Shown here piece after piece: positions 1-64,000 of a DNA stretch of 64,000 nt (position 1 is its first letter; each line of letters begins with the position of its first letter). The stretch covers positions 62,001 to 126,000 of the forward strand of contig NZ_JOJM01000012.1 of the NCBI RefSeq assembly GCF_000720325.1. Direction: 5' to 3'. A model generated the notes under the pieces. That model saw only the letters and a list, made by a program, of their open reading frames with translations. It had not been told where the DNA came from and did no database searches. A program made the translations under genes and the position numbers. This DNA is from Streptomyces sp. NRRL B-1347 (GTDB lineage: Bacteria; Actinomycetota; Actinomycetes; Streptomycetales; Streptomycetaceae).

Positions 1-48
1 CCGTTCTTCGCGGTGCTGGTGTGGCGTGGAAAGTTCAAGAGCGCGTGA
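1..48 (+). CDS. cchC: C-terminal end of FecCD-type siderophore permease (partial)
   Basis: Only the last 15 codons are present. The frame entering at base 1 reads PFFAVLVWRGKFKSA and stops at TGA 46-48. This matches the usual end of BtuC/FecCD permeases, where a GGPFF motif precedes a short basic tail. The stop overlaps the GTG start of the next permease as GTGA, so the two are translationally coupled. In the coelichelin cluster cchC precedes cchD, which fits. The assignment rests on context plus this short tail. Confidence 0.72.
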   Translation, partial: PFFAVLVWRGKFKSA

Positions 49-1124
49 ACGGGGCGGACGTCGTGAACGGGACAGAAGTGAAGTCGTCGGTGGCGCCGGG
101 CATCCGGATCGGCCAGGTGTCGTTCGTGTGGCGGCCGTGGGTCGCGTTCGTCACGCTGGTCCTCACGGCGGCGACCTTCGTGGTGTTCTGCCTGTCCATC
201 AGCATCGGGGACTTTCCCGTCGACCTGTCCCGGGTGATCGCCACCATCTTCGGCCGGGGCGAACAGGTCGACGAGTTCGTGATCATGGACCTGCGGATGC
301 CGCGCGCCCTCGCCGGGCTCGTCGTCGGCATCGCGCTCGGGGTGTCCGGCGCGCTCACCCAGTCCATCGCCCGCAATCCGCTGGCCAGTCCGGACGTGCT
401 CGGCATCACCCAGGGCGCGAGCGCGGTCTCGGTGTTCCTGCTCACGGTGTCGGGCGGGGCGTCGGCGGCGGTCGTCAGCTCCGTGGGCCTGTCCGCGGCC
501 GCGCTCGGCGGCGGTCTGCTCACCGGCCTGCTGGTGTACTTCATGGCGTGGCGGCGGGGCATCGACGGCTTCCGGCTCATCCTCATCGGCATCTCGGTGA
601 GCGCCGTGATGGAGGCGATCACGACCTGGCTCCTGGTCACCGCCGACATCAAGGACGTGGCCCGGGCGCAGTCCTGGCTCGTCGGCTCCCTCGACAACCG
701 GTCCTGGGACGAGGTCTGGGTGGCGTTCTGGTGCACGCTCGCGCTCCTCGCCGTCATCGCCTGCGTCGCCTTCCAGTTCAAACCGATGCACTTCGGCGAC
801 GAGGTCGCCGCGGGCCTCGGCGTCCGCTTCCAGGCGGTACGGGCCGTCCTGCTGTTGTGCGCGGTCCTGCTCGCCGCCGTGGCGGTGAGCGCGGCGGGCC
901 CGGTCCCCTTCGTGGCCCTGGTCGCGCCCCAGGTGGCGATGCGCCTCGCGCGCTGCCCGACGCCGCCGATGGTGGCCTCCGGCATGGTGGGGGCGCTGCT
1001 CCTGATCGGCGCCGACCTGGTCGCGCGCACCGCTCTGCCCGTCACGCTCCCGGTCGGCGTGGTCACCGCCGCCGTGGGCGGCCCCTTCCTCATCTACCTC
1101 CTGGTGCGGGCGAACCTCAAATAG
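45..1124 (+). CDS. cchD: FecCD-family ferric-siderophore permease (CchD-like)
   Basis: A 359-residue polytopic membrane protein of the BtuC/FecCD family, the second permease half of a ferric-siderophore importer. Family landmarks include DLRMPRALAGLVVGIALGVS near residue 85, the NPLASPDVLGI segment, and a C-terminal GGPFLIYLLVR ending. I chose GTG 45 because it overlaps the upstream permease stop (GTGA) and follows a GGAAAG. An upstream GTG at 21 would eat further into that gene. It should pair with the upstream permease, the ATPase at 1170 and the lipoprotein at 2367. Family assignment is firm; the cch name comes from gene order. Confidence 0.9.
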   Translation: MNGADVVNGTEVKSSVAPGIRIGQVSFVWRPWVAFVTLVLTAATFVVFCLSISIGDFPVDLSRVIATIFGRGEQVDEFVIMDLRMPRALAGLVVGIALGVSGALTQSIARNPLASPDVLGITQGASAVSVFLLTVSGGASAAVVSSVGLSAAALGGGLLTGLLVYFMAWRRGIDGFRLILIGISVSAVMEAITTWLLVTADIKDVARAQSWLVGSLDNRSWDEVWVAFWCTLALLAVIACVAFQFKPMHFGDEVAAGLGVRFQAVRAVLLLCAVLLAAVAVSAAGPVPFVALVAPQVAMRLARCPTPPMVASGMVGALLLIGADLVARTALPVTLPVGVVTAAVGGPFLIYLLVRANLK

Positions 1125-1132
1125 CCTGATAC

Positions 1133-1151
1133 AAAGGTGAGGCATACCTAA
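1133..1151 (+). promoter_or_regulatory. Putative iron box (DmdR/IdeR operator)
   Basis: The 19-mer AAAGGTGAGGCATACCTAA matches the actinobacterial iron-box consensus TTAGGTTAGGCTNACCTAA at about 14 positions, with both half-sites recognisable. It lies between the permease stop and the ATPase start, so it could give the importer ATPase an extra iron-repressed promoter. It is the weakest of the main boxes here. Confidence 0.55.
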
Positions 1152-1169
1152 ATGCGCAGAGGGGGGCTT

Positions 1170-2009
1170 GTGGTCACTCAGTACATCACCGAGATCGAGT
1201 CCGACGTCGACGACGCCGCACGGCTCACGGCCAAGGGCGTCAGCGTGGGCTACGGCGCCAGGACCGTCATCGACGATCTCGACGTGGCGATACCGCCCGG
1301 GGTGATCACCACGATCATCGGCCCCAACGGCTGCGGGAAGTCGACGCTGTTGCGGACCCTGTCCCGGCTGCTCAAGCCGACCAAGGGGTCCGTCGTCCTC
1401 GACGGCGAGGACATCGTCCGGCTCAAGACCAAGGACGTGGCGAAGAAGATGGGCCTGCTGCCGCAGGCGCCCGTCGCGCCGGAGGGCCTGACAGTGTCCG
1501 ACCTGGTCGCCAGAGGGCGCCACCCGCATCAGAGTTGGCTGCGGCAGTGGTCGTCGGACGACGCCGCCGTCGTGGAGCGCGCGCTCGCCATGACCGGCGT
1601 GTCCGACCTGGCCGACCGTCCGGTCGACTCGCTGTCCGGCGGGCAGCGCCAGCGCGTCTGGATCTCCATGACCCTGGCCCAGGGCACCGACCTGCTCCTC
1701 CTCGACGAGCCGACGACCTATCTGGACCTGGCGCACGCGGTCGACGTGCTCGACCTCGTGGACGACCTGCACGAGTCCGGGTGCGCCGTGGTCATGGTCC
1801 TGCACGACCTCAACCTGGCCACGCGCTACAGCGACAACCTCATCGTGATGAAGGACGGGACGATCCTCGCGCAGGGGCACCCGCGCGACGTCATCACCTC
1901 CGAGCTGCTGTACGAGGCGTTCGGGCTGCGCGCCAAGGTGATCGACGACCCGGTGGGAGACAGGCCGCTCATCGTGCCGATCGGCCGTACGCACGTGCAG
2001 TTGAACTGA
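1170..2009 (+). CDS. cchE: Ferric-siderophore ABC transporter ATPase (CchE-like)
   Basis: A FepC/FhuC-type ATPase of 279 residues that energises ferric-siderophore import. Visible motifs are Walker A GPNGCGKST, signature LSGGQRQR, Walker B LLLLDEPTTYLDL and the H-loop MVLHDLNLA. I chose GTG 1170, which has AGAGGGGGG as ribosome binding site 6-8 bases upstream. An in-frame ATG at 1152 would abut the iron box and lacks a binding site. The gene follows the permease by 45 bases. A 357-base non-coding stretch separates it from the receptor gene. Confidence 0.92.
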   Translation: MVTQYITEIESDVDDAARLTAKGVSVGYGARTVIDDLDVAIPPGVITTIIGPNGCGKSTLLRTLSRLLKPTKGSVVLDGEDIVRLKTKDVAKKMGLLPQAPVAPEGLTVSDLVARGRHPHQSWLRQWSSDDAAVVERALAMTGVSDLADRPVDSLSGGQRQRVWISMTLAQGTDLLLLDEPTTYLDLAHAVDVLDLVDDLHESGCAVVMVLHDLNLATRYSDNLIVMKDGTILAQGHPRDVITSELLYEAFGLRAKVIDDPVGDRPLIVPIGRTHVQLN

Positions 2010-2276
2010 GCCGCCCCCGCCCGCGCGGCCCGGCGGAGCCGCCCCTGTGCGGGGCCCGCTGCGCCTCCCGGCGCGGACTGGTGGGATCCTTGCGCGCGGA
2101 CGGCGCGCGACTTCCCTCTGCGCGCCGCCTGGTTGCACCCCCTTCCGTGTGGCGCGCCCCTGCGCCTACGCGCCCCCCAGCGCGCCTCCGTATGGGCCCG
2201 ACCCGGCCCCACCTGCGGCGCGACCACGTCCGCGCGGGCGCGACCCGACTGGCCCCTCGCACAGACAAGTTGAAAG
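2010..2276 (+). other. Non-coding GC-rich spacer between cchE and cchF
   Basis: This stretch has short overlapping frames on both strands, but none has a plausible binding site, family motif or consistent codon bias. I see no clear perfect hairpin terminator. It ends at the strong iron box that starts the cchF transcript. Confidence 0.5.
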
Positions 2277-2295
2277 TTAGGCTAGGCTTACCTCA
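2277..2295 (+). promoter_or_regulatory. Iron box upstream of the receptor-exporter-NRPS operon
   Basis: TTAGGCTAGGCTTACCTCA matches the iron-box consensus at about 16-17 of 19 positions. A second, weaker copy-like stretch (AAGGTAAGGTTTGGC) follows at 2303-2317. The box sits about 70 bases before the lipoprotein start. Because cchF, cchG, cchH and cchI are packed with small gaps, it probably controls all four. Confidence 0.78.
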
Positions 2296-2366
2296 CAACC
2301 GCAAGGTAAGGTTTGGCTGCCCTGAGACAGGGGCGCACCGGACAGCGTGAAAGCAAGGGATCTCGG

Positions 2367-3419
2367 ATGCATCTCCATCGAACGACGACCATGAGGCCCT
2401 GGCGGCGGATGGCGGCCGTAGTGTCCGCCGCGGCCCTCGGCGTCGGACTCCTCGCGGGATGTGGCTCGGACAAGTCGGACAAGGGCGGCGACGACGCCGC
2501 TCCGGCCGCGGCCGCCGGCAAGTTCCCCGTCACCGTGGAGCACGCGTTCGGATCCACGAAGATAACGAAGGCCCCCAAGCGGGTCGTCACCGTCGGCTAC
2601 ACCGACGACCAGACCGTCCTCGCGTTCGGCACCAAGCCGGTCGGCATGACCGACCAGTACCCGAACCCGACGGGCAAGTCGCCCGACATCAACACCCAGT
2701 GGCCCTGGGTGAAGGACAAGTGGGGCGACGCCAAGCCCGAGGTCATCATGAAGAACGGTGACTCCGGCCCCAACTTCGAGAAGATCGCCTCGCTCCGGCC
2801 TGACCTGATCATCGCGGTGTACTCCGAGATCGACAAGGCCGCCTACGACAAGCTCTCCAAGATCGCCCCCACCGTGGGCCGCACCAAGGGCGAGAAGGAG
2901 CCGTTCAGCGCTCCGTGGCAGGACAACGCCCTGCACATCGCCAAGGCGCTCGGCCAGGCCGAGAAGGGCGAGAAGCTCGTCGAGGGCATCCAGGGCAAGC
3001 TGGACGCCGCCAAGAAGGCGCACCCCGAGTTCGCCAAGAAGAACGCCGTCGCGCTGTCCTGGTACAAGGACTCCGTCGCGCCGTTCACCTCCACCGACGT
3101 GCGCGGCCGCCTGGTGACGGGCATCGGCTTCAAGTACCAGACCAAGATCGACAAGATCGCGGGCGGCAAGTTCTTCACCGTCCTCTCGCCCGAGCGCATC
3201 GACCTGGTCAACACCGACCGCATCTTCGTCATCAACGACAAGGCGGACATGAAGGCGCTCAAGAAGTCCGAGCTCTTCAGCAACCTGGACGCGGTGAAGA
3301 AGGGCAACGTCTCCTACCTGCTGGACAGCGAGGGTCCCGCGGTCGGCGCCGCCATCTCCCAGGGCACCCTGCTCTCCCTGCCCTACGCCGTCGACGAGCT
3401 CGTCAAGTCGGTCGGCTAG
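2367..3419 (+). CDS. cchF: Ferric-siderophore-binding lipoprotein (CchF-like)
   Basis: A 350-residue FepB/FhuD-type substrate-binding lipoprotein that captures the ferric siderophore outside the membrane. The N-terminus has basic residues, a hydrophobic stretch and the lipobox LLAGC, so the mature protein should start at a lipidated Cys near residue 30. The periplasmic-binding fold follows, including PKRVVTVGYTDDQTVLAFG and SLRPDLIIAVYS. The chosen ATG has AAGGGA seven bases upstream and gives a normal signal peptide; an upstream in-frame start at 2313 would bury it. An iron box precedes the gene, and the exporter gene follows by two bases. Confidence 0.93.
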   Translation: MHLHRTTTMRPWRRMAAVVSAAALGVGLLAGCGSDKSDKGGDDAAPAAAAGKFPVTVEHAFGSTKITKAPKRVVTVGYTDDQTVLAFGTKPVGMTDQYPNPTGKSPDINTQWPWVKDKWGDAKPEVIMKNGDSGPNFEKIASLRPDLIIAVYSEIDKAAYDKLSKIAPTVGRTKGEKEPFSAPWQDNALHIAKALGQAEKGEKLVEGIQGKLDAAKKAHPEFAKKNAVALSWYKDSVAPFTSTDVRGRLVTGIGFKYQTKIDKIAGGKFFTVLSPERIDLVNTDRIFVINDKADMKALKKSELFSNLDAVKKGNVSYLLDSEGPAVGAAISQGTLLSLPYAVDELVKSVG

Positions 3420-3421
3420 GT

Positions 3422-5209
3422 GTGAGCACCACCGCTACGAAGGTCGCCCCGGCGACCCTGCGCACGGCGACCGGCCGCGAGGCCACCCGATGGGTCACCG
3501 CGCACTGCCGTGAGGTCCCTTGGCTGACCACGGCCACCGTGCTCACCACGGTGGCCGGGGCAGCCCTCCAGGTGCTCCCGGTGCTGCTGCTCGGCCGCGT
3601 CGTCGACGGGGTGGTCGAGGGCGAGTCGCGCTCGGTCCTGCTCACCGTCGGCGTGCTGATGGGGGCCGCCGCGCTGCTCGGCGCGGTGGCCACCGCGGCC
3701 TCGACGTACCTGATCGGACGGCTCGGCGCGGACCTGCTCGCGCAGCTGCGCGAGGGCGCCGTCCGCGCGGTGCTCGGGATGCCGAGCTCACGGGTCGAAC
3801 AGGTCGGCCGGGGCGACGTGTTGTCCCGGGTCGGTGACGACGTGGCCGTCCTCTCCAAGGGCATTCGCATGGCCATCCCCACGGTGTTCTCCGCGGGCGT
3901 CCTCGTCTTCATCGCCACCGTCGGCATGTTCGGCCTCGACTGGCGGCTCGGCCTCGCGGGCGCGGGCGCACTGCCCGCCTACGCCCTGGCCCTGCGCTGG
4001 TACCTGCCCCGGTCCGCCCCGCTCTACAAGAAGCAGCGGGTGGCCCAGGCCGACCGCGCACAGGCGCTGATCAGCGGCTTGAACGGGATCGACACCGTCC
4101 GGGCGTACCGCCTGGAGGACTCGGTCCGCGAGCAGGTCACCCACGAGTCGTGGCGCGTGCGCAACTACGGCATCGAGGTGTTCCGGTTCTTCGGCCGCTT
4201 CGTCGGCAGGGAGAACCGCGCCGAGTTCATCGGCCTCGTCCTGATCCTCGTGGTGGGGTACGCCCTGCTGGAGGCCGACGCCGCGAGCCTCGGCGAGGTG
4301 GCGGCGGCGCCGCTGATGTTCCACCGCCTCTTCACGCCGTTGGGCGCCATCATGTTCACCTTCGACGAGGCGCAGAAGTCGGGCGCGAGCCTGACCCGGC
4401 TCGTCGGTGTGCTCGGCGAGCCCGCGGAGGAGCGCCTCGTCGGCGACGCGGGCGTCGCCCCGGCGGCCGCCACGCCGCACCCGGTGACGGTGCGGGGACT
4501 GACGTTCAGTTACCCCGACACCGAGCAGCCGGTCCTGAAGGACGTCGACCTGACGATCCCCGCCGGTGGTTCGCTTGCCCTCGTGGGCGCGACGGGCGCG
4601 GGCAAGTCGACGCTGGCCGCGCTGATCGCGGGCATCGGGACCCCGCAGGCCGGATCGGTGCGCATCGGCACGACCGACCTCGCAGGTCTCGACGAGGCCG
4701 GAGCGCGCGCGTTGGTGAGCATCCTGACGCAGGAGACCCATGTGTTCTCCGGCCCGCTCGCCGACGACCTGCGCCTGGCCGCGCCGCAGGCCACCGACGC
4801 CGAGCTGCTCGACGCGCTGCGCACGGTCGGCGCCGCCGGCTGGGTCGAGGCGCTGCCCGAAGGCCTCGACACCATGGTCGGCGAGGGCGGCGAGCGCCTG
4901 GACGTCACCAAGGTCGCCCACATCGCCCTGGCCCGCCTGGTGCTGAGCCGTTCGCCGGTCGTCGTGCTCGACGAGTCGACCGCGGAGGCGGGCAGCGAGG
5001 GCGCCGCCGAGCTCGAACGGGCCGTGCGCGCCGCGTGCGCGGGCCGGACCACGCTGTTCGTGGCCCACCGCCTGACGCAGGCGATGGCCGCGGACCGGAT
5101 CGCCGTGCTCGACGCGGGCCGCGTCGTGGAGCTCGGCACCCACGACGAGCTTGTGGCCCTGGGCGGCCGCTACGCACGGCTGTGGCAGGCGTGGCGAGAA
5201 GGTAGCTAG
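3422..5209 (+). CDS. cchG: ABC exporter half-transporter with degenerate signature motif (CchG-like)
   Basis: A 595-residue fused membrane-ATPase half exporter. About six hydrophobic segments fill residues 40-310, followed by a nucleotide-binding domain. Walker A GATGAGKST and Walker B VVVLDEST are intact. The C-loop is degenerate: the position of LSGGQRQR reads RLDVTKVAH. The partner gene at 16266 has the opposite defects, so the two probably form one heterodimeric exporter, presumably for the newly made siderophore. GTG 3422 is two bases after the cchF stop, implying translational coupling. Confidence 0.88.
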   Translation: MSTTATKVAPATLRTATGREATRWVTAHCREVPWLTTATVLTTVAGAALQVLPVLLLGRVVDGVVEGESRSVLLTVGVLMGAAALLGAVATAASTYLIGRLGADLLAQLREGAVRAVLGMPSSRVEQVGRGDVLSRVGDDVAVLSKGIRMAIPTVFSAGVLVFIATVGMFGLDWRLGLAGAGALPAYALALRWYLPRSAPLYKKQRVAQADRAQALISGLNGIDTVRAYRLEDSVREQVTHESWRVRNYGIEVFRFFGRFVGRENRAEFIGLVLILVVGYALLEADAASLGEVAAAPLMFHRLFTPLGAIMFTFDEAQKSGASLTRLVGVLGEPAEERLVGDAGVAPAAATPHPVTVRGLTFSYPDTEQPVLKDVDLTIPAGGSLALVGATGAGKSTLAALIAGIGTPQAGSVRIGTTDLAGLDEAGARALVSILTQETHVFSGPLADDLRLAAPQATDAELLDALRTVGAAGWVEALPEGLDTMVGEGGERLDVTKVAHIALARLVLSRSPVVVLDESTAEAGSEGAAELERAVRAACAGRTTLFVAHRLTQAMAADRIAVLDAGRVVELGTHDELVALGGRYARLWQAWREGS

Positions 5210-5213
5210 GCAA

Positions 5214-5280
5214 ACCTGACCACGGTCAGGTCAACCCCGGCCGTGGTCAGGTCAACCCCTGACCACGGTCAGGTCACCGT
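5214..5280 (+). repeat. Three spaced GGTCAGGTCAACC-type repeats before the NRPS gene
   Basis: The 102-base gap between cchG and cchH carries repeated ACCTGACC and GGTCAGGT half-sites. Two near-perfect inverted repeats, ACCTGACC-AC-GGTCAGGT at 5214-5231 and a similar one at 5258-5273, flank a half copy at 5241-5252. The direct unit GGTCAGGTCAACC recurs at 5225, 5245 and, with slight change, 5268. A degenerate iron-box-like sequence (GGTAGCTAGGCAAACCTGA, 5201-5219) overlaps the first copy. This could be an operator array or an attenuator; no family is recognised. Confidence 0.6.
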
Positions 5281-5296
5281 TCGTTCCTTGGAAGGA

Positions 5297-5330
5297 AACG
5301 CTGAGTCTTCGATGAACGCTGAGTCTTCGA
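5297..5330 (+). repeat. 16-base direct duplication at the NRPS start
   Basis: AACGCTGAGTCTTCGA occurs at 5297-5312 and again at 5315-5330, an 18-base period. The second copy lies inside the coding region if translation starts at ATG 5312. The duplication places the GGAAGG binding site 16 bases from ATG 5312 and 37 bases from the next ATG (5333). Confidence 0.7.
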
Positions 5331-8300
5331 CGATGGAACCGGGCGCTCGTCGCGTACGGCTTTCTCCCGCGGCCCTGGCCGACGTACGCCGTCGAACGGG
5401 CGACCACTCCGACCGGACCATCGCCGCAGCGTGCGCCATCGGTCTCTCGTACTGGGCGACGGGGCACAGCCCCGACGGCATCGACCTCACCGCGGGGACG
5501 CTCTTCGCCGACGTCCTCGCATGGGTCGACAACGGCGGGGTCGCGCCCGCCGGCTGGGCGGCCGACGCGGACGGCCGGAGCATCGCCGTCCCCGAAGGCG
5601 TCGTGCTCGCCGACGCGCAGCTCGCGCTCGACGACCTGGCCGACTTCCCGGACCGACCGCTCGGCACCATCGGCCCGTCCGGCGTCACGGCCCGCCTCGC
5701 GGCCCTGGCCGAGTGGAACGACACGCAGGCCGACCGGGTCCGCCCGACCATCGTGGAGATGTTCCTCGAACAGGCACGGACCCGGCCGGACGCCGTCGCC
5801 ATCGTCGACGAGCACCGCTCGCTGACCTACGGCGAGGCGGCCGAGCTGTCCAGCCAGCTCGCCCACCACCTGATCGAGCGCGGCCTCCACGCCGAGCAGG
5901 TCGTCGGCATCTCCCTGGGCCGCTCCGCCGAGATGGTCATCGGGCTGCTCGGCGTGCTCCAGGCGGGCTGCGCGTTCGTCCCCCTCGATCCGCAGTGGCC
6001 CGCCGCGCGCCGCGCCGTCGTCGTCGCCGACGCCCGGGTCGTGCTCCAGCTCAACGACTCCGGTACGCACGACCTGAGCGAACCGGACGCCGTCGCCGTC
6101 GACCTCGGCGCCTGGAAGTACGGCTCCTACCCCGCGGGGGGCACCGGGATCACGGTCCTCGGCGACGCCCTGGCATACGTGATCTTCACGTCCGGTTCGA
6201 CCGGACGGCCCAAGGGCGCGATGATCCGGCACGAGGCGATCAGCGAGCGCCTGCTGTGGCAGGTCAACGAGATCCTGGGCTTCGGCCACGACGACGCGTC
6301 CCTCTTCAAGGCGCCGCTGTCCTTCGACATCTCCATCAACGAGATCTTCCTGCCGCTGGTCTGCGGCGGCAGGCTGGTGGTCCTGCGGCCCGGCGGCGAA
6401 CGCGACCCGCACCACCTCCTGAGCGTGATCGCCGAGCAGCGCGTCACCTTCACGTACCTGGTGTCGTCCATGCTGGACGTGCTCCTTGAGATAGCGGGCG
6501 ACTCCGGTCGCCTGGACAGCCTGCGGCACGTGTGGTGCGGCGGCGAGGTGCTCACCCCCGAGCTGTACGAGCGGTTCCGCACCCGGCTCGACATCCCCAT
6601 GTACCACGGCTACGGCCCGGCCGAGACGACGATCGGCGTCTCGCACGTCATCTACCGGGGCGCGGCCGAGCGCCTGTCGACGTCCATCGGCAAGGCCAAC
6701 CCCAACACCCAGCTGTACGTCCTCGACGACGAGCTGCGCCCGGTCCCGGTCGGCGTCGGCGGCGAGCTCTACGTGGGCGGCTTCCTCCTCGGCCGCGGCT
6801 ACGTCAACGCCCCCGGCCTGACGGCGTCCCGGTTCGTGGCGAACCCCTTCGCCGCCGACGGATCGCGCCTCTACCGGACCGGTGACCTCGCCCGGTTCGC
6901 CCCCGACGGCTCCCTCGACTTCCTCGGCCGGGCCGACAACCAGATCAAGATCCGCGGCATGCGCCTGGAGATCGAGGACGTCGAGGCGGGCCTCGCCGAG
7001 CACCCCGGCGTGCGGCACACCTGCGTCGTCGCGAAGAAGAACGCGGCGGGCGGCACCTACCTCGTGGGCTATGTGATCCCGGCCGCCGGGAGCGAGGACC
7101 TGACGGCCGACGACGTCAAGGCGTGGGCCACCGCGCACATGGTCGAGTACATGGTGCCCGCCCACGTCGTCGTGATGACGGAGTTCCCGCTCACCGCGAA
7201 CGGCAAGCTCGACCGCAACGCGCTGCCGGAGCCCGTGATCGGCACCGGCTCCCTCGTCGCACCCGCCACCGAGAACGAGCGCGTGGTGTGCACCGCGGTC
7301 GCGGCGCTCCTCCAGCTCGACGAAGTCGGCGCCGACCAGGACTTCTTCCAGCTCGGCGGCGACAGCATCCTGGCGATCTCGCTGCTCAGCGCGTTGCGCG
7401 ACGCGGGCCTCTTCGTCACGGCACGGCAGATCTTCAGCAACAGCGTCCTCGGCGCCCTCGCCGCGGTCGCGAGCCGCGAGGACGTCGCCACCGTGGACCA
7501 CGGCGACACCGCCACCGGCGCCGTCGTGGGCTCGCCCATCGTGCAGTGGCTCGGCGAGACCACGGACGCCGTCGACGGCTTCGTGCAGTCGGTCGTCCTC
7601 AACACCCCGGCAGAGCTGACCGCCGACACCCTCGACGCGGTCCTCGCCGCGGTCGTCGGCCACCACGACATGCTGCGCGCCAAGCTGGTGCGCGGCGAGC
7701 GCTGGAGCTTCGACATCCCCGAGGCCGACCGGGCCACCGCGGCCTGGCAGGAGAGCGACCGGCCGCTGGAGGAGTGCGTCGCGCTCGCCACCGAAGGACT
7801 GGACCCGGCGGACGGCGTGATGCTGCGCGCCGTCTGGCGCCGCGCGGCGCGCCAGCTGGTCCTGGTCGCCCACCACGTGGTGATCGACGGCGTGTCCTGG
7901 CGCGTCCTCATGGAGGACCTGGCCACGGCGTGGCGGCAGGTCAGCGAGGGCGCCACCGTCGAACTGCCCCCGGTGGGCACCTCGTTCCGGCGCTGGACGC
8001 AACTCCTCGACCGCGCCGGGTTCGACGCGGACCGCGACTACTTCCAGCGGCCCCTGCCCGCCGCCGACGAGCCGGTCGGCAGGCGCGCCCTGACCGCCGC
8101 CGACACCGTCGCGCACGAGCGGATACGCACCGTCTCGGTCGGCGCCGAGGTCACGGCCGCCCTCCTCGGCGAGATACCCGCGAAGTTCCACGCGGGCGTC
8201 AACGACGTCCTGCTCACCGCGCTCGCCGTCACCCTCGCCCGGTGGCGCCGCGACCTCGGCCAGGACCAGACGTTCGCCCACATCGAGCTGGAGGGCCACG

Positions 8301-11300
8301 GCCGCGAGGGCCAGTTCGTCGCCGACGCCGTCGGCTTCGAGCCGGACCTGTCGCGCACCGTGGGCTGGTTCACCACCCTGTTCCCGGTGACCGTGGACCC
8401 CGGCGCCGCGAGCGACCCGACCGCGCCCGGCCACCTTGCCGCCGCGCTCAAGGCGGTCAAGGAAGACCTCGCCCGGGTGCCGAGCAACGGCGTCTCCTAC
8501 GGCGCCCTGCGCTACCTGGCCGACACCGCCTTCGACGCGCCCGCCCCGCAGGTCCTCTTCAACTACCTCGGCCGCTTCGACGCGGGCGCGGCGGGGGACT
8601 GGCAGCTCGCACACACCACCGGGCAGCTGGGCGAGAAGCGCGACCCCGCCATGCGCCTGCCGCGCGCCCTGGAGTTCAACGCGATCGCCGAACCCGCCGC
8701 GAGCGGCGAGTACGAGCTGGTCACCACCATCTCCTGGCCCGAAGGGATGTTCACGGACCAGGACGTCACCACCATCGGCGGCTACTTCCAGGAGGCCCTC
8801 GCGGGTCTCGCCGCGCTCGACCAGGGCGGCCACACGCCCAGCGACTTCGCCCTCGTGCCGCTCACGCAGGCCGACGTCGACGCCCTGGAAGGACCGGCGC
8901 TGCGGGACGTCCTGCCGCTGACCCCGCTCCAGGAAGGCCTGTACTTCCACTCCGTCTTCGACGACGAGTCGGCGGGCGCCTACGTCGAGCAGCAGCTCCT
9001 CACCCTGGACGGCGAGGTGGACGCCGACCGGCTCGCGGCGGCGGCCACCCGCCTGCTCACGCTCTACCCGAACCTCGCCGCGCGCTTCGTCGCCCTCGCC
9101 GACGGCCGGGTCGTCTCCGTCCTGGACAGCGGCGTGGAAGCGCCCTTCACCACCCTCGAACGCCCCGGCATCACCGACGCCGAGATCCGCGCGTACGCCG
9201 AGGAGGACCGCCGGGCGGGCTTCGACCTGGCCACCGGGCCGCTGATGCGCTACACGCTCATCCGCGCGGGCTCCGGCCGCACGGTCCTCGTACAGACCGT
9301 GCACCACATCATCGCCGACGGCTGGTCGGTGCCGCCGATGCTGCGCGCGCTCCTCGCCGAGTACCACGCGCCCGGCACCGTGTACCCGCTCGGCGGCTTC
9401 GCCGACTACGTGCGCTGGCTCGGCGAACGCGACGACGACGAGAGCGACCGGGTCTGGCGCGAGGAGCTCGCCGAGCTGCCCGCCGCCTCCCTCGTCGCCG
9501 AGGGCCACACCCCCTCCGAGCGGTTCGCCGACACCGTCGTGGAGCCGCAGGAGGACATCGACGCGGCCGTCCGCTCGGCCGGGGTGCCGCTCAGCGTGGC
9601 CGTGCACAGCGCCTGGGCGATCACCCTCGGCGGCATCCTGCACGGCAAGGACGTGGTGTTCGGCTCCACCGTCTCCGGGCGCGACGCGGACGTCCCCGGC
9701 ATCGAGGACCTGGTGGGCCTGTTCATCAACACCATTCCCGTGCGGGCCCGCTGGACGGGTGCCACCACCGCCCGCGACCTGCTCGCCTCGGTGCGCGAGC
9801 ACCAGAGCGCGGTCCTTCCGCACCAGCACGTCTCGCTGGCCAGGATCGGCCGCCAGGCGGGCTCCGGCTCCCTCTTCGACACCCTGGTCGTCTTCGACGT
9901 CGCGACCGACGTCGCGGCCCTGCGGCGGCCCGACGACACGCTCGTCATCGCCGACATCGTGAACGAAGGCGCCCCCCACTACCCGCTGACGCTGGTGGTG
10001 GAGCGCGGCCTCGACGGCCGCCCGCGCTTCAACCTCATCTACGACGGCGCGCTCCTCGGCGAAGCCACCGCGCAAACGATCCTGCACGCCTTCACGCGGA
10101 CCCTCACCGGCCTGCTCACCCAGCCGGACGCCCTGGTCGACGACCTGGCCTCCACGAGCGACCCGCGGCAGGCCCCGGTCACCCCGACCACCCTGGGCGC
10201 CCTCTTCGACGCCGCCGCGCTCCGCGACCCCGCCGCCACCGCCGTCACCCAGTGCGGACTCGACGGCGACACCAGGTCGCTGACCTACGGTGAACTGACG
10301 GCCGCCAAGGACGACCTGGCCGCGACGCTGCGCGCCGCCGGGGTCGCGCCGGGCAAGCGCGTCGCCGTCGCGGTGCCGCGCTCCGTCGAGCAGGTCGTCG
10401 CCCTCGTCGCGATCGTCAGCGCGGGCGGCGCGTACGTGCCCCTGGACCTGGCCTACCCCGACGACCGCCTGGAGTACGTCCTCGCCGACGCCGCCCCGCA
10501 GGTCGTCCTCGTGGCCGCCGACCAGCGGGACCGCTTCACGGACCTCCTCGCCCGCGCCGGAGTGCCCGCCCGCGTGCTCGTCCAGGGCGACGAACTGCCG
10601 CAGACCCCGGCCGGGCCCGCCCCCGAGGCCCACTGGCACGACCCCGCGTACGTCATCTACACGTCCGGTTCGACAGGACGGCCCAAGGGCGTCGTCGTCC
10701 CGCACTCCAGCGTGGTGACGCTGCTCGCGAACACCCGGGCCGACATGGACTTCGGCCCCGACGACGTGTGGGTGCAGTTCCACTCCTACTCCTTCGACTT
10801 CGCGGTCTGGGAGCTGTGGGGCGCCCTCGCGCACGGCGGCGAACTCCTCGTGCCCGAGTACGGTCTGACCCGCTCCCCGGTCGACTTCCACCGCCTGGTC
10901 CGCGAGCGCGGGGTGACCGTGCTCAACCAGACCCCGTCGGCCTTCTACCAGTTCGTCGAGGCCGACCGGCTCGCCGGCGAACCGGTCACCGCGCTGCGCC
11001 GGATCGTCTTCGGCGGCGAGGCCCTCGACCTCGGCCGGCTCCGCGGCTGGGTCGAGCGGCACGGCACCGCCGCGCCCGAGCTGGTCAACATGTACGGCAT
11101 CACCGAGACCACCGTGCACGTCACCCACCGGGTGCTGACCGACGCGGACTTCGGCGCCGGCGACGACGTCAGCCCCATCGGCGGTCCGATCCCCGGCCTG
11201 GCGACCTATCTGCTCGACGACCGGCTCCGGCCGGTCCCCCCGGGCCGCGTCGGCGCCATCTACGTCGCCGGTGACCAGGTGTCGCTCGGCTACCTGGGGC

Positions 11301-14300
11301 GGCCCGGGCTCACCGCGGGCCGGTTCGTCGCGGACCCCTTCGCCGCCGACGGCTCCCGGATGTACCACACGGGCGACCTGGCCCGCCGCACCCTCGACGG
11401 CGAGCTGGAGTTCGCGGGCCGCGCCGACGACCAGGTGCAGCTCAAGGGCTTCCGCATCGAACTCGGCGAGGTGGAGTCCGCGGTCAGGGAGCTCGACGGC
11501 GTGGTCGACGCGGCCGTCACCGTGGCGGACACCGGCGACCACCTGGTCGCCCACGTCGTGGGCCGCGTGCCCGGCGACTTCCCCGCGCTCCTGGCCACGA
11601 AGCTGCCCGTGCACATGGTGCCGGGCCGGGTCCTGCCGCTCGACGCGCTGCCGCTGACCGTCAACGGCAAGCTCGACCGCCGGGCTCTGGCCGAGCGGGC
11701 CCAGCAGGCCGAGGGGAGCGCCGTCTCCGTCGCGCCGTCGGCTGCGGGCGCGTCGGGTCCTGGCGCGCACCTGCCGGGGCGCGACACCGCGTCCGCGCTC
11801 GCCACCCTCGTCGAGCTGTTCGCCGAGACGCTGCCCGGCTCCGCCGTGGCCGCCGACACCGACTTCTTCAAGGCCGGGGGCGACAGCATCGTCGCCATCA
11901 CCCTGATCAACCGGGGCCGGGCGCTCGGCCTGCACTTCGCGCCCCGCGACGTGTTCCTGTTCCGGACGCCGCGCGCCCTCGCCGAGCACCTGGACGCGCA
12001 GGCACCGCGGGCCGCGGTGGCCGCGGCCGCGCCCGCCCGCCGCGCCGACGGCCCGCTGACCCCGACGCCGATCATCCTGCGCCAGCGCGAACTGGGCGGC
12101 TCGCTCACCCGGTTCGCCCAGGCCAGGACGCTGGTGGCGCCCGCGGGCACCGGGTTCGCCGACGCCGAGCGCGCCGCGAACGCCGTCGTCGCCGCGCACC
12201 CCGCCCTGCGCCTCCGGCTGCACGCCGAGCACGGCGTGTGGGCCCTGCGCACCGAACCGGCCCGCGACGTCACCGTCGTACGGACGGGCGAGAGCGACGC
12301 GACGGCCGTGGCGAACGACGCCGCCGGACGCCTCGACCCCGCATCCGGGGACGTCATCGCGTTCGCGTGGCAGGAGGCCAGCAGCACGCTTGTCGTCACC
12401 GTGCACCACATCGCGGTTGACTCGGTGTCGTGGCTCGTCCTCCTGGACGACCTGGCCACCGCCATGAAGGGGGCGGACCTGGCGCCGCCGACCACGTCCT
12501 ACGCCGAGTACGCCGAGGCACTGGCCCTGCGGGCCACGCAGACGGCCGACGGCCTCGGGGACTGGGTCAGCACGCTCCAGGCGCCCGCGCTGCTCCCGGC
12601 GGTGGGCGCGCTGCGCGAGACCACCGTCGTGCTCGCCCCCGACACCAGCGACCGCGTGACGCGCACCGCGCCCGCCGCGCTCGGCGTCGACCTCACCGAG
12701 CTGCTGTGCGGCGCGCTGCGCACCGCGCTGACGCGGATCCAGGCCGCGCCCACCGACCTCGCGGTCGAGCTGGAGCGGCACGGCCGGGTCCCGGTCGAGG
12801 AGCACCACGACTACACCCGCACCGTCGGCTGGTTCACCGCCATCGCGCCCGTGCGGCTGAGCGCGCACACCGACCCCGTCGCCGCGGCGCGCGAGGTCGC
12901 CGAACGCCAGCCGGACGAGCGCGGACACCTCGCCTACGGCCAGTTCCGGTACCTCAACCCGCAGACGGCCCCGCTGCTCACCGCCCGCCCGCAGGTCCTC
13001 TTCAACTACCTCGGCCGGGGCAGCGAATCCCAGGCGCTGCACCTCACCGGCGGCGACCAGGGCAGCCCCTACGCCGTCGAGGTCAACGCCTGGACCGACG
13101 CGGACACCGGCAGCCTGCACGCGGCCTTCACCCTCGCCGACGGCATCCCCGACGAGATCACCGAGCACTGGCTCGGCGCCCTCGCGCACCTCGCGGACGC
13201 CGCCACGACGGCCGAGCGCACGGCACCGGTCACCCCGCTCCAGCGCGGCCTGTTCTTCCAGGCCCAGATGGCGGGCACGGCCGGACACTACGTCGCGCAG
13301 AGCTACTTCACCTTCGACCGGCGCCTGGACACCGACGCCCTGGCCGAGGCCATGGCGTACGTGATCGCACGCCACCCCGTCGTCGGCGCGGGCTTCGCCA
13401 CCGACGACGACGGCAACCCGGTCCAGGTCCTCAAGGCGGGCCGGCGCGTCGACGTCCGCACCATCGACCTGGCGACGGACGCGGAGGTCGAGGAGCTGCG
13501 CGCCCGGGACCGCGACACGGGCTTCGACCCGGCCGCGCCGCCGCTGATCCGCCTGACCGTGGTGCGCAGGCCCGACGGCAGCGACGGACTGCTCCTGAGC
13601 TACCACCTGCTGCTGTGGGACGGCTGGTCCCGCGAGCTGGTCCTGCGCGACCTGTTCGACGCCTACGAGGCCGCCGGCGCGGGCCGTCCGCTGGACGCGG
13701 CCCCGGCCACGCCGAGCTTCGAGGACTACGCCCGGGCGCTCGACGCCAAGGACCCCGCCGTCGCCGAGCGGTTCTGGGCGGAGCACCTGGCGGGCCTGGC
13801 AGGCCCGACGCTGCTCGCGGGCCCCGCGCCGACCCTGTCGGACGACCTGCCGCGCGCCCTCGTGCACACCCTGACCACCGAGCAGTCGGACCTGCTGCGG
13901 GACGCGGCCAAGGCACACGGCGTGACCTTGAACTCGGTCCTCACCGGTGCGTTCGGCCTGCTGCTCGGCGCCCACACGGGCCGCAGCGACGCCGTGTTCG
14001 GCGTGACCGTCTCCGGCCGTGACGGCGAGGGACTGTCCGACATCGTCGGCGTGCTGCTCAACACCGTGCCCATGTGGACGCGGGCCCGGCCGGACGACAC
14101 CGCCCGGGACTACCTGGAGTCCGTGCAGCAGGCCCGGGTCGAGGCGATGGAGCACGAGCACGTCGGCCTCGGCGAGATCCAGCGCGCCAGCGGACACGAC
14201 ACCCTCTTCGACAACCTGTTCGTGCTCCAGAACTTCCTGGACATGGACGCGTTCGCCGCGATGAACTCCCGGCACGGCATCACATCGGTGACGGCCGACG

Positions 14301-16279
14301 ACTCCACCCACTACCCATTCACCTGGGTCGTGACGCCGGGCGACCGCCTCACGGTCAAGCTGGAGCACCGCGACGGCGACTCGGACAACGCCCGCCGCCT
14401 GCTGGACGGCTACGTACGCGTCCTCGAGGACCTGGCCCGTTCGACCGGCCCAGTCGGCGCGCTTCCCGGCCTGGGCGAGGAGCCCCGGCCCGTCGAGCGC
14501 ACGGACGTCGGCACGGACACGGTCGTCGACCGGTTCGACCGGGCCGCCGACCGGGACCCGCAGCGGGTGGCGCTCGTCGCCCACGGCGCGACCATGACGT
14601 TCGGCGAGTTGCGGGACCGCAGCCGCGCGGTGGCGGGCGTGCTCGCCGCACGGGGCATCGGTCCCGAGACGACCGTGGGTCTCGCGATCCCGCGCTCCCT
14701 CGACTCGATCGTGGCGCTGTTCGCCGTGCTGCGCGCCGGCGCCGCCTACGTCCCCCTTGAGCTCGACCACCCGGACGAGCGGATCGCCGCGATCGTCGAC
14801 GACGCACGGCCCGAGGTGATCCTCACCGTGAGCGCCGTGGCGTCCCGGCTCACCGGCGACCTGATCGACCTTGACCGTCCGCTGCCCGACGCCGAGCCGT
14901 ACGTGACGTTCGCGCCGGACGACCCGGACCGGCTGCGGCACCCCGCGTACACGATCTACACCTCCGGATCGACCGGAAAGCCCAAGGGCGTGGTGACCGA
15001 GTACGCCGGGCTCACCAACATGCTGATCAACCATCAGCGGCGGATCTTCGAGCCGGTCCTCGCCGACCACGGCCACCGGGTCTTCCGGATCGCCCACACC
15101 GTGTCGTTCGCGTTCGACATGTCGTGGGAGGAGCTGCTGTGGCTCGCCGACGGCCACGAGGTGCACATCTGCGACGAGGAGCTGCGCCGCGACGCGCCGC
15201 GCCTGGTCGAGTACTGCCTCGAGCACGGGATCGACGTCATCAACGTGACCCCCACCTACGCGCAGCAGCTGGTGGCCGAGGGCCTGCTCGACAGGCCTGA
15301 GCGGCGCCCGGCCCTCGTGCTCCTCGGCGGCGAGGCCGTCACCCCGACGCTGTGGCAGCGCCTGGCCGAGACCGAGGGCACGGTCGGCTACAACCTCTAC
15401 GGACCCACCGAGTACACCATCAACACCCTCGGCGTCGGCACCTTCGAGTGCCAGGACCCGGTGGTGGGCGTGGCCATCGACAACACCGACGCGTACGTCC
15501 TCGACCCGTGGCTGCGGCCGCTGCCGGACGGCGTCCCCGGTGAGCTGTACGTGGCGGGCATCGGCATCGCCCGCGGCTACCTCGGGCAGCCCGCCCAGAG
15601 CGCGCACCGCTTCGTCGCGTGCCCGTTCGGCGGGCCCGGCGAGCGCATGTACCGCACCGGCGACCTGGTGGTGCGGCGGCCCGACGGCAACCTGATGTAC
15701 CTGGGCCGCACCGATCAGCAGGTCAAGATCCGCGGGCACCGCGTCGAACTCGGCGAGGTCGAGGCCGCGTTCGCCGCGCACCCGGCGGTGCGCTTCGCGG
15801 CCGCGGTCGCCCAGCCGGACCCGCAGGTCGACGGCGCCCACCGGCTCGCCGCGTACCTCGTCCTCGACGGCGCGGACCTGGCTGCGGTGGCGGCCGATGT
15901 GGGCGCGGGTCTTCCGGACTTCCTGCGCCCGACGCACTATGCCCAGGTCGACAGCATCCCGCTGACGGTCAACGGGAAGGCGGACACCAAGGCGCTGCCC
16001 GAGGCCAAGCCGCTCGGCGCGCTGACCACGGCGACGGAGCGGCGTCCGGAGACCGAGACCGAGACCCTGGTGTGCGAGTACTTCGCCGAAGCACTCGACC
16101 TGGATGATGACGAGGTGAGCGCAGTGAGCGACTTCGTGTCCCTCGGGGGACACTCCATGCTGGCGGTGCGGCTCAACGGGCTGCTCCGCCGCGAGTTCGG
16201 ACCTGTGATCACCATCCGCGACCTGTTCACCCTGCGAACCCCCGAAGCGATTGCCCGCCACCTCGATGACCACTCCTGA
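5312..16279 (+). CDS. cchH: Trimodular NRPS, coelichelin-synthetase type (A-T-E-C-A-T-E-C-A-T)
   Basis: A 3655-residue nonribosomal peptide synthetase. Domains by approximate residue: A1 100-640, T1 LGGDS near 680, E1 740-1190 ([10 protein letters not shown]), C1 1200-1610 (HHIIADG), A2 1630-2125, T2 near 2186, E2 2250-2630 ([10 protein letters not shown]), C2 2637-3045 (YHLLLWDG; first His is Tyr, catalytic His kept), A3 3067-3560, T3 GGHS near 3612. There is no thioesterase. My reading of the ten-residue codes is DINYWGGIGK, DFWNVGMVHK (threonine) and DMENLGLINK (ornithine or N5-hydroxyornithine). Length, layout and codes match my memory of S. coelicolor CchH, which makes a tetrapeptide by using one module twice. 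The start could also be ATG 5333. The end overlaps cchI by 14 bases. Confidence 0.93.
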
Positions 16280-17966
16280 CAAGCAGCGGCCCCGCCCCGG
16301 GGCAGACATCCTGCGCACCGCACTGCGCCGCAACGTCGGCGCCATGGCCGGGGGCACCGTCCTCATGGGCCTGTACCAGGCCGGTGAGACCGCCTTCCCG
16401 ATCGCGCTCGGCCTGATCGTCGAGCACACGATGAGGGACCGGAGCCTCGGCGCCCTCGGCCTGTCGATCGGCGCGCTCGCCGTGATCATCACGACGGTCT
16501 CGCTGTCGTGGCGGTTCGGCATGCGCATCCTGCAGAAGGCCAACACGACCGAGGCGCACCGCTGGCGCGTGAAGGTCGCGTCCTGCGGCCTCCAGCCGGT
16601 GGCCAGGGACGTCGACCTCAAGTCCGGCGAGGTCCTCACCATCGCCACCGAGGACGCCGACCAGACCGCCGACATCGTCGAAGTGGTGCCGCTCCTGATC
16701 AGCTCGCTGGTCGCGGTGGTGGTCGCGGCGGTCGCCCTCGGTCTCGCCGACTTCAGGCTCGGCCTCCTGGTGGTCGTGGGCACGGTCGCGATCCTGTCGA
16801 TCCTGAGCGTGATGTCGAAGCGCATCGGCTCCAGCACCCGCGAGCAGCAGGCCCGCGTGGCGCGGGCGGGTGCGAAGGTCGCCGACCTGATCACCGGCCT
16901 GCGCCCGCTGCACGGCTTCGGCGGCAACCACGCGGCGTTCCGGTCCTACCGGAAGGTCAGCACGGAGGCGAAGCACCAGGCGATCACCGTCGCCCGGGTG
17001 AACGGCGTGTACGCGGGCACCGCGCTCGCCCTCAACGCGATCCTCGCCGCCGCCGTCTCCATCACGGCCGGGTGGCTGGCCTTCGAGGGGCAGATCACCA
17101 TCGGCGAACTCGTGATGGCCGTGGGCCTCGCCCAGTTCATCATCGAGCCGCTCAAGATGTTCTCCGAGATGCCCAAGTACGTGATGATCGCGCGTGCCTC
17201 GGCCGAACGCATGGCCCTGGTGCTCTCCGCCCCGCCCCTGGCGACCCCGGGCTCCGGCCGTCCGGCCCCGGGCGGAGACCTGGAGGTGGACTGCGTCCGC
17301 TACGGCTCGCTGCGCAAGCTGAAGTTCCAGGTGGCGGCGGGCGAGTTCGTGGCGATCGCCCCTTACCAGCCGCGCGCCGCGGCCGACCTCGCGTCGGTCC
17401 TGGCCGTGAAGGTCCCGCCGCACGAGTACGACGGCGTGGTGCGGGTCAGCGGCCAGGAGGTCGCCGACCTGTCGATGGAGGCCGTGCGCGAGCACATCCT
17501 GGTGAACCCGTACGACGGGGAGATCTTCGCGGGCACCCTGCGCACGAACATCGACCCGTCGGGCACCAGCCGTTCGATCGACGAGGCCGTCGAGGCGTCG
17601 ATGCTGACCGACGTCGTCGCCCTGCACCGCGACGGCCTCGACTACGCCGTCCGCGACCGCGGCGCGAACCTCTCCGGGGGCCAGCGCCAGCGCCTGTCCC
17701 TGGCGCGGGCCCTGGCCGCCGACACCGAGGTCCTGGTCCTGCACGACCCGACGACGGCCGTCGACGCGGTCACCGAGCAGCTCATCGCGCGCAACGTGGC
17801 GAAGGCGCGCCGGGGCCGCACCACCATCGTGATCACCAGCAGCCCGGCCCTCCTGGACGCCGCCGACCGCGTGCTCGTCCTGGACGACGGCGTCATCACC
17901 GCCGAGGACACCCACCGGAACCTGCTCGCCACGGATGAGGGGTACTGCCTGGCCGTAACGCGGTGA
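16266..17966 (+). CDS. cchI: ABC exporter half-transporter with degenerate Walker motifs (CchI-like)
   Basis: A 566-residue half exporter with an N-terminal membrane domain (to about residue 310) and a nucleotide-binding domain. The Walker A position reads [15 protein letters not shown], with no GxxxxGKS/T. Walker B reads [11 protein letters not shown], so Asp-Glu is replaced by His-Asp. The signature LSGGQRQR is perfect. This mirrors the defects of the cchG product: together they would have one working and one dead ATP site, as in known heterodimeric exporters. ATG 16266 lies inside the end of the NRPS gene. A strong terminator follows the stop. Confidence 0.9.
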
Positions 17967-17978
17967 CCCCATGACGCA

Positions 17979-18023
17979 CGCGGCGGTCCCGGGGAGGTTC
18001 TCCACCTCCCCGGGACCGCCGCG
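17979..18023. terminator. Bidirectional hairpin terminator between cchI and cchJ
   Basis: A perfect 20-base-pair stem (17979-17998 against 18004-18023) with a 5-base loop TCTCC lies between convergent genes and is followed by TCGTTTC. It should end the cchFGHI transcript and, read the other way, the esterase transcript. Confidence 0.9.
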
Positions 18024-18049
18024 TCGTTTCCGCCGCGCTCTTCAGCCGG

Positions 18050-19162
18050 TCAGGCGAGCGCCCAGGCGACGTCCCGGAGCAGCGCCTGCCGCCAGCCCGC
18101 GCGGTCGTGGCCGGCCGCCGACCGGGAGACCCGCACGGTCGCACCGGCCTGTTCGGCGAGGGCCTCGGTCAGCTCGCAGTGCGGCAGCATCCGCGTCTCG
18201 TGTTCCCCCACGTCGAACGCGACCCGCAGACCGGTCAGGTCGGGACGCTCCCGCAGCCGCGCGGCGACGGCGCCGCCGACCGGGCCGCCGAGCGGGTCCG
18301 CCGCGTCCAGGGCGTCGGGCGTCCACCAGAACGACCCCGACTGGCAGGCGACGCGGGACACCAGGCCCGGGTACTCCAGGGCCGCGTACAGGGCGCTGAG
18401 CCCGCCGAGGCTCTGCCCTGCGACCACGAGACGGTCCAGGTCGGCGGGGACGCCGGACTCCGCGACCAGCGGAAGGAGTTCGTCGCGGACCGCCTCCCAC
18501 AGCTCGGGCCTGCATCCGAACTCGGCCGCCCTGTCCTTGGCCGGGAGGAAGACGAGGGTGCAGGCGGGCATCTCACCACTGGCCGCGGCCGCGTCGAACG
18601 CGTCAGCGGCGGGGTGCAGGTACAGCCAGTCGTCCCCGTCGAGCAGGAGCACCACCGGCCCGCCGCCGCGCACGGGGTGCACGCGCACCGTGCGCCGTCC
18701 GCCGAGCCGTTCGCTGGCCCAGCGCAGCCGGGTGCGGGGCAGCGGCAGGACGTCGTCGGGGCCGACGACGGGCCAGTGCGGCTGCTCCGGGGCGTCCGGG
18801 GTGGCCGCGATGGAGCGGTCGCCGCCCGCGCCGACCGGGTTGAAGGGGTCGGCGTACGCCGCGTCGTCCGCGCGGAACTGATAGGTCACGCGCAGCCGCG
18901 CGGGCATGCGGACCTTCGCGTACCAGCAGTCCGTGTCGGCCCAGCGGCGCAGCGGGACCGGCTTCGACCAGCTCTCGAAGTCGATGGTCGCGGGGGAGCC
19001 GCGCCACAGGAACAGGGTCACCCAGCCGCCGTCGTCGGCGGGAACCGACACGGGGGCTCCGACAGCAGCCCAGAACGTGTCGGTGCCGGGCGCGCCGGGC
19101 AGACCGAACTCGGCCAGGTTGTCGTCGATTCCGGCGGTGAGGCCGGAGGCAGGTTCCGTCAC
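18050..19162 (-). CDS. cchJ: Fes/IroD-like siderophore esterase (CchJ-like)
   Basis: A 370-residue alpha/beta hydrolase of the enterochelin-esterase group. The N-terminal part resembles the Fes beta-sandwich domain (VTLFLWRG, VTYQFRADDAAYADPFNP). The catalytic domain carries the nucleophile elbow GQSLGG near residue 253 and a late His in AAGHDRAGWR. In coelichelin clusters the homologue is thought to release iron or the peptide from the assembly line; the NRPS here has no thioesterase. GTG 19162 has AAGGAG ten bases upstream. It is transcribed divergently from the MbtH gene across a shared iron box. Confidence 0.9.
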   Translation of the reverse strand: MTEPASGLTAGIDDNLAEFGLPGAPGTDTFWAAVGAPVSVPADDGGWVTLFLWRGSPATIDFESWSKPVPLRRWADTDCWYAKVRMPARLRVTYQFRADDAAYADPFNPVGAGGDRSIAATPDAPEQPHWPVVGPDDVLPLPRTRLRWASERLGGRRTVRVHPVRGGGPVVLLLDGDDWLYLHPAADAFDAAAASGEMPACTLVFLPAKDRAAEFGCRPELWEAVRDELLPLVAESGVPADLDRLVVAGQSLGGLSALYAALEYPGLVSRVACQSGSFWWTPDALDAADPLGGPVGGAVAARLRERPDLTGLRVAFDVGEHETRMLPHCELTEALAEQAGATVRVSRSAAGHDRAGWRQALLRDVAWALA

Positions 19163-19213
19163 GACAGGACCGCTCCTTGTGAGAGGGATGAGGAAGGAAT
19201 AGGCTAATCTTAA

Positions 19214-19232
19214 TTAGGTGAGCCTAACCTAA
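19214..19232. promoter_or_regulatory. Iron box shared by cchJ and the MbtH gene
   Basis: TTAGGTGAGCCTAACCTAA matches the consensus at about 17 of 19 positions and is nearly palindromic. It lies 51 bases from the esterase start and 98 bases from the MbtH start. An additional half-site-like stretch (AGGCTAATCTTAATTAGG) overlaps it on the left. Confidence 0.82.
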
Positions 19233-19330
19233 TTGTGGCGCGCCTCTCCCTTTCCGGCGCGTGCTGACGAGCTGATTCGCATGCTCGACGCGGCCGACGC
19301 CGGCCCGTCGTTCCTGAGGAGACAACGAAC

Positions 19331-19543
19331 ATGAGCACCAACCCGTTTGACGATACCGAAGGCCGCTTCCTGGTCCTGACGAACGAAGAGGGCCAGCACT
19401 CGCTGTGGCCGTCGTTCGCCGAGGTCCCCGGCGGGTGGACGGTCGTCTTCTCGGAGAACACCCGCGACGCGTGCCTGGAGTACGTCGAGTCCCACTGGAC
19501 CGATCTGCGCCCCCGCTCCCTCGCGGCGTCCATGGACGCCTGA
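19331..19543 (+). CDS. cchK: MbtH-like NRPS chaperone (CchK-like)
   Basis: A 70-residue MbtH-family protein that binds and supports adenylation domains. The hallmark residues are all present: NPFDD at the start, [10 protein letters not shown], the invariant Trp in GGWTVVF, and the ending [17 protein letters not shown]. The ATG is preceded by TGAGGAGA. It should serve the NRPS at 5312. Confidence 0.97.
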
Positions 19544-19598
19544 CGGGGTCGAGCCGACCGGCCCGCCCGCGATCGCGGTGCGGGCCGGGCTTGTGAAC

Positions 19599-19616
19599 AG
19601 TAAGGCTGCCCTTACT
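19599..19616. promoter_or_regulatory. Palindrome upstream of the GNAT gene, degenerate iron box?
   Basis: AGTAAGG-CTGC-CCTTACT is a perfect 7-base inverted repeat. Its TAAGGCT core resembles the centre of the iron boxes in this cluster, but the outer bases do not match. It lies 66 bases before the GNAT start, so it may be a weak DmdR site or the operator of another metal regulator. Confidence 0.5.
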
Positions 19617-19682
19617 TTGATGCCCCGTCAGGGGAACACGGCGACGAGCCGTTCTCGATCGAGTCACCGAGGAAGGAAAGCC

Positions 19683-20204
19683 TTGATCACGGCTACGCCG
19701 CGCCCCGTCCCGCAGTCGCACGCCCGGCCCGCGCCGGCACACTCCGTGCGCACCGCCCGCCGGGAGGACGCGGCCGCGCTCGCCGCCCTGTCCCGTCCCT
19801 TCGTGCGCTCGGGCGCGCTGCGGGAGCGGCCGGTGTCGCTCTACGCCGCGCACGCGGCCGACTTCCTGGTGGCGGAGGCCGCGGACGGCGCCCTCGCGGG
19901 CTGTGTGGGCCTGCGCGCGCACCGAGCGGCCCCGGGGGCGGGCGGCGGCTCCGCGGGCGTCGTGTACAACTTCTGCGTGGCCGGGCAGCAGCAGGGCAGC
20001 GGCGTGGGCGCCGGGCTCCTGCGCGCGGTGCTCGCCGCCGCGCACACCCAGGGCCTCGGCGCCCTGTTCACGGCCACCACCGGCGGTGGCGGCCTGTTCC
20101 TCCGCTACGGGTTCGCGCCCACGACGGCGCGCCTGGCGCCTCCGTCGTGGGCGGCCTCCTTGGACCCCGACCGCAATGCCCGGATCCTCACGAAGTCCTT
20201 GTGA
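19683..20204 (+). CDS. Short GNAT acetyltransferase, N-acetylglutamate synthase-like
   Basis: A 173-residue single GNAT domain. [21 protein letters not shown], the [14 protein letters not shown] segment, the acetyl-CoA loop [12 protein letters not shown] and the final [11 protein letters not shown] resemble the short actinobacterial N-acetylglutamate synthases (ArgA type). The TTG start at 19683 follows GAGGAAGGAAAG, by far the best binding site, and removes an implausible 35-residue extension. It is convergent with the acetylglutamate kinase gene and overlaps it by 17 bases. Together they would make N-acetylglutamyl phosphate on the route to ornithine, the main siderophore building block. 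Another amine acceptor is possible. Confidence 0.75.
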
Positions 20205-21147
20205 CGGCCTGCCGCTCGCGGGCGAAGGCGTCGTCGGGGACCACGGTGGTGCCCGGGCTGGTCTGCGCGAGGACGCTGCGCAGCACCGCGTGCGGCACCC
20301 GGCCGTCCACCACGTGCGCCTTGCGCACGCCGCCGCGCACGGCGCGCAGACAGCCCTCCATCTTCGGCAGCATCCCGCTCGCGAGGCCCGGCAGCATCCC
20401 GTCCAGGGCCTCGGCCGTCAGATGCTCGATCACCTCGGTGCTGTGCGGCCAGTTCGCGTACAGGCCCTCGACGTCGGTGAGCATCACGAGGCGCTCGGCG
20501 TCGAGCGCCACGGCCAGGGCCGAGGCCGCGAGGTCGGCGTTGACGTTGTAGACCTGCCCGTCCTCGCCGCGGGCCACGGGGGACACCACCGGGATGTGCC
20601 CCTGCTCCAGGAGCGTGCGCACCATGTCCGGGTTCACGTCCACGACGTCGCCGACGAGACCGATGTCCACCGGCTTCCCGTCCACCCACGCGGGCCGCGG
20701 TACGGCGGTCATCGTATGGGCGTCCTCGCCGGACATGCCTACGGCGAAGGGCCCATGGGCGTTGATGTGGCCGACCAGCTCCCGCTGGACGCGGCCGGTC
20801 AGGACCATGCGTACGACGTCCATGGTCTCCGGGGTGGTCACCCGCAGGCCCGCCTCGAACCGCGTCTCGAGGCCGAGGCGGTCGAGCATCGCGCTGATCT
20901 GGGGTCCGCCGCCGTGCACGACGACCGGGCGCAGGCCCGCCTGCCACAGCTCCACGACGTCCTGGGCGAACGTCCGTTGCAGGCTCGCGTCCACCATGGC
21001 GTTGCCGCCGAATTTGACGACGACCGCGCTGTCCCGGAGCTCCTCCGGCCAGGGAAGGGGGTCGCCGGATTCGCTGATCCTGGCGGGCACCCCGCTGGTG
21101 GGCAATCCCCGGGCAGCGGTCACGCTCACGGAGCCACTCCATTTCAT
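20188..21147 (-). CDS. argB: Acetylglutamate kinase, cluster-borne second copy
   Basis: An amino-acid-kinase-family protein of 319 residues matching acetylglutamate kinase. [10 protein letters not shown] is the phosphate loop, [10 protein letters not shown] the second glycine motif, and GLVGDVV and [10 protein letters not shown] sit further on; [10 protein letters not shown] is typical of ArgB. It phosphorylates N-acetylglutamate, the second step towards ornithine. Enzymes of primary arginine synthesis are normally in the arg operon, so an iron-box-controlled copy here is probably for siderophore supply. The start may be ATG 21147, whose upstream AGGTGG is inside a hairpin, or GTG 21129, which has GGAG seven bases upstream. 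Confidence 0.92.
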
Positions 21148-21152
21148 GGACG

Positions 21153-21174
21153 GGCCCACCTCTTCAGGTGGGCC
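21153..21174 (-). promoter_or_regulatory. Leader hairpin in front of argB
   Basis: GGCCCACCT and AGGTGGGCC form a perfect 9-base-pair stem around a 4-base loop. It lies between the iron box and the argB start, and its AGGTGG arm is the only binding-site-like sequence for ATG 21147. It could modulate translation or simply be an early terminator. Confidence 0.55.
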
Positions 21175-21188
21175 GATCAAGATTGCGT

Positions 21189-21207
21189 TTAGCTTAGCCT
21201 AACCTAA
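21189..21207 (-). promoter_or_regulatory. Iron box upstream of argB
   Basis: Read on the minus strand the site is TTAGGTTAGGCTAAGCTAA, matching the consensus at all but one position, the best box in the window. It lies 42 bases before the argB ATG and makes iron repression of this kinase very likely. Confidence 0.88.
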
Positions 21208-21708
21208 GTTCTAAGGTGGGCCATTGCTCTGCCCCGCGGCTGGGAATGCCGTCCAACGGCACCTCGGGTGGCGGGAATTGTCGACCGCGAGGCCAGTGAA
21301 TTTCCGGTCACCTGCCGCGCGTGTATGCGTGCGTGATGACCGAAGTGCGCTGTATGTCCGTCCGGTCGAGGGTGGGGCTCCCGTGTCCGGCGGTGGCGGT
21401 GTGTCGTGTACGTTCAGCGTGCCGTGGCGCGGCTGACCGGGAATCCTCGGTGGTTGCCAAGTGTCCCGTGTGGCGGCGGTGATCGGGGTGGACTGTGATG
21501 TTGGCCGCCCGGTCGCCCCGGTCCCGTGTGTGCGTGGTCACTTGTTCGTGCGTGTGCGGCCGTCCTCGAAGTGGGCGGTGGCGAGGGCGACTTCCCGCCC
21601 AGGACCTGGCGTAGCGGCCTCGGAACCAAGCAAGGTGCGCGGTGTCCGACACCCTCAGATCCGGTGGTCGAAGACGGCGTCCGGCATGTGATTCCTTCTC
21701 AGACATTG
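21208..21708. other. Long divergent promoter region between argB and cchB
   Basis: About 500 bases of lower-GC sequence. Short frames exist (for example 70 codons from 21224), but they lack binding sites, motifs and codon bias. I see only the flanking iron boxes as regulatory elements. It could be the remnant of a gene lost when the cluster was rearranged, since cchB is not in its usual place. Confidence 0.45.
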
Positions 21709-21727
21709 CAAGGTAAGGCTAACCTTA
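21709..21727 (+). promoter_or_regulatory. Iron box upstream of cchB
   Basis: CAAGGTAAGGCTAACCTTA matches the consensus at about 15 of 19 positions with a perfectly kept centre (AGGCTAACCT). It lies about 35-40 bases before the probable start of the monooxygenase. Confidence 0.75.
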
Positions 21728-21763
21728 TCTAACATGTGCCTGCTTAAGGAGGCGATGAAGCGG

Positions 21764-23113
21764 GTGAATGCCGTGCACAGTGGGCCGGAGATGAACAATG
21801 AGCACAGGGGGACGGACGTGATGTACGACGTCCTGGGGATCGGATTTGGGCCATCGAACCTGGCGCTCGCGATCGCGGTACACGAACACAACGCGCGGCT
21901 CGGCGAGAGCGACCGGATACGCGCCGGATTCCTGGAGAAGCAGCCGCGGTTCGGCTGGCACCGGGGGATGCTGATCGACGACGCGACCATGCAGGTGTCC
22001 TTCCTGAAGGACCTGGTCACGATGCGTGACCCGAAGAGTTCCTTCAGCTTCCTGTGCTACCTGCAGGAGCGGGACAGGCTGGTGGACTTCCTCAACCAGA
22101 AGACGCTGTTCCCGCTGCGCGTCGAGTTCCACGACTACCTGGAGTGGGCCGCGGCCCGCGTCGACGACCTCGTCGACTACTCGGCCGAAGTGGTCGCCGT
22201 ACGTCCGGTGACGGAGGACGGCGAGGTCACGCACTTCGAGGTCGTCAGCCGCGACGCGACGGACCCCGACCGGACCGTCGTACGCCGGGCCCGCAGCATC
22301 TGCGTGGCCACGGGCCTGGAGCCGCACCTGCCGCCCGGCATGGAGAACTCCGAGCGGATCTTCCACAACAGCCAGCTGATCCCGCGCGTGGCCGCGCTCA
22401 AGGAGACCGCGACGCCGGTGCGGCGCGCCGTCGTCCTCGGCGCCGGGCAGAGCGCCGCCGAGTGCGTCGACTACCTGCACCGGAACTTCCCGGACGCCGA
22501 GGTCTGCTCGGTGTTCGCCAAGTACGGCTACACGCCCGCGGACGACAGCCCCTTCGCCAACCGGATCTTCGACCCCGAGGCCGTGGACCTCTTCTACCAC
22601 GCGCCCCGCGAGGTGAAGCAGTCGCTGTTCGACTACCACCGCTCGACGAACTACTCGGTCGTGGACATCGACCTGATCGAGTCCCTGTCGAAGACCATGT
22701 ACCAGGAGAAGGTCCAGGGCCGGCAGCGGCTGCGCATGCTGAACGTCACCCGCATCCGCGACATCGACGCGCACCCGGACCGCCTGGACATCGGCGTGGA
22801 GTTCCTGCCCACGGGTGAGCGCGAGACGCTGGCCGCCGACGTGCTCGTCTACGCCACCGGCTACCGGCCGCGCAGCATCGGCGAACGCCTCGGCGAGGTC
22901 GACAAGCTGTGCCGACGCGACGACGAGGACGAGCTGGTCGTCAGCCGCGACCACCGCGTGGCCACCAACGCCAACGTCAGCGCCGCCGTCTATCTGCAGG
23001 GCGGCACGGAGCACACCCACGGTCTGACGTCGACACTGCTCTCCAACACGGCGGTGCGCGCGGGCGAGATCCGGGACTCACTCCTCGCCCGGCGTCAGGG
23101 CCAGACCGGCTGA
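21764..23113 (+). CDS. cchB: L-ornithine N5-monooxygenase (CchB-like)
   Basis: A flavin-dependent N-hydroxylating monooxygenase (SidA/PvdA/IucD family) of about 449 residues, which converts ornithine to N5-hydroxyornithine. The FAD motif GIGFGPSNLALA is near the N-terminus, followed by the substrate segment MQVSFLKDLVTMRDP, the NADPH motif VVLGAGQSAAECVDYL and the C-terminal ATGYRP. GTG 21764 is 11 bases after AAGGAGG; ATG 21755 is too close to it, and ATG 21794 or 21821 are other candidates. In S. coelicolor this gene is next to the formyltransferase at the other end of the cluster, so it has been moved here. Confidence 0.94.
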   Translation: MNAVHSGPEMNNEHRGTDVMYDVLGIGFGPSNLALAIAVHEHNARLGESDRIRAGFLEKQPRFGWHRGMLIDDATMQVSFLKDLVTMRDPKSSFSFLCYLQERDRLVDFLNQKTLFPLRVEFHDYLEWAAARVDDLVDYSAEVVAVRPVTEDGEVTHFEVVSRDATDPDRTVVRRARSICVATGLEPHLPPGMENSERIFHNSQLIPRVAALKETATPVRRAVVLGAGQSAAECVDYLHRNFPDAEVCSVFAKYGYTPADDSPFANRIFDPEAVDLFYHAPREVKQSLFDYHRSTNYSVVDIDLIESLSKTMYQEKVQGRQRLRMLNVTRIRDIDAHPDRLDIGVEFLPTGERETLAADVLVYATGYRPRSIGERLGEVDKLCRRDDEDELVVSRDHRVATNANVSAAVYLQGGTEHTHGLTSTLLSNTAVRAGEIRDSLLARRQGQTG

Positions 23114-23641
23114 CAGGCGGACGTAACCGCCGTCGTGGTGCACCAGCGGCCGTCCGTCCGTCGCGTGCCACGCCCTGGTCACCCGACCGATGACCAGGGC
23201 GTGATCGCTCACCAGGAGGCGGTCGACGGGCGCGAGCGCCAGCCAGGCCAGGACTCCGTCCAGGACCGGGAGGCCGTGCGCCCCGCGGTGCCAGCGTGTG
23301 TCCGGGCCGAACTTGGCCCGGGCCGCGCCGCCGAAGACGCGGGCCACGGACTCCTGGCCCGCGGCCAGGAGGTGCACCATGACGTGGGACGCGCTCTCCA
23401 CCACCGGCCAGGAGGTGGAGCGCAGCCCCACCGTGAACGACATCAGCGGCGGGTCGAGCGACAGCGACGTGACGGACGTGGCGCAGAAGCCGGCCGGACG
23501 GCGCCCGGTGCCCGCCGTGACGACGGCGACGCCCTTCGCGTGATGGCGCAGGGCCCGCCGCACCACGTCGGGGTCGGCACCCCGCCCGGGCGCCGCGTGC
23601 GCGGCGCCCCGCTCCCGCCGGAGGGGCTCGCTGTCCGTCAC
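23078..23641 (-). CDS. Flavin reductase-like FMN-binding protein
   Basis: A 187-residue protein of the HpaC/flavin-reductase-like split-barrel family. VVTAGTGRRPAGFCATSVTSLSLDPPLMSFTV, then a WPVVESASHVMVHLLA segment and a late HHDGGYVRL, are typical. Its GTG start overlaps the stop of the TPR gene as GTGA, so it belongs to that operon. Its 3' end overlaps cchB by 36 bases on the opposite strand. It could supply reduced flavin to an unseen monooxygenase or act on the peptide product of the operon; siderophore N-hydroxylases do not need such a partner. Confidence 0.85.
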   Translation of the reverse strand: MTDSEPLRRERGAAHAAPGRGADPDVVRRALRHHAKGVAVVTAGTGRRPAGFCATSVTSLSLDPPLMSFTVGLRSTSWPVVESASHVMVHLLAAGQESVARVFGGAARAKFGPDTRWHRGAHGLPVLDGVLAWLALAPVDRLLVSDHALVIGRVTRAWHATDGRPLVHHDGGYVRLSAGLALTPGEE

Positions 23642-25848
23642 CCGACTCCCTCCCGAATCTCCGCGAGGGTCAGGTCACCGGCCCGCAGCTCGATCTCCTC
23701 GCCGCGCGGCGACGTCTCGTCCGGGCCGAAGGCCCGCAGATGGGCGCGCCAGTCCGCCAGCGCTCCCCGGGTGTCGGACAGGGCGTGGCGGCTGACGCCG
23801 CGCAGATAGAAGACGTCCGGGTCGTCCGAGCCGAGGGCGGGGACCGCCACGTCGAGGTCGGCGAGCGCGCGGCGGTGCTCGCCCAGGTCCTGGAGCGCCA
23901 TGGCGCGGTTGGCCCGCAAGGTGGCGTCGTCCGCGATGCGCAGCGCCGCGTCCAGGTCGGCGACGGCCTCCTCGGTCCGGCCGCTGGAGTAGGCGAGGAC
24001 GGCGCGGTTGACCCAGGCCGGCACGTACGCGGGCTCGGTCACCAGAGCGGCCGAGTAGCTCTCGTACGCGGCTTCCGTGTCCCCGGTCGCCTCGAGGAGC
24101 GCGCCCTGCGCGGCGAGCAGCGGGGCGTGGCGCGGGTCGATGGCCAGGCCGTGCTCGATGTCGCGGCGGGCCCCGGCCGTGTCACCGCGGTCCAGGAGGA
24201 GATCCGCCCGGTGCGTGAGGGAGTCCACGTGGTCCGGCTCCAGTTCGAGGGTGTAGTCGAGGTCCTGGAGCGCGCCCTCGTCGTCGCCGAGTTCGATCAG
24301 CAGGTCGGCGCGGTTGAAGTGCGCCTCGTAGAACGGCGGGGTCAGCCGGATCGCTGTGGCGTAGTCCCGCAGGGCCTCGTCGTGGCGGCCGAGGGCCCGG
24401 TACTGCGCGGCGCGCTCGAAGTAGTAGTCGCCGTAGTCCGGGTCGCGGTCGATCACGTCGTCGTAGTCGCGCAGCGAGGCCGTGTGGTCCCTGCGCGCGG
24501 CCCGCACCTGCGCGCGGTTGTACAGCAGGACGGAGCGGTGCAGGAGCTGCTCGTCCGGGGCGAAGTCGGCGTCGGTGAGGGCGATGGCCTCCTCGACGAG
24601 AGCGAGGGAGCCGTCGGCGTCACCGCGGTGCAGTTCGACCAGGGCGCGGGCGTTGCGCATGAACGCGCGCGCGAGCACCCGCCGCTCGGGGTCGGGGTGG
24701 CTGTCGGCGAACGCGATGGCCGTGTTCACCCAGGCGAGCGCCAAGTCCTCGTCGTGGTCCTCCTGGGGCAGGAAGCGGGTGTAGAGCATCGCCGTCAGAT
24801 ACGCCGTGCCCATGTGGACGTCCGGGTCGGCCGTGCTGCGGCGCATCTCCTCCAGAAACGCGAACGCGTCGTGGCCCCGGCCCAGGTAGCACAGGCACGC
24901 GGCGGCCTTGTGCGTGAAGGTGCGGTACGCCTTCGACCAGCCGCCGTCGGCCGCGAGGCGCCGCCCGCGCGCGGCGAGGTCCGCGACGGCTTCGTAGAGC
25001 CCGGCGGCGAAGCAGCCGTTGACGGCCTCGACGAAGGCGGCGACGCCCGCGCCCGCGGGGTCGGTGCCGTGCTCCAGGTGGTAGGGGATGGCGCCGAAGC
25101 GCAGCGTCGGATCGTCAAGGGCCGCCAGGGCCGCGGCGCGCGCGGTGTGCCGGCGCGCCCGCTCGGCCGGTGGCAGCGCGCGGTAGGCGTGCCGCACGGC
25201 GGGGTCGCCGCTGGTGCCGTCGGAGTCGATGAACAGCTGGGCCAGATCGCTGTCCGTGCCGTGCGGCGACAGCGGCTCCGGCGGGCGTGCGGCGCGGACG
25301 GTGTACGTGGTGAGCGCGCGGGTGAGCGCGTCCTCGCGGTCGCCGCTGCTGTCCGCGACCACGGTCAGCCGCGCCGGGTCGCAGCGGCGCAGCAGGACGG
25401 CCACGAACTCCCGGTCGGTGGGGTCGGCCTCGTCCAGGTCGTGGAAGGCGATGACGGCGCCTTGGGGGCGGACCAGGCGCGCCCAGTCCAGGGTGAGTTC
25501 GGCCACGCCGTGGGCGATGCGCAGCGCGCGCGGCGCGGGGTAGAAGCGGGTGCGCTCCTTGGCGCTCGCCAGGTTGGTGAGCGTCTGCGGCGTGCGCGGA
25601 ACCAGCGGTTCCAGATCGGGGGCGATCACGGTGATCTCGGTGGCGCGCGCGGCCACCAACTCGGGGTCCCAGGTGAGCAGTTCGGGCACGAGGTGGCGCA
25701 GCAGGAAGCCGCCGCCGGTGAACGGTCCGCGCAGCCGCCGGTGGCAGCCGACCTGGAGATCGGGGTGCGGGGCTTCGGGCAGTTCGCCGATCGGCGTCGG
25801 CTCTTCGGCGGTGACGATCCAGCGGTGGTGGGGTGGCAGGGCGGTCAT
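23638..25848 (-). CDS. TPR protein in candidate RiPP operon
   Basis: A 736-residue soluble protein. Residues 1-330 form an unrecognised domain with a glycine-rich GPFTGGGFLLRHLVPEL near residue 42 (not a Walker A) and a VIAFHDLDE segment that faintly recalls a degenerate STAND-type NTPase. From about residue 400 to 715 there are roughly eight tetratricopeptide repeats, such as YYFERAAQYRALGRHDEALRDY and AHFNRADLLIELGDDEGALQDL. TPR arrays bind peptides or partner proteins. ATG 25848 overlaps the stop of the metalloprotease gene (ATGA), and the stop overlaps the flavin reductase start. I do not recognise a characterised homologue. Confidence 0.82.
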   Translation of the reverse strand: MTALPPHHRWIVTAEEPTPIGELPEAPHPDLQVGCHRRLRGPFTGGGFLLRHLVPELLTWDPELVAARATEITVIAPDLEPLVPRTPQTLTNLASAKERTRFYPAPRALRIAHGVAELTLDWARLVRPQGAVIAFHDLDEADPTDREFVAVLLRRCDPARLTVVADSSGDREDALTRALTTYTVRAARPPEPLSPHGTDSDLAQLFIDSDGTSGDPAVRHAYRALPPAERARRHTARAAALAALDDPTLRFGAIPYHLEHGTDPAGAGVAAFVEAVNGCFAAGLYEAVADLAARGRRLAADGGWSKAYRTFTHKAAACLCYLGRGHDAFAFLEEMRRSTADPDVHMGTAYLTAMLYTRFLPQEDHDEDLALAWVNTAIAFADSHPDPERRVLARAFMRNARALVELHRGDADGSLALVEEAIALTDADFAPDEQLLHRSVLLYNRAQVRAARRDHTASLRDYDDVIDRDPDYGDYYFERAAQYRALGRHDEALRDYATAIRLTPPFYEAHFNRADLLIELGDDEGALQDLDYTLELEPDHVDSLTHRADLLLDRGDTAGARRDIEHGLAIDPRHAPLLAAQGALLEATGDTEAAYESYSAALVTEPAYVPAWVNRAVLAYSSGRTEEAVADLDAALRIADDATLRANRAMALQDLGEHRRALADLDVAVPALGSDDPDVFYLRGVSRHALSDTRGALADWRAHLRAFGPDETSPRGEEIELRAGDLTLAEIREGVG

Positions 25849-27071
25849 GCGGATGCTCCTCGGCGTGCGGCGGTGGCGGTGCGGGACTTGGCGCGCCGGT
25901 CCCGCACGGTGACGTAGAGCAGGAGGCCGAGTTCGAACGTCGTGAGGGCGACGAAGAACGCGGCGTCGAATCGGTCGGCCGCCGGTGTCCCCGCCCGGGT
26001 GAAGCGGTCGATGGCCGTGGACCAGAAGGTCAGCGCGGTGGGGACGGCGGCCCAGGCGAGGCTGGCGAGCGAGAAGGCGTAGCCGGACACCAGGACCGGC
26101 GCGTAGCGGCGGGCCATGGCGCGGTCGTGCTCGGACCACTCCCCGTCGGCCCGCGGGGGCGGGCGGCGTAGTCGGCGCCGGACGAGGGCGCGCAGGTGGA
26201 AGCGGGTGGCGTTCTGCAGATCGGTGCAGCGCAGGGCGGTGGTGGCGACGTAGTACAGATCCGTCTCCAGGTAGAAGAGGAACTGCCAGATCAGCCGCAG
26301 CACACAGGTGAAGGAGACCGCGAGGCACAGCGCGGGGAGCCAGCCGGGCGCGCTCGTGCGGCTCAGCCCGGCGGACGCGAGCGTGAGCGCGCTGACCAGC
26401 AGCACGTCGGCGAGCATGCCCGCGAGGAACGGCAGGTAGCGGCGGCGCCGTTCGACGCTGAGGAGCGTGTCCATCCGGGTCTCGGCGACGAGGTAGTAGA
26501 AGCGTCGCCCGATGCCGAGCGTCGAGGGCAGTCCCAGCCTGCGGCCCGCGAGCGCGTGGAAGCCCTCGTGCACCAGGATGCAGGGGATCGCCGCGCCGAA
26601 CAGGGTGACGGCGATCAGCGAGATGTGGCTCGTGAACATCAGCTGGTGGTACGAGGGGCGCAGCGCGGGGTCGCGCACCATGGCGGTGAGGGCCGCCGTG
26701 ACGAGCACGCCGTAGCAGGCCCGGGCGGGGCGCGAGAACGTCCAGCGGCCGAGCCGCTGCCAGCGTACGGGCGCGGGCGCGGACTCCTCGGCGTCCGGCG
26801 CGTCCCCGGCGGCGCGCAGGAAGCCGAGGTCGTCGACGGCGGCGAGGAAGTCCTCCATGTCGAGGCTCTCGCCGCAGGTGCGCGCGTACCACGCGGCCGC
26901 GTCGGCGACGGTCTCCCCGGCGCCCAGCAGCCGCAGGACCTGGGCGCCTTCCGCGGGGAACACCGCGTACGAGCCGGTGTCGGGGCGGCCGACCATGACG
27001 CCGTCGTCCTCGGCGACCATCGTCAGCCGGTGCAGGCGGACGGTGGCGCCGCCCGGTACGGTCACGCTCAT
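25845..27071 (-). CDS. PqqD-like domain fused to M50-type membrane metalloprotease
   Basis: A 408-residue protein. Residues 1-90 look like a PqqD-type peptide-recognition element: GVMVGRPDTGSYAVFPAEGAQVLRLL, then an acidic helix and DDLGFL. From about residue 115 there are several membrane segments and the zinc-binding motif HEGFH in CILVHEGFHALAGRRLGL. A downstream ML.ADVLL segment could provide the third ligand. Membrane M50 proteases with recognition domains occur in RiPP clusters (for example YydH next to YydF), where they cut or export the peptide. ATG 27071 has GAGAGG upstream. The gene lies just downstream of the Cys-containing small peptide. Confidence 0.85.
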   Translation of the reverse strand: MSVTVPGGATVRLHRLTMVAEDDGVMVGRPDTGSYAVFPAEGAQVLRLLGAGETVADAAAWYARTCGESLDMEDFLAAVDDLGFLRAAGDAPDAEESAPAPVRWQRLGRWTFSRPARACYGVLVTAALTAMVRDPALRPSYHQLMFTSHISLIAVTLFGAAIPCILVHEGFHALAGRRLGLPSTLGIGRRFYYLVAETRMDTLLSVERRRRYLPFLAGMLADVLLVSALTLASAGLSRTSAPGWLPALCLAVSFTCVLRLIWQFLFYLETDLYYVATTALRCTDLQNATRFHLRALVRRRLRRPPPRADGEWSEHDRAMARRYAPVLVSGYAFSLASLAWAAVPTALTFWSTAIDRFTRAGTPAADRFDAAFFVALTTFELGLLLYVTVRDRRAKSRTATAARRGASA

Positions 27072-27164
27072 CCGGCGTGCCTCTCTGCCGTGCGGTCGGG
27101 TGGGCCCGGCCGGGGCCGGGCGGGGACGGAGCCGGGCCCGGACCAGGGCCCGGCTCCGCGGTGC

Positions 27165-27242
27165 TCAGTGCTCGGAGCACGCGTAGTAGCAGGCGGTCGT
27201 CAGACGGATCGGACCGGCCTTGCGGATCGGCATCTTCTTCAT
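27165..27242 (-). CDS. 25-residue candidate RiPP precursor with C-terminal CYYAC core
   Basis: A very short frame with an excellent binding site, GAGGAGG six bases before ATG 27242. The peptide has a basic N-terminal half (MKKMPIRKAGPIRL) and a distinct C-terminal half, TTACYYACSEH, with two Cys three residues apart and Thr/Ser residues that could be modified. It ends 94 bases before the PqqD-M50 gene on the same strand. Size, binding site, Cys/Thr-rich tail and a recognition-domain protease next door all fit a RiPP precursor. I know no class with this tail. It might instead be a bioactive unmodified peptide or a signal. Confidence 0.65.
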   Translation of the reverse strand: MKKMPIRKAGPIRLTTACYYACSEH

Positions 27243-27402
27243 GGTTGTCCTCCTCTCGGTGGCTGGTCCCAGTGGGGCCGCGTGACCTGGCGGCCGGAGG
27301 CCGGGCCGGGGCCCGACGGCTCATCCGGCGAGCCGTGGAGCTGTGGCGGCGGAGGGGAACCCCGCCGCCCGGAGAGGAATGACGCCCGGATCCGGCGCCA
27401 GG

Positions 27403-27480
27403 TCACTCGCTGGAACGTGCCTGGCGGCGGCCGGCTCCGGACGGAATGGTCCCGGGCCGCATCCAGACGGCACGCGCCAT
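27403..27480 (-). CDS. Second 25-residue peptide upstream of the precursor
   Basis: Another 25-codon frame with a good binding site (GAGGAAAGG, six bases or more before ATG 27480). It reads MARAVWMRPGTIPSGAG followed by a basic, Cys-free tail ending RSSE. It has the same length and orientation as the Cys-containing peptide 160 bases downstream but little sequence likeness. It could be a second precursor, a leader peptide controlling the operon, or chance. Confidence 0.45.
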   Translation of the reverse strand: MARAVWMRPGTIPSGAGRRQARSSE

Positions 27481-27896
27481 GGCTGTTCCTTTCCTCAGGT
27501 GACAGCCCGGGTGGCGCGCCCGATTCGCAAAAGGGCGTGAAAAGCCACCGCGGGAAATGTGCCAGGACCCCAGTGAAATCGATGGGACTGGAATACCTAG
27601 ATCCCTCTTCACTGGTCTATGGACAGCTTGGTGGGGTGCCGCCTTTCATGTCAACCCAGGAATGTGGGCATCCGTATGCCGGTGCGGAGAGGTCAATTCG
27701 ACGGTGGGCAAAGTGGCTTGGCGTGTCCGCACTGCTCTCGCATAGTCGCAGCTCACAGGCGTGCGGGTGGTTCGAAAGGCCAAGGAACGCCAGCTTCGGA
27801 AATCTCCCTATACCTTTGGACAGTTAACGCGCCCGTGCCTTAAGTCAAGGAATTCTCTTCCCCGAGCGAGCCGTTCGGCGCGGAACTGCGGACCGC
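27481..27896. other. Lower-GC intergenic region upstream of the peptide operon
   Basis: About 415 bases without a supportable gene and clearly poorer in GC than the surroundings. It should contain the promoter of the peptide operon. An 8-base inverted repeat CCAGTGAA (27570-27577) and TTCACTGG (27608-27615), separated by 30 bases, may be an operator. The low GC hints at recent acquisition. Confidence 0.5.
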
Positions 27897-28628
27897 TCAG
27901 CGCAGGACCACGCAGTCGCGGGCGCGCAGCGCCGCGACCGTGGGGTCGTCGTCCCGCACCTCGTTCCAGCGGAGATCGAGTTTTTCGAGGGACGGCAACT
28001 CCGCCAGCCAGCGGGGAAGTTCGCGCAGCCGATTGGCCCGCAGATCGACGCGCCGCAGCAGGGGAAGTCCGCGCAGCGCCTCCGGCACCGTGGTGAAGGC
28101 GTTCTCCCGCAGCTCCAGCTCGCGCAGGGCGCCCAGGTGTCGGACGGTGTCGGGCAGGGAGGTGAGCGCGTTGCCGCGCAGCCACAGCTCCCGCAGCGAG
28201 CGCAGGCCCCCGAGCGCATCGGGGAGCGAGGCGAGCCGGTTGTGCTGGGCGCGCAGCTCGACCAGGCCCGCCAGGCCGCCGAGGGTGTCCGGCAGGGCGG
28301 TGAGCCGGTTCTCGCCGACGTTCAGATACGCGAGCCGCGTCAGCCGGCCCAACTCGTCGGGCAGGGCGGTGAGCCGGTTGTCGTGCAGGTACAGGAAGTC
28401 GCTCAGCGCGGTGAGGTCGCCGATCTCACGCGGCATGGACGTCAGCTGGTTGTGGCCGAGGTCGAGGGTGCGCAGCGCGGTCAGCGTGCCGAGGCGGGCG
28501 GGCAGCCGCGCGAGCGCGTTGTCGGGCAGCAGCAGCACTTCCAGGCGCGGGTGGCGCCACACCTCGTCCGGTACGTCGGGGAGTCCGGCCCGCCAGTAGT
28601 TCAGTACGGTCGCGCTGGTCACCGGCAC
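27897..28628 (-). CDS. Leucine-rich repeat protein
   Basis: A 243-residue protein built almost wholly of about eight 23-residue leucine-rich repeats of the form LxxLxLxxNxLTxLPxxLGxL, for example LRTLDLGHNQLTSMPREIGDL and LAYLNVGENRLTALPDTLGGL. This is the bacterial/plant PIRL-like LPxxLGxL subtype. There is no signal peptide or catalytic domain, so it is probably a cytosolic protein-binding scaffold. GTG 28628 follows GGAAAGAG. Its 3' end faces the low-GC spacer; no link with the peptide operon can be shown. Confidence 0.88.
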   Translation of the reverse strand: MPVTSATVLNYWRAGLPDVPDEVWRHPRLEVLLLPDNALARLPARLGTLTALRTLDLGHNQLTSMPREIGDLTALSDFLYLHDNRLTALPDELGRLTRLAYLNVGENRLTALPDTLGGLAGLVELRAQHNRLASLPDALGGLRSLRELWLRGNALTSLPDTVRHLGALRELELRENAFTTVPEALRGLPLLRRVDLRANRLRELPRWLAELPSLEKLDLRWNEVRDDDPTVAALRARDCVVLR

Positions 28629-28751
28629 CTCTTTCCGGGCACGCCCCCGTGACGGCCCTTGACGCCGGCCGGGCGGCGCCCGCCGCGAAGGGCCCCCGGC
28701 TCGCCCGGTGGGCCGTGTGCCCGGCCGCCGCGGGTCCGCGGCGAAACCCGC

Positions 28752-28780
28752 CTAATGGATGCGGCGGAACCTATCATTAG
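28752..28780 (+). promoter_or_regulatory. Inverted repeat and possible leaderless promoter of the CGNR gene
   Basis: CTAATG (28752-28757) and CATTAG (28775-28780) form a perfect inverted repeat. TATCAT at 28772-28777 lies six bases before ATG 28784, the right place for the -10 box of a leaderless transcript, and no ribosome binding site is present. The repeat would let a repressor cover this promoter; the gene product itself is a candidate. Confidence 0.5.
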
Positions 28781-28783
28781 CCC

Positions 28784-29500
28784 ATGCCCGCACCGTCCAA
28801 GGCCTCCGCACCGGCGCCGACGCCCGGCGCCCCCCGGCCGTCGACCGCCGTCTCCCGGCCGCCGTCCGACCCCACCCAGTCGGCGTCCACCCGGCTGACG
28901 TTCGACCTCGCCGCCACCATCCGCCACGACGGGCACGGCGGCGTCGCCGACGACCTCGACACGCCCGAGGGCCTCACCGCCTGGGTGCGCGACCACGCCG
29001 AGCTGCTGCCCGACGCCCTCGCGGCCCGCCGCTACCGCGCGGACGCCGCCGCGCTTGAGGGCGTACGGGCGCTGCGCGCCGCGGTCCGCGCGCTCTTCGC
29101 GCACGCCGTGCTCCCCGGCGAGCCGAGCCCCGCCGACGCCCGCCGTCTCCTGCCGCTCGCCGAGGCCGTCGCCCGGCTGAACGACGCCGCGGCCAAGGTG
29201 CCCACCGTGCCGGTGCTCAGCTGGCCGGGCGGCACGGGACCGCTCGTGCGGGACGAGCCCGTGCCCGGTGCCGGGGACGGGACGTCCGCCCGGCGCGCGG
29301 ACCTGCTCGGCGCCGCCCTGGCCCGGGCCGCGCACGCCTTCCTCGCCGGGCCCGACCGGCAGCGCCTGCGCGCCTGCCACGCACCACGCTGCGTGCGGTA
29401 CTTCCTCAAGGAGCACCCGCGCCAGGAGTGGTGCAGGCCCTCCTGCGGCAACCGGGCCCGCGTGGCCCGCCACCACGAGCGCGCCCGCGGCTCCGCCTGA
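28784..29500 (+). CDS. CGNR zinc-finger protein (ABATE/CGNR family)
   Basis: A 238-residue protein. After a 35-residue low-complexity start, residues 36-175 match the helical stress-response (ABATE) region. The C-terminus carries the CGNR zinc finger: CHAPRCVRYF, then WCRPSCGNRARVARHHER, with four Cys ligands. Such proteins are considered transcription regulators. The ATG lacks a binding site and follows a -10-like TATCAT by six bases, suggesting leaderless translation. Confidence 0.9.
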   Translation: MPAPSKASAPAPTPGAPRPSTAVSRPPSDPTQSASTRLTFDLAATIRHDGHGGVADDLDTPEGLTAWVRDHAELLPDALAARRYRADAAALEGVRALRAAVRALFAHAVLPGEPSPADARRLLPLAEAVARLNDAAAKVPTVPVLSWPGGTGPLVRDEPVPGAGDGTSARRADLLGAALARAAHAFLAGPDRQRLRACHAPRCVRYFLKEHPRQEWCRPSCGNRARVARHHERARGSA

Positions 29501-29619
29501 GGCGCCGCCCGGCGGCGCGCGCGTCGCTCTCGCACACCCCCGGGGCCCGCAGTGACCACGGGTTTCTCCGCCGCCGCCCCCGCGCCGGAAACGTCACCGC
29601 GGGCACGTACCATGGCCGC

Positions 29620-30120
29620 ATGTCCTTCCTCCGCCGCCGCAGCTCCGCCACACCCGCTGGCCCGGACTTCGATGTCCTCGCCATGGATCCGGGGGACTGG
29701 CCCGGCAACCTCGGTGCCGGCCTGCTGCCCGCCCCCGACGGCAGCTGCCAGGGCGTCTTCCTGCGCTACGACCTGTTCGGCGGCCGCGGCCCCGCGATGA
29801 TCATCGGCAATCTGCCGGAGGGCTCCCCGGCCCGTGAGCTCGCCGACGGCGAGGTGCCCTTCGAGGTGGCCCAGCTCCTGCTCGCGCTGGAGAATGACGA
29901 GGAGGTCACCGTCGTCTCCAGCGAGGACGTGCCGGTGATGCAGGGGGACAACCTCCTGATCGTGCGCCGCCTCCGGCTCTCCGAAAGCCGCATCTCCTGC
30001 GTCCAGTTCGACCGCAGCGACAACGTCCTGGTGACCATCGCGGCCTGGGACCGCCCCATCACCGACGACCTGTACGCGCTCCTCAAGCCCCTGCCCGCCG
30101 AGCTGTTCCAGCAGGGCTGA
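29620..30120 (+). CDS. Hypothetical protein
   Basis: A 166-residue soluble protein with normal codon bias that I do not recognise. It has a short basic N-terminus (MSFLRRRSS), then an acidic alpha/beta domain containing PGDWPGNLGAGLLPAPDGSC and RYDLFGGRGPAMIIGNLPEGSPA. There is no signal peptide, membrane segment or catalytic motif. No good binding site precedes ATG 29620. It follows the CGNR gene by 119 bases on the same strand. Confidence 0.75.
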   Translation: MSFLRRRSSATPAGPDFDVLAMDPGDWPGNLGAGLLPAPDGSCQGVFLRYDLFGGRGPAMIIGNLPEGSPARELADGEVPFEVAQLLLALENDEEVTVVSSEDVPVMQGDNLLIVRRLRLSESRISCVQFDRSDNVLVTIAAWDRPITDDLYALLKPLPAELFQQG

Positions 30121-30395
30121 GCCCCGCCGCCCCGGCCCGCCTGGCCGGTACGGGCCCTGGACAAGGCCCCGGGGCCGCCGGTGCGGCGGGGGATTCCCGC
30201 CGCCTCGCCGCACCGGGGCGAGCGCCCCTGTCGCCCAACGGGCTGGTGGAGAACCTCCGTTGACTGGCGCTTTCCCACCGTTCGTACCGTCATGTTCAGG
30301 CTGGCGCGCTTCGTTCTGAGGCGTGCGGCGCGGCCGCCCCTAGCGTCGTGGGGGAGCGGGGTGTCCGCACGCCTCGACAGGGAGGGAAGTCGCGC

Positions 30396-30746
30396 ATGAG
30401 CAACAACGACGTCTATCCGAACACGCCGTCGAGCACGATCCACCGCAACATGGCCTGGACCTCGGGGAACGGCCGCACGCTCCTCCGGCTCCAGGAGGAC
30501 GGCAACTTCGTCGTCTACCGGGACAGCATCGAGAAGCCCGTGTGGTCGCCGGACACCCGCCCGGACGGGTACCGCGCGGTCATGCAGGGCGACGGCAACC
30601 TCGTGGTCTACGCCCAGGACGACCGCCCCGTGTGGGCGTCGAACACCTCCGGGCGCCACGGGGCCATCCTGTCCATCCAGGACGACGGCAACGTGTGCAT
30701 CTACTACCAGGGCCAGCCGATCTGGTGTACGGAGACCGCCGGCTGA
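30396..30746 (+). CDS. Bulb-type mannose-binding lectin domain protein
   Basis: A 116-residue single B-lectin (GNA-like) domain. The mannose motif QxDxNxVxY occurs at LQEDGNFVVY and MQGDGNLVVY; the third copy, IQDDGNVCIY, has Cys for Val. Two Cys (VCIY and IWCTE) could form a disulfide. There is no signal peptide, so it either stays inside or is exported unusually. ATG 30396 is preceded by GGGAGGGA. The 275 bases upstream hold only its promoter. Homologous single-domain lectins are common in actinobacteria, with roles unknown. Confidence 0.92.
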   Translation: MSNNDVYPNTPSSTIHRNMAWTSGNGRTLLRLQEDGNFVVYRDSIEKPVWSPDTRPDGYRAVMQGDGNLVVYAQDDRPVWASNTSGRHGAILSIQDDGNVCIYYQGQPIWCTETAG

Positions 30747-30779
30747 GCCGTCCGGCCGCACGGCTCCGGCCGTGCGCAC

Positions 30780-30819
30780 GCCGGGCCCGGACCTGCCCCC
30801 ACGCAGGTCCGGGCCCGGC
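30780..30819. terminator. Bidirectional hairpin terminator
   Basis: A perfect 16-base-pair stem (30780-30795 with 30804-30819) around the loop CCCCCACG lies between the convergent lectin and amidase genes. Confidence 0.85.
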
Positions 30820-30867
30820 GGTTCCCGGGAGCGCCCGGGGCGCGGGGCCCCGGGCGCGCCGCCGCGG

Positions 30868-32889
30868 CTAGGAGCCGGACGGCACCACCCGCACGTCGGC
30901 GGCGCGCACGAACGCCACCCGGTGACCGAACTGGATCTCGTAGTAGACGTCCTTGCCGCGCACCACGCGGTGCGGCTTCAGGTCGAACGTCGGCGCGTAG
31001 AAGTACTCACCGGGCACCTTGTCGCCGATGGCGTACTTCTGGCCCGCGAGCAGCTTGTACGGCAGCGGGGAGACCGTCTGCACCGGCACGCCCGCCGGGT
31101 ACGCCTCCTTCTCCGGGTAGGCGCGGCCGTACACCGGGACCTCGCTCGCGCCGTCCTTCGGCGTCACCGTCCAGCCGCGCGCGTCGACGGCCGTCGGCTG
31201 CTTCCGCGGGTTCTTGAACCACGCCTTCTGGCCCAGGTACCACACGGCCGTCCAGTCGCCCTGGCGGTCGGCGACCGCGTACCGCTGGCCGGTGGACAGG
31301 CGCGAACCCATGTCGTTCACGTCGATCGTGGACGGCTCGCCGCCCGGGCGGAGGCCGATGTCCTTGACGAGCGGCGCGTCCTCGCGGGGCTCGGTGTACA
31401 CGCGCACCGCGCTGGAGCCGTGCGGCACGCACTTCTCGCCCGGCTTGACGCAGCCGGTGAACTCCGGCCGGTTCGCGCTGAACTCGGGCGCCACGGTCAC
31501 CAGACCGCCCTTCGGGCCCGCCGTGCGGTGGAGCGGCTTGCCGAGGAGCTCGAAGTAGTGCCGCCAGTCCCAGTACGGGCCCGGGTCGGTGTGCATGCCG
31601 CGGATGGTGGCCGCCGTGGTGCCCGGCACGGTGTCGTGGCCGAGGACGTGCTGCCGGTCCAGCGGGATGTCGTACCGCTTGGCGAGGTACTTCACCAGGC
31701 GCGCCGACGAGCGGTACATCGCCTCCGTGTACCAGGTGTCGGGCGCCGTGAGGAAGCCCTCGTGCTCCAGGCCGACGGACTTCGAGTTCACGTACCAGTT
31801 GCCCGCGTGCCAGGCGACGTCCTTGGTGCGCACGTGCTGGGCGACGTGGCCGTCCGACGAGCGCAGCGTGTAGTGCCAGGACACGTACGTCGGGTCCTGG
31901 ACGAGCTTGAGGACGCCCTCCCACCTGCCCTCGGTGTCGTGCACGACGATGTACTTGATGCCCTGGGAATCGGGCCGCTCCGCCTTGTCGTGGTTGCCGT
32001 AGTCGTTGTCGCCGAACTCCTCGTACGGAGCCGGGATCCACTCGCAGGCCAGGGACCTGGGGCAGTCCGTCTCCGCCGCCGGTGCCTTGCGCAGGCCCAT
32101 GCGCTCGACCTGCGCCGCGTCGGGCCTGAGACCGGGCCGCGGGGCGAGCGCCACCCGCTGCCCGGCGTCGGTCGTGCGCCGCTCGCCGTCACGGATGACC
32201 GCGAACACCTCATTGGCGTACGAGGCGGCGCCCGCCTGCTCGTCCGCGCCGGAGAACGCGGCGACCGCCCCGTACCAGTCGGCCGGGTCGTCGCTGAACG
32301 GCTTGTCGAGCCGCTTCTGCGCGGCGGCGAGGAGGGCGGCGCCACCGCGGACGTTCGCCGCCGGGTCCCGGCGCAGCTCGGCCGCGGGGATGCCGCTGAG
32401 CCGCGCGGCCCGCTTCAACGTCTTGAGCCGGTCGGGCAGTTGGGACTCCTCCGGCACCTGGCGCGGCTTGAGCGGGGCGCGGGAGTCGTCGCCGCGCGGG
32501 TCCTCGTCGCCCTCGCTGTGGTGCGGGGCCGAGGCCAGCGCGGTGCGCGCGTCGGTGAGGTGCATCGGGCCGTAGCCGCCGGTCACGCTGGGGGCGCCGG
32601 TGTGGGCGTCCCAGCGCGACTGGAGGTAGGAGACGCCGAGCAGCACGCTCTGCGGCACGTCGTACTCGGCGGCGGCGGCAGCGAACGCGCGCTGCAGCGA
32701 GCCGGGGCCTGCGGGCTTCTCGACGGACGGCGCCGGGGCGGCGCCGATGAGCGGCACCAGCAGGGCGGCCGCCGCGAGGGCGCCCGCCGTCCTCACGGTG
32801 CGTCTGCGCGCGGCTGGTTCGGGAACGTGGGCGGATCCTCGCAAGGCAGCCTCCTGGGACCTCTGGGCCGATGAAGCGGAACGGGGCAT
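30868..32889 (-). CDS. Secreted N-acetylmuramoyl-L-alanine amidase (Amidase_2)
   Basis: A 673-residue exported cell-wall hydrolase. A long N-region leads to a hydrophobic signal segment (AGALAAAALLVPLIGAAPAP, residues 34-53). Residues 65-290 form a helical region that starts like a lysozyme/transglycosylase fold (VLLGVSYLQSRWD). The amidase core holds zinc ligands in YIVVHDTEG and HVLGHDTVPG, with DPGPYWDW typical of type 2 amidases. The C-terminus includes SH3-like modules (AVRVYTEPREDAPLV). It probably cleaves the stem peptide from muramic acid. Confidence 0.93.
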   Translation of the reverse strand: MPRSASSAQRSQEAALRGSAHVPEPAARRRTVRTAGALAAAALLVPLIGAAPAPSVEKPAGPGSLQRAFAAAAAEYDVPQSVLLGVSYLQSRWDAHTGAPSVTGGYGPMHLTDARTALASAPHHSEGDEDPRGDDSRAPLKPRQVPEESQLPDRLKTLKRAARLSGIPAAELRRDPAANVRGGAALLAAAQKRLDKPFSDDPADWYGAVAAFSGADEQAGAASYANEVFAVIRDGERRTTDAGQRVALAPRPGLRPDAAQVERMGLRKAPAAETDCPRSLACEWIPAPYEEFGDNDYGNHDKAERPDSQGIKYIVVHDTEGRWEGVLKLVQDPTYVSWHYTLRSSDGHVAQHVRTKDVAWHAGNWYVNSKSVGLEHEGFLTAPDTWYTEAMYRSSARLVKYLAKRYDIPLDRQHVLGHDTVPGTTAATIRGMHTDPGPYWDWRHYFELLGKPLHRTAGPKGGLVTVAPEFSANRPEFTGCVKPGEKCVPHGSSAVRVYTEPREDAPLVKDIGLRPGGEPSTIDVNDMGSRLSTGQRYAVADRQGDWTAVWYLGQKAWFKNPRKQPTAVDARGWTVTPKDGASEVPVYGRAYPEKEAYPAGVPVQTVSPLPYKLLAGQKYAIGDKVPGEYFYAPTFDLKPHRVVRGKDVYYEIQFGHRVAFVRAADVRVVPSGS

Positions 32890-33072
32890 GCGGGGCCGGG
32901 CGTGCGTCAGTGGTACCCGCTTACCGACGATCCGTCAATCATGCCCAGAGGAAGGGATTTCCCATGTCAGCGGCGCCTTCACGGGTTTTCGCCCCGGGTG
33001 GTGCGATCGCCTGCTGCGCGTCAGTGGAATGGACCAATGCGGGGTCACGGCCCCGCATCGGCCGCGGCGTGG

Positions 33073-34236
33073 CTAGTGGCCCTTCGCCGCTCGCGTCACC
33101 GCCTCCGCCAGCCGGTGGTTCTCCAGGCCCGCGCCGAAGCCGGACGGGAAGGCGAAGCGGCGGCGCGTGTAGGCGTAGGCCACCCCGCGCGCGGGGTCGG
33201 CGAAGGCGAGGGAGCCCGCCGCGCCGCTGTGGCCGAAGGTCTCCGGGCCGAGGAACGCGTAGAGGCCGCTCAGCGACTCGAAGCCCAGGCCGAAGACGTC
33301 GTCGTTGCCGGTGACGAGGTCCGTGCCGCGCCGGCTGACCGGGGCGAACTCGGTGATGGTGCGCGGGGTGAGGAGCGGTGCCCGGCCGTCCACCTCGCTG
33401 ATCGCGGCCGCGTACATCCCGGCCACGCCGCGCGCGGAGCCGACGCCGCCGGACGAGGCGGGGCCGAGGGCGCGTACGGCAGGGCTGTTCGCGAAGGTCA
33501 CCAGATCGATGGACGGGGTCGCGTTCAGGTTGAAGGCGATCCCGCTGACGCTGTCCGGGGCCGGGGCGTCCGCCAGGAGCCGTTCGGCCTCCTCCTCGGT
33601 GGGCTCGAGCGGCAGCACCTCCGCGTAGCGCCCCTCCAGCGCCTTGGGCAGACCGAGGTGGAAGTCGAGTCCGTACGGGGCGCGGATCCGCTCCTCGTAC
33701 AGCTCCTGCAGGGAACGGCCGGTCACCCGGCGCACCACCTCGCCCGTCAGGGCGCCGATGACGAAGGCGTGGTAGCCGTACGCCGTCCCCGGCTCCCAGA
33801 GCGGCCGCTGACCGGCGAGGCGCGCGGCCGAGAGACGGTCGTCGGCCAGCTCGGCGAGGGTGAAGCCGCCGTCGACGCCGACCGCCCCCGACCGGTGCGC
33901 GAGCAGCTCGCGCAGCGTCAGGCGGTCCTTGCCCTCGGCTCCGAACTCCGGCCAGTAGGAGGCCACCGTGCGGTCCAGGTCGAGGACGCCGTCCTGCACG
34001 AGGAGCGCCACCACGAGGTGGGCGGCGCCCTTGGTGACGGAGTACAGACCGGTCAGCGTGTCCGCCGAGGTGCCGGGGCCGCCCCACAGGTCCACCACCC
34101 GCCGGCCGTCCACGTGCACGACCAGCTGCGCCTCGGGCGCCTGCCGCTGCTCACCGAGCACCTCGGCGAACGCCTCCCGCACGCCCTCGAACCCCGCCGC
34201 CACGGTCCCGTGCACCTGATCCGCGTCGTGTTCCAT
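33073..34236 (-). CDS. Class C beta-lactamase-like serine hydrolase (cytosolic)
   Basis: A 387-residue penicillin-binding-fold hydrolase (EstB/Beta-lactamase family). The active-site SxxK is SVTK in LYSVTKGAAHL, the Tyr motif is YGYHAF, and the third element is HSGAAGS near residue 340. There is no signal peptide, which favours an esterase role over beta-lactam resistance. ATG 34236 has GGGGGGA upstream. The 183 bases between its end and the amidase start hold no recognisable gene. Confidence 0.9.
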   Translation of the reverse strand: MEHDADQVHGTVAAGFEGVREAFAEVLGEQRQAPEAQLVVHVDGRRVVDLWGGPGTSADTLTGLYSVTKGAAHLVVALLVQDGVLDLDRTVASYWPEFGAEGKDRLTLRELLAHRSGAVGVDGGFTLAELADDRLSAARLAGQRPLWEPGTAYGYHAFVIGALTGEVVRRVTGRSLQELYEERIRAPYGLDFHLGLPKALEGRYAEVLPLEPTEEEAERLLADAPAPDSVSGIAFNLNATPSIDLVTFANSPAVRALGPASSGGVGSARGVAGMYAAAISEVDGRAPLLTPRTITEFAPVSRRGTDLVTGNDDVFGLGFESLSGLYAFLGPETFGHSGAAGSLAFADPARGVAYAYTRRRFAFPSGFGAGLENHRLAEAVTRAAKGH

Positions 34237-34345
34237 GTGTCCCCCCGTGTATTGATCATGTACCGGCCAGGGAGCTACAACAGCGGGTTCCCAGGGCTTG
34301 TTCCCCGGTTTCGGCGCTCAGTCCGTGCCACCTTCGCGGGGCCGG

Positions 34346-36388
34346 TCACACCGTGAGCACGTCGGCGACGACCGCGTCCAGGTCGTCCTCGTACCCGGCG
34401 TCGAACGCCGCTCCGTACGCGTCGTCACCGAGGGCGGAGCGGGCCTCCGTCTCACAGGCCGCCCGCGCGGTGGCGAAGTCCTCCGAGCCGATGCGCGCGC
34501 TGCCGACGGCTTGCCAGAGCCGGTCGGCGGTGCCGAGGAGGCGGGCGGCCCGCTCGGCGTCACCGGAGGCGACGGCCGCGGAGGCGAGCAGGTCGAGGCA
34601 GAGGGCGATGCCGACGCTGTCCTGGAACTGGCGCTTGCCCCCCGTCGCGGCACGGGCGTGGGCAGCGGCCTCGTCGGGACGGCCGCCGAAGAGCGCGGCG
34701 AGGGCCAGCGTGTAGTCGCCGAAGGCGCGCAGCCAGATCTCGCCGTGCTCCGCGCAGTCGGCGCGCAGCTCGGTGGAGACGGCCCTGGCCTGGTCGAACT
34801 GGCCCAGGAAGACATGGGAGAAGGCCCGGGACAACCGGATGAGACCCCACGCGGAGCCGTAGCGGCCGCTCGCCGTCCGGGCATCCGGTGCCGCGGTGTG
34901 CGTCTCGATCGCTTCCGTGTGCCGGCCGTCCCCGCCGAGGATGGCACCGGACAGAAAGGCGGCCGCCTGTGAGACGGTGGTGTCGTCGTCCCCGGCCGTG
35001 ACCTCCTTGAAGGCGGTGGCACACCGGCGGGCCGTCTCCCAGTCGCCCTGGGTTATGGCGACGAGGCAGCGGGCCCACAGGGCCTTGTCGCGGACGCGCC
35101 CGGCGGCCCCGTCCATGGCCAGGGCCCGGTCCAGATAGTGCCGCCCCTCCGTGGCGAAGCCGCAGGCGAACCAGACGAACCACAGAGCCCCGCTCAGCTC
35201 CAGGGCACCCTGCCCGTCACCCTCGGTCAGACAGAAGTCAAGCGCGGCACGGAAGTTGGCGTGCTCGGAGTTCGTACGCCGGTACCAGTCCGCCTGCTCC
35301 GGACCGAACCAGGCGGCGTCCGCGGTGCGGGCGAGAGCCAGGTAGTGGTCCAGGTGGCGGCGGCGTACCCGCTGCTCCTCGCCGAGGCCGCGCAGCCAGA
35401 ACGCGCCGAACTCGCGGATGGTGTCCAGCATCCGGTAGCGCGACTCGGACCCCTCCGGCACCCACTCCACGATCGAGCTCTGCACGAGCGACGTGAGCAG
35501 CCCCGACACGTCCTGGACGGGCAGGCGGTCGTCCGCGCACACCCGTCGGGCCGCCTCCCTGTCGAAGCTGCCCGCGAACACGGAAAGGCGCGCCCAGGCG
35601 AGGCGTTGGGCGGGGGTGCACAGCTGGTGGCTCCAGCCGATGGCGGTGCGCAGCGCCTGGTGCCAGGGCGGATCCGCCGCGTACACCGGCTGGCGCGACT
35701 CGCCGAGCACCTCGAAGCGGTCTTCGAGGCGCCGGTTCAGTTCCCCCGGCGTCATCTCGCCGAGCCGGGCGGCCGCCAACTCGATGGCGAGGGGCAGCCC
35801 TTCGAGGCGCCGGCACAGGGCGGCCGACTCGCCACCGTCGGCACGGCCGTGCGCCGCTCCGCCCGCCCGCCGGGCGAGGAGGGCCAGCGCGTCGGCCTCG
35901 GGCAGGGGGCACAGCGGTACGACGTCCTCGACGGACAGGCCGAGCGGACGGCGGCTGGCGGCGAGGACCCGCAAGCCCGGCGCCACCATCAGCAGGGCCG
36001 CCACCGCTTCGGCGCACTCCCGGACCAGGTGCTCACAGGTGTCCAGGACGAGCAGGAGTTCGCACCCGGCCAGGTACTCGGCGACCACGTCGAGCATCGG
36101 CCGGGTGCTCTGGTCGACCAGCGGCAGCGCCTCGGCGATGGCGTACGTCAGCATAGCGCCGTCCACCAGTGGTGAAAGCTCCACCCACCAGACGCCGTCG
36201 GGGAAGCGCGGCCGCACCTCGGCGACGGCGTGCCGGGCGAGCCGGGTCTTCCCGACCCCGCCGACCCCGGTCACCGTCACCAGACGGTACCGGGCCAACC
36301 GGCCCGCGACCTCCGCCAGTTCACCGCGCCGCCCGACCAGACCGGTGTCGCTCACCCGCGGCGGGCCCCCACCTCCGGTCCGTGTGAC
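34346..36388 (-). CDS. STAND-type ATPase with TPR-like repeats (AfsR/LuxR-regulator-like, no HTH)
   Basis: A 680-residue ATPase of the signal-transduction group. LVGRRGEL precedes Walker A GVGGVGKTRLA near residue 38. Walker B is ELLLVLDTCEH, followed by the sensor ASRRPLGL. Residues 280-680 are helical TPR-like repeats. Homologues often end in a LuxR-type DNA-binding domain; this one stops after the repeats without it. I chose GTG 36388, preceded by AGGTGG. A longer form from GTG 36493 would start inside a palindrome. Confidence 0.85.
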   Translation of the reverse strand, partial: VTRTGGGGPPRVSDTGLVGRRGELAEVAGRLARYRLVTVTGVGGVGKTRLARHAVAEVRPRFPDGVWWVELSPLVDGAMLTYAIAEALPLVDQSTRPMLDVVAEYLAGCELLLVLDTCEHLVRECAEAVAALLMVAPGLRVLAASRRPLGLSVEDVVPLCPLPEADALALLARRAGGAAHGRADGGESAALCRRLEGLPLAIELAAARLGEMTPGELNRRLEDRFEVLGESRQPVYAADPPWHQALRTAIGWSHQLCTPAQRLAWARLSVFAGSFDREAARRVCADDRLPVQDVSGLLTSLVQSSIVEWVPEGSESRYRMLDTIREFGAFWLRGLGEEQRVRRRHLDHYLALARTADAAWFGPEQADWYRRTNSEHANFRAALDFCLTEGDGQGALELSGALWFVWFACGFATEGRHYLDRALAMDGAAGRVRDKALWARCLVAITQGDWETARRCATAFKEVTAGDDDTTVSQAAAFLSGAILGGDGRHTEAIETHTAAPDARTASGRYGSAWGLIRLSRAFSHVFLGQFDQARAVSTELRADCAEHGEIWLRAFGDYTLALAALFGGRPDEAAAHARAATGGKRQFQDSVGIALCLDLLASAAVASGDAERAARLLGTADRLWQAVGSARIGSEDFATARAACETEARSALGDDAYGAAFDAGYEDDLDAVVADVLTV

Positions 36389-36477
36389 TTCGCCACCTTC
36401 GCCCCCCTTGAGTTCCCACACGAGGCGGTCCCGGCCGCGCTCGACGCTACCGGCGGCGCGGTAGGCGTGCTCGGGCT

Positions 36478-36493
36478 GTGGCGAATTGGCCAC
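36478..36493. promoter_or_regulatory. Palindrome in divergent promoter region
   Basis: GTGGCGAATTGGCCAC has GTGGC/GCCAC arms around a six-base centre. It lies between the divergent ATPase and phosphatase genes and could be an operator for either. Confidence 0.35.
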
Positions 36494-36579
36494 GGACCGT
36501 CATCGAAGCTGGCACAGTACCCCGCACGCAGGGGTCGCGCGCGGAAAACCGAACTTCACCGGACGACCAGGGGGACGCA

Positions 36580-37650
36580 GTGGAAACACGGAGCAAGTGG
36601 CTCGCCACAGCGGTAGCGGCGGAGGCCGCCGCGGCCTCGGTCACCATCCTCACCCAGCTGCCGCTGCACGCGCTGCTCCTGGCCGGGCCGCTCCTTGCCG
36701 CCCAACGGCTCTCGGCACGCATCGCCGCCGCTTTGGGCGTCGCCGCCCTGGCCCTGGCCCTGCTCGGATCGCCGCCCGCCTCCGTGCACGACCTGGCCTC
36801 CCTGCTGAACATCGCGGCGGTCTCCATCTGGGCGGCGGTGACGGCGCACTCCCGCGTACGCGCCGAGCGCGCGCTCGACAGCATGACCCGACTCGCCGAC
36901 ACCGCGCAGGAGGCCCTGGCCCGTCCGCTGCCCGACCGCGTCGGCCACGTCGACCTCGCCGTGCACACCCGCCCCGCCGACGGGCACGCCCGCATCGGCG
37001 GCGACGTCCACGACGCCGTGCTCACCGCGGCGGGCCCGCGCGTGCTGCTCGCCGACGTCAAGGGGCACGGCGTCCAGGCGATGCGGGTGGCCGCCGCCGT
37101 CCTGGCCGCCTTCCGGCGCACCGCCGCCACCGAACCCGACCCGGTCCGGCTCGCCCACACCCTCGACGAGCACCTCGGGCCCGACCTCGGCCCGGAGGAC
37201 TTCGTCACCCTGCTGCTCGTCGACTTCCACCCCGGTGAGGCCCACATCGTCAACTGCGGTCACCCGCCTCCAGTACGCACCGGCCGACGGCTGCACCTGC
37301 TCTCCCCGCCCCGGTCCTCACCCCCGCTGGGCCTGCGCCCCGCCCCCTGTCTGCAACGCGTCCATCTGACGCCGGGGCAGCGCCTGCTCCTGTACACCGA
37401 CGGCCTCACCGACGCCCGCGACGCCGACGGGACCCCCTTCCCGCTCGACGCCCCGCAGTGCCACGCCGCCCTGACCGCGCCCGCGCCGCACGACGCGCTG
37501 CGGGGCCTGACCGATCTGCTGCGCCGCCACACCGGCGGCCTGCCGCTCACGGACGACCTCACCCTGCTGCTCGCCCAGCCCGCCCCGGCTCCGGCCGACC
37601 GGGTCCACGACACGTCCCCGCGGTCGGCGGGCCGCTCCTCGACGGCGTGA
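36580..37650 (+). CDS. Membrane PP2C/SpoIIE-type protein phosphatase
   Basis: A 356-residue protein with hydrophobic N-terminal helices (residues 8-85) and a SpoIIE domain. Metal-binding landmarks are RIGGDVHDA, LLADVKGHGVQAM, VNCGHPPP, LLYTDGLTDARD and LTDDLTLLLA. It probably dephosphorylates an anti-sigma-factor antagonist. No anti-sigma gene is adjacent. GTG 36580 follows CAGGGGGA. It is divergent from the STAND ATPase. Confidence 0.92.
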   Translation: METRSKWLATAVAAEAAAASVTILTQLPLHALLLAGPLLAAQRLSARIAAALGVAALALALLGSPPASVHDLASLLNIAAVSIWAAVTAHSRVRAERALDSMTRLADTAQEALARPLPDRVGHVDLAVHTRPADGHARIGGDVHDAVLTAAGPRVLLADVKGHGVQAMRVAAAVLAAFRRTAATEPDPVRLAHTLDEHLGPDLGPEDFVTLLLVDFHPGEAHIVNCGHPPPVRTGRRLHLLSPPRSSPPLGLRPAPCLQRVHLTPGQRLLLYTDGLTDARDADGTPFPLDAPQCHAALTAPAPHDALRGLTDLLRRHTGGLPLTDDLTLLLAQPAPAPADRVHDTSPRSAGRSSTA

Positions 37651-37680
37651 CGGTGCTGCCGGTCGGCCGCCCGCGCGGCC

Positions 37681-38898
37681 CTAGCGGTCACGGCCTCCCC
37701 GCAGCGCGTTGTTCACCAGGCGGAGCGTGGCGGCGGCCTGAGCGTCCGCTTGCGCCTCCGCGGTGGGCAGGGTGAACGTCGCGGACGTCACGGCGCGGGC
37801 GCCGTCCCCCGTGACGCCGCACTCCGAGACCACGCCGAGGTGTGTCCCGCCGTGGAACCAGATGCCCGTGTCGGTGCCCGCCACCGGCCGCCAGGCGATG
37901 CCGAGGCCGTAGCGGACGCCCTTCGCCCGGATCCAGTCCTCGGCCGGGACGGTCCGCTTCATCGCCGCCAGCTGGGCCGGGCGCAGCAGGCGTCCGCCCA
38001 TCAGGGCGCGCAGGAAGACCCCGTGGTCGCGGGCCGTACTGATGAGGCCGCCGTCCGCGCCGCTGACCGCGGCGATGGTGGTGTCGGTCAGGCGCGCGCT
38101 GCCGGGGAACTGCGTGTACGCCGTCGCCGTCGGCTGCGGGACGTAGGCGGAGCCGCCCGGGATCAGCGTGTGCCGCAGGCCGAGCGGCTCGATGACGCGC
38201 TCGTGGATCTCCTGTGCCCACGGACGGCCCGTGACGGCCTCGATGATGAGGCCCGCGACGACGTAGTTGGTGTTGGCGTAGCCCCAGCGCCGCTCGCCCG
38301 CCGGGTCGTCGCGGCGCGGGAGCCACTGCGGCGGCTTCGTCAGCGCGGCCGCCAGCTGCTCCTGCGGCGTGTGCGTGCGGAACCGTCCCTTGCGGTACGC
38401 CTCGGGCGTGAACTCGCCCTCCGACACCGCGAGGTAGTCGTTCAGACCGCTGGTCTGGCGCAGCAGATTGGCGACGGTGATCCTGCCGCCGTCGTTGCCG
38501 TTGCCCCGGATCGCGCCGGGCAGCCTGCGCTCGACCGTGTCCGTCAGCGCGAGCTTGCCCTCGCCGACGAGCTGGAGGACGACCACGGCGGTGAAGGTCT
38601 TGGTGTCGCTGCCGATGCGGTAGTACGCGTCCCGGGGCACCGGCCGATCGGACCCCAGGTCCGCCACTCCGGCGCGTGCCGTGGCGCGGCCGTGCGCGGT
38701 CTGCACCTCGGCGACGACCCCGGTGGCGCCGGTCGCCCGGACGGCGTCGACATCGGCCTGGAGGGCGTCGTGCCCGGCGGCGGGGGCCGCCGTGCCGTGT
38801 GCAGCCGCCGCGGCCTCGGGGGCCGCGCCCGCGAGCAGGGCCCCGGCGGCGACCGCCATGGTGGTGCGTCGGCTCAGCGCGGGTACGGTCCTGGTCAT
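37681..38898 (-). CDS. Exported D,D-carboxypeptidase/beta-lactamase-like serine hydrolase
   Basis: A 405-residue exported enzyme of the R61 D,D-carboxypeptidase group. The signal segment (SRRTTMAVAAGALLAGAAP) has twin Arg and may be Tat-type. Active-site motifs are SDTK, YANTNY and HGGTHLG. Its ATG overlaps the stop of the upstream peptidase gene (ATGA), so the two are made together. It ends 30 bases from the convergent phosphatase gene. Confidence 0.92.
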   Translation of the reverse strand: MTRTVPALSRRTTMAVAAGALLAGAAPEAAAAAHGTAAPAAGHDALQADVDAVRATGATGVVAEVQTAHGRATARAGVADLGSDRPVPRDAYYRIGSDTKTFTAVVVLQLVGEGKLALTDTVERRLPGAIRGNGNDGGRITVANLLRQTSGLNDYLAVSEGEFTPEAYRKGRFRTHTPQEQLAAALTKPPQWLPRRDDPAGERRWGYANTNYVVAGLIIEAVTGRPWAQEIHERVIEPLGLRHTLIPGGSAYVPQPTATAYTQFPGSARLTDTTIAAVSGADGGLISTARDHGVFLRALMGGRLLRPAQLAAMKRTVPAEDWIRAKGVRYGLGIAWRPVAGTDTGIWFHGGTHLGVVSECGVTGDGARAVTSATFTLPTAEAQADAQAAATLRLVNNALRGGRDR

Positions 38899-40454
38899 CG
38901 GGTCACCTCGGTGGCGGCGCAGGTCACGTCGGCGGCGGGCAGCTGCCCGCCGCGCAGATAGTCGTTGACGGCCCGGTCGGCGCACGGCACGGGGCGGTGC
39001 CCGTCGACGCCGCGCCCGTACACGCCGTGCGCACGGATGTCCGCCGTCACCAGACGCGAGCCGGTGAGCTTGCGGTGCAGCGCGAGACCGCCTTCGTAGG
39101 GGACGTTGTTGTCACGGCGGGCCTGGAGCATCAGGACGGGCACGCTGTTGCCGATCCTGGTGCCCGGCTCGCGCGGCTCGGTGTCCCAGAACGCGCACGG
39201 AGCGATCATGCCGTTGACGTACGGGCCGAAGACCGGCTGGGTGGCGCGGCTGCGGACGCTGTTGCGCCAGTACGCCTCGGGGTCCGCGGGCCAGCCGCCC
39301 GCGGGCCAGCCGCCGTCACCGCACATGAAGATCGCACCGCCCACGAAGCTGTCCGCGAGCTCGGGCGAGGACAGCAGTTCCAGCATGGCGGCCAGTTCCG
39401 GACCCGGCTCGACGGGCTTGCCCGCGGCGGCGTCGACCAGGTCGCGCACGATGGCCGCGAGGGCCGGGTCGTTCTCCTGGTGCTGGATGGGCTGCTTCAG
39501 GATCAGGCGCAGGACGGGGGCGTTGAGCCGCAGCCCCGCGATGTCGACGGGCCGCCGCTCGGCCCGGTCGAGCAGCCGCTGCACCGTGGCCCGCACCTGG
39601 GCGGCGGTGCGGCCGAGCCGGTACGTGCCGTGGTGCTTCGCGGCCCACCCGGCCCATTCGTCGAGGGACTTCTCCAGCGGCTCGCCGGAGCGCCGGAACA
39701 GTTCGTACTGCGTGGCCGCCGGGTCCGTGGACGAGTCGATGACGATGCGGTCGGCGCGGCGCGGGAACATCTGGGTGTAGACGGCGCCCAGGTCGGCGCC
39801 GTAGGACACGCCGTAGTACGACAGCTTGCGCTCGCCGAGGGCGGCCCGGATCGCGTCCATGTCCCGCGCCACGTTGCGGGTGGAGGCGTGCGGCAGGAGT
39901 TCGGCGTTGTCGCCGTGCTCGCCGCAGCGCCGCGCCTGGTCCCGCGCGGACTCCACCGAGGCCTCGAAGTCCTTCCGGGCGGACGTCCTCGGCCCGGGCT
40001 TCGTGGGCGGCCCCGCCGGGGTGCAGGTGAGCGGGCTGCTCTCGCCGAGGAACCGGGGATCGAAGCCGATCAGGTCGTAGCGGTCCGCCACGTCCTTCAG
40101 GGCGGGGCGCAGGGAGAGGGGGTGCGCGAGCCCGGTCCCGCCGGGGCCGCCGGGGTTGGACAGCAGGATGCCGCGCCGGTCGCCCGGGGACTTGGCCTTG
40201 ATGCGGGAGATCGCGAGCTGGATCGTACGGCCGCCGGGCCGGGAGTAGTCGAGGGGCACGGTCACCTTGGCGCACTGCGCGCCCGCTTCGTTGAGCTCCT
40301 TCTGCTCCGCGGAACAGGCGCCCCAGTCGAGGCGCTGCTGCGGCGCGGAGCGGACGGGGGCGGGGCCGGGGGCGGGTGAGGCCGTCGCCGGGACGGCTCC
40401 GGAGAGCAAGCCCACCAGGCCGAGGCTGATGGTGACGGCGGGTGCGACGCGCAT
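38895..40454 (-). CDS. Secreted SlpD/E-type tripeptidyl aminopeptidase (alpha/beta hydrolase)
   Basis: A 519-residue secreted peptidase of the mycelium-associated SlpD/SlpE family. It has a signal peptide (residues 1-25), the oxyanion stretch LLSNPGGPGGTG, the nucleophile elbow YYGVSYGADLG and a C-terminal TAP-like domain with PVLMLQARRDNNVPYEGG and a catalytic His in ADIRAHGVYGRG. Cys pairs in the mature part suggest disulfides. It releases peptides from protein N-termini outside the cell. It is translationally coupled to the downstream hydrolase. Confidence 0.92.
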   Translation of the reverse strand: MRVAPAVTISLGLVGLLSGAVPATASPAPGPAPVRSAPQQRLDWGACSAEQKELNEAGAQCAKVTVPLDYSRPGGRTIQLAISRIKAKSPGDRRGILLSNPGGPGGTGLAHPLSLRPALKDVADRYDLIGFDPRFLGESSPLTCTPAGPPTKPGPRTSARKDFEASVESARDQARRCGEHGDNAELLPHASTRNVARDMDAIRAALGERKLSYYGVSYGADLGAVYTQMFPRRADRIVIDSSTDPAATQYELFRRSGEPLEKSLDEWAGWAAKHHGTYRLGRTAAQVRATVQRLLDRAERRPVDIAGLRLNAPVLRLILKQPIQHQENDPALAAIVRDLVDAAAGKPVEPGPELAAMLELLSSPELADSFVGGAIFMCGDGGWPAGGWPADPEAYWRNSVRSRATQPVFGPYVNGMIAPCAFWDTEPREPGTRIGNSVPVLMLQARRDNNVPYEGGLALHRKLTGSRLVTADIRAHGVYGRGVDGHRPVPCADRAVNDYLRGGQLPAADVTCAATEVTR

Positions 40455-40579
40455 GGTGCTCCTTTTGGATCAAGCGGTGTCGCCCCTGACGTTAGGAGCA
40501 CGCGCGACGCCACGACATGGGGCTACCCATAGATCCTTTGCGGGGGGCAACCACAGACGTGACACCGCGCGCACGCGAA

Positions 40580-40618
40580 GGCCCGTGGTGTGCCCCGCGC
40601 AAGGGCACATCACGGGCC
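40580..40618. terminator. Hairpin terminator of the APH-like gene
   Basis: A 16-base stem with one G-T pair (40580-40595 with 40603-40618) and a 7-base loop lies just after the APH stop. Confidence 0.8.
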
Positions 40619-40628
40619 GCCGTCCCCG

Positions 40629-41816
40629 TCAGCGCGTGCCGACGGCCGCCCGCACGGCCCGCCGGGCCATCTGGCAGTCGTCGTGCAGGCGCCGGAGGAG
40701 CAGCCGCTGCTCCTCGCCGGACGGCACGGCGACCGGATGGGGCGTGCCCGCCGGTGCCACCGGGGCGCCGTCGTGCAGGGTGCGCTGCACCGCCGTCTCG
40801 CACATCCTGATCTCGCGCGTGAGCACCAGCATCAGGTTGACCAGGAACGCGTCGCGCGCCGCCGGGCCCGCCTGCTGGGCGAGCTGGCTGATGTCGCGGC
40901 GCGCCACCGGGGCGTCGCCGAGGACCGCCCACAGCGTCGCCAGGTCGTAGCCGGGCAGGTACCAGCCCGCGTGCTCCCAGTCGACGAGCACCGGACCGGC
41001 CGGGGAGAGCAGCACGTTCGACAGGAGCGCGTCGCCGTGGCAGAACTGCCACATGGCCTGCGGCTGCGAGGCGTACGCGTGCGCTATGCCGTGCAGCAGC
41101 TTCTGCAGGTCGCCCATGTCCCGGTCGGTGAGCAGCCCCAGCTCGTGGAAGCGCGCGATCCGCCGGGGGTAGTCCAGCGGCTTGCCGAACATGTCGTTCG
41201 GCGGGCGCCACTGGTTCAGACGGTGCACGGCGCCCACCGCCGCCCGCACGTCCGCCCGCGGCGGGGCCTCCGCGGGGTGCCGCAGCAGCGCCGCGACCCG
41301 GCCCGGCATCCGCTCGATCACCAGGGTGCAGTCGTCCGGGTCGGCCGCGATGAGCCGCGGCGCGCGCACGGGCGGACGATGCCTGACGAACGAGCGGTAT
41401 GCAGCTATTTCGTGCCTGATCCGCTCGGCCCACAAGGGCGAGTGGTCCAGCAGACACTTGGCGACGGCCGTGCTGCGGCCCGTCGTGCCGACGAGCAGGA
41501 CGGTGCGACCGCTGCGGCGAAGCACCTGCACCGGATGGAACTCCGGACAGATGCGGTGCACCGACGCGATGGCGGTGCGCAGCTGCGCGCCTTGGGGGCC
41601 GGACAAGTCGAGTCTCCCGCTGAGCGGCCCGTTCGCGGTCGCCGGCGCACGCCGCGTCCGGCCGGATCCGAGCGGCGCCGACGCGGCGCGCGCCGGGGCC
41701 AGATAGGGGCCGCCGCCCTGGAGGGGGACCTCCGCCGGGCGGGCGGGACCACGGGACGGTGAGTGGGGGCGCAGCGGCCGGGGCGGGGCGGACACGGAGG
41801 ACGATGCTGCGTACAT
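40629..41816 (-). CDS. Aminoglycoside phosphotransferase-fold kinase
   Basis: A 395-residue kinase of the APH/choline-kinase fold. After a 60-residue Pro/Arg-rich start, AVAKCLL carries the ATP-binding Lys. The catalytic loop is [13 protein letters not shown], and the metal-binding Asp is in [10 protein letters not shown], followed by the typical YDLATLW. Substrate is unknown. ATG 41816 gives a natural N-terminus, with AAGGGA about 14 bases upstream. It is divergent from the NsdA-like gene. Confidence 0.88.
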
Positions 41817-42004
41817 GGGCGATACAGATCCCTTCGTGTGCCTGCGAGTTGCGGCGCCCTCCCGCCCCGGCCTCCGTGGGTGCACCCTGGGGAATGACTC
41901 GTGGGGGCCGGGTCGGGGTGGCGCACTCCTACCTGACACCCCGAGGCCCCTGGCACACCATGTGGCGCACCCTGGCGAACCCTGGCGAATAGTCGCTCAG
42001 CAAC

Positions 42005-42023
42005 TGACAGACGGTTACTGTCA
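42005..42023. promoter_or_regulatory. Inverted repeat upstream of the NsdA-like gene
   Basis: TGACAG-ACGGTTA-CTGTCA lies 28 bases before GTG 42051 and is preceded by a tandem ACCCTGGCGA repeat (41969-41988). Both could be operator elements in the 234-base divergent region. Confidence 0.4.
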
Positions 42024-42050
42024 ACTCAGCCGAGAACCTGGGGGCTTGAC

Positions 42051-43550
42051 GTGAACGGACAACCCAACACCCGCCTTTCGGACCTCTTCGGCCTCGCCGG
42101 CTGGTCCAAGGGCGAACTCGCCAGACTGGTGAACCGGCAGGCGGCCGCGATGGGTCATCCGCAGCTGGCCACCGACACCTCGCGGGTGCGGCGCTGGATC
42201 GACATGGGAGAGATCCCGCGCGATCCCGTGCCGCGGGTCCTGGCGGTCCTCTTCACCGAGCGTCTCGGCCGTGTCGTGACCATCGAGGACCTCGGTCTGG
42301 TCCGGCACGGGCGCGTAGGCAAACAGCGCGCCGACGGGAGCGTGGAGCACCCGGACGGCGTGCCGTGGGCGCCCGAGCGAACCGCCGCGGTCCTCACCGA
42401 ATTCACGGGAATGGACCTCATGCTCAACCGACGCGGCTTGGTGGGCGCGGGTGCCGCGCTCGCCGCCGGCTCCGCACTCAGCAGCGCCATGCACGACTGG
42501 CTGCACACCGATCCGACCCTGAAGGCCGACGCCCCCCGTCTCGACGATCCCCTGCACGCCGACCCCGCCGGGTTCGACCGCTATGAGGCCGCCCCCATCG
42601 GCTCTCAGGAGATCGAGGAACTGGAGCGCTCGGTCGAGGTGTTCCGCGCCTGGGACGCCTCCCGTGGCGGGGGGCTCCAGCGCAAGGCCGTGGTGGGCCA
42701 GTTGAACGAGGTGGGCGGCATGCTCGCCTACCGGCACCCCGACCACCTCCAGCGACGCCTGTGGGGCGTCGCCGCCAACCTCGCCGTCCTCGCCGGGTGG
42801 ATGTCCCACGACGTCGGCCTCGAACCCACCGCCCAGAAGTACTTCGTGATCGCCGCGCACGCGGCCCGCGAGGGCGGCGACCGGCCGCGCGCAGGGGAGG
42901 CCCTGTCCCGCGCCGCGCGCCAGATGGTGCACCTGGGCAAGCCGGACGACGCCCTGGACCTGATGAAGCTCGCCAAGTCCGGCTCGGGCGAGCAGACGCA
43001 GCCGCGCACCCAGGCCATGCTGCACACCATCGAGGCCTGGGCGCAGGCGTCCATGGGCAAGGGCCAGGCGATGCGGCGCACGCTCGGCCGGGCCGAGGAC
43101 CTGTTCGTCTCCGACAAGGGCGACGTGCCGCCGCCCAGCTGGATGCAGATGTTCGACGAGGCGGACCTGCACGGCATGCAGGCGCTCGCCTACCGCACGC
43201 TCGCGGACCACGACCCGTCCGCCGCGCACGTCGCCCAGCGCCACGCCAAGGAGGCCATCGCCCTGCGCACCAAGGGCCGTGACCGCTCCACGATCTTCGA
43301 CTACATCTCGCTGGCGTCGGCCTGCTTCATCGCCGACGACCCCGAACAGGCCGACCGGTACGCCCGGCTCGCACTGGTGTCGATGGGCTCGAACTCCTCG
43401 CACCGCACGTGGGACCGGCTACGGGAGATGTACCGGCTGACCGCCCAGTACGCGGGCTACCCGAAGATCGAGGACCTGCGCGAGGAGATCAAGCACGCCC
43501 TCCCCAAGGCCGCGGGCAGGCCGGGAGGAGGAAAATGGGCACGAGCGTGA
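42051..43550 (+). CDS. NsdA-like regulator with TPR-type repeats
   Basis: A 499-residue protein of the streptomycete family that includes NsdA, a negative regulator of differentiation and antibiotic production. The N-terminus is a helix-turn-helix-like region (GWSKGELARLVNRQAAAMG, DTSRVRRWIDMGEIPRDPVPRVLAVLFTERLG). A hydrophobic segment (LVGAGAALAAGSALSSAM) follows near residue 130. The rest is helical repeats (ANLAVLAGWMSHDVGLEPTAQKYFVIAAHAA). Several paralogues exist per genome and I cannot tell which this is. GTG 42051 follows CTGGGGG. Confidence 0.85.
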   Translation: MNGQPNTRLSDLFGLAGWSKGELARLVNRQAAAMGHPQLATDTSRVRRWIDMGEIPRDPVPRVLAVLFTERLGRVVTIEDLGLVRHGRVGKQRADGSVEHPDGVPWAPERTAAVLTEFTGMDLMLNRRGLVGAGAALAAGSALSSAMHDWLHTDPTLKADAPRLDDPLHADPAGFDRYEAAPIGSQEIEELERSVEVFRAWDASRGGGLQRKAVVGQLNEVGGMLAYRHPDHLQRRLWGVAANLAVLAGWMSHDVGLEPTAQKYFVIAAHAAREGGDRPRAGEALSRAARQMVHLGKPDDALDLMKLAKSGSGEQTQPRTQAMLHTIEAWAQASMGKGQAMRRTLGRAEDLFVSDKGDVPPPSWMQMFDEADLHGMQALAYRTLADHDPSAAHVAQRHAKEAIALRTKGRDRSTIFDYISLASACFIADDPEQADRYARLALVSMGSNSSHRTWDRLREMYRLTAQYAGYPKIEDLREEIKHALPKAAGRPGGGKWARA

Positions 43551-43646
43551 GGAACGTCGGGCACGACGGTACGAAGTCGGGGCCAGGTCTTCGTGGCACT
43601 CCGGGCCCGCGGAGCACATCGGCCCCGGGGGGCCACAGGGCACTCG

Positions 43647-43673
43647 GCGCGGGGCCCGGTCCGGGTCCCGCGC
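43647..43673. terminator. Hairpin between convergent genes
   Basis: GCGCGGGGCCC and GGGTCCCGCGC pair (one G-T) around GGTCC, 16 bases before the 3' end of the phosphatase gene. Confidence 0.7.
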
Positions 43674-43688
43674 GGTGGTCCGTGAGGG

Positions 43689-45101
43689 CTACGCGTCGAC
43701 CTTGGCCACCAGCAGGCAGGCGTCGTCCTCGCGCGGGGCCACGCCGAACTCCTCGACCGTGACGCGCACACAGTCCTGAGCCGTCCTCGCTTCGGCGAAC
43801 CGCGGCGCCAGGGCGAGCAGTCGGCCGGTCGCGGCATCTCGGGAACGCCGCGGCACTAGGCCGTCCGTGTGCAGCAGGAGCAGGTCACCGGGGCGCAGTG
43901 CCTCCTCGACCTGTTCGTACGCCGCGCCGGACGTCGCGCCGAGCAGCACGCCGTCCGGTGGTGTCAGGGCGCGCCCCGTCCCGTCGCGGAACAACAGCGG
44001 GGCGGGGTGCCCGGCCTGGGACCAGGTCAGCACGTGCCGCTCGGGGTCGTACAGGCAGCAGACGGCGCTGCCGAGCGCGGGCTGCGCCGAGGTGTCGAGG
44101 AGTTGGTTGAGCCAGGCCATCAGCTGGCCCGGCTGCGTGCCCGCGACGGCCATGCCGCGCAGCGCGCCGAGCAGCATCGCCATGCCCGACGTCACCGTGA
44201 CGCCGTGGCCGGTGAGGTCGCCGACGCTCAGCAGCATCCGGCCGTCGGCCAGCTCCATCGCGTCGTACCAGTCGCCGCCGATGAGGGCGCTCGACGACGA
44301 CGGCAGATAGTGGGCGGCGAGGTCGAGGCCCGCGGGGCCGCCGTGCGGGAACCGCAGGGAGCCGTGCCACGGCGGCAGGACGGCTTCCTGCAGCTCGACG
44401 GCGAGCCGGTGCTCGGTCTGCGCGAGGTGGCGCTGGTGCTGCAGCGAGTCGCGGCTCTCGCTGACCGCGAGCTGGCTGCGGCGCAGCTCGCTGACGTCGC
44501 GCAGGACCGCCCACATGGAGGCGGTGGAGCCGTCGGTGGCGAGGACGGGCTCGCCCATCATGTGCACCTGGCGCTCGCCGCCGTCGGCGCGCACGACGCG
44601 GAACTCGCCGTCGATCGGCTTGCCGTCGACCAGGCAGTCCGTGACCATCGCGGTGAGAAGCGCGTGGTCGTCGGGGTGCACGAGCGAGGGCAGCTCGTCC
44701 AGGGAGAGCGGGGGAGCGGCCGGGTCGCGGCCGAGGATCTGGTACAGCTCGCCGGACCAGCTGGCCTCGTCGGTGAGGAGGTTCCACTCGGCGCTGCCCA
44801 CCCGGCTGAGCAGGGAGCCGGCGGGCGGCTCCGGCCGCGCAGCACCGGCGGGCTGCCGGTGCGTGCGCGGCGGGCCGTCCCGCAGCTGGGCCAAGTGGCC
44901 GTGCAGATCGTTGAGTTGATGGACCGCGAGGTCGCACAGGGCGCGCTGCCAGCGGCCCGTGGGGTCGCTGTGGTCGGCGGTCGCCTCGCGGCGCACGGCG
45001 TCGACTTCGCCGCGGAGCCGGCGCGTCTGCGTGATCAGCGCGTCGACCGCGCCGCGCTCGGGCGGCTGGGCGGTTCGGTCCGCGAAGACGTGGGACGGCA
45101 T
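43689..45101 (-). CDS. PAS domain-SpoIIE protein phosphatase
   Basis: A 470-residue cytosolic sensor phosphatase. Residues 1-90 are helical. A PAS domain covers about 100-225 (EWNLLTDEASWSGELYQILGRDP, FRVVRADGGERQVHM). A linker helix (QHQRHLAQTEHRLAVELQEAVLP) leads to the SpoIIE domain with IGGDWYDAMEL, LSVGDLTGHGV, QAGHPAPLL, LLHTDGLVPRR and EDDACLLVAKV. It should dephosphorylate a STAS-type anti-anti-sigma factor after sensing a ligand. The CHAT protease gene diverges from its 5' side. Confidence 0.94.
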   Translation of the reverse strand: MPSHVFADRTAQPPERGAVDALITQTRRLRGEVDAVRREATADHSDPTGRWQRALCDLAVHQLNDLHGHLAQLRDGPPRTHRQPAGAARPEPPAGSLLSRVGSAEWNLLTDEASWSGELYQILGRDPAAPPLSLDELPSLVHPDDHALLTAMVTDCLVDGKPIDGEFRVVRADGGERQVHMMGEPVLATDGSTASMWAVLRDVSELRRSQLAVSESRDSLQHQRHLAQTEHRLAVELQEAVLPPWHGSLRFPHGGPAGLDLAAHYLPSSSSALIGGDWYDAMELADGRMLLSVGDLTGHGVTVTSGMAMLLGALRGMAVAGTQPGQLMAWLNQLLDTSAQPALGSAVCCLYDPERHVLTWSQAGHPAPLLFRDGTGRALTPPDGVLLGATSGAAYEQVEEALRPGDLLLLHTDGLVPRRSRDAATGRLLALAPRFAEARTAQDCVRVTVEEFGVAPREDDACLLVAKVDA

Positions 45102-45480
45102 GGGGGCTCCGTAGGCGATGCGGTGCGGCCGGGCCGGCTCGCGGGGGCCGCGCTGGTGGGGGCGGCGGGCTTCCTGCCGTGCCGCGCTGCCGGCTTCCGT
45201 GCTGACTTCAGAAACAACTCTTCGACCGGTAACGACTCTGGCACAGCGGACTCAGGCACGTAAGGGATTTGGCAACACCCGATGTGGTGGTGCTGGTGTC
45301 ATATGCCACTGTCCTTCGGGGAAACGGCGGCCGCCCGCGCTTCGTTCGCCGCGCGGGGGCATTCTGGGGGCTTTCGGTGGAGGGTGCGGTCATCGGCCGA
45401 AACGCTCAGTACGCTGGTGTCCGAAAAGCGCGGGTGAGGCCCCAACTCTCCTACGGAGGCGGGGTGTTGGGGGGAAGCGT
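45102..45480. other. Divergent promoter region upstream of the CHAT gene
   Basis: About 380 bases with no supportable gene. Frames continue into it from both sides, but neither shows domain-like sequence. The middle part (45200-45320) is less GC-rich, as expected for promoters of the two divergent genes. Confidence 0.5.
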
Positions 45481-48400
45481 ATGGATACGGCCCACGACGT
45501 GCTCCGCATACTGCTCACCGGTGAACCCGGGTTCGGCCGGGACGCGGCCCGGCCCGAGCACCCGCTCGTCGCCGGCGCGCGGGCCCTCGCGGCGGGCGAG
45601 CCCCGGCGGGCCCTGCGCCGCCTCGCGGACGTGCGCGAGCCGGGCGCCGCCGACGACATGGCCGCCGCGCTGCGCGTGGCGGCACACGCCCTCGACCTGA
45701 ACTGGTACCCGGGCGGCGGGGGCGCGGTGCTCGCCGAAGGCGACGCGGAGCGGCTCGCGGCGGGGCCGCCCCGGAAGGCCGCCCCCGACGCGGCCCTGGT
45801 GGAGTTCTGCGCCGCCCGCTTCCTGCCCCGGCTCCTCGCCGCCCGCGGCATCGTCGAGAACGCCAGGACCAGCGGCGACCACTGGGCCATCGCACACGTG
45901 CTGCGAGACACGGAACGGCAGGCGAACGACGTGCCGGGCGCGGACGCCGCGCTGGTGCGCTGGGTGCGGGCGCACGTCCACCTCGCGGCCGCCGACGTGG
46001 CCCGGCGCGCGGGCCGCGACGCCGACGTCCTGGCCGCCCTCGACCGGTGCAGGCACGACGCGCACGGCGACCCCTGGGTGCTCGCCCGGGTCTACCTCCT
46101 CCAGGGCGACGCGGCCCTGACGCCCTGTTCCCACCCCGACCTCCTGGGCCTGCGGCTCGGCCCGGCGGCGGCCGCCGAACCGGGCACCGCCCCCGAGGAC
46201 ATCCCCGTCGACCCGGCCATGGCCCGCGCCCACTACGAGGCGGCCGACGCCCTCTACGCGCGCCTGCCCGCCCCGCGCGGCCGCGCCCGCGTCGCCCTGC
46301 GCCTGGCCCACCTGGCCCGCACGCGCGGCGACGGGCCCGCACGGGCGCGCGCGGGCGAGCGGGCCGCCGCCCTGGCCGACCGCGCGGGCGCGGGCTCCCT
46401 CGCCGCGCTCGCCACCGCGCACCGGCTGCTCGACGGGCTCGCCGACGGCTCCGACGCCGACCGCCGCGACCTCGACGGACTCGCGCGCTGGGGCCGCGAC
46501 GACGGCAGCTCCAGCTATCTGAAGGGCCTGGTCCGGCTCCTGCTCGCACGGGCCGCTGCCTGGCAGCGGGAGGGGCTGACCCTGGCCGCCCTGCGCTGCC
46601 TGCGGGCCGCCCGCTTCGTCACGGCCCGGATCACCGCCCCCCTGGAGGCGGACCTCACGGACCGCGCGTACGTCGACCTCGTCGACCGGCTGAACTTCCG
46701 GCAGGCCTCGACCGTGCTCCTGGCCGCCGACACCGCGCACGCCACGGCCGCGCTGCGGGCACGGGACGCCGACGAACGCAGCTGGCTGCGCGCCGCCGAA
46801 CTCGCCCTGGCGCTCGACCGGGCCGTGGAGGCGCTCGCCGACCCGGACCTGAAGGGCGTCGCCCAGGCACGGCTCGGCGAGGTGGCCGCCGCTGCCGAAC
46901 GCCTCGCCGGCTCCTGGCCGCCCGCCCGGCAGGCCATCGACATCGTGCGGGAGAGCCTGCGGCGCGCCCCCGCCCAACTGCTGCGCCACCGGGGCCGCCG
47001 GGCCCTGGAGGCCGGTTTCCGCGACGAGGCCCACGCCGTGCTCCGGGCGGCGCTCGACCGCGCCGGGGACGACGCCCTCCTGCGGACGGCCCTCCTGTAC
47101 GAACTCGGCCAGCGGCAGCAGGCCCACGCCCTCGCGTCCCGCCTGTTCCGGCGCGGCGGCCTGCACCCCGACCACGCCGTCAGCCTCTTCCTGCGCCTCG
47201 GCGACCCGCACACCGCGCGCCACGCCCTCGGCGTACTCGACGAGACGTCCTGGAGCGGCGACCCCGACCGCCCCTGGGAGGACCTGGCGCGCCGCGCCGA
47301 GCTCGCCGCGGCCCTCGGCGACCACGCCACCGCCGCCCGGGTCGGCGGGGACGCGGTGACCCGCTTCGAGCAGTGGTCGGACCAGCTCGTACGGGACGTC
47401 CTGCGCACCTCGATGACCGACGACGTGACCGTCGCGGCGATGTACCACATCGCGGCCCGCGCGCACCTCTGCCGGGCCGACGAAGCCCGGAAGCCACCGG
47501 CCGACCGGACCGCCGAAGCCCCGCACGACACCGTCGACCCTGACGCCGAACGCGCCCTCGCCTTCGAACTCTCCGACCGCTGCCGCGGCATCGCCGTCGA
47601 CGTCCTGCGCGCCCTCGACGACCTGCCGCCGGGGCCGCCGCTCGACGCCGCCCGCCGCTGGCTGCGCGCCGGTTCGGCCTGGGCCGCCGCCTACGAAGGG
47701 CTCGCGGACAGCGTGACCGGCGACGCCGCGCACACCCCGCCCGCCGCACGCCTGCGCGCCACCGTGCTCGCCGCCGAGGACGAGCTGGAGGCCGCCGAGA
47801 CCCACGTGGCCACGCACGCGCCCGGCCTGCTGCGCGGCCGCGCCGACGAGGAGCGGCGGATCCGGGGCACCCGCCTTGACGCGGTGCGCGCCGCCCTGCC
47901 CGACGACGCGCTGCTCCTGATGTACGAGACGTTCGACGACGACCTGGTGACCTGGGCGGTCGACCGGCACGGCGCCCGCCACAGCCGCAGGACCGTGCAC
48001 CACCGCGATCTCGCCTGTGCCGTCCGGCGGTTCCACTCCGCGTGCGCGAGCGGCCACCACGACACCGCCGACGCGATCGCCCTGGCACGTCTGCTCCTCG
48101 ACCCCGTCGCGGACGCCGTGCGCGGCCGGCGCCGCCTGTACGTGGTGCCGCACCGGGCGCTCACCCTCGTGCCGTTCGCCGTCCTGCCCGTCGGCGATGT
48201 GCCGCTGGGGGAGCGGTGCGTGATCTCCCAGCTGCCCTCGGCGTCCCTCATCACCCGGCCCGGCTGCGGCCGCCCACCGGGCCGCGGCGCGCCCGCGCTG
48301 CTCGTCGGCGACCCCGCGTACGCGCCCGGCCGGGGCCTCGCCCGACTGCCCGGGACGGCGACGGAAGTGCGGGCCATCGCCCGGCTGCTCGGCACCGAAC

Positions 48401-48984
48401 CGCTGCTCGGCGCCGCCGCGACGGCCGCCGCCGTCACCGCCTCCGCGCCCGGCCGCGCCGTACTGCACCTGGCCACCCACGGCGTCCTGCACGAGCGCGG
48501 CCCGCACCGCAGCCACGTGGCGCTCGCCGGGCACGACCGGCTGACCGTCGGGGACGTCACCGGGCTCGATCTGACCGCCGACCTCGTCGTGCTCTCCGCC
48601 TGCCACACCGGGCGCGGCACGGCCACCGCAGGAGGAGACGTCATCGGCCTGGTCCGCGCCGCCGTCGCGGCGGGCGCGCGGCACGCGGTGGTGTCGCTGT
48701 GGCCCGTCGACGACGCCTCCGGAGCCGTCCTCATGACGTACTTCTACGAAGCGCTGCTCGCCCGCCCCGGCACCCCGGTGGCCGACGCCCTCACGACGGC
48801 GCAGCGCCGCCTGCGCGCCCTGGACGCCGACGGGCGCGCCACGGCGTACGAGCGGCTGCGCGAGGCCACCGGCGGCGGCGCCGCGGCCGACTGCGCACGC
48901 GACGGCCGCCCGCCCACGGCCCTCACCCGGCACACGTCCCCGCCGCCCTACCACTGGGCTCCGTTCATCCACATCGGCGGCTGA
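45481..48984 (+). CDS. Large CHAT-domain clan CD protease with helical repeats
   Basis: A 1167-residue protein. Residues 1-850 are Ala/Arg/Leu-rich helical repeats of TPR type. The last 290 residues form a CHAT domain, a caspase relative: FVVPHRALTLVPF-type entry (LYVVPHRALTLVPFAVLP), catalytic His1000 in HLATHG and catalytic Cys1041 in VVLSACHTGRG, then VVSLWPVDD. Both catalytic residues are present, so it should be an active Arg/Lys- or Asp-specific endopeptidase. ATG 45481 follows GGGGGGAAG. The caspase gene follows by 103 bases. CHAT proteins act as effectors in CRISPR-guided (TPR-CHAT/Craspase) and other bacterial conflict systems. Confidence 0.92.
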   Translation: MDTAHDVLRILLTGEPGFGRDAARPEHPLVAGARALAAGEPRRALRRLADVREPGAADDMAAALRVAAHALDLNWYPGGGGAVLAEGDAERLAAGPPRKAAPDAALVEFCAARFLPRLLAARGIVENARTSGDHWAIAHVLRDTERQANDVPGADAALVRWVRAHVHLAAADVARRAGRDADVLAALDRCRHDAHGDPWVLARVYLLQGDAALTPCSHPDLLGLRLGPAAAAEPGTAPEDIPVDPAMARAHYEAADALYARLPAPRGRARVALRLAHLARTRGDGPARARAGERAAALADRAGAGSLAALATAHRLLDGLADGSDADRRDLDGLARWGRDDGSSSYLKGLVRLLLARAAAWQREGLTLAALRCLRAARFVTARITAPLEADLTDRAYVDLVDRLNFRQASTVLLAADTAHATAALRARDADERSWLRAAELALALDRAVEALADPDLKGVAQARLGEVAAAAERLAGSWPPARQAIDIVRESLRRAPAQLLRHRGRRALEAGFRDEAHAVLRAALDRAGDDALLRTALLYELGQRQQAHALASRLFRRGGLHPDHAVSLFLRLGDPHTARHALGVLDETSWSGDPDRPWEDLARRAELAAALGDHATAARVGGDAVTRFEQWSDQLVRDVLRTSMTDDVTVAAMYHIAARAHLCRADEARKPPADRTAEAPHDTVDPDAERALAFELSDRCRGIAVDVLRALDDLPPGPPLDAARRWLRAGSAWAAAYEGLADSVTGDAAHTPPAARLRATVLAAEDELEAAETHVATHAPGLLRGRADEERRIRGTRLDAVRAALPDDALLLMYETFDDDLVTWAVDRHGARHSRRTVHHRDLACAVRRFHSACASGHHDTADAIALARLLLDPVADAVRGRRRLYVVPHRALTLVPFAVLPVGDVPLGERCVISQLPSASLITRPGCGRPPGRGAPALLVGDPAYAPGRGLARLPGTATEVRAIARLLGTEPLLGAAATAAAVTASAPGRAVLHLATHGVLHERGPHRSHVALAGHDRLTVGDVTGLDLTADLVVLSACHTGRGTATAGGDVIGLVRAAVAAGARHAVVSLWPVDDASGAVLMTYFYEALLARPGTPVADALTTAQRRLRALDADGRATAYERLREATGGGAAADCARDGRPPTALTRHTSPPPYHWAPFIHIGG

Positions 48985-49046
48985 CGCCGTGCCGCGGACG
49001 CAGGGGTGACCGGGGTGGGCCGCCGTGCCATCCTGGCGGCTACGGC

Positions 49047-49090
49047 GCGCGTCATGGGGGCTGCGATGCGCGTCACGGGGGGCTGCGATG
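49047..49090 (+). repeat. Tandem duplication of the caspase translation-start region
   Basis: A 22-23-base unit (gcgcgtca, then a G-run, then gctgcgatg) occurs at 49047-49068 and 49068-49090. Each copy holds a G-rich binding site and an ATG, at 49066 and 49088. Confidence 0.75.
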
Positions 49091-49095
49091 CGTAA
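49066..49095 (+). CDS. Nine-codon upstream frame overlapping the caspase start
   Basis: ATG 49066, preceded by GGGGG, reads MRVTGGCDA and stops at TAA 49093-49095, seven bases past the caspase ATG. Ribosomes ending there could restart on the caspase gene or be kept off it. Translation of this frame is an inference only. Confidence 0.35.
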   Translation: MRVTGGCDA

Positions 49096-51025
49096 ACGGG
49101 CACTGCTTATCGGCTGTCGGACCGGAGTGCTGCGTGGCGTGGACGCCGATGTCGCGCTGATGGCGGACGTCCTCGCCCCCCTCGGCTTCGAGGTGACCCG
49201 GGCCACCGGGCCGCGCGCGACGCGGCGGGGACTCATCGAGGCCTACCGCGCGCTCATCGACGCCACCGGAGCCGGGGACGCGGCCGTCGTCTACTACTCG
49301 GGCCACGGCGGCCAGGCGCGCGACCCCCGCCCCGCGCCCGCTCCCGGGCAGCCGGCGCGCATCCAGTACCTGTGCCCCACCGACATCGACGAGCCCGGCA
49401 CGCCCGGCGCGTTCCCGGGCCTGTTCGCCGACGAGCTGAGCCTGCTCCAGGACGAGTTGAGCGCCCGCACCGCGAACGTCACGACCATCATCGACAGCTG
49501 CCACTCCGCCCGCATGGCCCGCACCGCCCGGCAGGTGCCCAAGGCCCGCACGGAGGGCCGCGACTGGGCGACGGTGCACGCGGCCTGGCGGACGGCGGTG
49601 GGCGCGGCCCCGCGCCGCGCGGGCCGCCCCGCTGCCGAGTCGAACCCGTCCGTCGTCCGCCTGGTGGCCTGTGAACCCGACGCCAGCGCCTACGAAGTCC
49701 AGCTCCCCGGCTTCGACGGCCCGCGCGGCCTGCTCACCGCGAGCCTCGCCCGGCTCCTGCGCGCCCCCGGCGCCCATCGGCTGACCTGGCGCACCCTGCT
49801 GGGGCTGCTGCGGCCCGCCGTCCTCGACGTCGTCCCCTTCCAGCGCCCGGAGGTCGAAGGGCCCGCCGACCGGCTCCTGTTCGACACCGCGGAGCAGCGC
49901 GCCACCGGCGTGCTGCCGGTGTCGGCCGACCGGTACGGGGCGTATCTGGACGGCGCGGAGCTGTTCGGCGTGGCCGTGGGCGATCAGTACGCGCTGGTGC
50001 CCCCGGGCGGCGACCCGCGGCGGCCGCTCGCCACCGCCGTCGTCGACCGCGCGGAGGCCGGGACCGCCCGACTGCGCCTCCAGGGCGGAGCGGCGCACGA
50101 ACCGCCCCCGGAAATCCCTCCTCCGGGCACCGAGGCGCATCCCCTGCACGTCTCCTTGGGCCGCCGTCCCGTCCTCCTGCACCCCGCTGACCACCCCGAC
50201 CACGCGCGCGTGGCCGCGCGTCTGCGGGCCTGCGCCCACCTGCGGATCGCCCGGAGCGACGAACCCGCCCTGGCCGTCGTCGGCCTGACCCCCGACGGCC
50301 TGCGCCTGGCCGACGCCGACGGCGAGCCGCTGCGCGCCGCCGCGAGCCCGGCCACGGACACCGGGCTCGACTCCCTCACCCAGGACCTCCAACAGCTCGC
50401 CAGGGCCGCCCACGTCCGCGCCCTGGCCTCCGGCACCGGTCCGGCCGCGCTCCCCGACGACGTGACCTTCCACTACGCGCTGCTGTGCGCGGACGGCACA
50501 CAACAGCCCCTGGACCGCAGCGGCGCACACGTCTTCCACGGCGACGAGATCGTCGTCCACCTCCACAACCGGGCCGCCGAACGCCGGCACGTGTCCGTGT
50601 TCGACGTCGGACTGCGCGGCGCCGTCACCCAGCTCACCACCACCGAGCCCGCGGGCGTCGGCCTGGCCCCGGACGCCCGCTACGAACTGTTCCGCCTTCC
50701 CGGCAGCCACCGGCTCGCGGGCATCGAACTGTACTGGCCCGACGGCCTGCCCCGCGGCGTGCCACGGCCCGAGACGCTCGTCGCCGTCGTCACCGACCGC
50801 CCGCAGGACCTGACGCGGCTCGCCCAGCGGGGCATCGCCCGGCGCGGGCCCGGCGGTTCGGCCCTCCAACGCCTGGTCGACGACGTCGTCACCGGCGTGC
50901 GCGACGCCCGGGCGCCCGGGGCCGCGGAGCCACCGGTGCGCTACCGCGTCGCGCGCTGCGACGTCCTCCTCCACCACGGGCGCCGCTCCGGCCCACCCGA
51001 CCACGCCCCGCACGCCGGGAGGTAA
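49088..51025 (+). CDS. Caspase-family (C14) protease with C-terminal DUF4384-like region
   Basis: A 645-residue bacterial caspase. The N-terminus shows the fold's first strand (KRALLIGCRTG). Catalytic His73 is in VVYYSGHGG and catalytic Cys138 in TIIDSCHSARM. The domain ends near residue 250. The C-terminal 170 residues (HVFHGDEIVVHLHNRAAERRHV, then VSVFDVG) resemble the beta-sandwich found after many bacterial caspases (DUF4384-like). ATG 49088 has GGGGGG upstream; an overlapping nine-codon frame precedes it. The PP2C-like gene follows by two bases. Confidence 0.93.
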   Translation: MRKRALLIGCRTGVLRGVDADVALMADVLAPLGFEVTRATGPRATRRGLIEAYRALIDATGAGDAAVVYYSGHGGQARDPRPAPAPGQPARIQYLCPTDIDEPGTPGAFPGLFADELSLLQDELSARTANVTTIIDSCHSARMARTARQVPKARTEGRDWATVHAAWRTAVGAAPRRAGRPAAESNPSVVRLVACEPDASAYEVQLPGFDGPRGLLTASLARLLRAPGAHRLTWRTLLGLLRPAVLDVVPFQRPEVEGPADRLLFDTAEQRATGVLPVSADRYGAYLDGAELFGVAVGDQYALVPPGGDPRRPLATAVVDRAEAGTARLRLQGGAAHEPPPEIPPPGTEAHPLHVSLGRRPVLLHPADHPDHARVAARLRACAHLRIARSDEPALAVVGLTPDGLRLADADGEPLRAAASPATDTGLDSLTQDLQQLARAAHVRALASGTGPAALPDDVTFHYALLCADGTQQPLDRSGAHVFHGDEIVVHLHNRAAERRHVSVFDVGLRGAVTQLTTTEPAGVGLAPDARYELFRLPGSHRLAGIELYWPDGLPRGVPRPETLVAVVTDRPQDLTRLAQRGIARRGPGGSALQRLVDDVVTGVRDARAPGAAEPPVRYRVARCDVLLHHGRRSGPPDHAPHAGR

Positions 51026-51027
51026 CC

Positions 51028-51558
51028 GTGCCCTACCAGCAGCGCATCGACCGGCGGCGGCCCGGCACGGTCGCGCCCGTCGTCGGCGCCGACGGCCGCG
51101 ACCCGCTCGTCGGCGACGAGGTGCTCGCGGTGCCCAAGTCGGCCACGGAACCGAGCGAGCACGCCGCCGCCCTCGACCCGGCGCGCGGCCGGGTCGCGGT
51201 CTCCGACGGCGCGACCCGCGCCCTGGCCTCCGGGCCCTGGGCGCACTGCCTCGTCCGCAGGTTCGTGGCGCGGCCCCCCGACGGCTTCGGCGCCGCCGCG
51301 CTCGGCGACTGGGACCGAGCGGCCGCCGAGGAGTGGGCGCCGTGCGTACGCCTGTCCCCGCAGGCACCTCCGTACCTCTGGGACGCCCTCGCCCGCTGGG
51401 CCCTGACACAGGCCGCACACGGCCCGCACGCCTGGCACTTCCTGCGACGGTGCGACCCGGGCGAATTCACGACGGAGGTACGGGCGCTGTGGCGACGGGG
51501 CGAACTGGAGCAGGACGACGTGACCTTGGTGCGCTGCCGCGTCGACCGGGTGCCGTGA
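51028..51558 (+). CDS. Shortened PP2C-like protein, probably without phosphatase activity
   Basis: A 176-residue protein with two pieces of a PP2C-like phosphatase: the first metal-binding strand VAVSDGATRALASGPWAHCLV (residues 52-72) and the last one, RGELEQDDVTLVRCRV, at the end. The central part that would hold the GDS motif and the second Asp cluster is absent, so residue 115 onwards jumps to the last helix. It may be an in-frame deletion derivative or a binding-only version. GTG 51028 has GGGAGG upstream and lies two bases after the caspase stop, so the two are coupled. Confidence 0.7.
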   Translation: MPYQQRIDRRRPGTVAPVVGADGRDPLVGDEVLAVPKSATEPSEHAAALDPARGRVAVSDGATRALASGPWAHCLVRRFVARPPDGFGAAALGDWDRAAAEEWAPCVRLSPQAPPYLWDALARWALTQAAHGPHAWHFLRRCDPGEFTTEVRALWRRGELEQDDVTLVRCRVDRVP

Positions 51559-51568
51559 GGTCTCGTAC

Positions 51569-51584
51569 GTCCCGAGCGCGGGAC
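51569..51584. terminator. Small hairpin between convergent operons
   Basis: GTCCCG-AGCG-CGGGAC gives a six-base-pair stem in the 60-base gap between the PP2C-like and kinase-like genes. It is too weak to be certain as a terminator. Confidence 0.45.
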
Positions 51585-51618
51585 CGGCTCGTACGGCCGT
51601 GCCTGAAGGTTCGCACGG

Positions 51619-52444
51619 TCACCGGTGCAGCGCCGCCACCAGATCCTCCGGAGAGCCCGTCCGGCCGCGGGCGCGGGCGCAGTCGGCGGCACGGAAGATC
51701 AGGTTCTCCTGGGTGTGCAGCTTCCACAGGCTCGGGTCCGCGGCCACGGCCAGCGCCGACAGGAAGACGACGGAGGCAGGGAAGGCGTCCAGGCGGACCC
51801 CGTGCAGCTCGCCGTCCTCCTCGGGATGGCGGTAGTCGGGGTGACCGGCGTCGGCGCGCGGCCAGTCCTGCCCGCTCGGCACCCACACCCCGTCCAGGGT
51901 CGACCAGCTGGAGCCGCAGCTCGTCGTCCACCAGGACGTTGCCCTGCTGGAGGTCGCCGTGCCCGAGCCCGGCGCGGGCCAACTGGCGCAGCGCCACTCG
52001 CCAGTTCGCGGCCAGGTGCCGCAGGGCGCGCGGCTCGCCCGGGCGCCGGGACAGCGCGATGTCGAGGGTGTCTCCGGGCACCCACGGCTTCAGGACCACC
52101 GGCCACCACGCGCCGCCCACCTGGATGCCCCGCTCCAGCCAGGTCGCCGGGGTCAGCGCCGGGCAGGCGCGGCCCTGGAGACAGCGGCGCAGCGCGTCGT
52201 AGCGCAGGGCGCCCGCGGCGGGTGGCCGCGTCATGCAGCGCACCGCGCAGGCGCCGCGCGGCCCGAGCAGCCGGAACACCACCGCGTTCCGTCCGGAGCT
52301 GGTGCGCGGCATGCCGAGCCGGTTGAGGTCGAGCACGCCGCCCGCGAGGTCCGGTTCGGCGAACGCCGTGGCCGGGTCCTGCACCGCCTCCGCGTACTCG
52401 GTCTTCGTCGGCCAGCGCGCCGGGCGGCCCGGCGTGCCGCTCAT
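51619..52444 (-). pseudogene. Protein kinase-like gene broken by a one-base frameshift
   Basis: From ATG 52444 the frame encodes a eukaryote-like kinase fold: AVVFRLLGPRGACAVRCMT (ATP-binding region), the catalytic loop GLGHGDLQQGNVLV and the metal-binding strand RLQLVD. Immediately after LVD the frame changes. The expected continuation LDGVWVPSGQDWPRADAG lies in the next frame and runs to the stop at 51619. Removing one G from the GGG at 51897-51899 (plus strand) joins both parts into a 274-residue protein. This is either a recent inactivation, a sequencing error in a short run, or rarely a programmed shift. Confidence 0.8.
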
Positions 52445-52475
52445 GCCGCGCCGCCCAGGCGTCCGACGGGCCGCC

Positions 52476-53804
52476 TCATGCCCTGTACACCACCCGGCCG
52501 GGCAGCTCCCTGCCGTCGACGCGGGCCCACAGCCGAAGCCCGGCGAGCACCTGGCCCCTGCGCCCGCCCGCGTCCAGGGGGATGTCGTTGCCGCCGGTGC
52601 GGCGGCGGGCCTCGCGATACGTCGGGGCGAGGACCTGCACGGCGACGTCGGCGCCGCTGTCCCGCACCCGGCGCCGCAGTTCAAGGACCATCCGCTGGGA
52701 CGCCTCGGCGACCCCCGCCCACCAGCTGCCGGGCGCGGCCGGAGGCAGATGAAGCACCGAGCACAGCGCCTCGTCCACCGCGAGCGCGGCTCGCAGCTCC
52801 TCCGGAGAGCCCGGCGGCTGCCGGGCCAGGCGCCCGATCCGCTGGGCGAGCTCAAGGCGGTAGGCGTCGCGGTGCTCGGTGTCGCCCAGCGGGACCACGC
52901 CCCGGTGCACGACGCCCTCCAGACAGTGGTGCAACTGGCCGTCCAGCGAGGCGAGTCCGGTCACCCAACCGGCGAGGACGACACAGACGGCCAGCGGCGA
53001 CCGCAGATGACGCGCGGTCGCGCCGTGGTCGCCGCCCGCGGCGGTCACCGCCCAGTCCGCCAGGGCCCCTGCCGCACCGAGGCGCACCCCGGTGACGCCC
53101 GCACGGGGCAGCGGCGGCAGGAGGACCTCGACGCCGTCGAGCGCCTGCCACTCGTCCCACCGCTCCTCGGTCGCGACCCGCGCCGCCACCGCGAGGCGCT
53201 CCGCCCGCGCGCGCCACCGCGTCGCGTACGCGTGCGGCAGACGCAGCAGCGTCAACTGGAACCAGCACCACAGCGCGGCCGTCCCGTCGGCCTCAGGCAC
53301 GGCCAGCGGGCCAAGGAAGGTGGCGCACTCCTGGCTCCGCGTCAGCTCCGCGGCCAGCGCGGCCAGCTCGGGGTCGGCGACGGGGGAGGGCCGCCCGGGC
53401 GGCTGCGCGGGCACGGGCTCCGGGGGCACGGGCTCCGGGGGCACGGGCTCTGGGGGCACCGGCGTGACCGGCTCCCGCACGACCGGCTCCCGCGTGGCCG
53501 GTACGGACGTGCCCATCGGCGGGGTGCTCTCATCGGCTGCGGATCCGGCCGCCTCGGAGGCGGCGGGGGGCGTGCCGGACTCCGTCCCCGGCTCCGTCCC
53601 CGGCGCTGTCTCCGGCGGCGCGCCGCCCGGTGCCAGCGCCGCCGCCACCTCCGCGAGCGCCGCCCGGCACTCGGTCGCGCCCGCGTCGTCGGGCAGCGCC
53701 TCCAGGGCCACGCCCAACGCGGACCGCAGCCCCTCCAGATGGGCGCGCGCCAGCGCCGCGAGGTGCGAGTCCGGCAGCCGGCTGAGCCTGCGCAGCGCGT
53801 CCAC
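52476..53804 (-). CDS. Unknown protein with proline-rich linker (SrfA position)
   Basis: A 442-residue protein I do not recognise. A short helical N-terminal part (residues 1-60) is joined by an Ala/Gly/Thr/Pro-rich linker with PPEPV repeats (about 105-135) to a helical domain starting AELTRSQECATFLGPLA. That domain contains WCWFQLTLLRLPHAYATRW and LHHCLEGVVHRGVVPLGDTEHRD. GTG 53804 starts five bases after the Hsp70-like stop, so it is co-translated. In proteobacterial srfABC operons a protein of similar size (SrfA) accompanies SrfB and SrfC; this could be a functional counterpart, but I see no sequence proof. Confidence 0.7.
   Translation of the reverse strand: MDALRRLSRLPDSHLAALARAHLEGLRSALGVALEALPDDAGATECRAALAEVAAALAPGGAPPETAPGTEPGTESGTPPAASEAAGSAADESTPPMGTSVPATREPVVREPVTPVPPEPVPPEPVPPEPVPAQPPGRPSPVADPELAALAAELTRSQECATFLGPLAVPEADGTAALWCWFQLTLLRLPHAYATRWRARAERLAVAARVATEERWDEWQALDGVEVLLPPLPRAGVTGVRLGAAGALADWAVTAAGGDHGATARHLRSPLAVCVVLAGWVTGLASLDGQLHHCLEGVVHRGVVPLGDTEHRDAYRLELAQRIGRLARQPPGSPEELRAALAVDEALCSVLHLPPAAPGSWWAGVAEASQRMVLELRRRVRDSGADVAVQVLAPTYREARRRTGGNDIPLDAGGRRGQVLAGLRLWARVDGRELPGRVVYRA
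53411..53460. repeat. 15-base tandem repeat encoding PPEPV
   Basis: Three nearly identical units (GGGCACGGGCTCCGG type) in the plus strand encode the repeated Pro-Pro-Glu-Pro-Val linker of the gene on the minus strand. Copy number could vary between strains. Confidence 0.75.
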
Positions 53805-53809
53805 GGCGG

Positions 53810-56800
53810 TCAGTGCCCGCCGTTGAACGGATCGCGCTCGGCGATGTACGAGGCCTTCGTGTCGCTCATGTCCACCCGGAACACCGAACCCGGCGCGCCC
53901 CACATCCCGGCGAGCGAGTCGGCCCGCCAGTACGGCACCGGCTCCCGGTGCACCCGCAGCAGCCCCTGCTCGTCGAGCGTGGCCACATACGTCACTCCTT
54001 GCTCGGCCTCCACGCTTTCCGTGCCGTACGCCGGCTCCGTGCCGCTCCGCTCGGGCACGGACACGACGCCGAGCAGGTCCCACTTCCGGTCGGGCTCGCC
54101 GGGATAGCGCAGGTAGAACGACCAGCCGTCGTGCGGCGGCGAGCCGATCGGCCCGCTCGTCATGCCCCGCACCGCCCGCGCGTTCGGCCCCGCGCCCCGC
54201 ACCCGGAACACCTCGTTGAAGCGCGGCGCCTCGGCCGCCGCCGCGGCGGGGCGGCGCGGGTCCTGCGGCAGGCTGAAGACGACCACGCCCGTGTCCGGCC
54301 GGTCCCCCGCCACCCGGTTGTCGGCGACGATCTCGATCGGCACCCACTGGCCGCCGGGGCCGCCGCCGAGGTCGATCTGGACCGGGGCCGGGCCGTCCAC
54401 CTCGTACTGCGGCGCGCCGCGCGCGAGGTGCACCGCCAGGTCGAGATCGGCGTTCACCTCCACCTGGAACTGCGCCTCCCGTGTCCACTGCGCCATGTTC
54501 AGCGTGAAGCCGGGCTCTTCGAGGCGGACCCAGGCGTCCGGGTCGAAGGCGCCCCACTCCTTCCAGCCGGTGCCGATGTTGCGGTGGATGCGCAGACTCG
54601 CGGGCAGGCTCTGCCACTTGCTGCGCACCGCCCAGGTGCCGCCGGGGCCGATGGGACTCAGCCGCGCGCCGACCCTCAGCAGGGCGTGCGTGGGGTCGTT
54701 GGCCGCCAGCTGGTACGTCGGCCCGAAGTCGCACGGCAGGTAGTAGCTGAGGTTGTCCACCTCGATGCGCAGCACGTAGCGGCCGCGGCCCAGGACGCCC
54801 TGGGCGTTGCGCACGGTGTGCGCGAACCGGCGGACGTGGTGGCCCCAGCAGGCCCCGATGGACGTCGCCTTCTTGCCGTACTCCTCCTCCACGGCGACGC
54901 CCGCGGGGTTCCACCGCACCTCGCTCTCCTGGCGCAGCCGCCGCTCCAGGGTGTGCCGCACCAGCGGCATCCGGCTGCTCTTGCCGGTGAGGAAGGTCCG
55001 GTCGAGCTCGCTGGCCGTCACGATGTTCTTCGTGAGGGCGACCACGAGATCCATGATCTCCTTGAGGTCCGGCGCGAGGAGTTCCGCGAACGTCGCGGCG
55101 TCGAGCACCGGCGTCCACGCCGCGGGCGCGCCCGCCGCCCCGAGCCGTCCCAGGAGCACCTCAAGCGTCTCCGGCAGCGGCTGATACGCGGACTCGCCCG
55201 CGCCGAGCCGGAACTTGGCGTCCTCGGCGAGCTCCCACAGCAGCCAGAACGTCTGCTCCGCGTCCTCCCGGGACGCGGTGACCACGGTGTCGGCGCTCCA
55301 GCGCGTCGGCACCACGCGGTCCACCAGATCCGCCGGATACCCCTCGATCTCCGGGTCGCGGTCGAGCAGGGTGCGCGGCACATAGCGGCCGTCGACGGCG
55401 TACGGGTCCTTCAGCGAGCCCACGACGTGCTCGAACCGCTCCGGCTGACCGGTGAGCAGATGGTCGGCGAAGGCCGCCTTGTACCAGCGGAAGAGCCGCA
55501 GCGTCATCAGGTCGCCGCCCAGCTGGAGGTGCCCGGTGGAGCCGAGCAGCGTGGGCGTGAGGACGTACAGGCGGCCGGTGAAGCGGGGGTCCTGGCCCGG
55601 CACCGGGTCGGGCGTCGCGTCCTTGAGGCGCAGATTGATCAGGGCGAGGTCCGTGGTGCCGCCGCCGATGTCGATGACCAGGACGTTCTGCTGCCAGGCA
55701 CGGTCCGTGCCGGGCAGCGGGCGGCAGCGTGCCCGGAACGCCTCGACACCGGCGACGAAGTCGCCGCCGAAGTCCCGCATGATGAAGAAGAGCGCGGCCG
55801 CCACCGCCTCGTCGAACTGGGTGTCCACCAGCGTGACGCCGAGCCCGTCGCCCGCCCCGCCGGCCCCCGCGCCGACCAGCTCCCGCAGCCTGCGGCGCAC
55901 CCCGGGCGGCGCCACCGTCGGGTACGTCATGACGACGTGGTCGAGCCGGCCCTGGTGGAATTCCTTGGGGTTGGCGGCGAGGTATTCGTCGGCCTGGTCG
56001 AGCAGATAGCGCAGGCCCTCGCGGATCAGGTCGTCGGCTGTGAACGGCGCCAGGCCCGGCATCTCGTGGTCGCGGCCCAGGTACTGCTTGACCCCGCGGT
56101 ACGACTGGGCCCCGCCCATGGGCAGTCCGCCCACCGGGATCCGCTCCTGGCCCATCCGCACCCGCAGCTCCGGGCTCGTGGCGACCACCTCGATGCGGCT
56201 GGCGAGCTCCGTGCCGCCCGCCTGGTCGAGGTCGACGGAGAACAGCCGGAGCACGTCCAGCGGCAGCTCGTCGAAGGCCCGGTGGTAGCACCGGTGCAGC
56301 AGCGGAGTCGCCGCCCGGCGCAGCTGTTCGTCCCGGGAGGCGATCCGCAGTTCGAGCGCGGTGTACAGCGCGTGCACCCAGCCGTCGCCGCCGTACCCGC
56401 TCTCCAGGGCGTCCGCGAGCGCCTGCCCGCCGCCCGCCTCGGTGCGCGGGGCGTCGCCGTCCGTGAGGTACTGCCGCGCGACGTCGGTGAGCAGCTCGCG
56501 CCACTGTGCCCGCTCGCCCGCGCACGCGTCCGGATTGGCGAGCAGCTGCCTGAGCTCCTTGCGCAGCCGCCCCTCCTGGTACCGCGACATGGCGCGCACG
56601 TCGAGCTGGCGCATGTCGTGGACGGTGACCGTGGAGTTCGTCGTGCCGAAGTCCACCGCGGCGAAGCCGAAGTGGCGCACGGCGCCCTCTGGGACCCGGC
56701 GTACTCCAGGGCGGCCGGGTGCGGCAGCGGTGGGCTCGGCGGCCGCGGCCGCCCGGGGCGCGTCGCGGGAAGCGCTGGGCGGGGCGGACGCGTGGGCGCG

Positions 56801-57358
56801 CCCGGTGGGCCCGCCGGCCGGGGTCCGCGACCACAGATTGGCGTCGTACCACTGTCCGGAGCCGGAGCTGGAACTCGGCGTCGGAGCGGACTGGAAGGTC
56901 GGTGGGACTGGTGGGACCGGCGGGACCGGTGGAGCCATGGCCATGTCCAGACGCAGTGTGGTGGAGACCTCGGTCGTGGCGTGGATGGTGCCGACGGGGC
57001 GCCCCGTGACCGGGTTGAGTTCGTGGTGCGTGAAGCGGACGACCAGCGGTAGCACGGTCTGGTCGAGGCGCTCGGCCAACGCCACGGCACCGCGCGCCCG
57101 CACGGTCGTCGGCGCCCTGACCACCTGGCCCTCCACGGAGCGGAACGCGCCGTCGAGCGCGGTGCCGTCGAGCACGGGAAGGGCCGGGTCCGTGCGCAGC
57201 ACCTCGGCCTTGCTGACGATGACACCGCCGCCGGTCGGCCGCAGCTCCACGTCGGGCAGCTGGACCGCCGACAGCGGGCCGAGCAGGGTGAATCCGCCGC
57301 CGTGGGCGTCCGCCACACAGGACGGCCCCGAGGTTACGAAACGGGCGTGCAGTCCCAT
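53810..57358 (-). CDS. Large SrfB-like Hsp70/actin-fold ATPase
   Basis: A 1182-residue protein. Residues 1-150 are a separate beta-rich domain. A Pro/Ala/Ser linker (PPVPPVPPVPP) runs to about 230. The actin/Hsp70 ATPase follows: phosphate-1 AAVDFGTTNSTV (about 235), phosphate-2 VLVIDIGGGTTDLAL (about 561) and the adenosine motif TFLTGKSSRMPLV (about 789). The rest is beta-rich, without a normal DnaK substrate domain. Size and pairing with a dynamin-like GTPase resemble SrfB next to SrfC in enterobacteria. ATG 57358 starts 14 bases after the GTPase stop; the unknown gene follows by five bases. Confidence 0.88.
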   Translation of the reverse strand: MGLHARFVTSGPSCVADAHGGGFTLLGPLSAVQLPDVELRPTGGGVIVSKAEVLRTDPALPVLDGTALDGAFRSVEGQVVRAPTTVRARGAVALAERLDQTVLPLVVRFTHHELNPVTGRPVGTIHATTEVSTTLRLDMAMAPPVPPVPPVPPTFQSAPTPSSSSGSGQWYDANLWSRTPAGGPTGRAHASAPPSASRDAPRAAAAAEPTAAAPGRPGVRRVPEGAVRHFGFAAVDFGTTNSTVTVHDMRQLDVRAMSRYQEGRLRKELRQLLANPDACAGERAQWRELLTDVARQYLTDGDAPRTEAGGGQALADALESGYGGDGWVHALYTALELRIASRDEQLRRAATPLLHRCYHRAFDELPLDVLRLFSVDLDQAGGTELASRIEVVATSPELRVRMGQERIPVGGLPMGGAQSYRGVKQYLGRDHEMPGLAPFTADDLIREGLRYLLDQADEYLAANPKEFHQGRLDHVVMTYPTVAPPGVRRRLRELVGAGAGGAGDGLGVTLVDTQFDEAVAAALFFIMRDFGGDFVAGVEAFRARCRPLPGTDRAWQQNVLVIDIGGGTTDLALINLRLKDATPDPVPGQDPRFTGRLYVLTPTLLGSTGHLQLGGDLMTLRLFRWYKAAFADHLLTGQPERFEHVVGSLKDPYAVDGRYVPRTLLDRDPEIEGYPADLVDRVVPTRWSADTVVTASREDAEQTFWLLWELAEDAKFRLGAGESAYQPLPETLEVLLGRLGAAGAPAAWTPVLDAATFAELLAPDLKEIMDLVVALTKNIVTASELDRTFLTGKSSRMPLVRHTLERRLRQESEVRWNPAGVAVEEEYGKKATSIGACWGHHVRRFAHTVRNAQGVLGRGRYVLRIEVDNLSYYLPCDFGPTYQLAANDPTHALLRVGARLSPIGPGGTWAVRSKWQSLPASLRIHRNIGTGWKEWGAFDPDAWVRLEEPGFTLNMAQWTREAQFQVEVNADLDLAVHLARGAPQYEVDGPAPVQIDLGGGPGGQWVPIEIVADNRVAGDRPDTGVVVFSLPQDPRRPAAAAAEAPRFNEVFRVRGAGPNARAVRGMTSGPIGSPPHDGWSFYLRYPGEPDRKWDLLGVVSVPERSGTEPAYGTESVEAEQGVTYVATLDEQGLLRVHREPVPYWRADSLAGMWGAPGSVFRVDMSDTKASYIAERDPFNGGH

Positions 57359-57372
57359 GGCGTCTCCGTGGG

Positions 57373-60024
57373 TCAGGCCTTGCGCGGGGCGGTGGGCGGC
57401 GTGGCGAGGCTCTTGACGGTGGACGTCCGCGTACCGCGGGCCGCGCCGGGGTGCGCGGACGGCCGGGGCAGCGGCATCGCTTCCAGGCGCGCGGCCAGGT
57501 CGAGGGGTGCGGCGCCCTGGGCCGCGCCGTCGGCCCGAAGGCCGGACAGGAGCAGCTCGGGCGTGTCGGTGGCGTTCACGAACCGCTCGCCCTGTGCCAG
57601 GGCCTTGCCCGCCTGCCGCGCGAACTCCGCCTGATGGGCGGCCAGATGACCGTGCACCAGATCCACGAGGGCGGCGACCAGCTCGCGCCGCATCCGCACG
57701 ACGTGCGCGACGTGGCGCTCCAGCGGGTCACGGTCCTCGGGCTGGTCCGGATGCCAGGGGAAACAGCGGTCGAGGCGCAGCGGGAAGCTGGCGTCCACGT
57801 CCGCCGGATCCGGCTGCGGGGGCACCGTCTGCCGCAGCTCCGCGCGGTACCACTCCGGGTTGGTTGTGGCGATCAGCGCGCCGAGCCGGTCCCGGCGCGG
57901 CGGCGGCAGCGCGCCGCGCCGCAGCTCCTCCGCGGTGATCTCGATCCAGCCGCGGCGCAGGTCCTCAAGCGTGTCGGCGTGGTCGTCGAGACGCGCCTCG
58001 TACGCGGCCCGGATCCGGTCGTGGACGAGGGTGAGGAGCGCCTCGTGGGACGCCCGGAACGCCACCAGGAGCTCCTCGGGACCATCCGGAATGCCCGGCG
58101 CCGGATCGCTCTCCGCGGCGGCGGGCTCCTGTGTGAAGAGGCCGAGGAGCGCCAGCTCGTCCTGCACGTGCTGGGCGAAGTCCGCGTCGCCCTCGGTGGC
58201 GTGCGGCGCCACGACCAGGTGCCGCTCCCGGTCCACCGCCGCGAACAGCTCCTTCCACTGCGGCCACGCGGCGACCGCCGTCGCGGCCTCGTCGACCAGG
58301 TACCGGCGCAGCGCGTCGTCGCCGCGCGCCCCGTCCGTGGCCCGCTCCAGGACCAGCACCTCGCGCAGCGCGGCCAGCGCCTGCCGGGTGGCGTGCAGGG
58401 TCCGCTGGATCTCCTGGTACGCGGGCGGGTACTCCACTCCCGGGTGCGCCGAGCGCTCCGCGGTGATCAGCGCGAGCCGGGCCCGGTCCACCGCTCCGGC
58501 CCGGCGGCGCACCGCGCTGCTCTTGAGGGTGCCGCCGTGCTCCCGGGCGTGCCCGGTGAGTTCACCGCGCAGCAGCCGCAGCCCGCCGTCGTGGGCGTAC
58601 TCGCGCAGGGCCCGGATCAGCCCGCTGCCCGGGGCATCCGCTTCGAGCCGGTCGGCGACGCGCGCCCACAGGCCGGTCGGCACCGGTTGGCCGGTGCCGC
58701 TGCCCGCCTCGCGCACGTGGACGCGCGTCCCGTCCGCCCCCTCGCCGCCGAGGACGCCGGAGGCGCGCAGCGCGGCGAGACCCACCATGGGCGAAACCAG
58801 GATGAGCTGCTTGTGCTGCCCTGCGGGCAGCAGGGACTGCGAGGCCTCGACGATCGTGTCGAGTACCGCGGTGTCCGGCTGGCCCAGCAGCCGCCGCTCC
58901 GTCAGGCGCTCGTGCGCTCCCAGCAGCGCGGCCTCGAGCCCGGGCGCGTCATCGACCGGCAGCTGGTCGAAGCGGCCGCCCGCGACCAGGATGCTCTCCC
59001 GCAGCTCCTCGTCCGACCTGCGTTCCCGCCCATCCGCCGTGGGCTCGCGCAGCATGTCGAAGAAGTCCTGCTCACTGGCCACCGGCCCGCGCTGGGCGTT
59101 CATCAGGACCAGCACGGTGTGGATGTCACGCAGCTCGCGACGGCTCAGGAACCGGTCCCGCGCACCCGAGCTGGGGCTGTTCAGGCCGGGGAAGTCCATC
59201 AGCGTGAGCGCGCCCACGTCCCCCAGGTCCCACACGGCGCGCGGTATCCGCACCCGCAGCTCGATCTTCCTGATCAGCGGTACGCACGCGGTGAGCACGT
59301 CGTCCGGGATCCGGCCGCCCGGCGCCACCGTGCCGCGCCTGTCCCAGCCGCCGCCCTGCTGTTGCGGCACGTCGGGCAGGGACATGGCCTGCTTGGCCTG
59401 CGCGTCGGACAGGTCGTAGCGCCGTCCGAGCAGCGGCGCGCCCTCTTCGTAGGCGGCGTGCAGGAGCAGGGTCTCCTTGGCCACCGCGCTCATCTTGGAG
59501 CCCTGCGCGGAACGGCCGTACCGGCGGCACCAGTCGATCAGCGGCTGCCACCCCTCGGAGCCCGGCCGCGCCGTACGCAGCTCGCCGAGCTCCCGCTCGC
59601 CCAGCCCTTCCAGGCCCGCAAGCTCCTGGAGCCTGCCGTGCAGATGCGTCATGAGCTCGGCCGTCTCGGGCGCCGTGCAGTAGACGACCGCGCGCTCCTG
59701 CAGCGTCGGCCCCGGCTCGCCGTCGCCCGACTGGTCGATGCGGATGGCCGTCACGTTGCCCGTGGTCGGCACATGGCTCACCGACAGCAGGCCCGGCATC
59801 CCGAGCAGCGCCTCGATCAACAGCGACTTGCCCGCGCTGAACTCGCCGACCACACCGATCGACAGCGGATCACGCGCCTCCCCCAGGAGATGGGCGACGC
59901 CCGAACGGAACTCTCCCCGACGGGAGGCGAGTGCGGTCTCGTCCGGATCGTGCGCCGGAGCGCGCTCCAGGGCTTCGAGCATGCCGACCGCCCACTGCGC
60001 GTACAAGTCCGTGCTGGCGCCCAT
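57373..60024 (-). CDS. Dynamin-like GTPase (SrfC-like)
   Basis: An 883-residue large GTPase. The P-loop GEFSAGKS is at residues 60-67, the switch Thr is in HVPTTGNVTAI, and G3 is LMDFPGLNSPSSG near residue 275. The C-terminal 450 residues are long helices, as in bacterial dynamins and SrfC. Such proteins sense or remodel membranes and take part in phage defence and stress protection. ATG 60024 follows GGGGAGG and heads the operon GTPase, Hsp70-like, unknown, kinase-like. Confidence 0.9.
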   Translation of the reverse strand: MGASTDLYAQWAVGMLEALERAPAHDPDETALASRRGEFRSGVAHLLGEARDPLSIGVVGEFSAGKSLLIEALLGMPGLLSVSHVPTTGNVTAIRIDQSGDGEPGPTLQERAVVYCTAPETAELMTHLHGRLQELAGLEGLGERELGELRTARPGSEGWQPLIDWCRRYGRSAQGSKMSAVAKETLLLHAAYEEGAPLLGRRYDLSDAQAKQAMSLPDVPQQQGGGWDRRGTVAPGGRIPDDVLTACVPLIRKIELRVRIPRAVWDLGDVGALTLMDFPGLNSPSSGARDRFLSRRELRDIHTVLVLMNAQRGPVASEQDFFDMLREPTADGRERRSDEELRESILVAGGRFDQLPVDDAPGLEAALLGAHERLTERRLLGQPDTAVLDTIVEASQSLLPAGQHKQLILVSPMVGLAALRASGVLGGEGADGTRVHVREAGSGTGQPVPTGLWARVADRLEADAPGSGLIRALREYAHDGGLRLLRGELTGHAREHGGTLKSSAVRRRAGAVDRARLALITAERSAHPGVEYPPAYQEIQRTLHATRQALAALREVLVLERATDGARGDDALRRYLVDEAATAVAAWPQWKELFAAVDRERHLVVAPHATEGDADFAQHVQDELALLGLFTQEPAAAESDPAPGIPDGPEELLVAFRASHEALLTLVHDRIRAAYEARLDDHADTLEDLRRGWIEITAEELRRGALPPPRRDRLGALIATTNPEWYRAELRQTVPPQPDPADVDASFPLRLDRCFPWHPDQPEDRDPLERHVAHVVRMRRELVAALVDLVHGHLAAHQAEFARQAGKALAQGERFVNATDTPELLLSGLRADGAAQGAAPLDLAARLEAMPLPRPSAHPGAARGTRTSTVKSLATPPTAPRKA

Positions 60025-60214
60025 GACCGCGGACCTCCCCCCTGCGCCGCCCCGCACGCGGTGCCACCGGCCCCCGGGACCGTGACAAACCGTCGCGGTC
60101 GGCGCTCAGGGCAATGTCCCGCGAAACGCCCCGCTTGGGCAACAGGATGTGCCAATTTCCCTGAATTCGCGCGGAGTTGTACTCAGTCGGACGTCCAGCT
60201 GGCACCCTCGGGCT

Positions 60215-60838
60215 ATGGCCACGCCGCGCCAGGGACATCAGGGGGACCCCTACGCGCGGGACCCGGGGGAGTTCCAGATCCCGTACTCCTGGGTCCCCGA
60301 GCCGGACGCGCCCACCGGACGGCACGCGGACGGGCCGGGCCCCGGCCGCTCCGCCACCCCGCGCCGCCGTCGGCTACGGCGCGGAGCGCTCGTGGCCGTG
60401 CTCGCCCTGAGCACGTCCGCAGCCGCCGCGCTCAGCCAAGAGGCCCTCCCGAACGACACCCCCACCGGTACGCCGGTCAGCTGGGCCGACCTCGAAGTGG
60501 GTGACTGCGTGGCCGGACGCGCGGCCCGCGCCACAGCGCTGCGCGTCGACTGCGACGAGGCCCACCACTTCGAGCTCTTCGCCACCGCCCCGCGCTACCG
60601 AGCCACCGCCTACCCCGGGGACGCCGTCGCCCAGGCCCACGCCCGACAGCGGTGCTCGCAGCGCTTCACCGCCGCCTACCTCGGCACGGAGGACGACCTG
60701 AGCTGGACCGCGGGCATCGTCAGCCGCTCGTCCTGGAGCGTGGGCCGCCCCGTCTTCTGCTACCTCATGGACCGCTCGAAGAGCGCGCTGTACGGCTCAG
60801 CCGTGACGGACGCCCCCGGCTTCTCCGACGTCGACTGA
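60215..60838 (+). CDS. Membrane-anchored septum-formation-like protein
   Basis: A 207-residue protein. A Pro/Arg-rich cytosolic start (residues 1-60) precedes one membrane segment (LVAVLALSTSAAAAL). The outer domain reads DLEVGDCVAG, VDCDEAHHFELFA and CSQRFTAAYLG, the pattern of the actinobacterial septum-formation domain, with paired Cys. It diverges from the GTPase operon across 190 bases. Its link to that system is only positional. Confidence 0.8.
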   Translation: MATPRQGHQGDPYARDPGEFQIPYSWVPEPDAPTGRHADGPGPGRSATPRRRRLRRGALVAVLALSTSAAAALSQEALPNDTPTGTPVSWADLEVGDCVAGRAARATALRVDCDEAHHFELFATAPRYRATAYPGDAVAQAHARQRCSQRFTAAYLGTEDDLSWTAGIVSRSSWSVGRPVFCYLMDRSKSALYGSAVTDAPGFSDVD

Positions 60839-60889
60839 CCGACCCGCCTCGGGTCCGAGCCATGGGACGTCGGTCCTCCGCGGGGCCGG

Positions 60890-61534
60890 TCAGGCCCGCA
60901 GATAGCGGATCACCGCGAGCACCCGACGGTTGTGGTCGTGCGACGCGGGTAGCCCCAACTTGTCGAAGACCGCCGCCACATGCTTCTCCACCGTGCCCGC
61001 CGACACCACGAGGGCCTGCGCGATCGCCGCGTTCGAACGGCCCTCCGCCATCAGCTTCAGCACCTGCCGCTCCCGCTCGGTCAACGGTGCCAGCTCCGCC
61101 GCCCGATGGCTCGCCCCCGCGAGCTGGGTGACGACCTCCGGATCGAGCGCGGTGCCGCCCGCCGCCACGCGCTCCAGCGCGTCCGTGAACTCCGCGATGT
61201 TGGCGACCCGGTCCTTGAGCAGATAGCCGACCCCCGCCGAACCGTCCGCGAGCAGCCGCGTGGCGTACTTCGTCTCCACGTACTGGGAGAACAGCAGCAC
61301 CCCCGTGCTCGGATACGTGCGGCGGATGTCGATGGCGGCCCGCAGGCCCTCGTCCGTGTGGGACGGCGGCATCCGGATGTCGACGACGGTGACGTCCGGC
61401 CGGTGCTCGGCCACCGCCGTGCGCAACGCGTCCGCGTCACCGACGGCGGCACACACCTCATGCCCCCGCTCCACGAGCATCTGGGCCAGCAATTCCCGCA
61501 GTACAGCGGCGTCCTCGGCGATCACGACACGCAT
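60890..61534 (-). CDS. NarL/LuxR-family response regulator
   Basis: A 214-residue regulator. The receiver domain has the acidic pair (AEDAA), phospho-Asp in VVDIRMPP and Lys in LLKDRV. The LuxR-type DNA-binding domain is LTERERQVLKLMAEGRSNAAIAQALVVSAGTVEKHV. It starts 12 bases after the sensor kinase stop, with which it pairs, and probably controls the ABC-2 genes upstream. Confidence 0.95.
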   Translation of the reverse strand: MRVVIAEDAAVLRELLAQMLVERGHEVCAAVGDADALRTAVAEHRPDVTVVDIRMPPSHTDEGLRAAIDIRRTYPSTGVLLFSQYVETKYATRLLADGSAGVGYLLKDRVANIAEFTDALERVAAGGTALDPEVVTQLAGASHRAAELAPLTERERQVLKLMAEGRSNAAIAQALVVSAGTVEKHVAAVFDKLGLPASHDHNRRVLAVIRYLRA

Positions 61535-61546
61535 GGTGGAATGCTC

Positions 61547-62941
61547 TCACGCGCGCATCGGCAGCTCGACGACGGCCGTCGTCGGTCCGCCCTCGGGGCT
61601 GTGGACCATCAGTCGGCCGTCGACGGGGCGCATCCGCTGGACGAGGCCGGTGAGGCCGCTGCCCGCGCCGATCGCCGCGCCGCCCCGGCCGTCGTCCACG
61701 ACCTGGAGCCGCAGCATCCCGTCGTGGCACTCGTCCACCGTGAGGATCACCTGCGTGGCGCCGCTGTGCTTGATCACGTTGGTGAGCAGCTCGGCCGCGC
61801 AGAAGTACGCGATGGTCTCGATGGCCGGGGTGGGGCGCCGGGGCACATCGGCGGTCAGCTCGACCGGGATGCTGCTGCGGGCGGCGAGCGTGGCGAGTGC
61901 GTCCGGCAGCCCGTCGTCGAGCACCGGTGGGTGCAGGCCCCGGGCGAGGTCGCGCAGTTCGGTGAGCGCCTCGGTGGCGTTCCGATGGGCGCCGTCGACG
62001 AGCTGCCGCACGCGGGCCAGGTCGATGGGGTCGCCGGCGGGATCAGCCCTGTCGTATGTGTCCGCCGTGCCGAGCCGCTCCTTGACCATGTCCAGGCTCA
62101 TGGCGACCGCGACGAGCCGGACCTGCGCCCCGTCGTGCAGATCGCGCTCCACGCGGCGCAGCAGGGCCACCGAATCGTCGACCGCGAGGGCACGGGTTTC
62201 CTCCAGGTTGCGCACCCGGTCGGCGAGGCGGCTCGGGCCGAGCAGAGCACGCAGCAGCCAGCGGTCGGCCTCCACCACCAGCCGCGTCGGCCAGGGCGCG
62301 AGCCACAGCAGCGCCACGCCGAAGGCGAGCGCCCCGAACGTCCCGGCGAAGGTGTCCACTTCGAGGCCGCCGACGGGAACGGGTGTGAGGACGGGCATGC
62401 CGCCGGGGTCACCGGCGCTCGGCTGCTGCCCGAAGGCCGCCCACCTCAGCGGTGCCGTGACATTGACCAGACCGGTCAGCCACCACAGCACCGCGTACAT
62501 CCCGAGGGCGCTCACCGGCAGTTTCACCAGGACGTACGACACGGCCCGCCAGCCCGCGCCGTCCCGCAGGCCCGCGTCGAGCCGGCCGAAGAGCCCCGTG
62601 CCCGCGGACGGCGGCTCCAGGGCCGGCAGCCGCTCGCCGAGGAGCCCGGAGGCCATGCGCCGGTGCACCGAGGCAACAGCCCGTGCCAGCCGCACCCCCG
62701 TCACCAGGATCAGGATGCCGACGACCGCGCCGAGCAGCGACACCGTCAGGCCCGCGCCCAGGGCGAACAGCACGGCCAGGACGACACCGCCCACCAGCCC
62801 GAGCGGAAAGGCGAGCAGGCAGTACGCCGTCTCTCTCCAGGCGCGCCGGGTCAGCGGTGCCCGCAGCATCATGCGGAGGAACGAACGCCCGGGGGCGGTG
62901 GGGGAGGGCGAGCGCGGGATGGCTTCGCTGGTGTCGTGCAT
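61547..62941 (-). CDS. Membrane sensor histidine kinase (HisKA_3)
   Basis: A 464-residue kinase with four membrane helices in two pairs (residues 25-75 and 120-185). The dimerisation/phosphoacceptor motif is RRVERDLHDGAQVRLVAVAM, and the ATPase domain carries NVIKHSGATQ and DDGRGGA with GSGLTGL. It senses a signal at the membrane and phosphorylates the regulator at 60890. ATG 62941 gives better spacing from AGGA than ATG 62950. Confidence 0.93.
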   Translation of the reverse strand: MHDTSEAIPRSPSPTAPGRSFLRMMLRAPLTRRAWRETAYCLLAFPLGLVGGVVLAVLFALGAGLTVSLLGAVVGILILVTGVRLARAVASVHRRMASGLLGERLPALEPPSAGTGLFGRLDAGLRDGAGWRAVSYVLVKLPVSALGMYAVLWWLTGLVNVTAPLRWAAFGQQPSAGDPGGMPVLTPVPVGGLEVDTFAGTFGALAFGVALLWLAPWPTRLVVEADRWLLRALLGPSRLADRVRNLEETRALAVDDSVALLRRVERDLHDGAQVRLVAVAMSLDMVKERLGTADTYDRADPAGDPIDLARVRQLVDGAHRNATEALTELRDLARGLHPPVLDDGLPDALATLAARSSIPVELTADVPRRPTPAIETIAYFCAAELLTNVIKHSGATQVILTVDECHDGMLRLQVVDDGRGGAAIGAGSGLTGLVQRMRPVDGRLMVHSPEGGPTTAVVELPMRA

Positions 62942-62957
62942 GGTGATCATTTTCCTG

Positions 62958-63746
62958 TCAGGCGTCGCGTCGGGCGAGCAGCCCCGCGCCCACACCGAGG
63001 ACGGCGGTGGTGTACAGACACAGGACGGCGAACCCGGTCCATGGCGCGAGCATGTCGGAGACCGGCTTGGCGACCGCGAGGGAGTTACCGGCGATCATGG
63101 TCGGGAAGTACTTGGCCACGGTGGGTCCCGCTATGCCGCTGATGAGTGCGGGCAGGACGAAGGTGACGCCGACGAGCGAGGCGATGGCGCCGGCCGTGTG
63201 CCGGGTGATCGCGCCGATGCCCAGGCCCATCAGGCCGATCATCCCCAGATAGGCGCCGGACATCAGCACGGCCCGCAGCACACCGGCGTCCCCGAGGTCC
63301 GGCCTCGGCACTCCGTCGGCGAGCGCGGCGCGCCCCGCGAAGAACGTCAGGAAGGCAACGGTCTCACCCACGAGGAGCACCACCGCGCCGTACACGGAGG
63401 CTTTGGCGGCCAGCAGGAGGCGGCGGTCGGGTATGGCGGCGAGTGTGGAGCGTATGGACCCGGAGGAGTACTCCCCGGTGACGATGAGGACGCCGAGGAC
63501 CCCGATGAGCAGCTGGCCGAGGGCGACACCCGCGAGGACGTTGTTCGTCGGGTCGAAGGCGGCTGCCTTGTCCGGCGAGGGCGCCTTGGTGTTGGCCATG
63601 GTGACGACGCCGATCGCGACCATGCTGACCGCGGCGAGCAGTAGCGCGTAGAACGTTGAGCGGAGTGTCCGCAGCTTGACCCACTCCATGTGGACGGCCT
63701 GGCGAAAGCCGTACCTGGCGGTGGCGGTGGTGGTGAGGGTGGTCAT
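62958..63746 (-). CDS. ABC-2 type transporter permease
   Basis: A 262-residue protein with six hydrophobic segments and the typical start VHMEWVKLRTLRSTFYAL, then TGEYSSGSIRSTLAAIPDR. It works with the ATPase whose gene overlaps its start (ATGA at 63743-63746). With the two-component system this resembles drug- or peptide-sensing export modules. Confidence 0.93.
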   Translation of the reverse strand: MTTLTTTATARYGFRQAVHMEWVKLRTLRSTFYALLLAAVSMVAIGVVTMANTKAPSPDKAAAFDPTNNVLAGVALGQLLIGVLGVLIVTGEYSSGSIRSTLAAIPDRRLLLAAKASVYGAVVLLVGETVAFLTFFAGRAALADGVPRPDLGDAGVLRAVLMSGAYLGMIGLMGLGIGAITRHTAGAIASLVGVTFVLPALISGIAGPTVAKYFPTMIAGNSLAVAKPVSDMLAPWTGFAVLCLYTTAVLGVGAGLLARRDA

Positions 63747-64000
63747 CGCGGATTCCTTTCGGTGTCGGCGGGCTTGGTGACACCGCGGGACCGCTCGTGA
63801 GCATCGGGGACGGGCTGGGTGGTGACACCGCGGTACTCGGCGGAGCCGCTGGTCAGCGCGAAGAAGGCCTCTTCGAGCGAGCGGCCGTCCGCGGTGAGCT
63901 CCCGCACCGAGGTGTCGGCGAGCAACCGCCCCTGTCCGATCACGACCAAGTGGTCGGCGGTGAGCGCCATCTCGCCGATGAGATGGCTCGACAGCAGGAC
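63743..64000 (-). CDS. ABC transporter ATPase, C-terminal part (cut by window end)
   Basis: The last 85 residues of an ABC-2-type ATPase. The H-loop VLLSSHLIGEMALTADHLVVIGQG opens the fragment, followed by RSLEEAFFALT, the usual end of the domain, and a 30-residue polar tail. The Walker motifs lie beyond the window. Confidence 0.92.
   Translation of the reverse strand, partial: VLLSSHLIGEMALTADHLVVIGQGRLLADTSVRELTADGRSLEEAFFALTSGSAEYRGVTTQPVPDAHERSRGVTKPADTERNPR

Follow-up and report, generated by a model that had tools for sequence, protein, structure and literature searches.

A dynamin–Hsp70-like–LINK core in Streptomyces with apparently exchangeable CHAT–caspase cassettes: a candidate modular conflict system

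The stretch of DNA analysed, hereafter the window, comprises 64,000 nt and corresponds to C12:62001-126000 in a draft genome that totals 10.2 Mb across 362 contigs. Named homologues of its Hsp70-like protein with at least 57 % identity derive from Streptomyces throughout. Gene calls based on codon pattern and Pfam matches position CHAT and caspase genes on the + strand, and genes for a dynamin-like GTPase, an Hsp70/SrfB-like ATPase and a third protein, termed LINK, on the − strand, with spacings of 14 and 5 bases among the latter three. The two gene groups facing each other that were described in an earlier sequence-only reading are thereby confirmed. The features of the locus are as follows.

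45481..48984, + strand: CHAT protease with a long N-terminal region, 1167 aa (PF12770, E 4.6e-61; His1000/Cys1041)
49088..51025, + strand: caspase-like protease, 645 aa (PF00656, E 8.1e-17; His73/Cys138)
51022..51558, + strand: remnants of TerY (vWA) and PP2C genes, located as tblastn/blastn pieces against the intact genes of genome G541; includes a 176-aa ORF at 51028-51558
51619..51888, − strand: TerY-P-type kinase (STK), second part, truncated and out of frame with the first (PADLOC STK_OB, E 4.9e-6)
51899..52444, − strand: TerY-P-type kinase (STK), first part (PADLOC STK_OB, E 1.3e-24)
52476..53804, − strand: LINK, third core component, without a Pfam family, 442 aa
53810..57358, − strand: Hsp70/SrfB-like actin-fold ATPase, 1182 aa (PF00012, 21.7 bits; cut-off 20.6)
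57373..60024, − strand: dynamin-superfamily GTPase, 883 aa counted from ATG (PF00350, E 4.7e-10)

On the + strand, an open reading frame of 624 aa (52233-54107) without a Pfam match was not accepted as a gene; it lies opposite LINK, the beginning of the kinase and the last part of the Hsp70-like gene, and its codon-position pattern fits the − strand. The genes flanking the window copy encode proteins with SpoIIE/PAS and Septum_form matches. A plasmid home was also rejected, with neither the Hsp70-like nor the dynamin protein finding a match among 72,556 plasmid records; a PHROGs search with four proteins likewise returned no match, and neither search gave a sign of mobility.

With regard to the − strand group, the GTPase proposed from the letters alone stands as a member of the dynamin superfamily, with its P-loop, G2 and G3 residues kept in an alignment of eight sequences and a predicted model whose fold is close to SynDLP, BDLP, mitofusin and IniA. 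Pfam includes DO-GTPase and GAP1 models, and the EACC1 model, which derives from the same paper as these, was present in the search; at an E-value of 0.1 the GTPase matched only Dynamin_N and MMR_HSR1, and LINK matched nothing. The actin/Hsp70-fold ATPase is similarly upheld, scoring above the PF00012 cut-off, displaying the motifs DFGTTNS at 236 and DIGGGTTD at 563, and finding DnaK structures in the PDB at E-values down to 2.5e-9. The SrfB family PF07520 reaches 24.6 bits with this protein, which is under its cut-off of 27.1. LINK, previously listed as an unknown linker protein, is a genuine gene by these calls; its homologue listing contains 20 proteins (own included), SWW (360-362) and GR (436-437) are invariant in an alignment that includes two cyanobacterial copies, and its AlphaFold2 model has a mean pLDDT of 78.9.

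Both protease assignments are sound, with the catalytic His and Cys residues correctly placed within a CHAT peptidase and a caspase of the C14 family, respectively. CHAT proteins and caspases are families of cell-death effectors. Identity between the window and G541 amounts to 93 % for CHAT, 86 % for the caspase and 88 % for the Hsp70-like protein.

The region connecting the two groups is intact in G541, harbouring genes for a vWA protein, a PP2C and, on the − strand, a 305-aa kinase, with PADLOC matches to TerY (E 1.3e-68), PP2C (E 5.9e-27) and STK_OB (E 1.6e-45), respectively. The TerY gene overlaps the caspase gene by 4 bases, and the kinase covers positions 3-280 of the 562 in the STK_OB profile, without the OB part. 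At the level of these profile scores, the vWA, PP2C and kinase of G541 together match the TerY-P triad. Within the window, what is left of the TerY gene is its start plus one more short piece; the PP2C is without residues 107-197 of the G541 protein and persists as two separated pieces (PADLOC PP2C E 3.1e-11 for the remnant); and the kinase is interrupted by a frameshift near 51888-51899 and has lost part of its end. The first part of this kinase is 91 % identical to residues 1-182 of the G541 protein, and the second was located by tblastn using residues 183-304. Stretches of 188, 589 and 277 bases in G541 are missing from the window, and at the three junctions the flanking matches overlap by 12, 7 and 11 bases, which fits deletion between short repeats and library or assembly error alike. 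None of the constituents of a TerY-P system, that is a TerY vWA protein, an intact PP2C and an intact STK with an OB/zinc-ribbon C-terminus, was found in the window. What had been read as a PP2C-like protein is thus a 176-aa remnant composed of the vWA gene start and two separated PP2C pieces, and the kinase-like protein does match a kinase model but is broken by the frameshift, its end partly lost. The vWA (TerY) gene, intact in G541, was overlooked in that reading. A kinase gene also adjoins LINK in G001 (STK_OB E 3.9e-48).

The distribution of the core was assessed using the Hsp70-like profile or a LINK motif, in draws of genomes that overlap, and these searches are therefore independent of the proteases. 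The core was present in 4 of 150 genomes by Hsp70-like profile and 4 of 392 genus genomes by LINK motif (own included in both), in 2 of a further draw of 80 (G377, and the already found G438), and in 1 of 198 genomes sampled phylum-wide, this being the own genome. In total, eight genomes possess it (G000, G001, G042, G101, G377, G438, G540 and G541), and in all eight of these Streptomyces loci the three core genes (dynamin, Hsp70-like, LINK) adjoin one another in the same orientation. The same three genes occur in the same order in Fischerella muscicola, with identities of 24 % (dynamin), 30 % (Hsp70-like) and 26 % (LINK), and Rhizonema has Hsp70-like and LINK genes preceded by a short frame resembling the end of the dynamin gene; the further neighbours of the cyanobacterial cores are hidden by contig ends. 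In a search of contigs with the Hsp70-like alignment profile, the matches listed were general Hsp70-type ones at no fewer than 12 loci, and among the loci listed two, both cyanobacterial, aligned over most of the Hsp70-like length. Proteins from Micromonospora and Actinoplanes display 33-34 % identity to the Hsp70-like protein. Judged by sequence, the core shared by Streptomyces and cyanobacteria is apparently old and constant.

In five of the seven loci with context, the Hsp70-like gene has a caspase domain no more than 10 kb away, PF00656 lying at a distance of 4.0 kb in the window genome (G000), 7.4 kb in G541, 5.3 kb in G438, 5.5 kb in G540 and 5.7 kb in G101; G042 and G377 showed no PF00656 domain in that range. 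The eighth locus, in G001, was left out, its contig ending 125 bases past the kinase. With 39 caspase domains in 20 genomes (180.4 Mb), the expectation is 0.43 % per locus within 10 kb, noting that these 20 genomes include the eight core genomes, whose linked caspases are counted among the 39. On the presumption that caspase genes are evenly spread, which ignores defence islands, the probability of at least 5 of 7 is 3e-11, rising to 5e-9 without the window (4 of 6) and 1e-4 for lineages outside the window clade by the author's grouping (2 of 4). A more indirect sign of linkage comes from public proteins of PmtG, NPDC056486 and S.PB5, for which the Hsp70-like and caspase clusters share the same longest-contig size.

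The arrangement of these linked genes is variable. Protease and core genes point towards each other in the window and in G541, four unrelated genes lying between the two groups in the latter, whilst in G438 and G540 five genes run in one direction in the order dynamin, Hsp70-like, LINK, CHAT and caspase. Here the gene calls place CHAT and caspase immediately behind LINK with no change of strand, the gap between LINK and CHAT being 191 (G438) and 671 bases (G540), distances at which a single transcript is not certain. In G101 the core is instead faced by an EACC1–caspase pair that also shows matches of NTPase-like and TPR type. G377 has a convergent gene that matches residues 291-997 of this caspase/NTPase/TPR protein without its caspase part, and no PF00656 match occurs on the contig; on the core contig of G042, at a distance of over 10 kb, lies a gene whose product weakly resembles the G101 protein (27 % over 284 aa), again with no PF00656 match. 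Behind the core, G042, G101 and G377 encode a protein with transmembrane and coiled-coil segments; a PP2C identity was considered for it and rejected, since hhalign against two PP2C proteins and a PADLOC scan were unsupportive.

The proteases can also be followed in their own right. The caspase homologue listing comprises 114 proteins (own included), and the caspase profile matched 10 of 150 genomes, five of them strongly (at least 530 bits: G000, G091, G085, G079 and G125). In all eight loci inspected, namely those of the five strong genomes together with G541, G438 and G540, the gene immediately preceding the caspase in the same orientation is CHAT. In four of the five strong genomes (G091, G085, G079 and G125, from the same 150) the pair occurs with no core detected, although a core could have been missed, as in each genome the profile searches scored only a few top candidates. 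G085 carries, divergent to the pair, a gene with a weak vWA match, a PP2C gene, a kinase-like gene and another dynamin-like gene; the vWA and PP2C proteins gave no match to the PADLOC TerY-P models, and G079 has genes with starts resembling those found divergent from the pair in G085.

Such stand-alone pairs bear upon whether the locus is one system at all. It may be that the CHAT–caspase pair, the core and TerY-P are separate conflict systems, each working alone, which have been clustered by defence-island effects and share a place rather than a mechanism; this is considered unlikely, albeit to be taken seriously. Alongside the pairs without a detected core, it would account for the G042 and G377 cores without a nearby caspase domain, for the further Hsp70/dynamin/GrpE operon that adjoins the core in G438, and for the unrelated genes that separate the facing groups in G541. 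It sits poorly with the position of CHAT and caspase directly after LINK in both G438 and G540, with a linkage that survives across different arrangements, and with the scarcity of caspase domains in the genomes counted. The seven families that the sequence-only reading had brought together tend to stay close, but do not constitute a fixed seven-gene system, and the separation of the two operons that would have told against it is seen in part, given that the CHAT–caspase pair is also found alone and that the cores of G042 and G377 have no caspase domain nearby.

Comparison of the protein sequences indicates that different cassettes sit on related cores. Between the window and G438, identity is 62 % for the Hsp70-like protein, against 35 % for CHAT and 34 % for the caspase, whilst the G438 proteases share 60 % (caspase) and 53 % (CHAT) identity with the stand-alone pair of G091. 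In phylogenies built by one method (FastTree, with supports from 0.14 to 1.0), the CHAT and caspase of G438 and G540 group with stand-alone pairs. For S.PB5, these trees place the Hsp70-like protein as sister to those of G438 and G540 but the caspase among proteins of Kibdelosporangium and AC558. The simplest reading would be a constant core upon which protease cassettes have been exchanged as pairs.

The locus is probably best viewed as a modular Streptomyces conflict system of the programmed cell death or abortive-infection type, comprising the core, a CHAT–caspase cassette and an optional TerY-P module, a reading to which a probability of roughly one half (0.52) is assigned. The constant core of three proteins, namely the dynamin-fold GTPase, the large Hsp70/SrfB-like ATPase and LINK, would sense or assemble on a trigger in an NTP-dependent manner, probably at a membrane, and this assembly would then license the CHAT and caspase cassette by recruitment or activation. 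Of the two proteases, one probably assists or activates its partner, and the result may be growth arrest or death of the hyphal compartment. The trigger is presumed to be phage, on account of TerY-P and of what CHAT and caspase effectors are known for. A TerY-P phospho-switch, composed of the TerY vWA protein, PP2C and kinase, may serve as a third, optional module that tunes a phosphorylation threshold. Over evolution the protease cassette would have been swapped on the core, and the TerY-P arm would have degraded in the window genome, or else in its assembly. The order of events put forward by the sequence-only reading, in which assembly of GTPase and Hsp70-like protein acts through phospho-state upon the proteases, fits the parts present and the TerY-P triad of G541; in the window, however, the arm is damaged, so that kinase and phosphatase cannot set the state here unless the damage is an assembly error.

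The patchy occurrence of the core is pertinent to a different proposal, namely that hyphal bacteria use it in development or envelope stress as a machine for remodelling membrane or septum, with proteases that trim its partners and no role against phage. The likeness of the dynamin model to SynDLP, BDLP, mitofusin and IniA would suit such a role, as would the SpoIIE/PAS and Septum_form proteins beside the window copy, but by blastn these flanks are common to G541 alone among the seven other core genomes. A core found in so few genomes (4/150, 4/392 and 2/80) would be odd for a core developmental function, the protease cassettes vary, and the TerY-P linked to it belongs to a type reported as antiphage; the proposal is thus held to be improbable. 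Least credible of all is an actinobacterial version of SrfABC acting outside the cell, as, despite a profile match of the Hsp70-like protein to Erwinia SrfB (hhalign probability 95.5 %, E 1.5e-8, 127 columns) and the pairing of a GTPase with an Hsp70-fold protein in both sets, the GTPase has no PF10139 (SrfC) match, LINK is unmatched to the one Erwinia SrfA compared (0.2 % probability), and the part of the SrfABC account consulted describes three proteins, a three-gene operon characterized as a toxin in Xenorhabdus, and mentions no proteases (PMC6950479). Of the SrfB/SrfC pair cited in the sequence-only reading, a weak, putative kinship to SrfB is what stands, the GTPase giving no SrfC match and LINK being unlike that SrfA.

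Returning to the modular conflict system, a more ambitious formulation can be advanced tentatively, with the odds rather against it: that the dynamin–Hsp70-like–LINK core of actinobacteria and cyanobacteria is an undescribed, NTP-driven and possibly membrane-based cell-death switch, inflammasome-like in its interchangeable CHAT and caspase cassettes and its optional TerY-P phospho-threshold. If true, this would unite bacterial dynamins, Hsp70-type ATPases and caspase-like proteases, which usually belong to separate fields, provide a concrete gene set for a cell-killing decision in multicellular bacteria, and offer a comparison case for the animal pathways that involve mitofusin/dynamin and caspases. 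A constant core with changing proteases would also represent a natural experiment on the core surface that recruits them.

When set against known systems, the locus shares a putative, distant SrfB relation and a neighbouring GTPase with the SrfABC of proteobacteria as there described (PMC6950479), and differs in that no relation to SrfC (PF10139) or SrfA emerged from the tests run. SynDLP, BDLP, IniA and LeoA resemble the GTPase in model fold and GTPase motifs, but here the GTPase has conserved Hsp70-like ATPase and LINK neighbours, often with proteases. For the TerY-P triad of TerY, PP2C and STK-OB, PMC11090510 cites Anantharaman 2012 and Gao 2020 and, in the portion available, describes TerY-P-like modules with an OB-fused kinase as stand-alone antiphage systems, with reference to Gao 2020. 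All three G541 proteins match the PADLOC models of this triad; the differences are a kinase without the C-terminal OB, a triad split across facing groups, and its breakage in the window. The EACC1–caspase two-gene system, treated separately in the accessible part of Kaur et al. 2020 (PMC7159879), likewise uses a caspase effector, and G101 has a genuine EACC1–caspase pair facing its core. In the window, CHAT rather than EACC1 lies upstream of the caspase, which scores 25 bits against a cut-off of 140 for the NCBIfam EACC1-caspase model and so falls outside that family.

No paper on exactly this gene set was found in the open-access literature, subscription papers lying mostly outside the search. 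The closest parallel is to the predicted GTPase-centric conflict systems of Kaur et al. 2020, some with HSP70 and one actinobacterial theme with kinase, PP2C and vWA, in the main text of which, so far as it was available, the words 'Dynamin', 'SrfB' and 'CHAT' are absent (PMC7159879). As outlined in those parts of the paper, the DO-GTPase/GAP1-N2 systems have in common with the present locus a GTPase with HSP70, variable effectors, the kinase/PP2C/vWA theme, a link to multicellular bacteria and a predicted regulated assembly. The linked HSP70 of the DO-GTPase/GAP1 systems has its counterpart here in a protein above the PF00012 cut-off, albeit a large one of an SrfB-like branch. The GTPase, in contrast, combines Dynamin_N with a dynamin fold, and LINK has no GAP1 match; for these two reasons membership in the systems of Kaur et al. 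is not claimed. By analogy, the core would appear comparable in kind to the design of their GTPase/HSP70 systems.

Downstream of the CHAT–caspase pairs in four genomes (G091, G085, G079 and G438, the last of which also carries the core), lie a regulator gene and one for a protein of approximately 440 aa:

L040:6441-8520, regulator and ~440-aa protein
L041:11849-13973, regulator and ~440-aa protein
L024:6701-8787, regulator and ~440-aa protein

The G085 regulator is of the Crp type according to Pfam, in which the ~440-aa protein from the same genome has no match. A further CHAT-like gene also lies downstream of the pair in G091. In G125, the 9 kb downstream of the pair hold another copy each of a CHAT-like gene and a caspase, together with a PP2C gene and a vWA-like gene, the likeness of the last being seen by eye, with no match from PADLOC (L043:12187-19900).

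Amongst the five weaker matches to the caspase profile in 150 genomes, all except that of G099 have a CHAT-like gene tail-to-tail with the caspase:

L045:9564-14254, G075
L046:5326-10038, G122
L047:5349-10188, G009
L048:5391-10236, G124

The sole further caspase domain found in the window's own genome lies upstream of the window on the same contig (C12:30925-31608), approximately 80 kb from the window caspase; G541, a close relative at this locus, has one at 9435717, likewise ~80 kb from its own caspase.

Elsewhere in the window, a SpoIIE-type phosphatase gene lies end to end with that of an NB-ARC-like ATPase (34346-37650; 27 bits for the ATPase against a cut-off of 23.5). The tRNA-Val called by ARAGORN at 42704-42793 (-) sits within a long, well-supported + strand gene (42051-43550), and is probably a false call. 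There is also a siderophore-type cluster, whose NRPS (3678 aa) has three AMP-binding stretches:

5243-23113, NRPS, ABC transporter, enterochelin-esterase-like protein, lysine/ornithine N-oxygenase

Hsp70 genes lie close to the core in G540 (L027:12144-13418, -; judged by the sequence start) and G042 (L018:19035-19901, +); G438 has a second operon there, the dynamin of which matches LeoA in PADLOC (E 1.5e-19):

L024:586-6269 (+), C39-like peptidase, GrpE, protein without assigned family, LeoA-like dynamin, Hsp70
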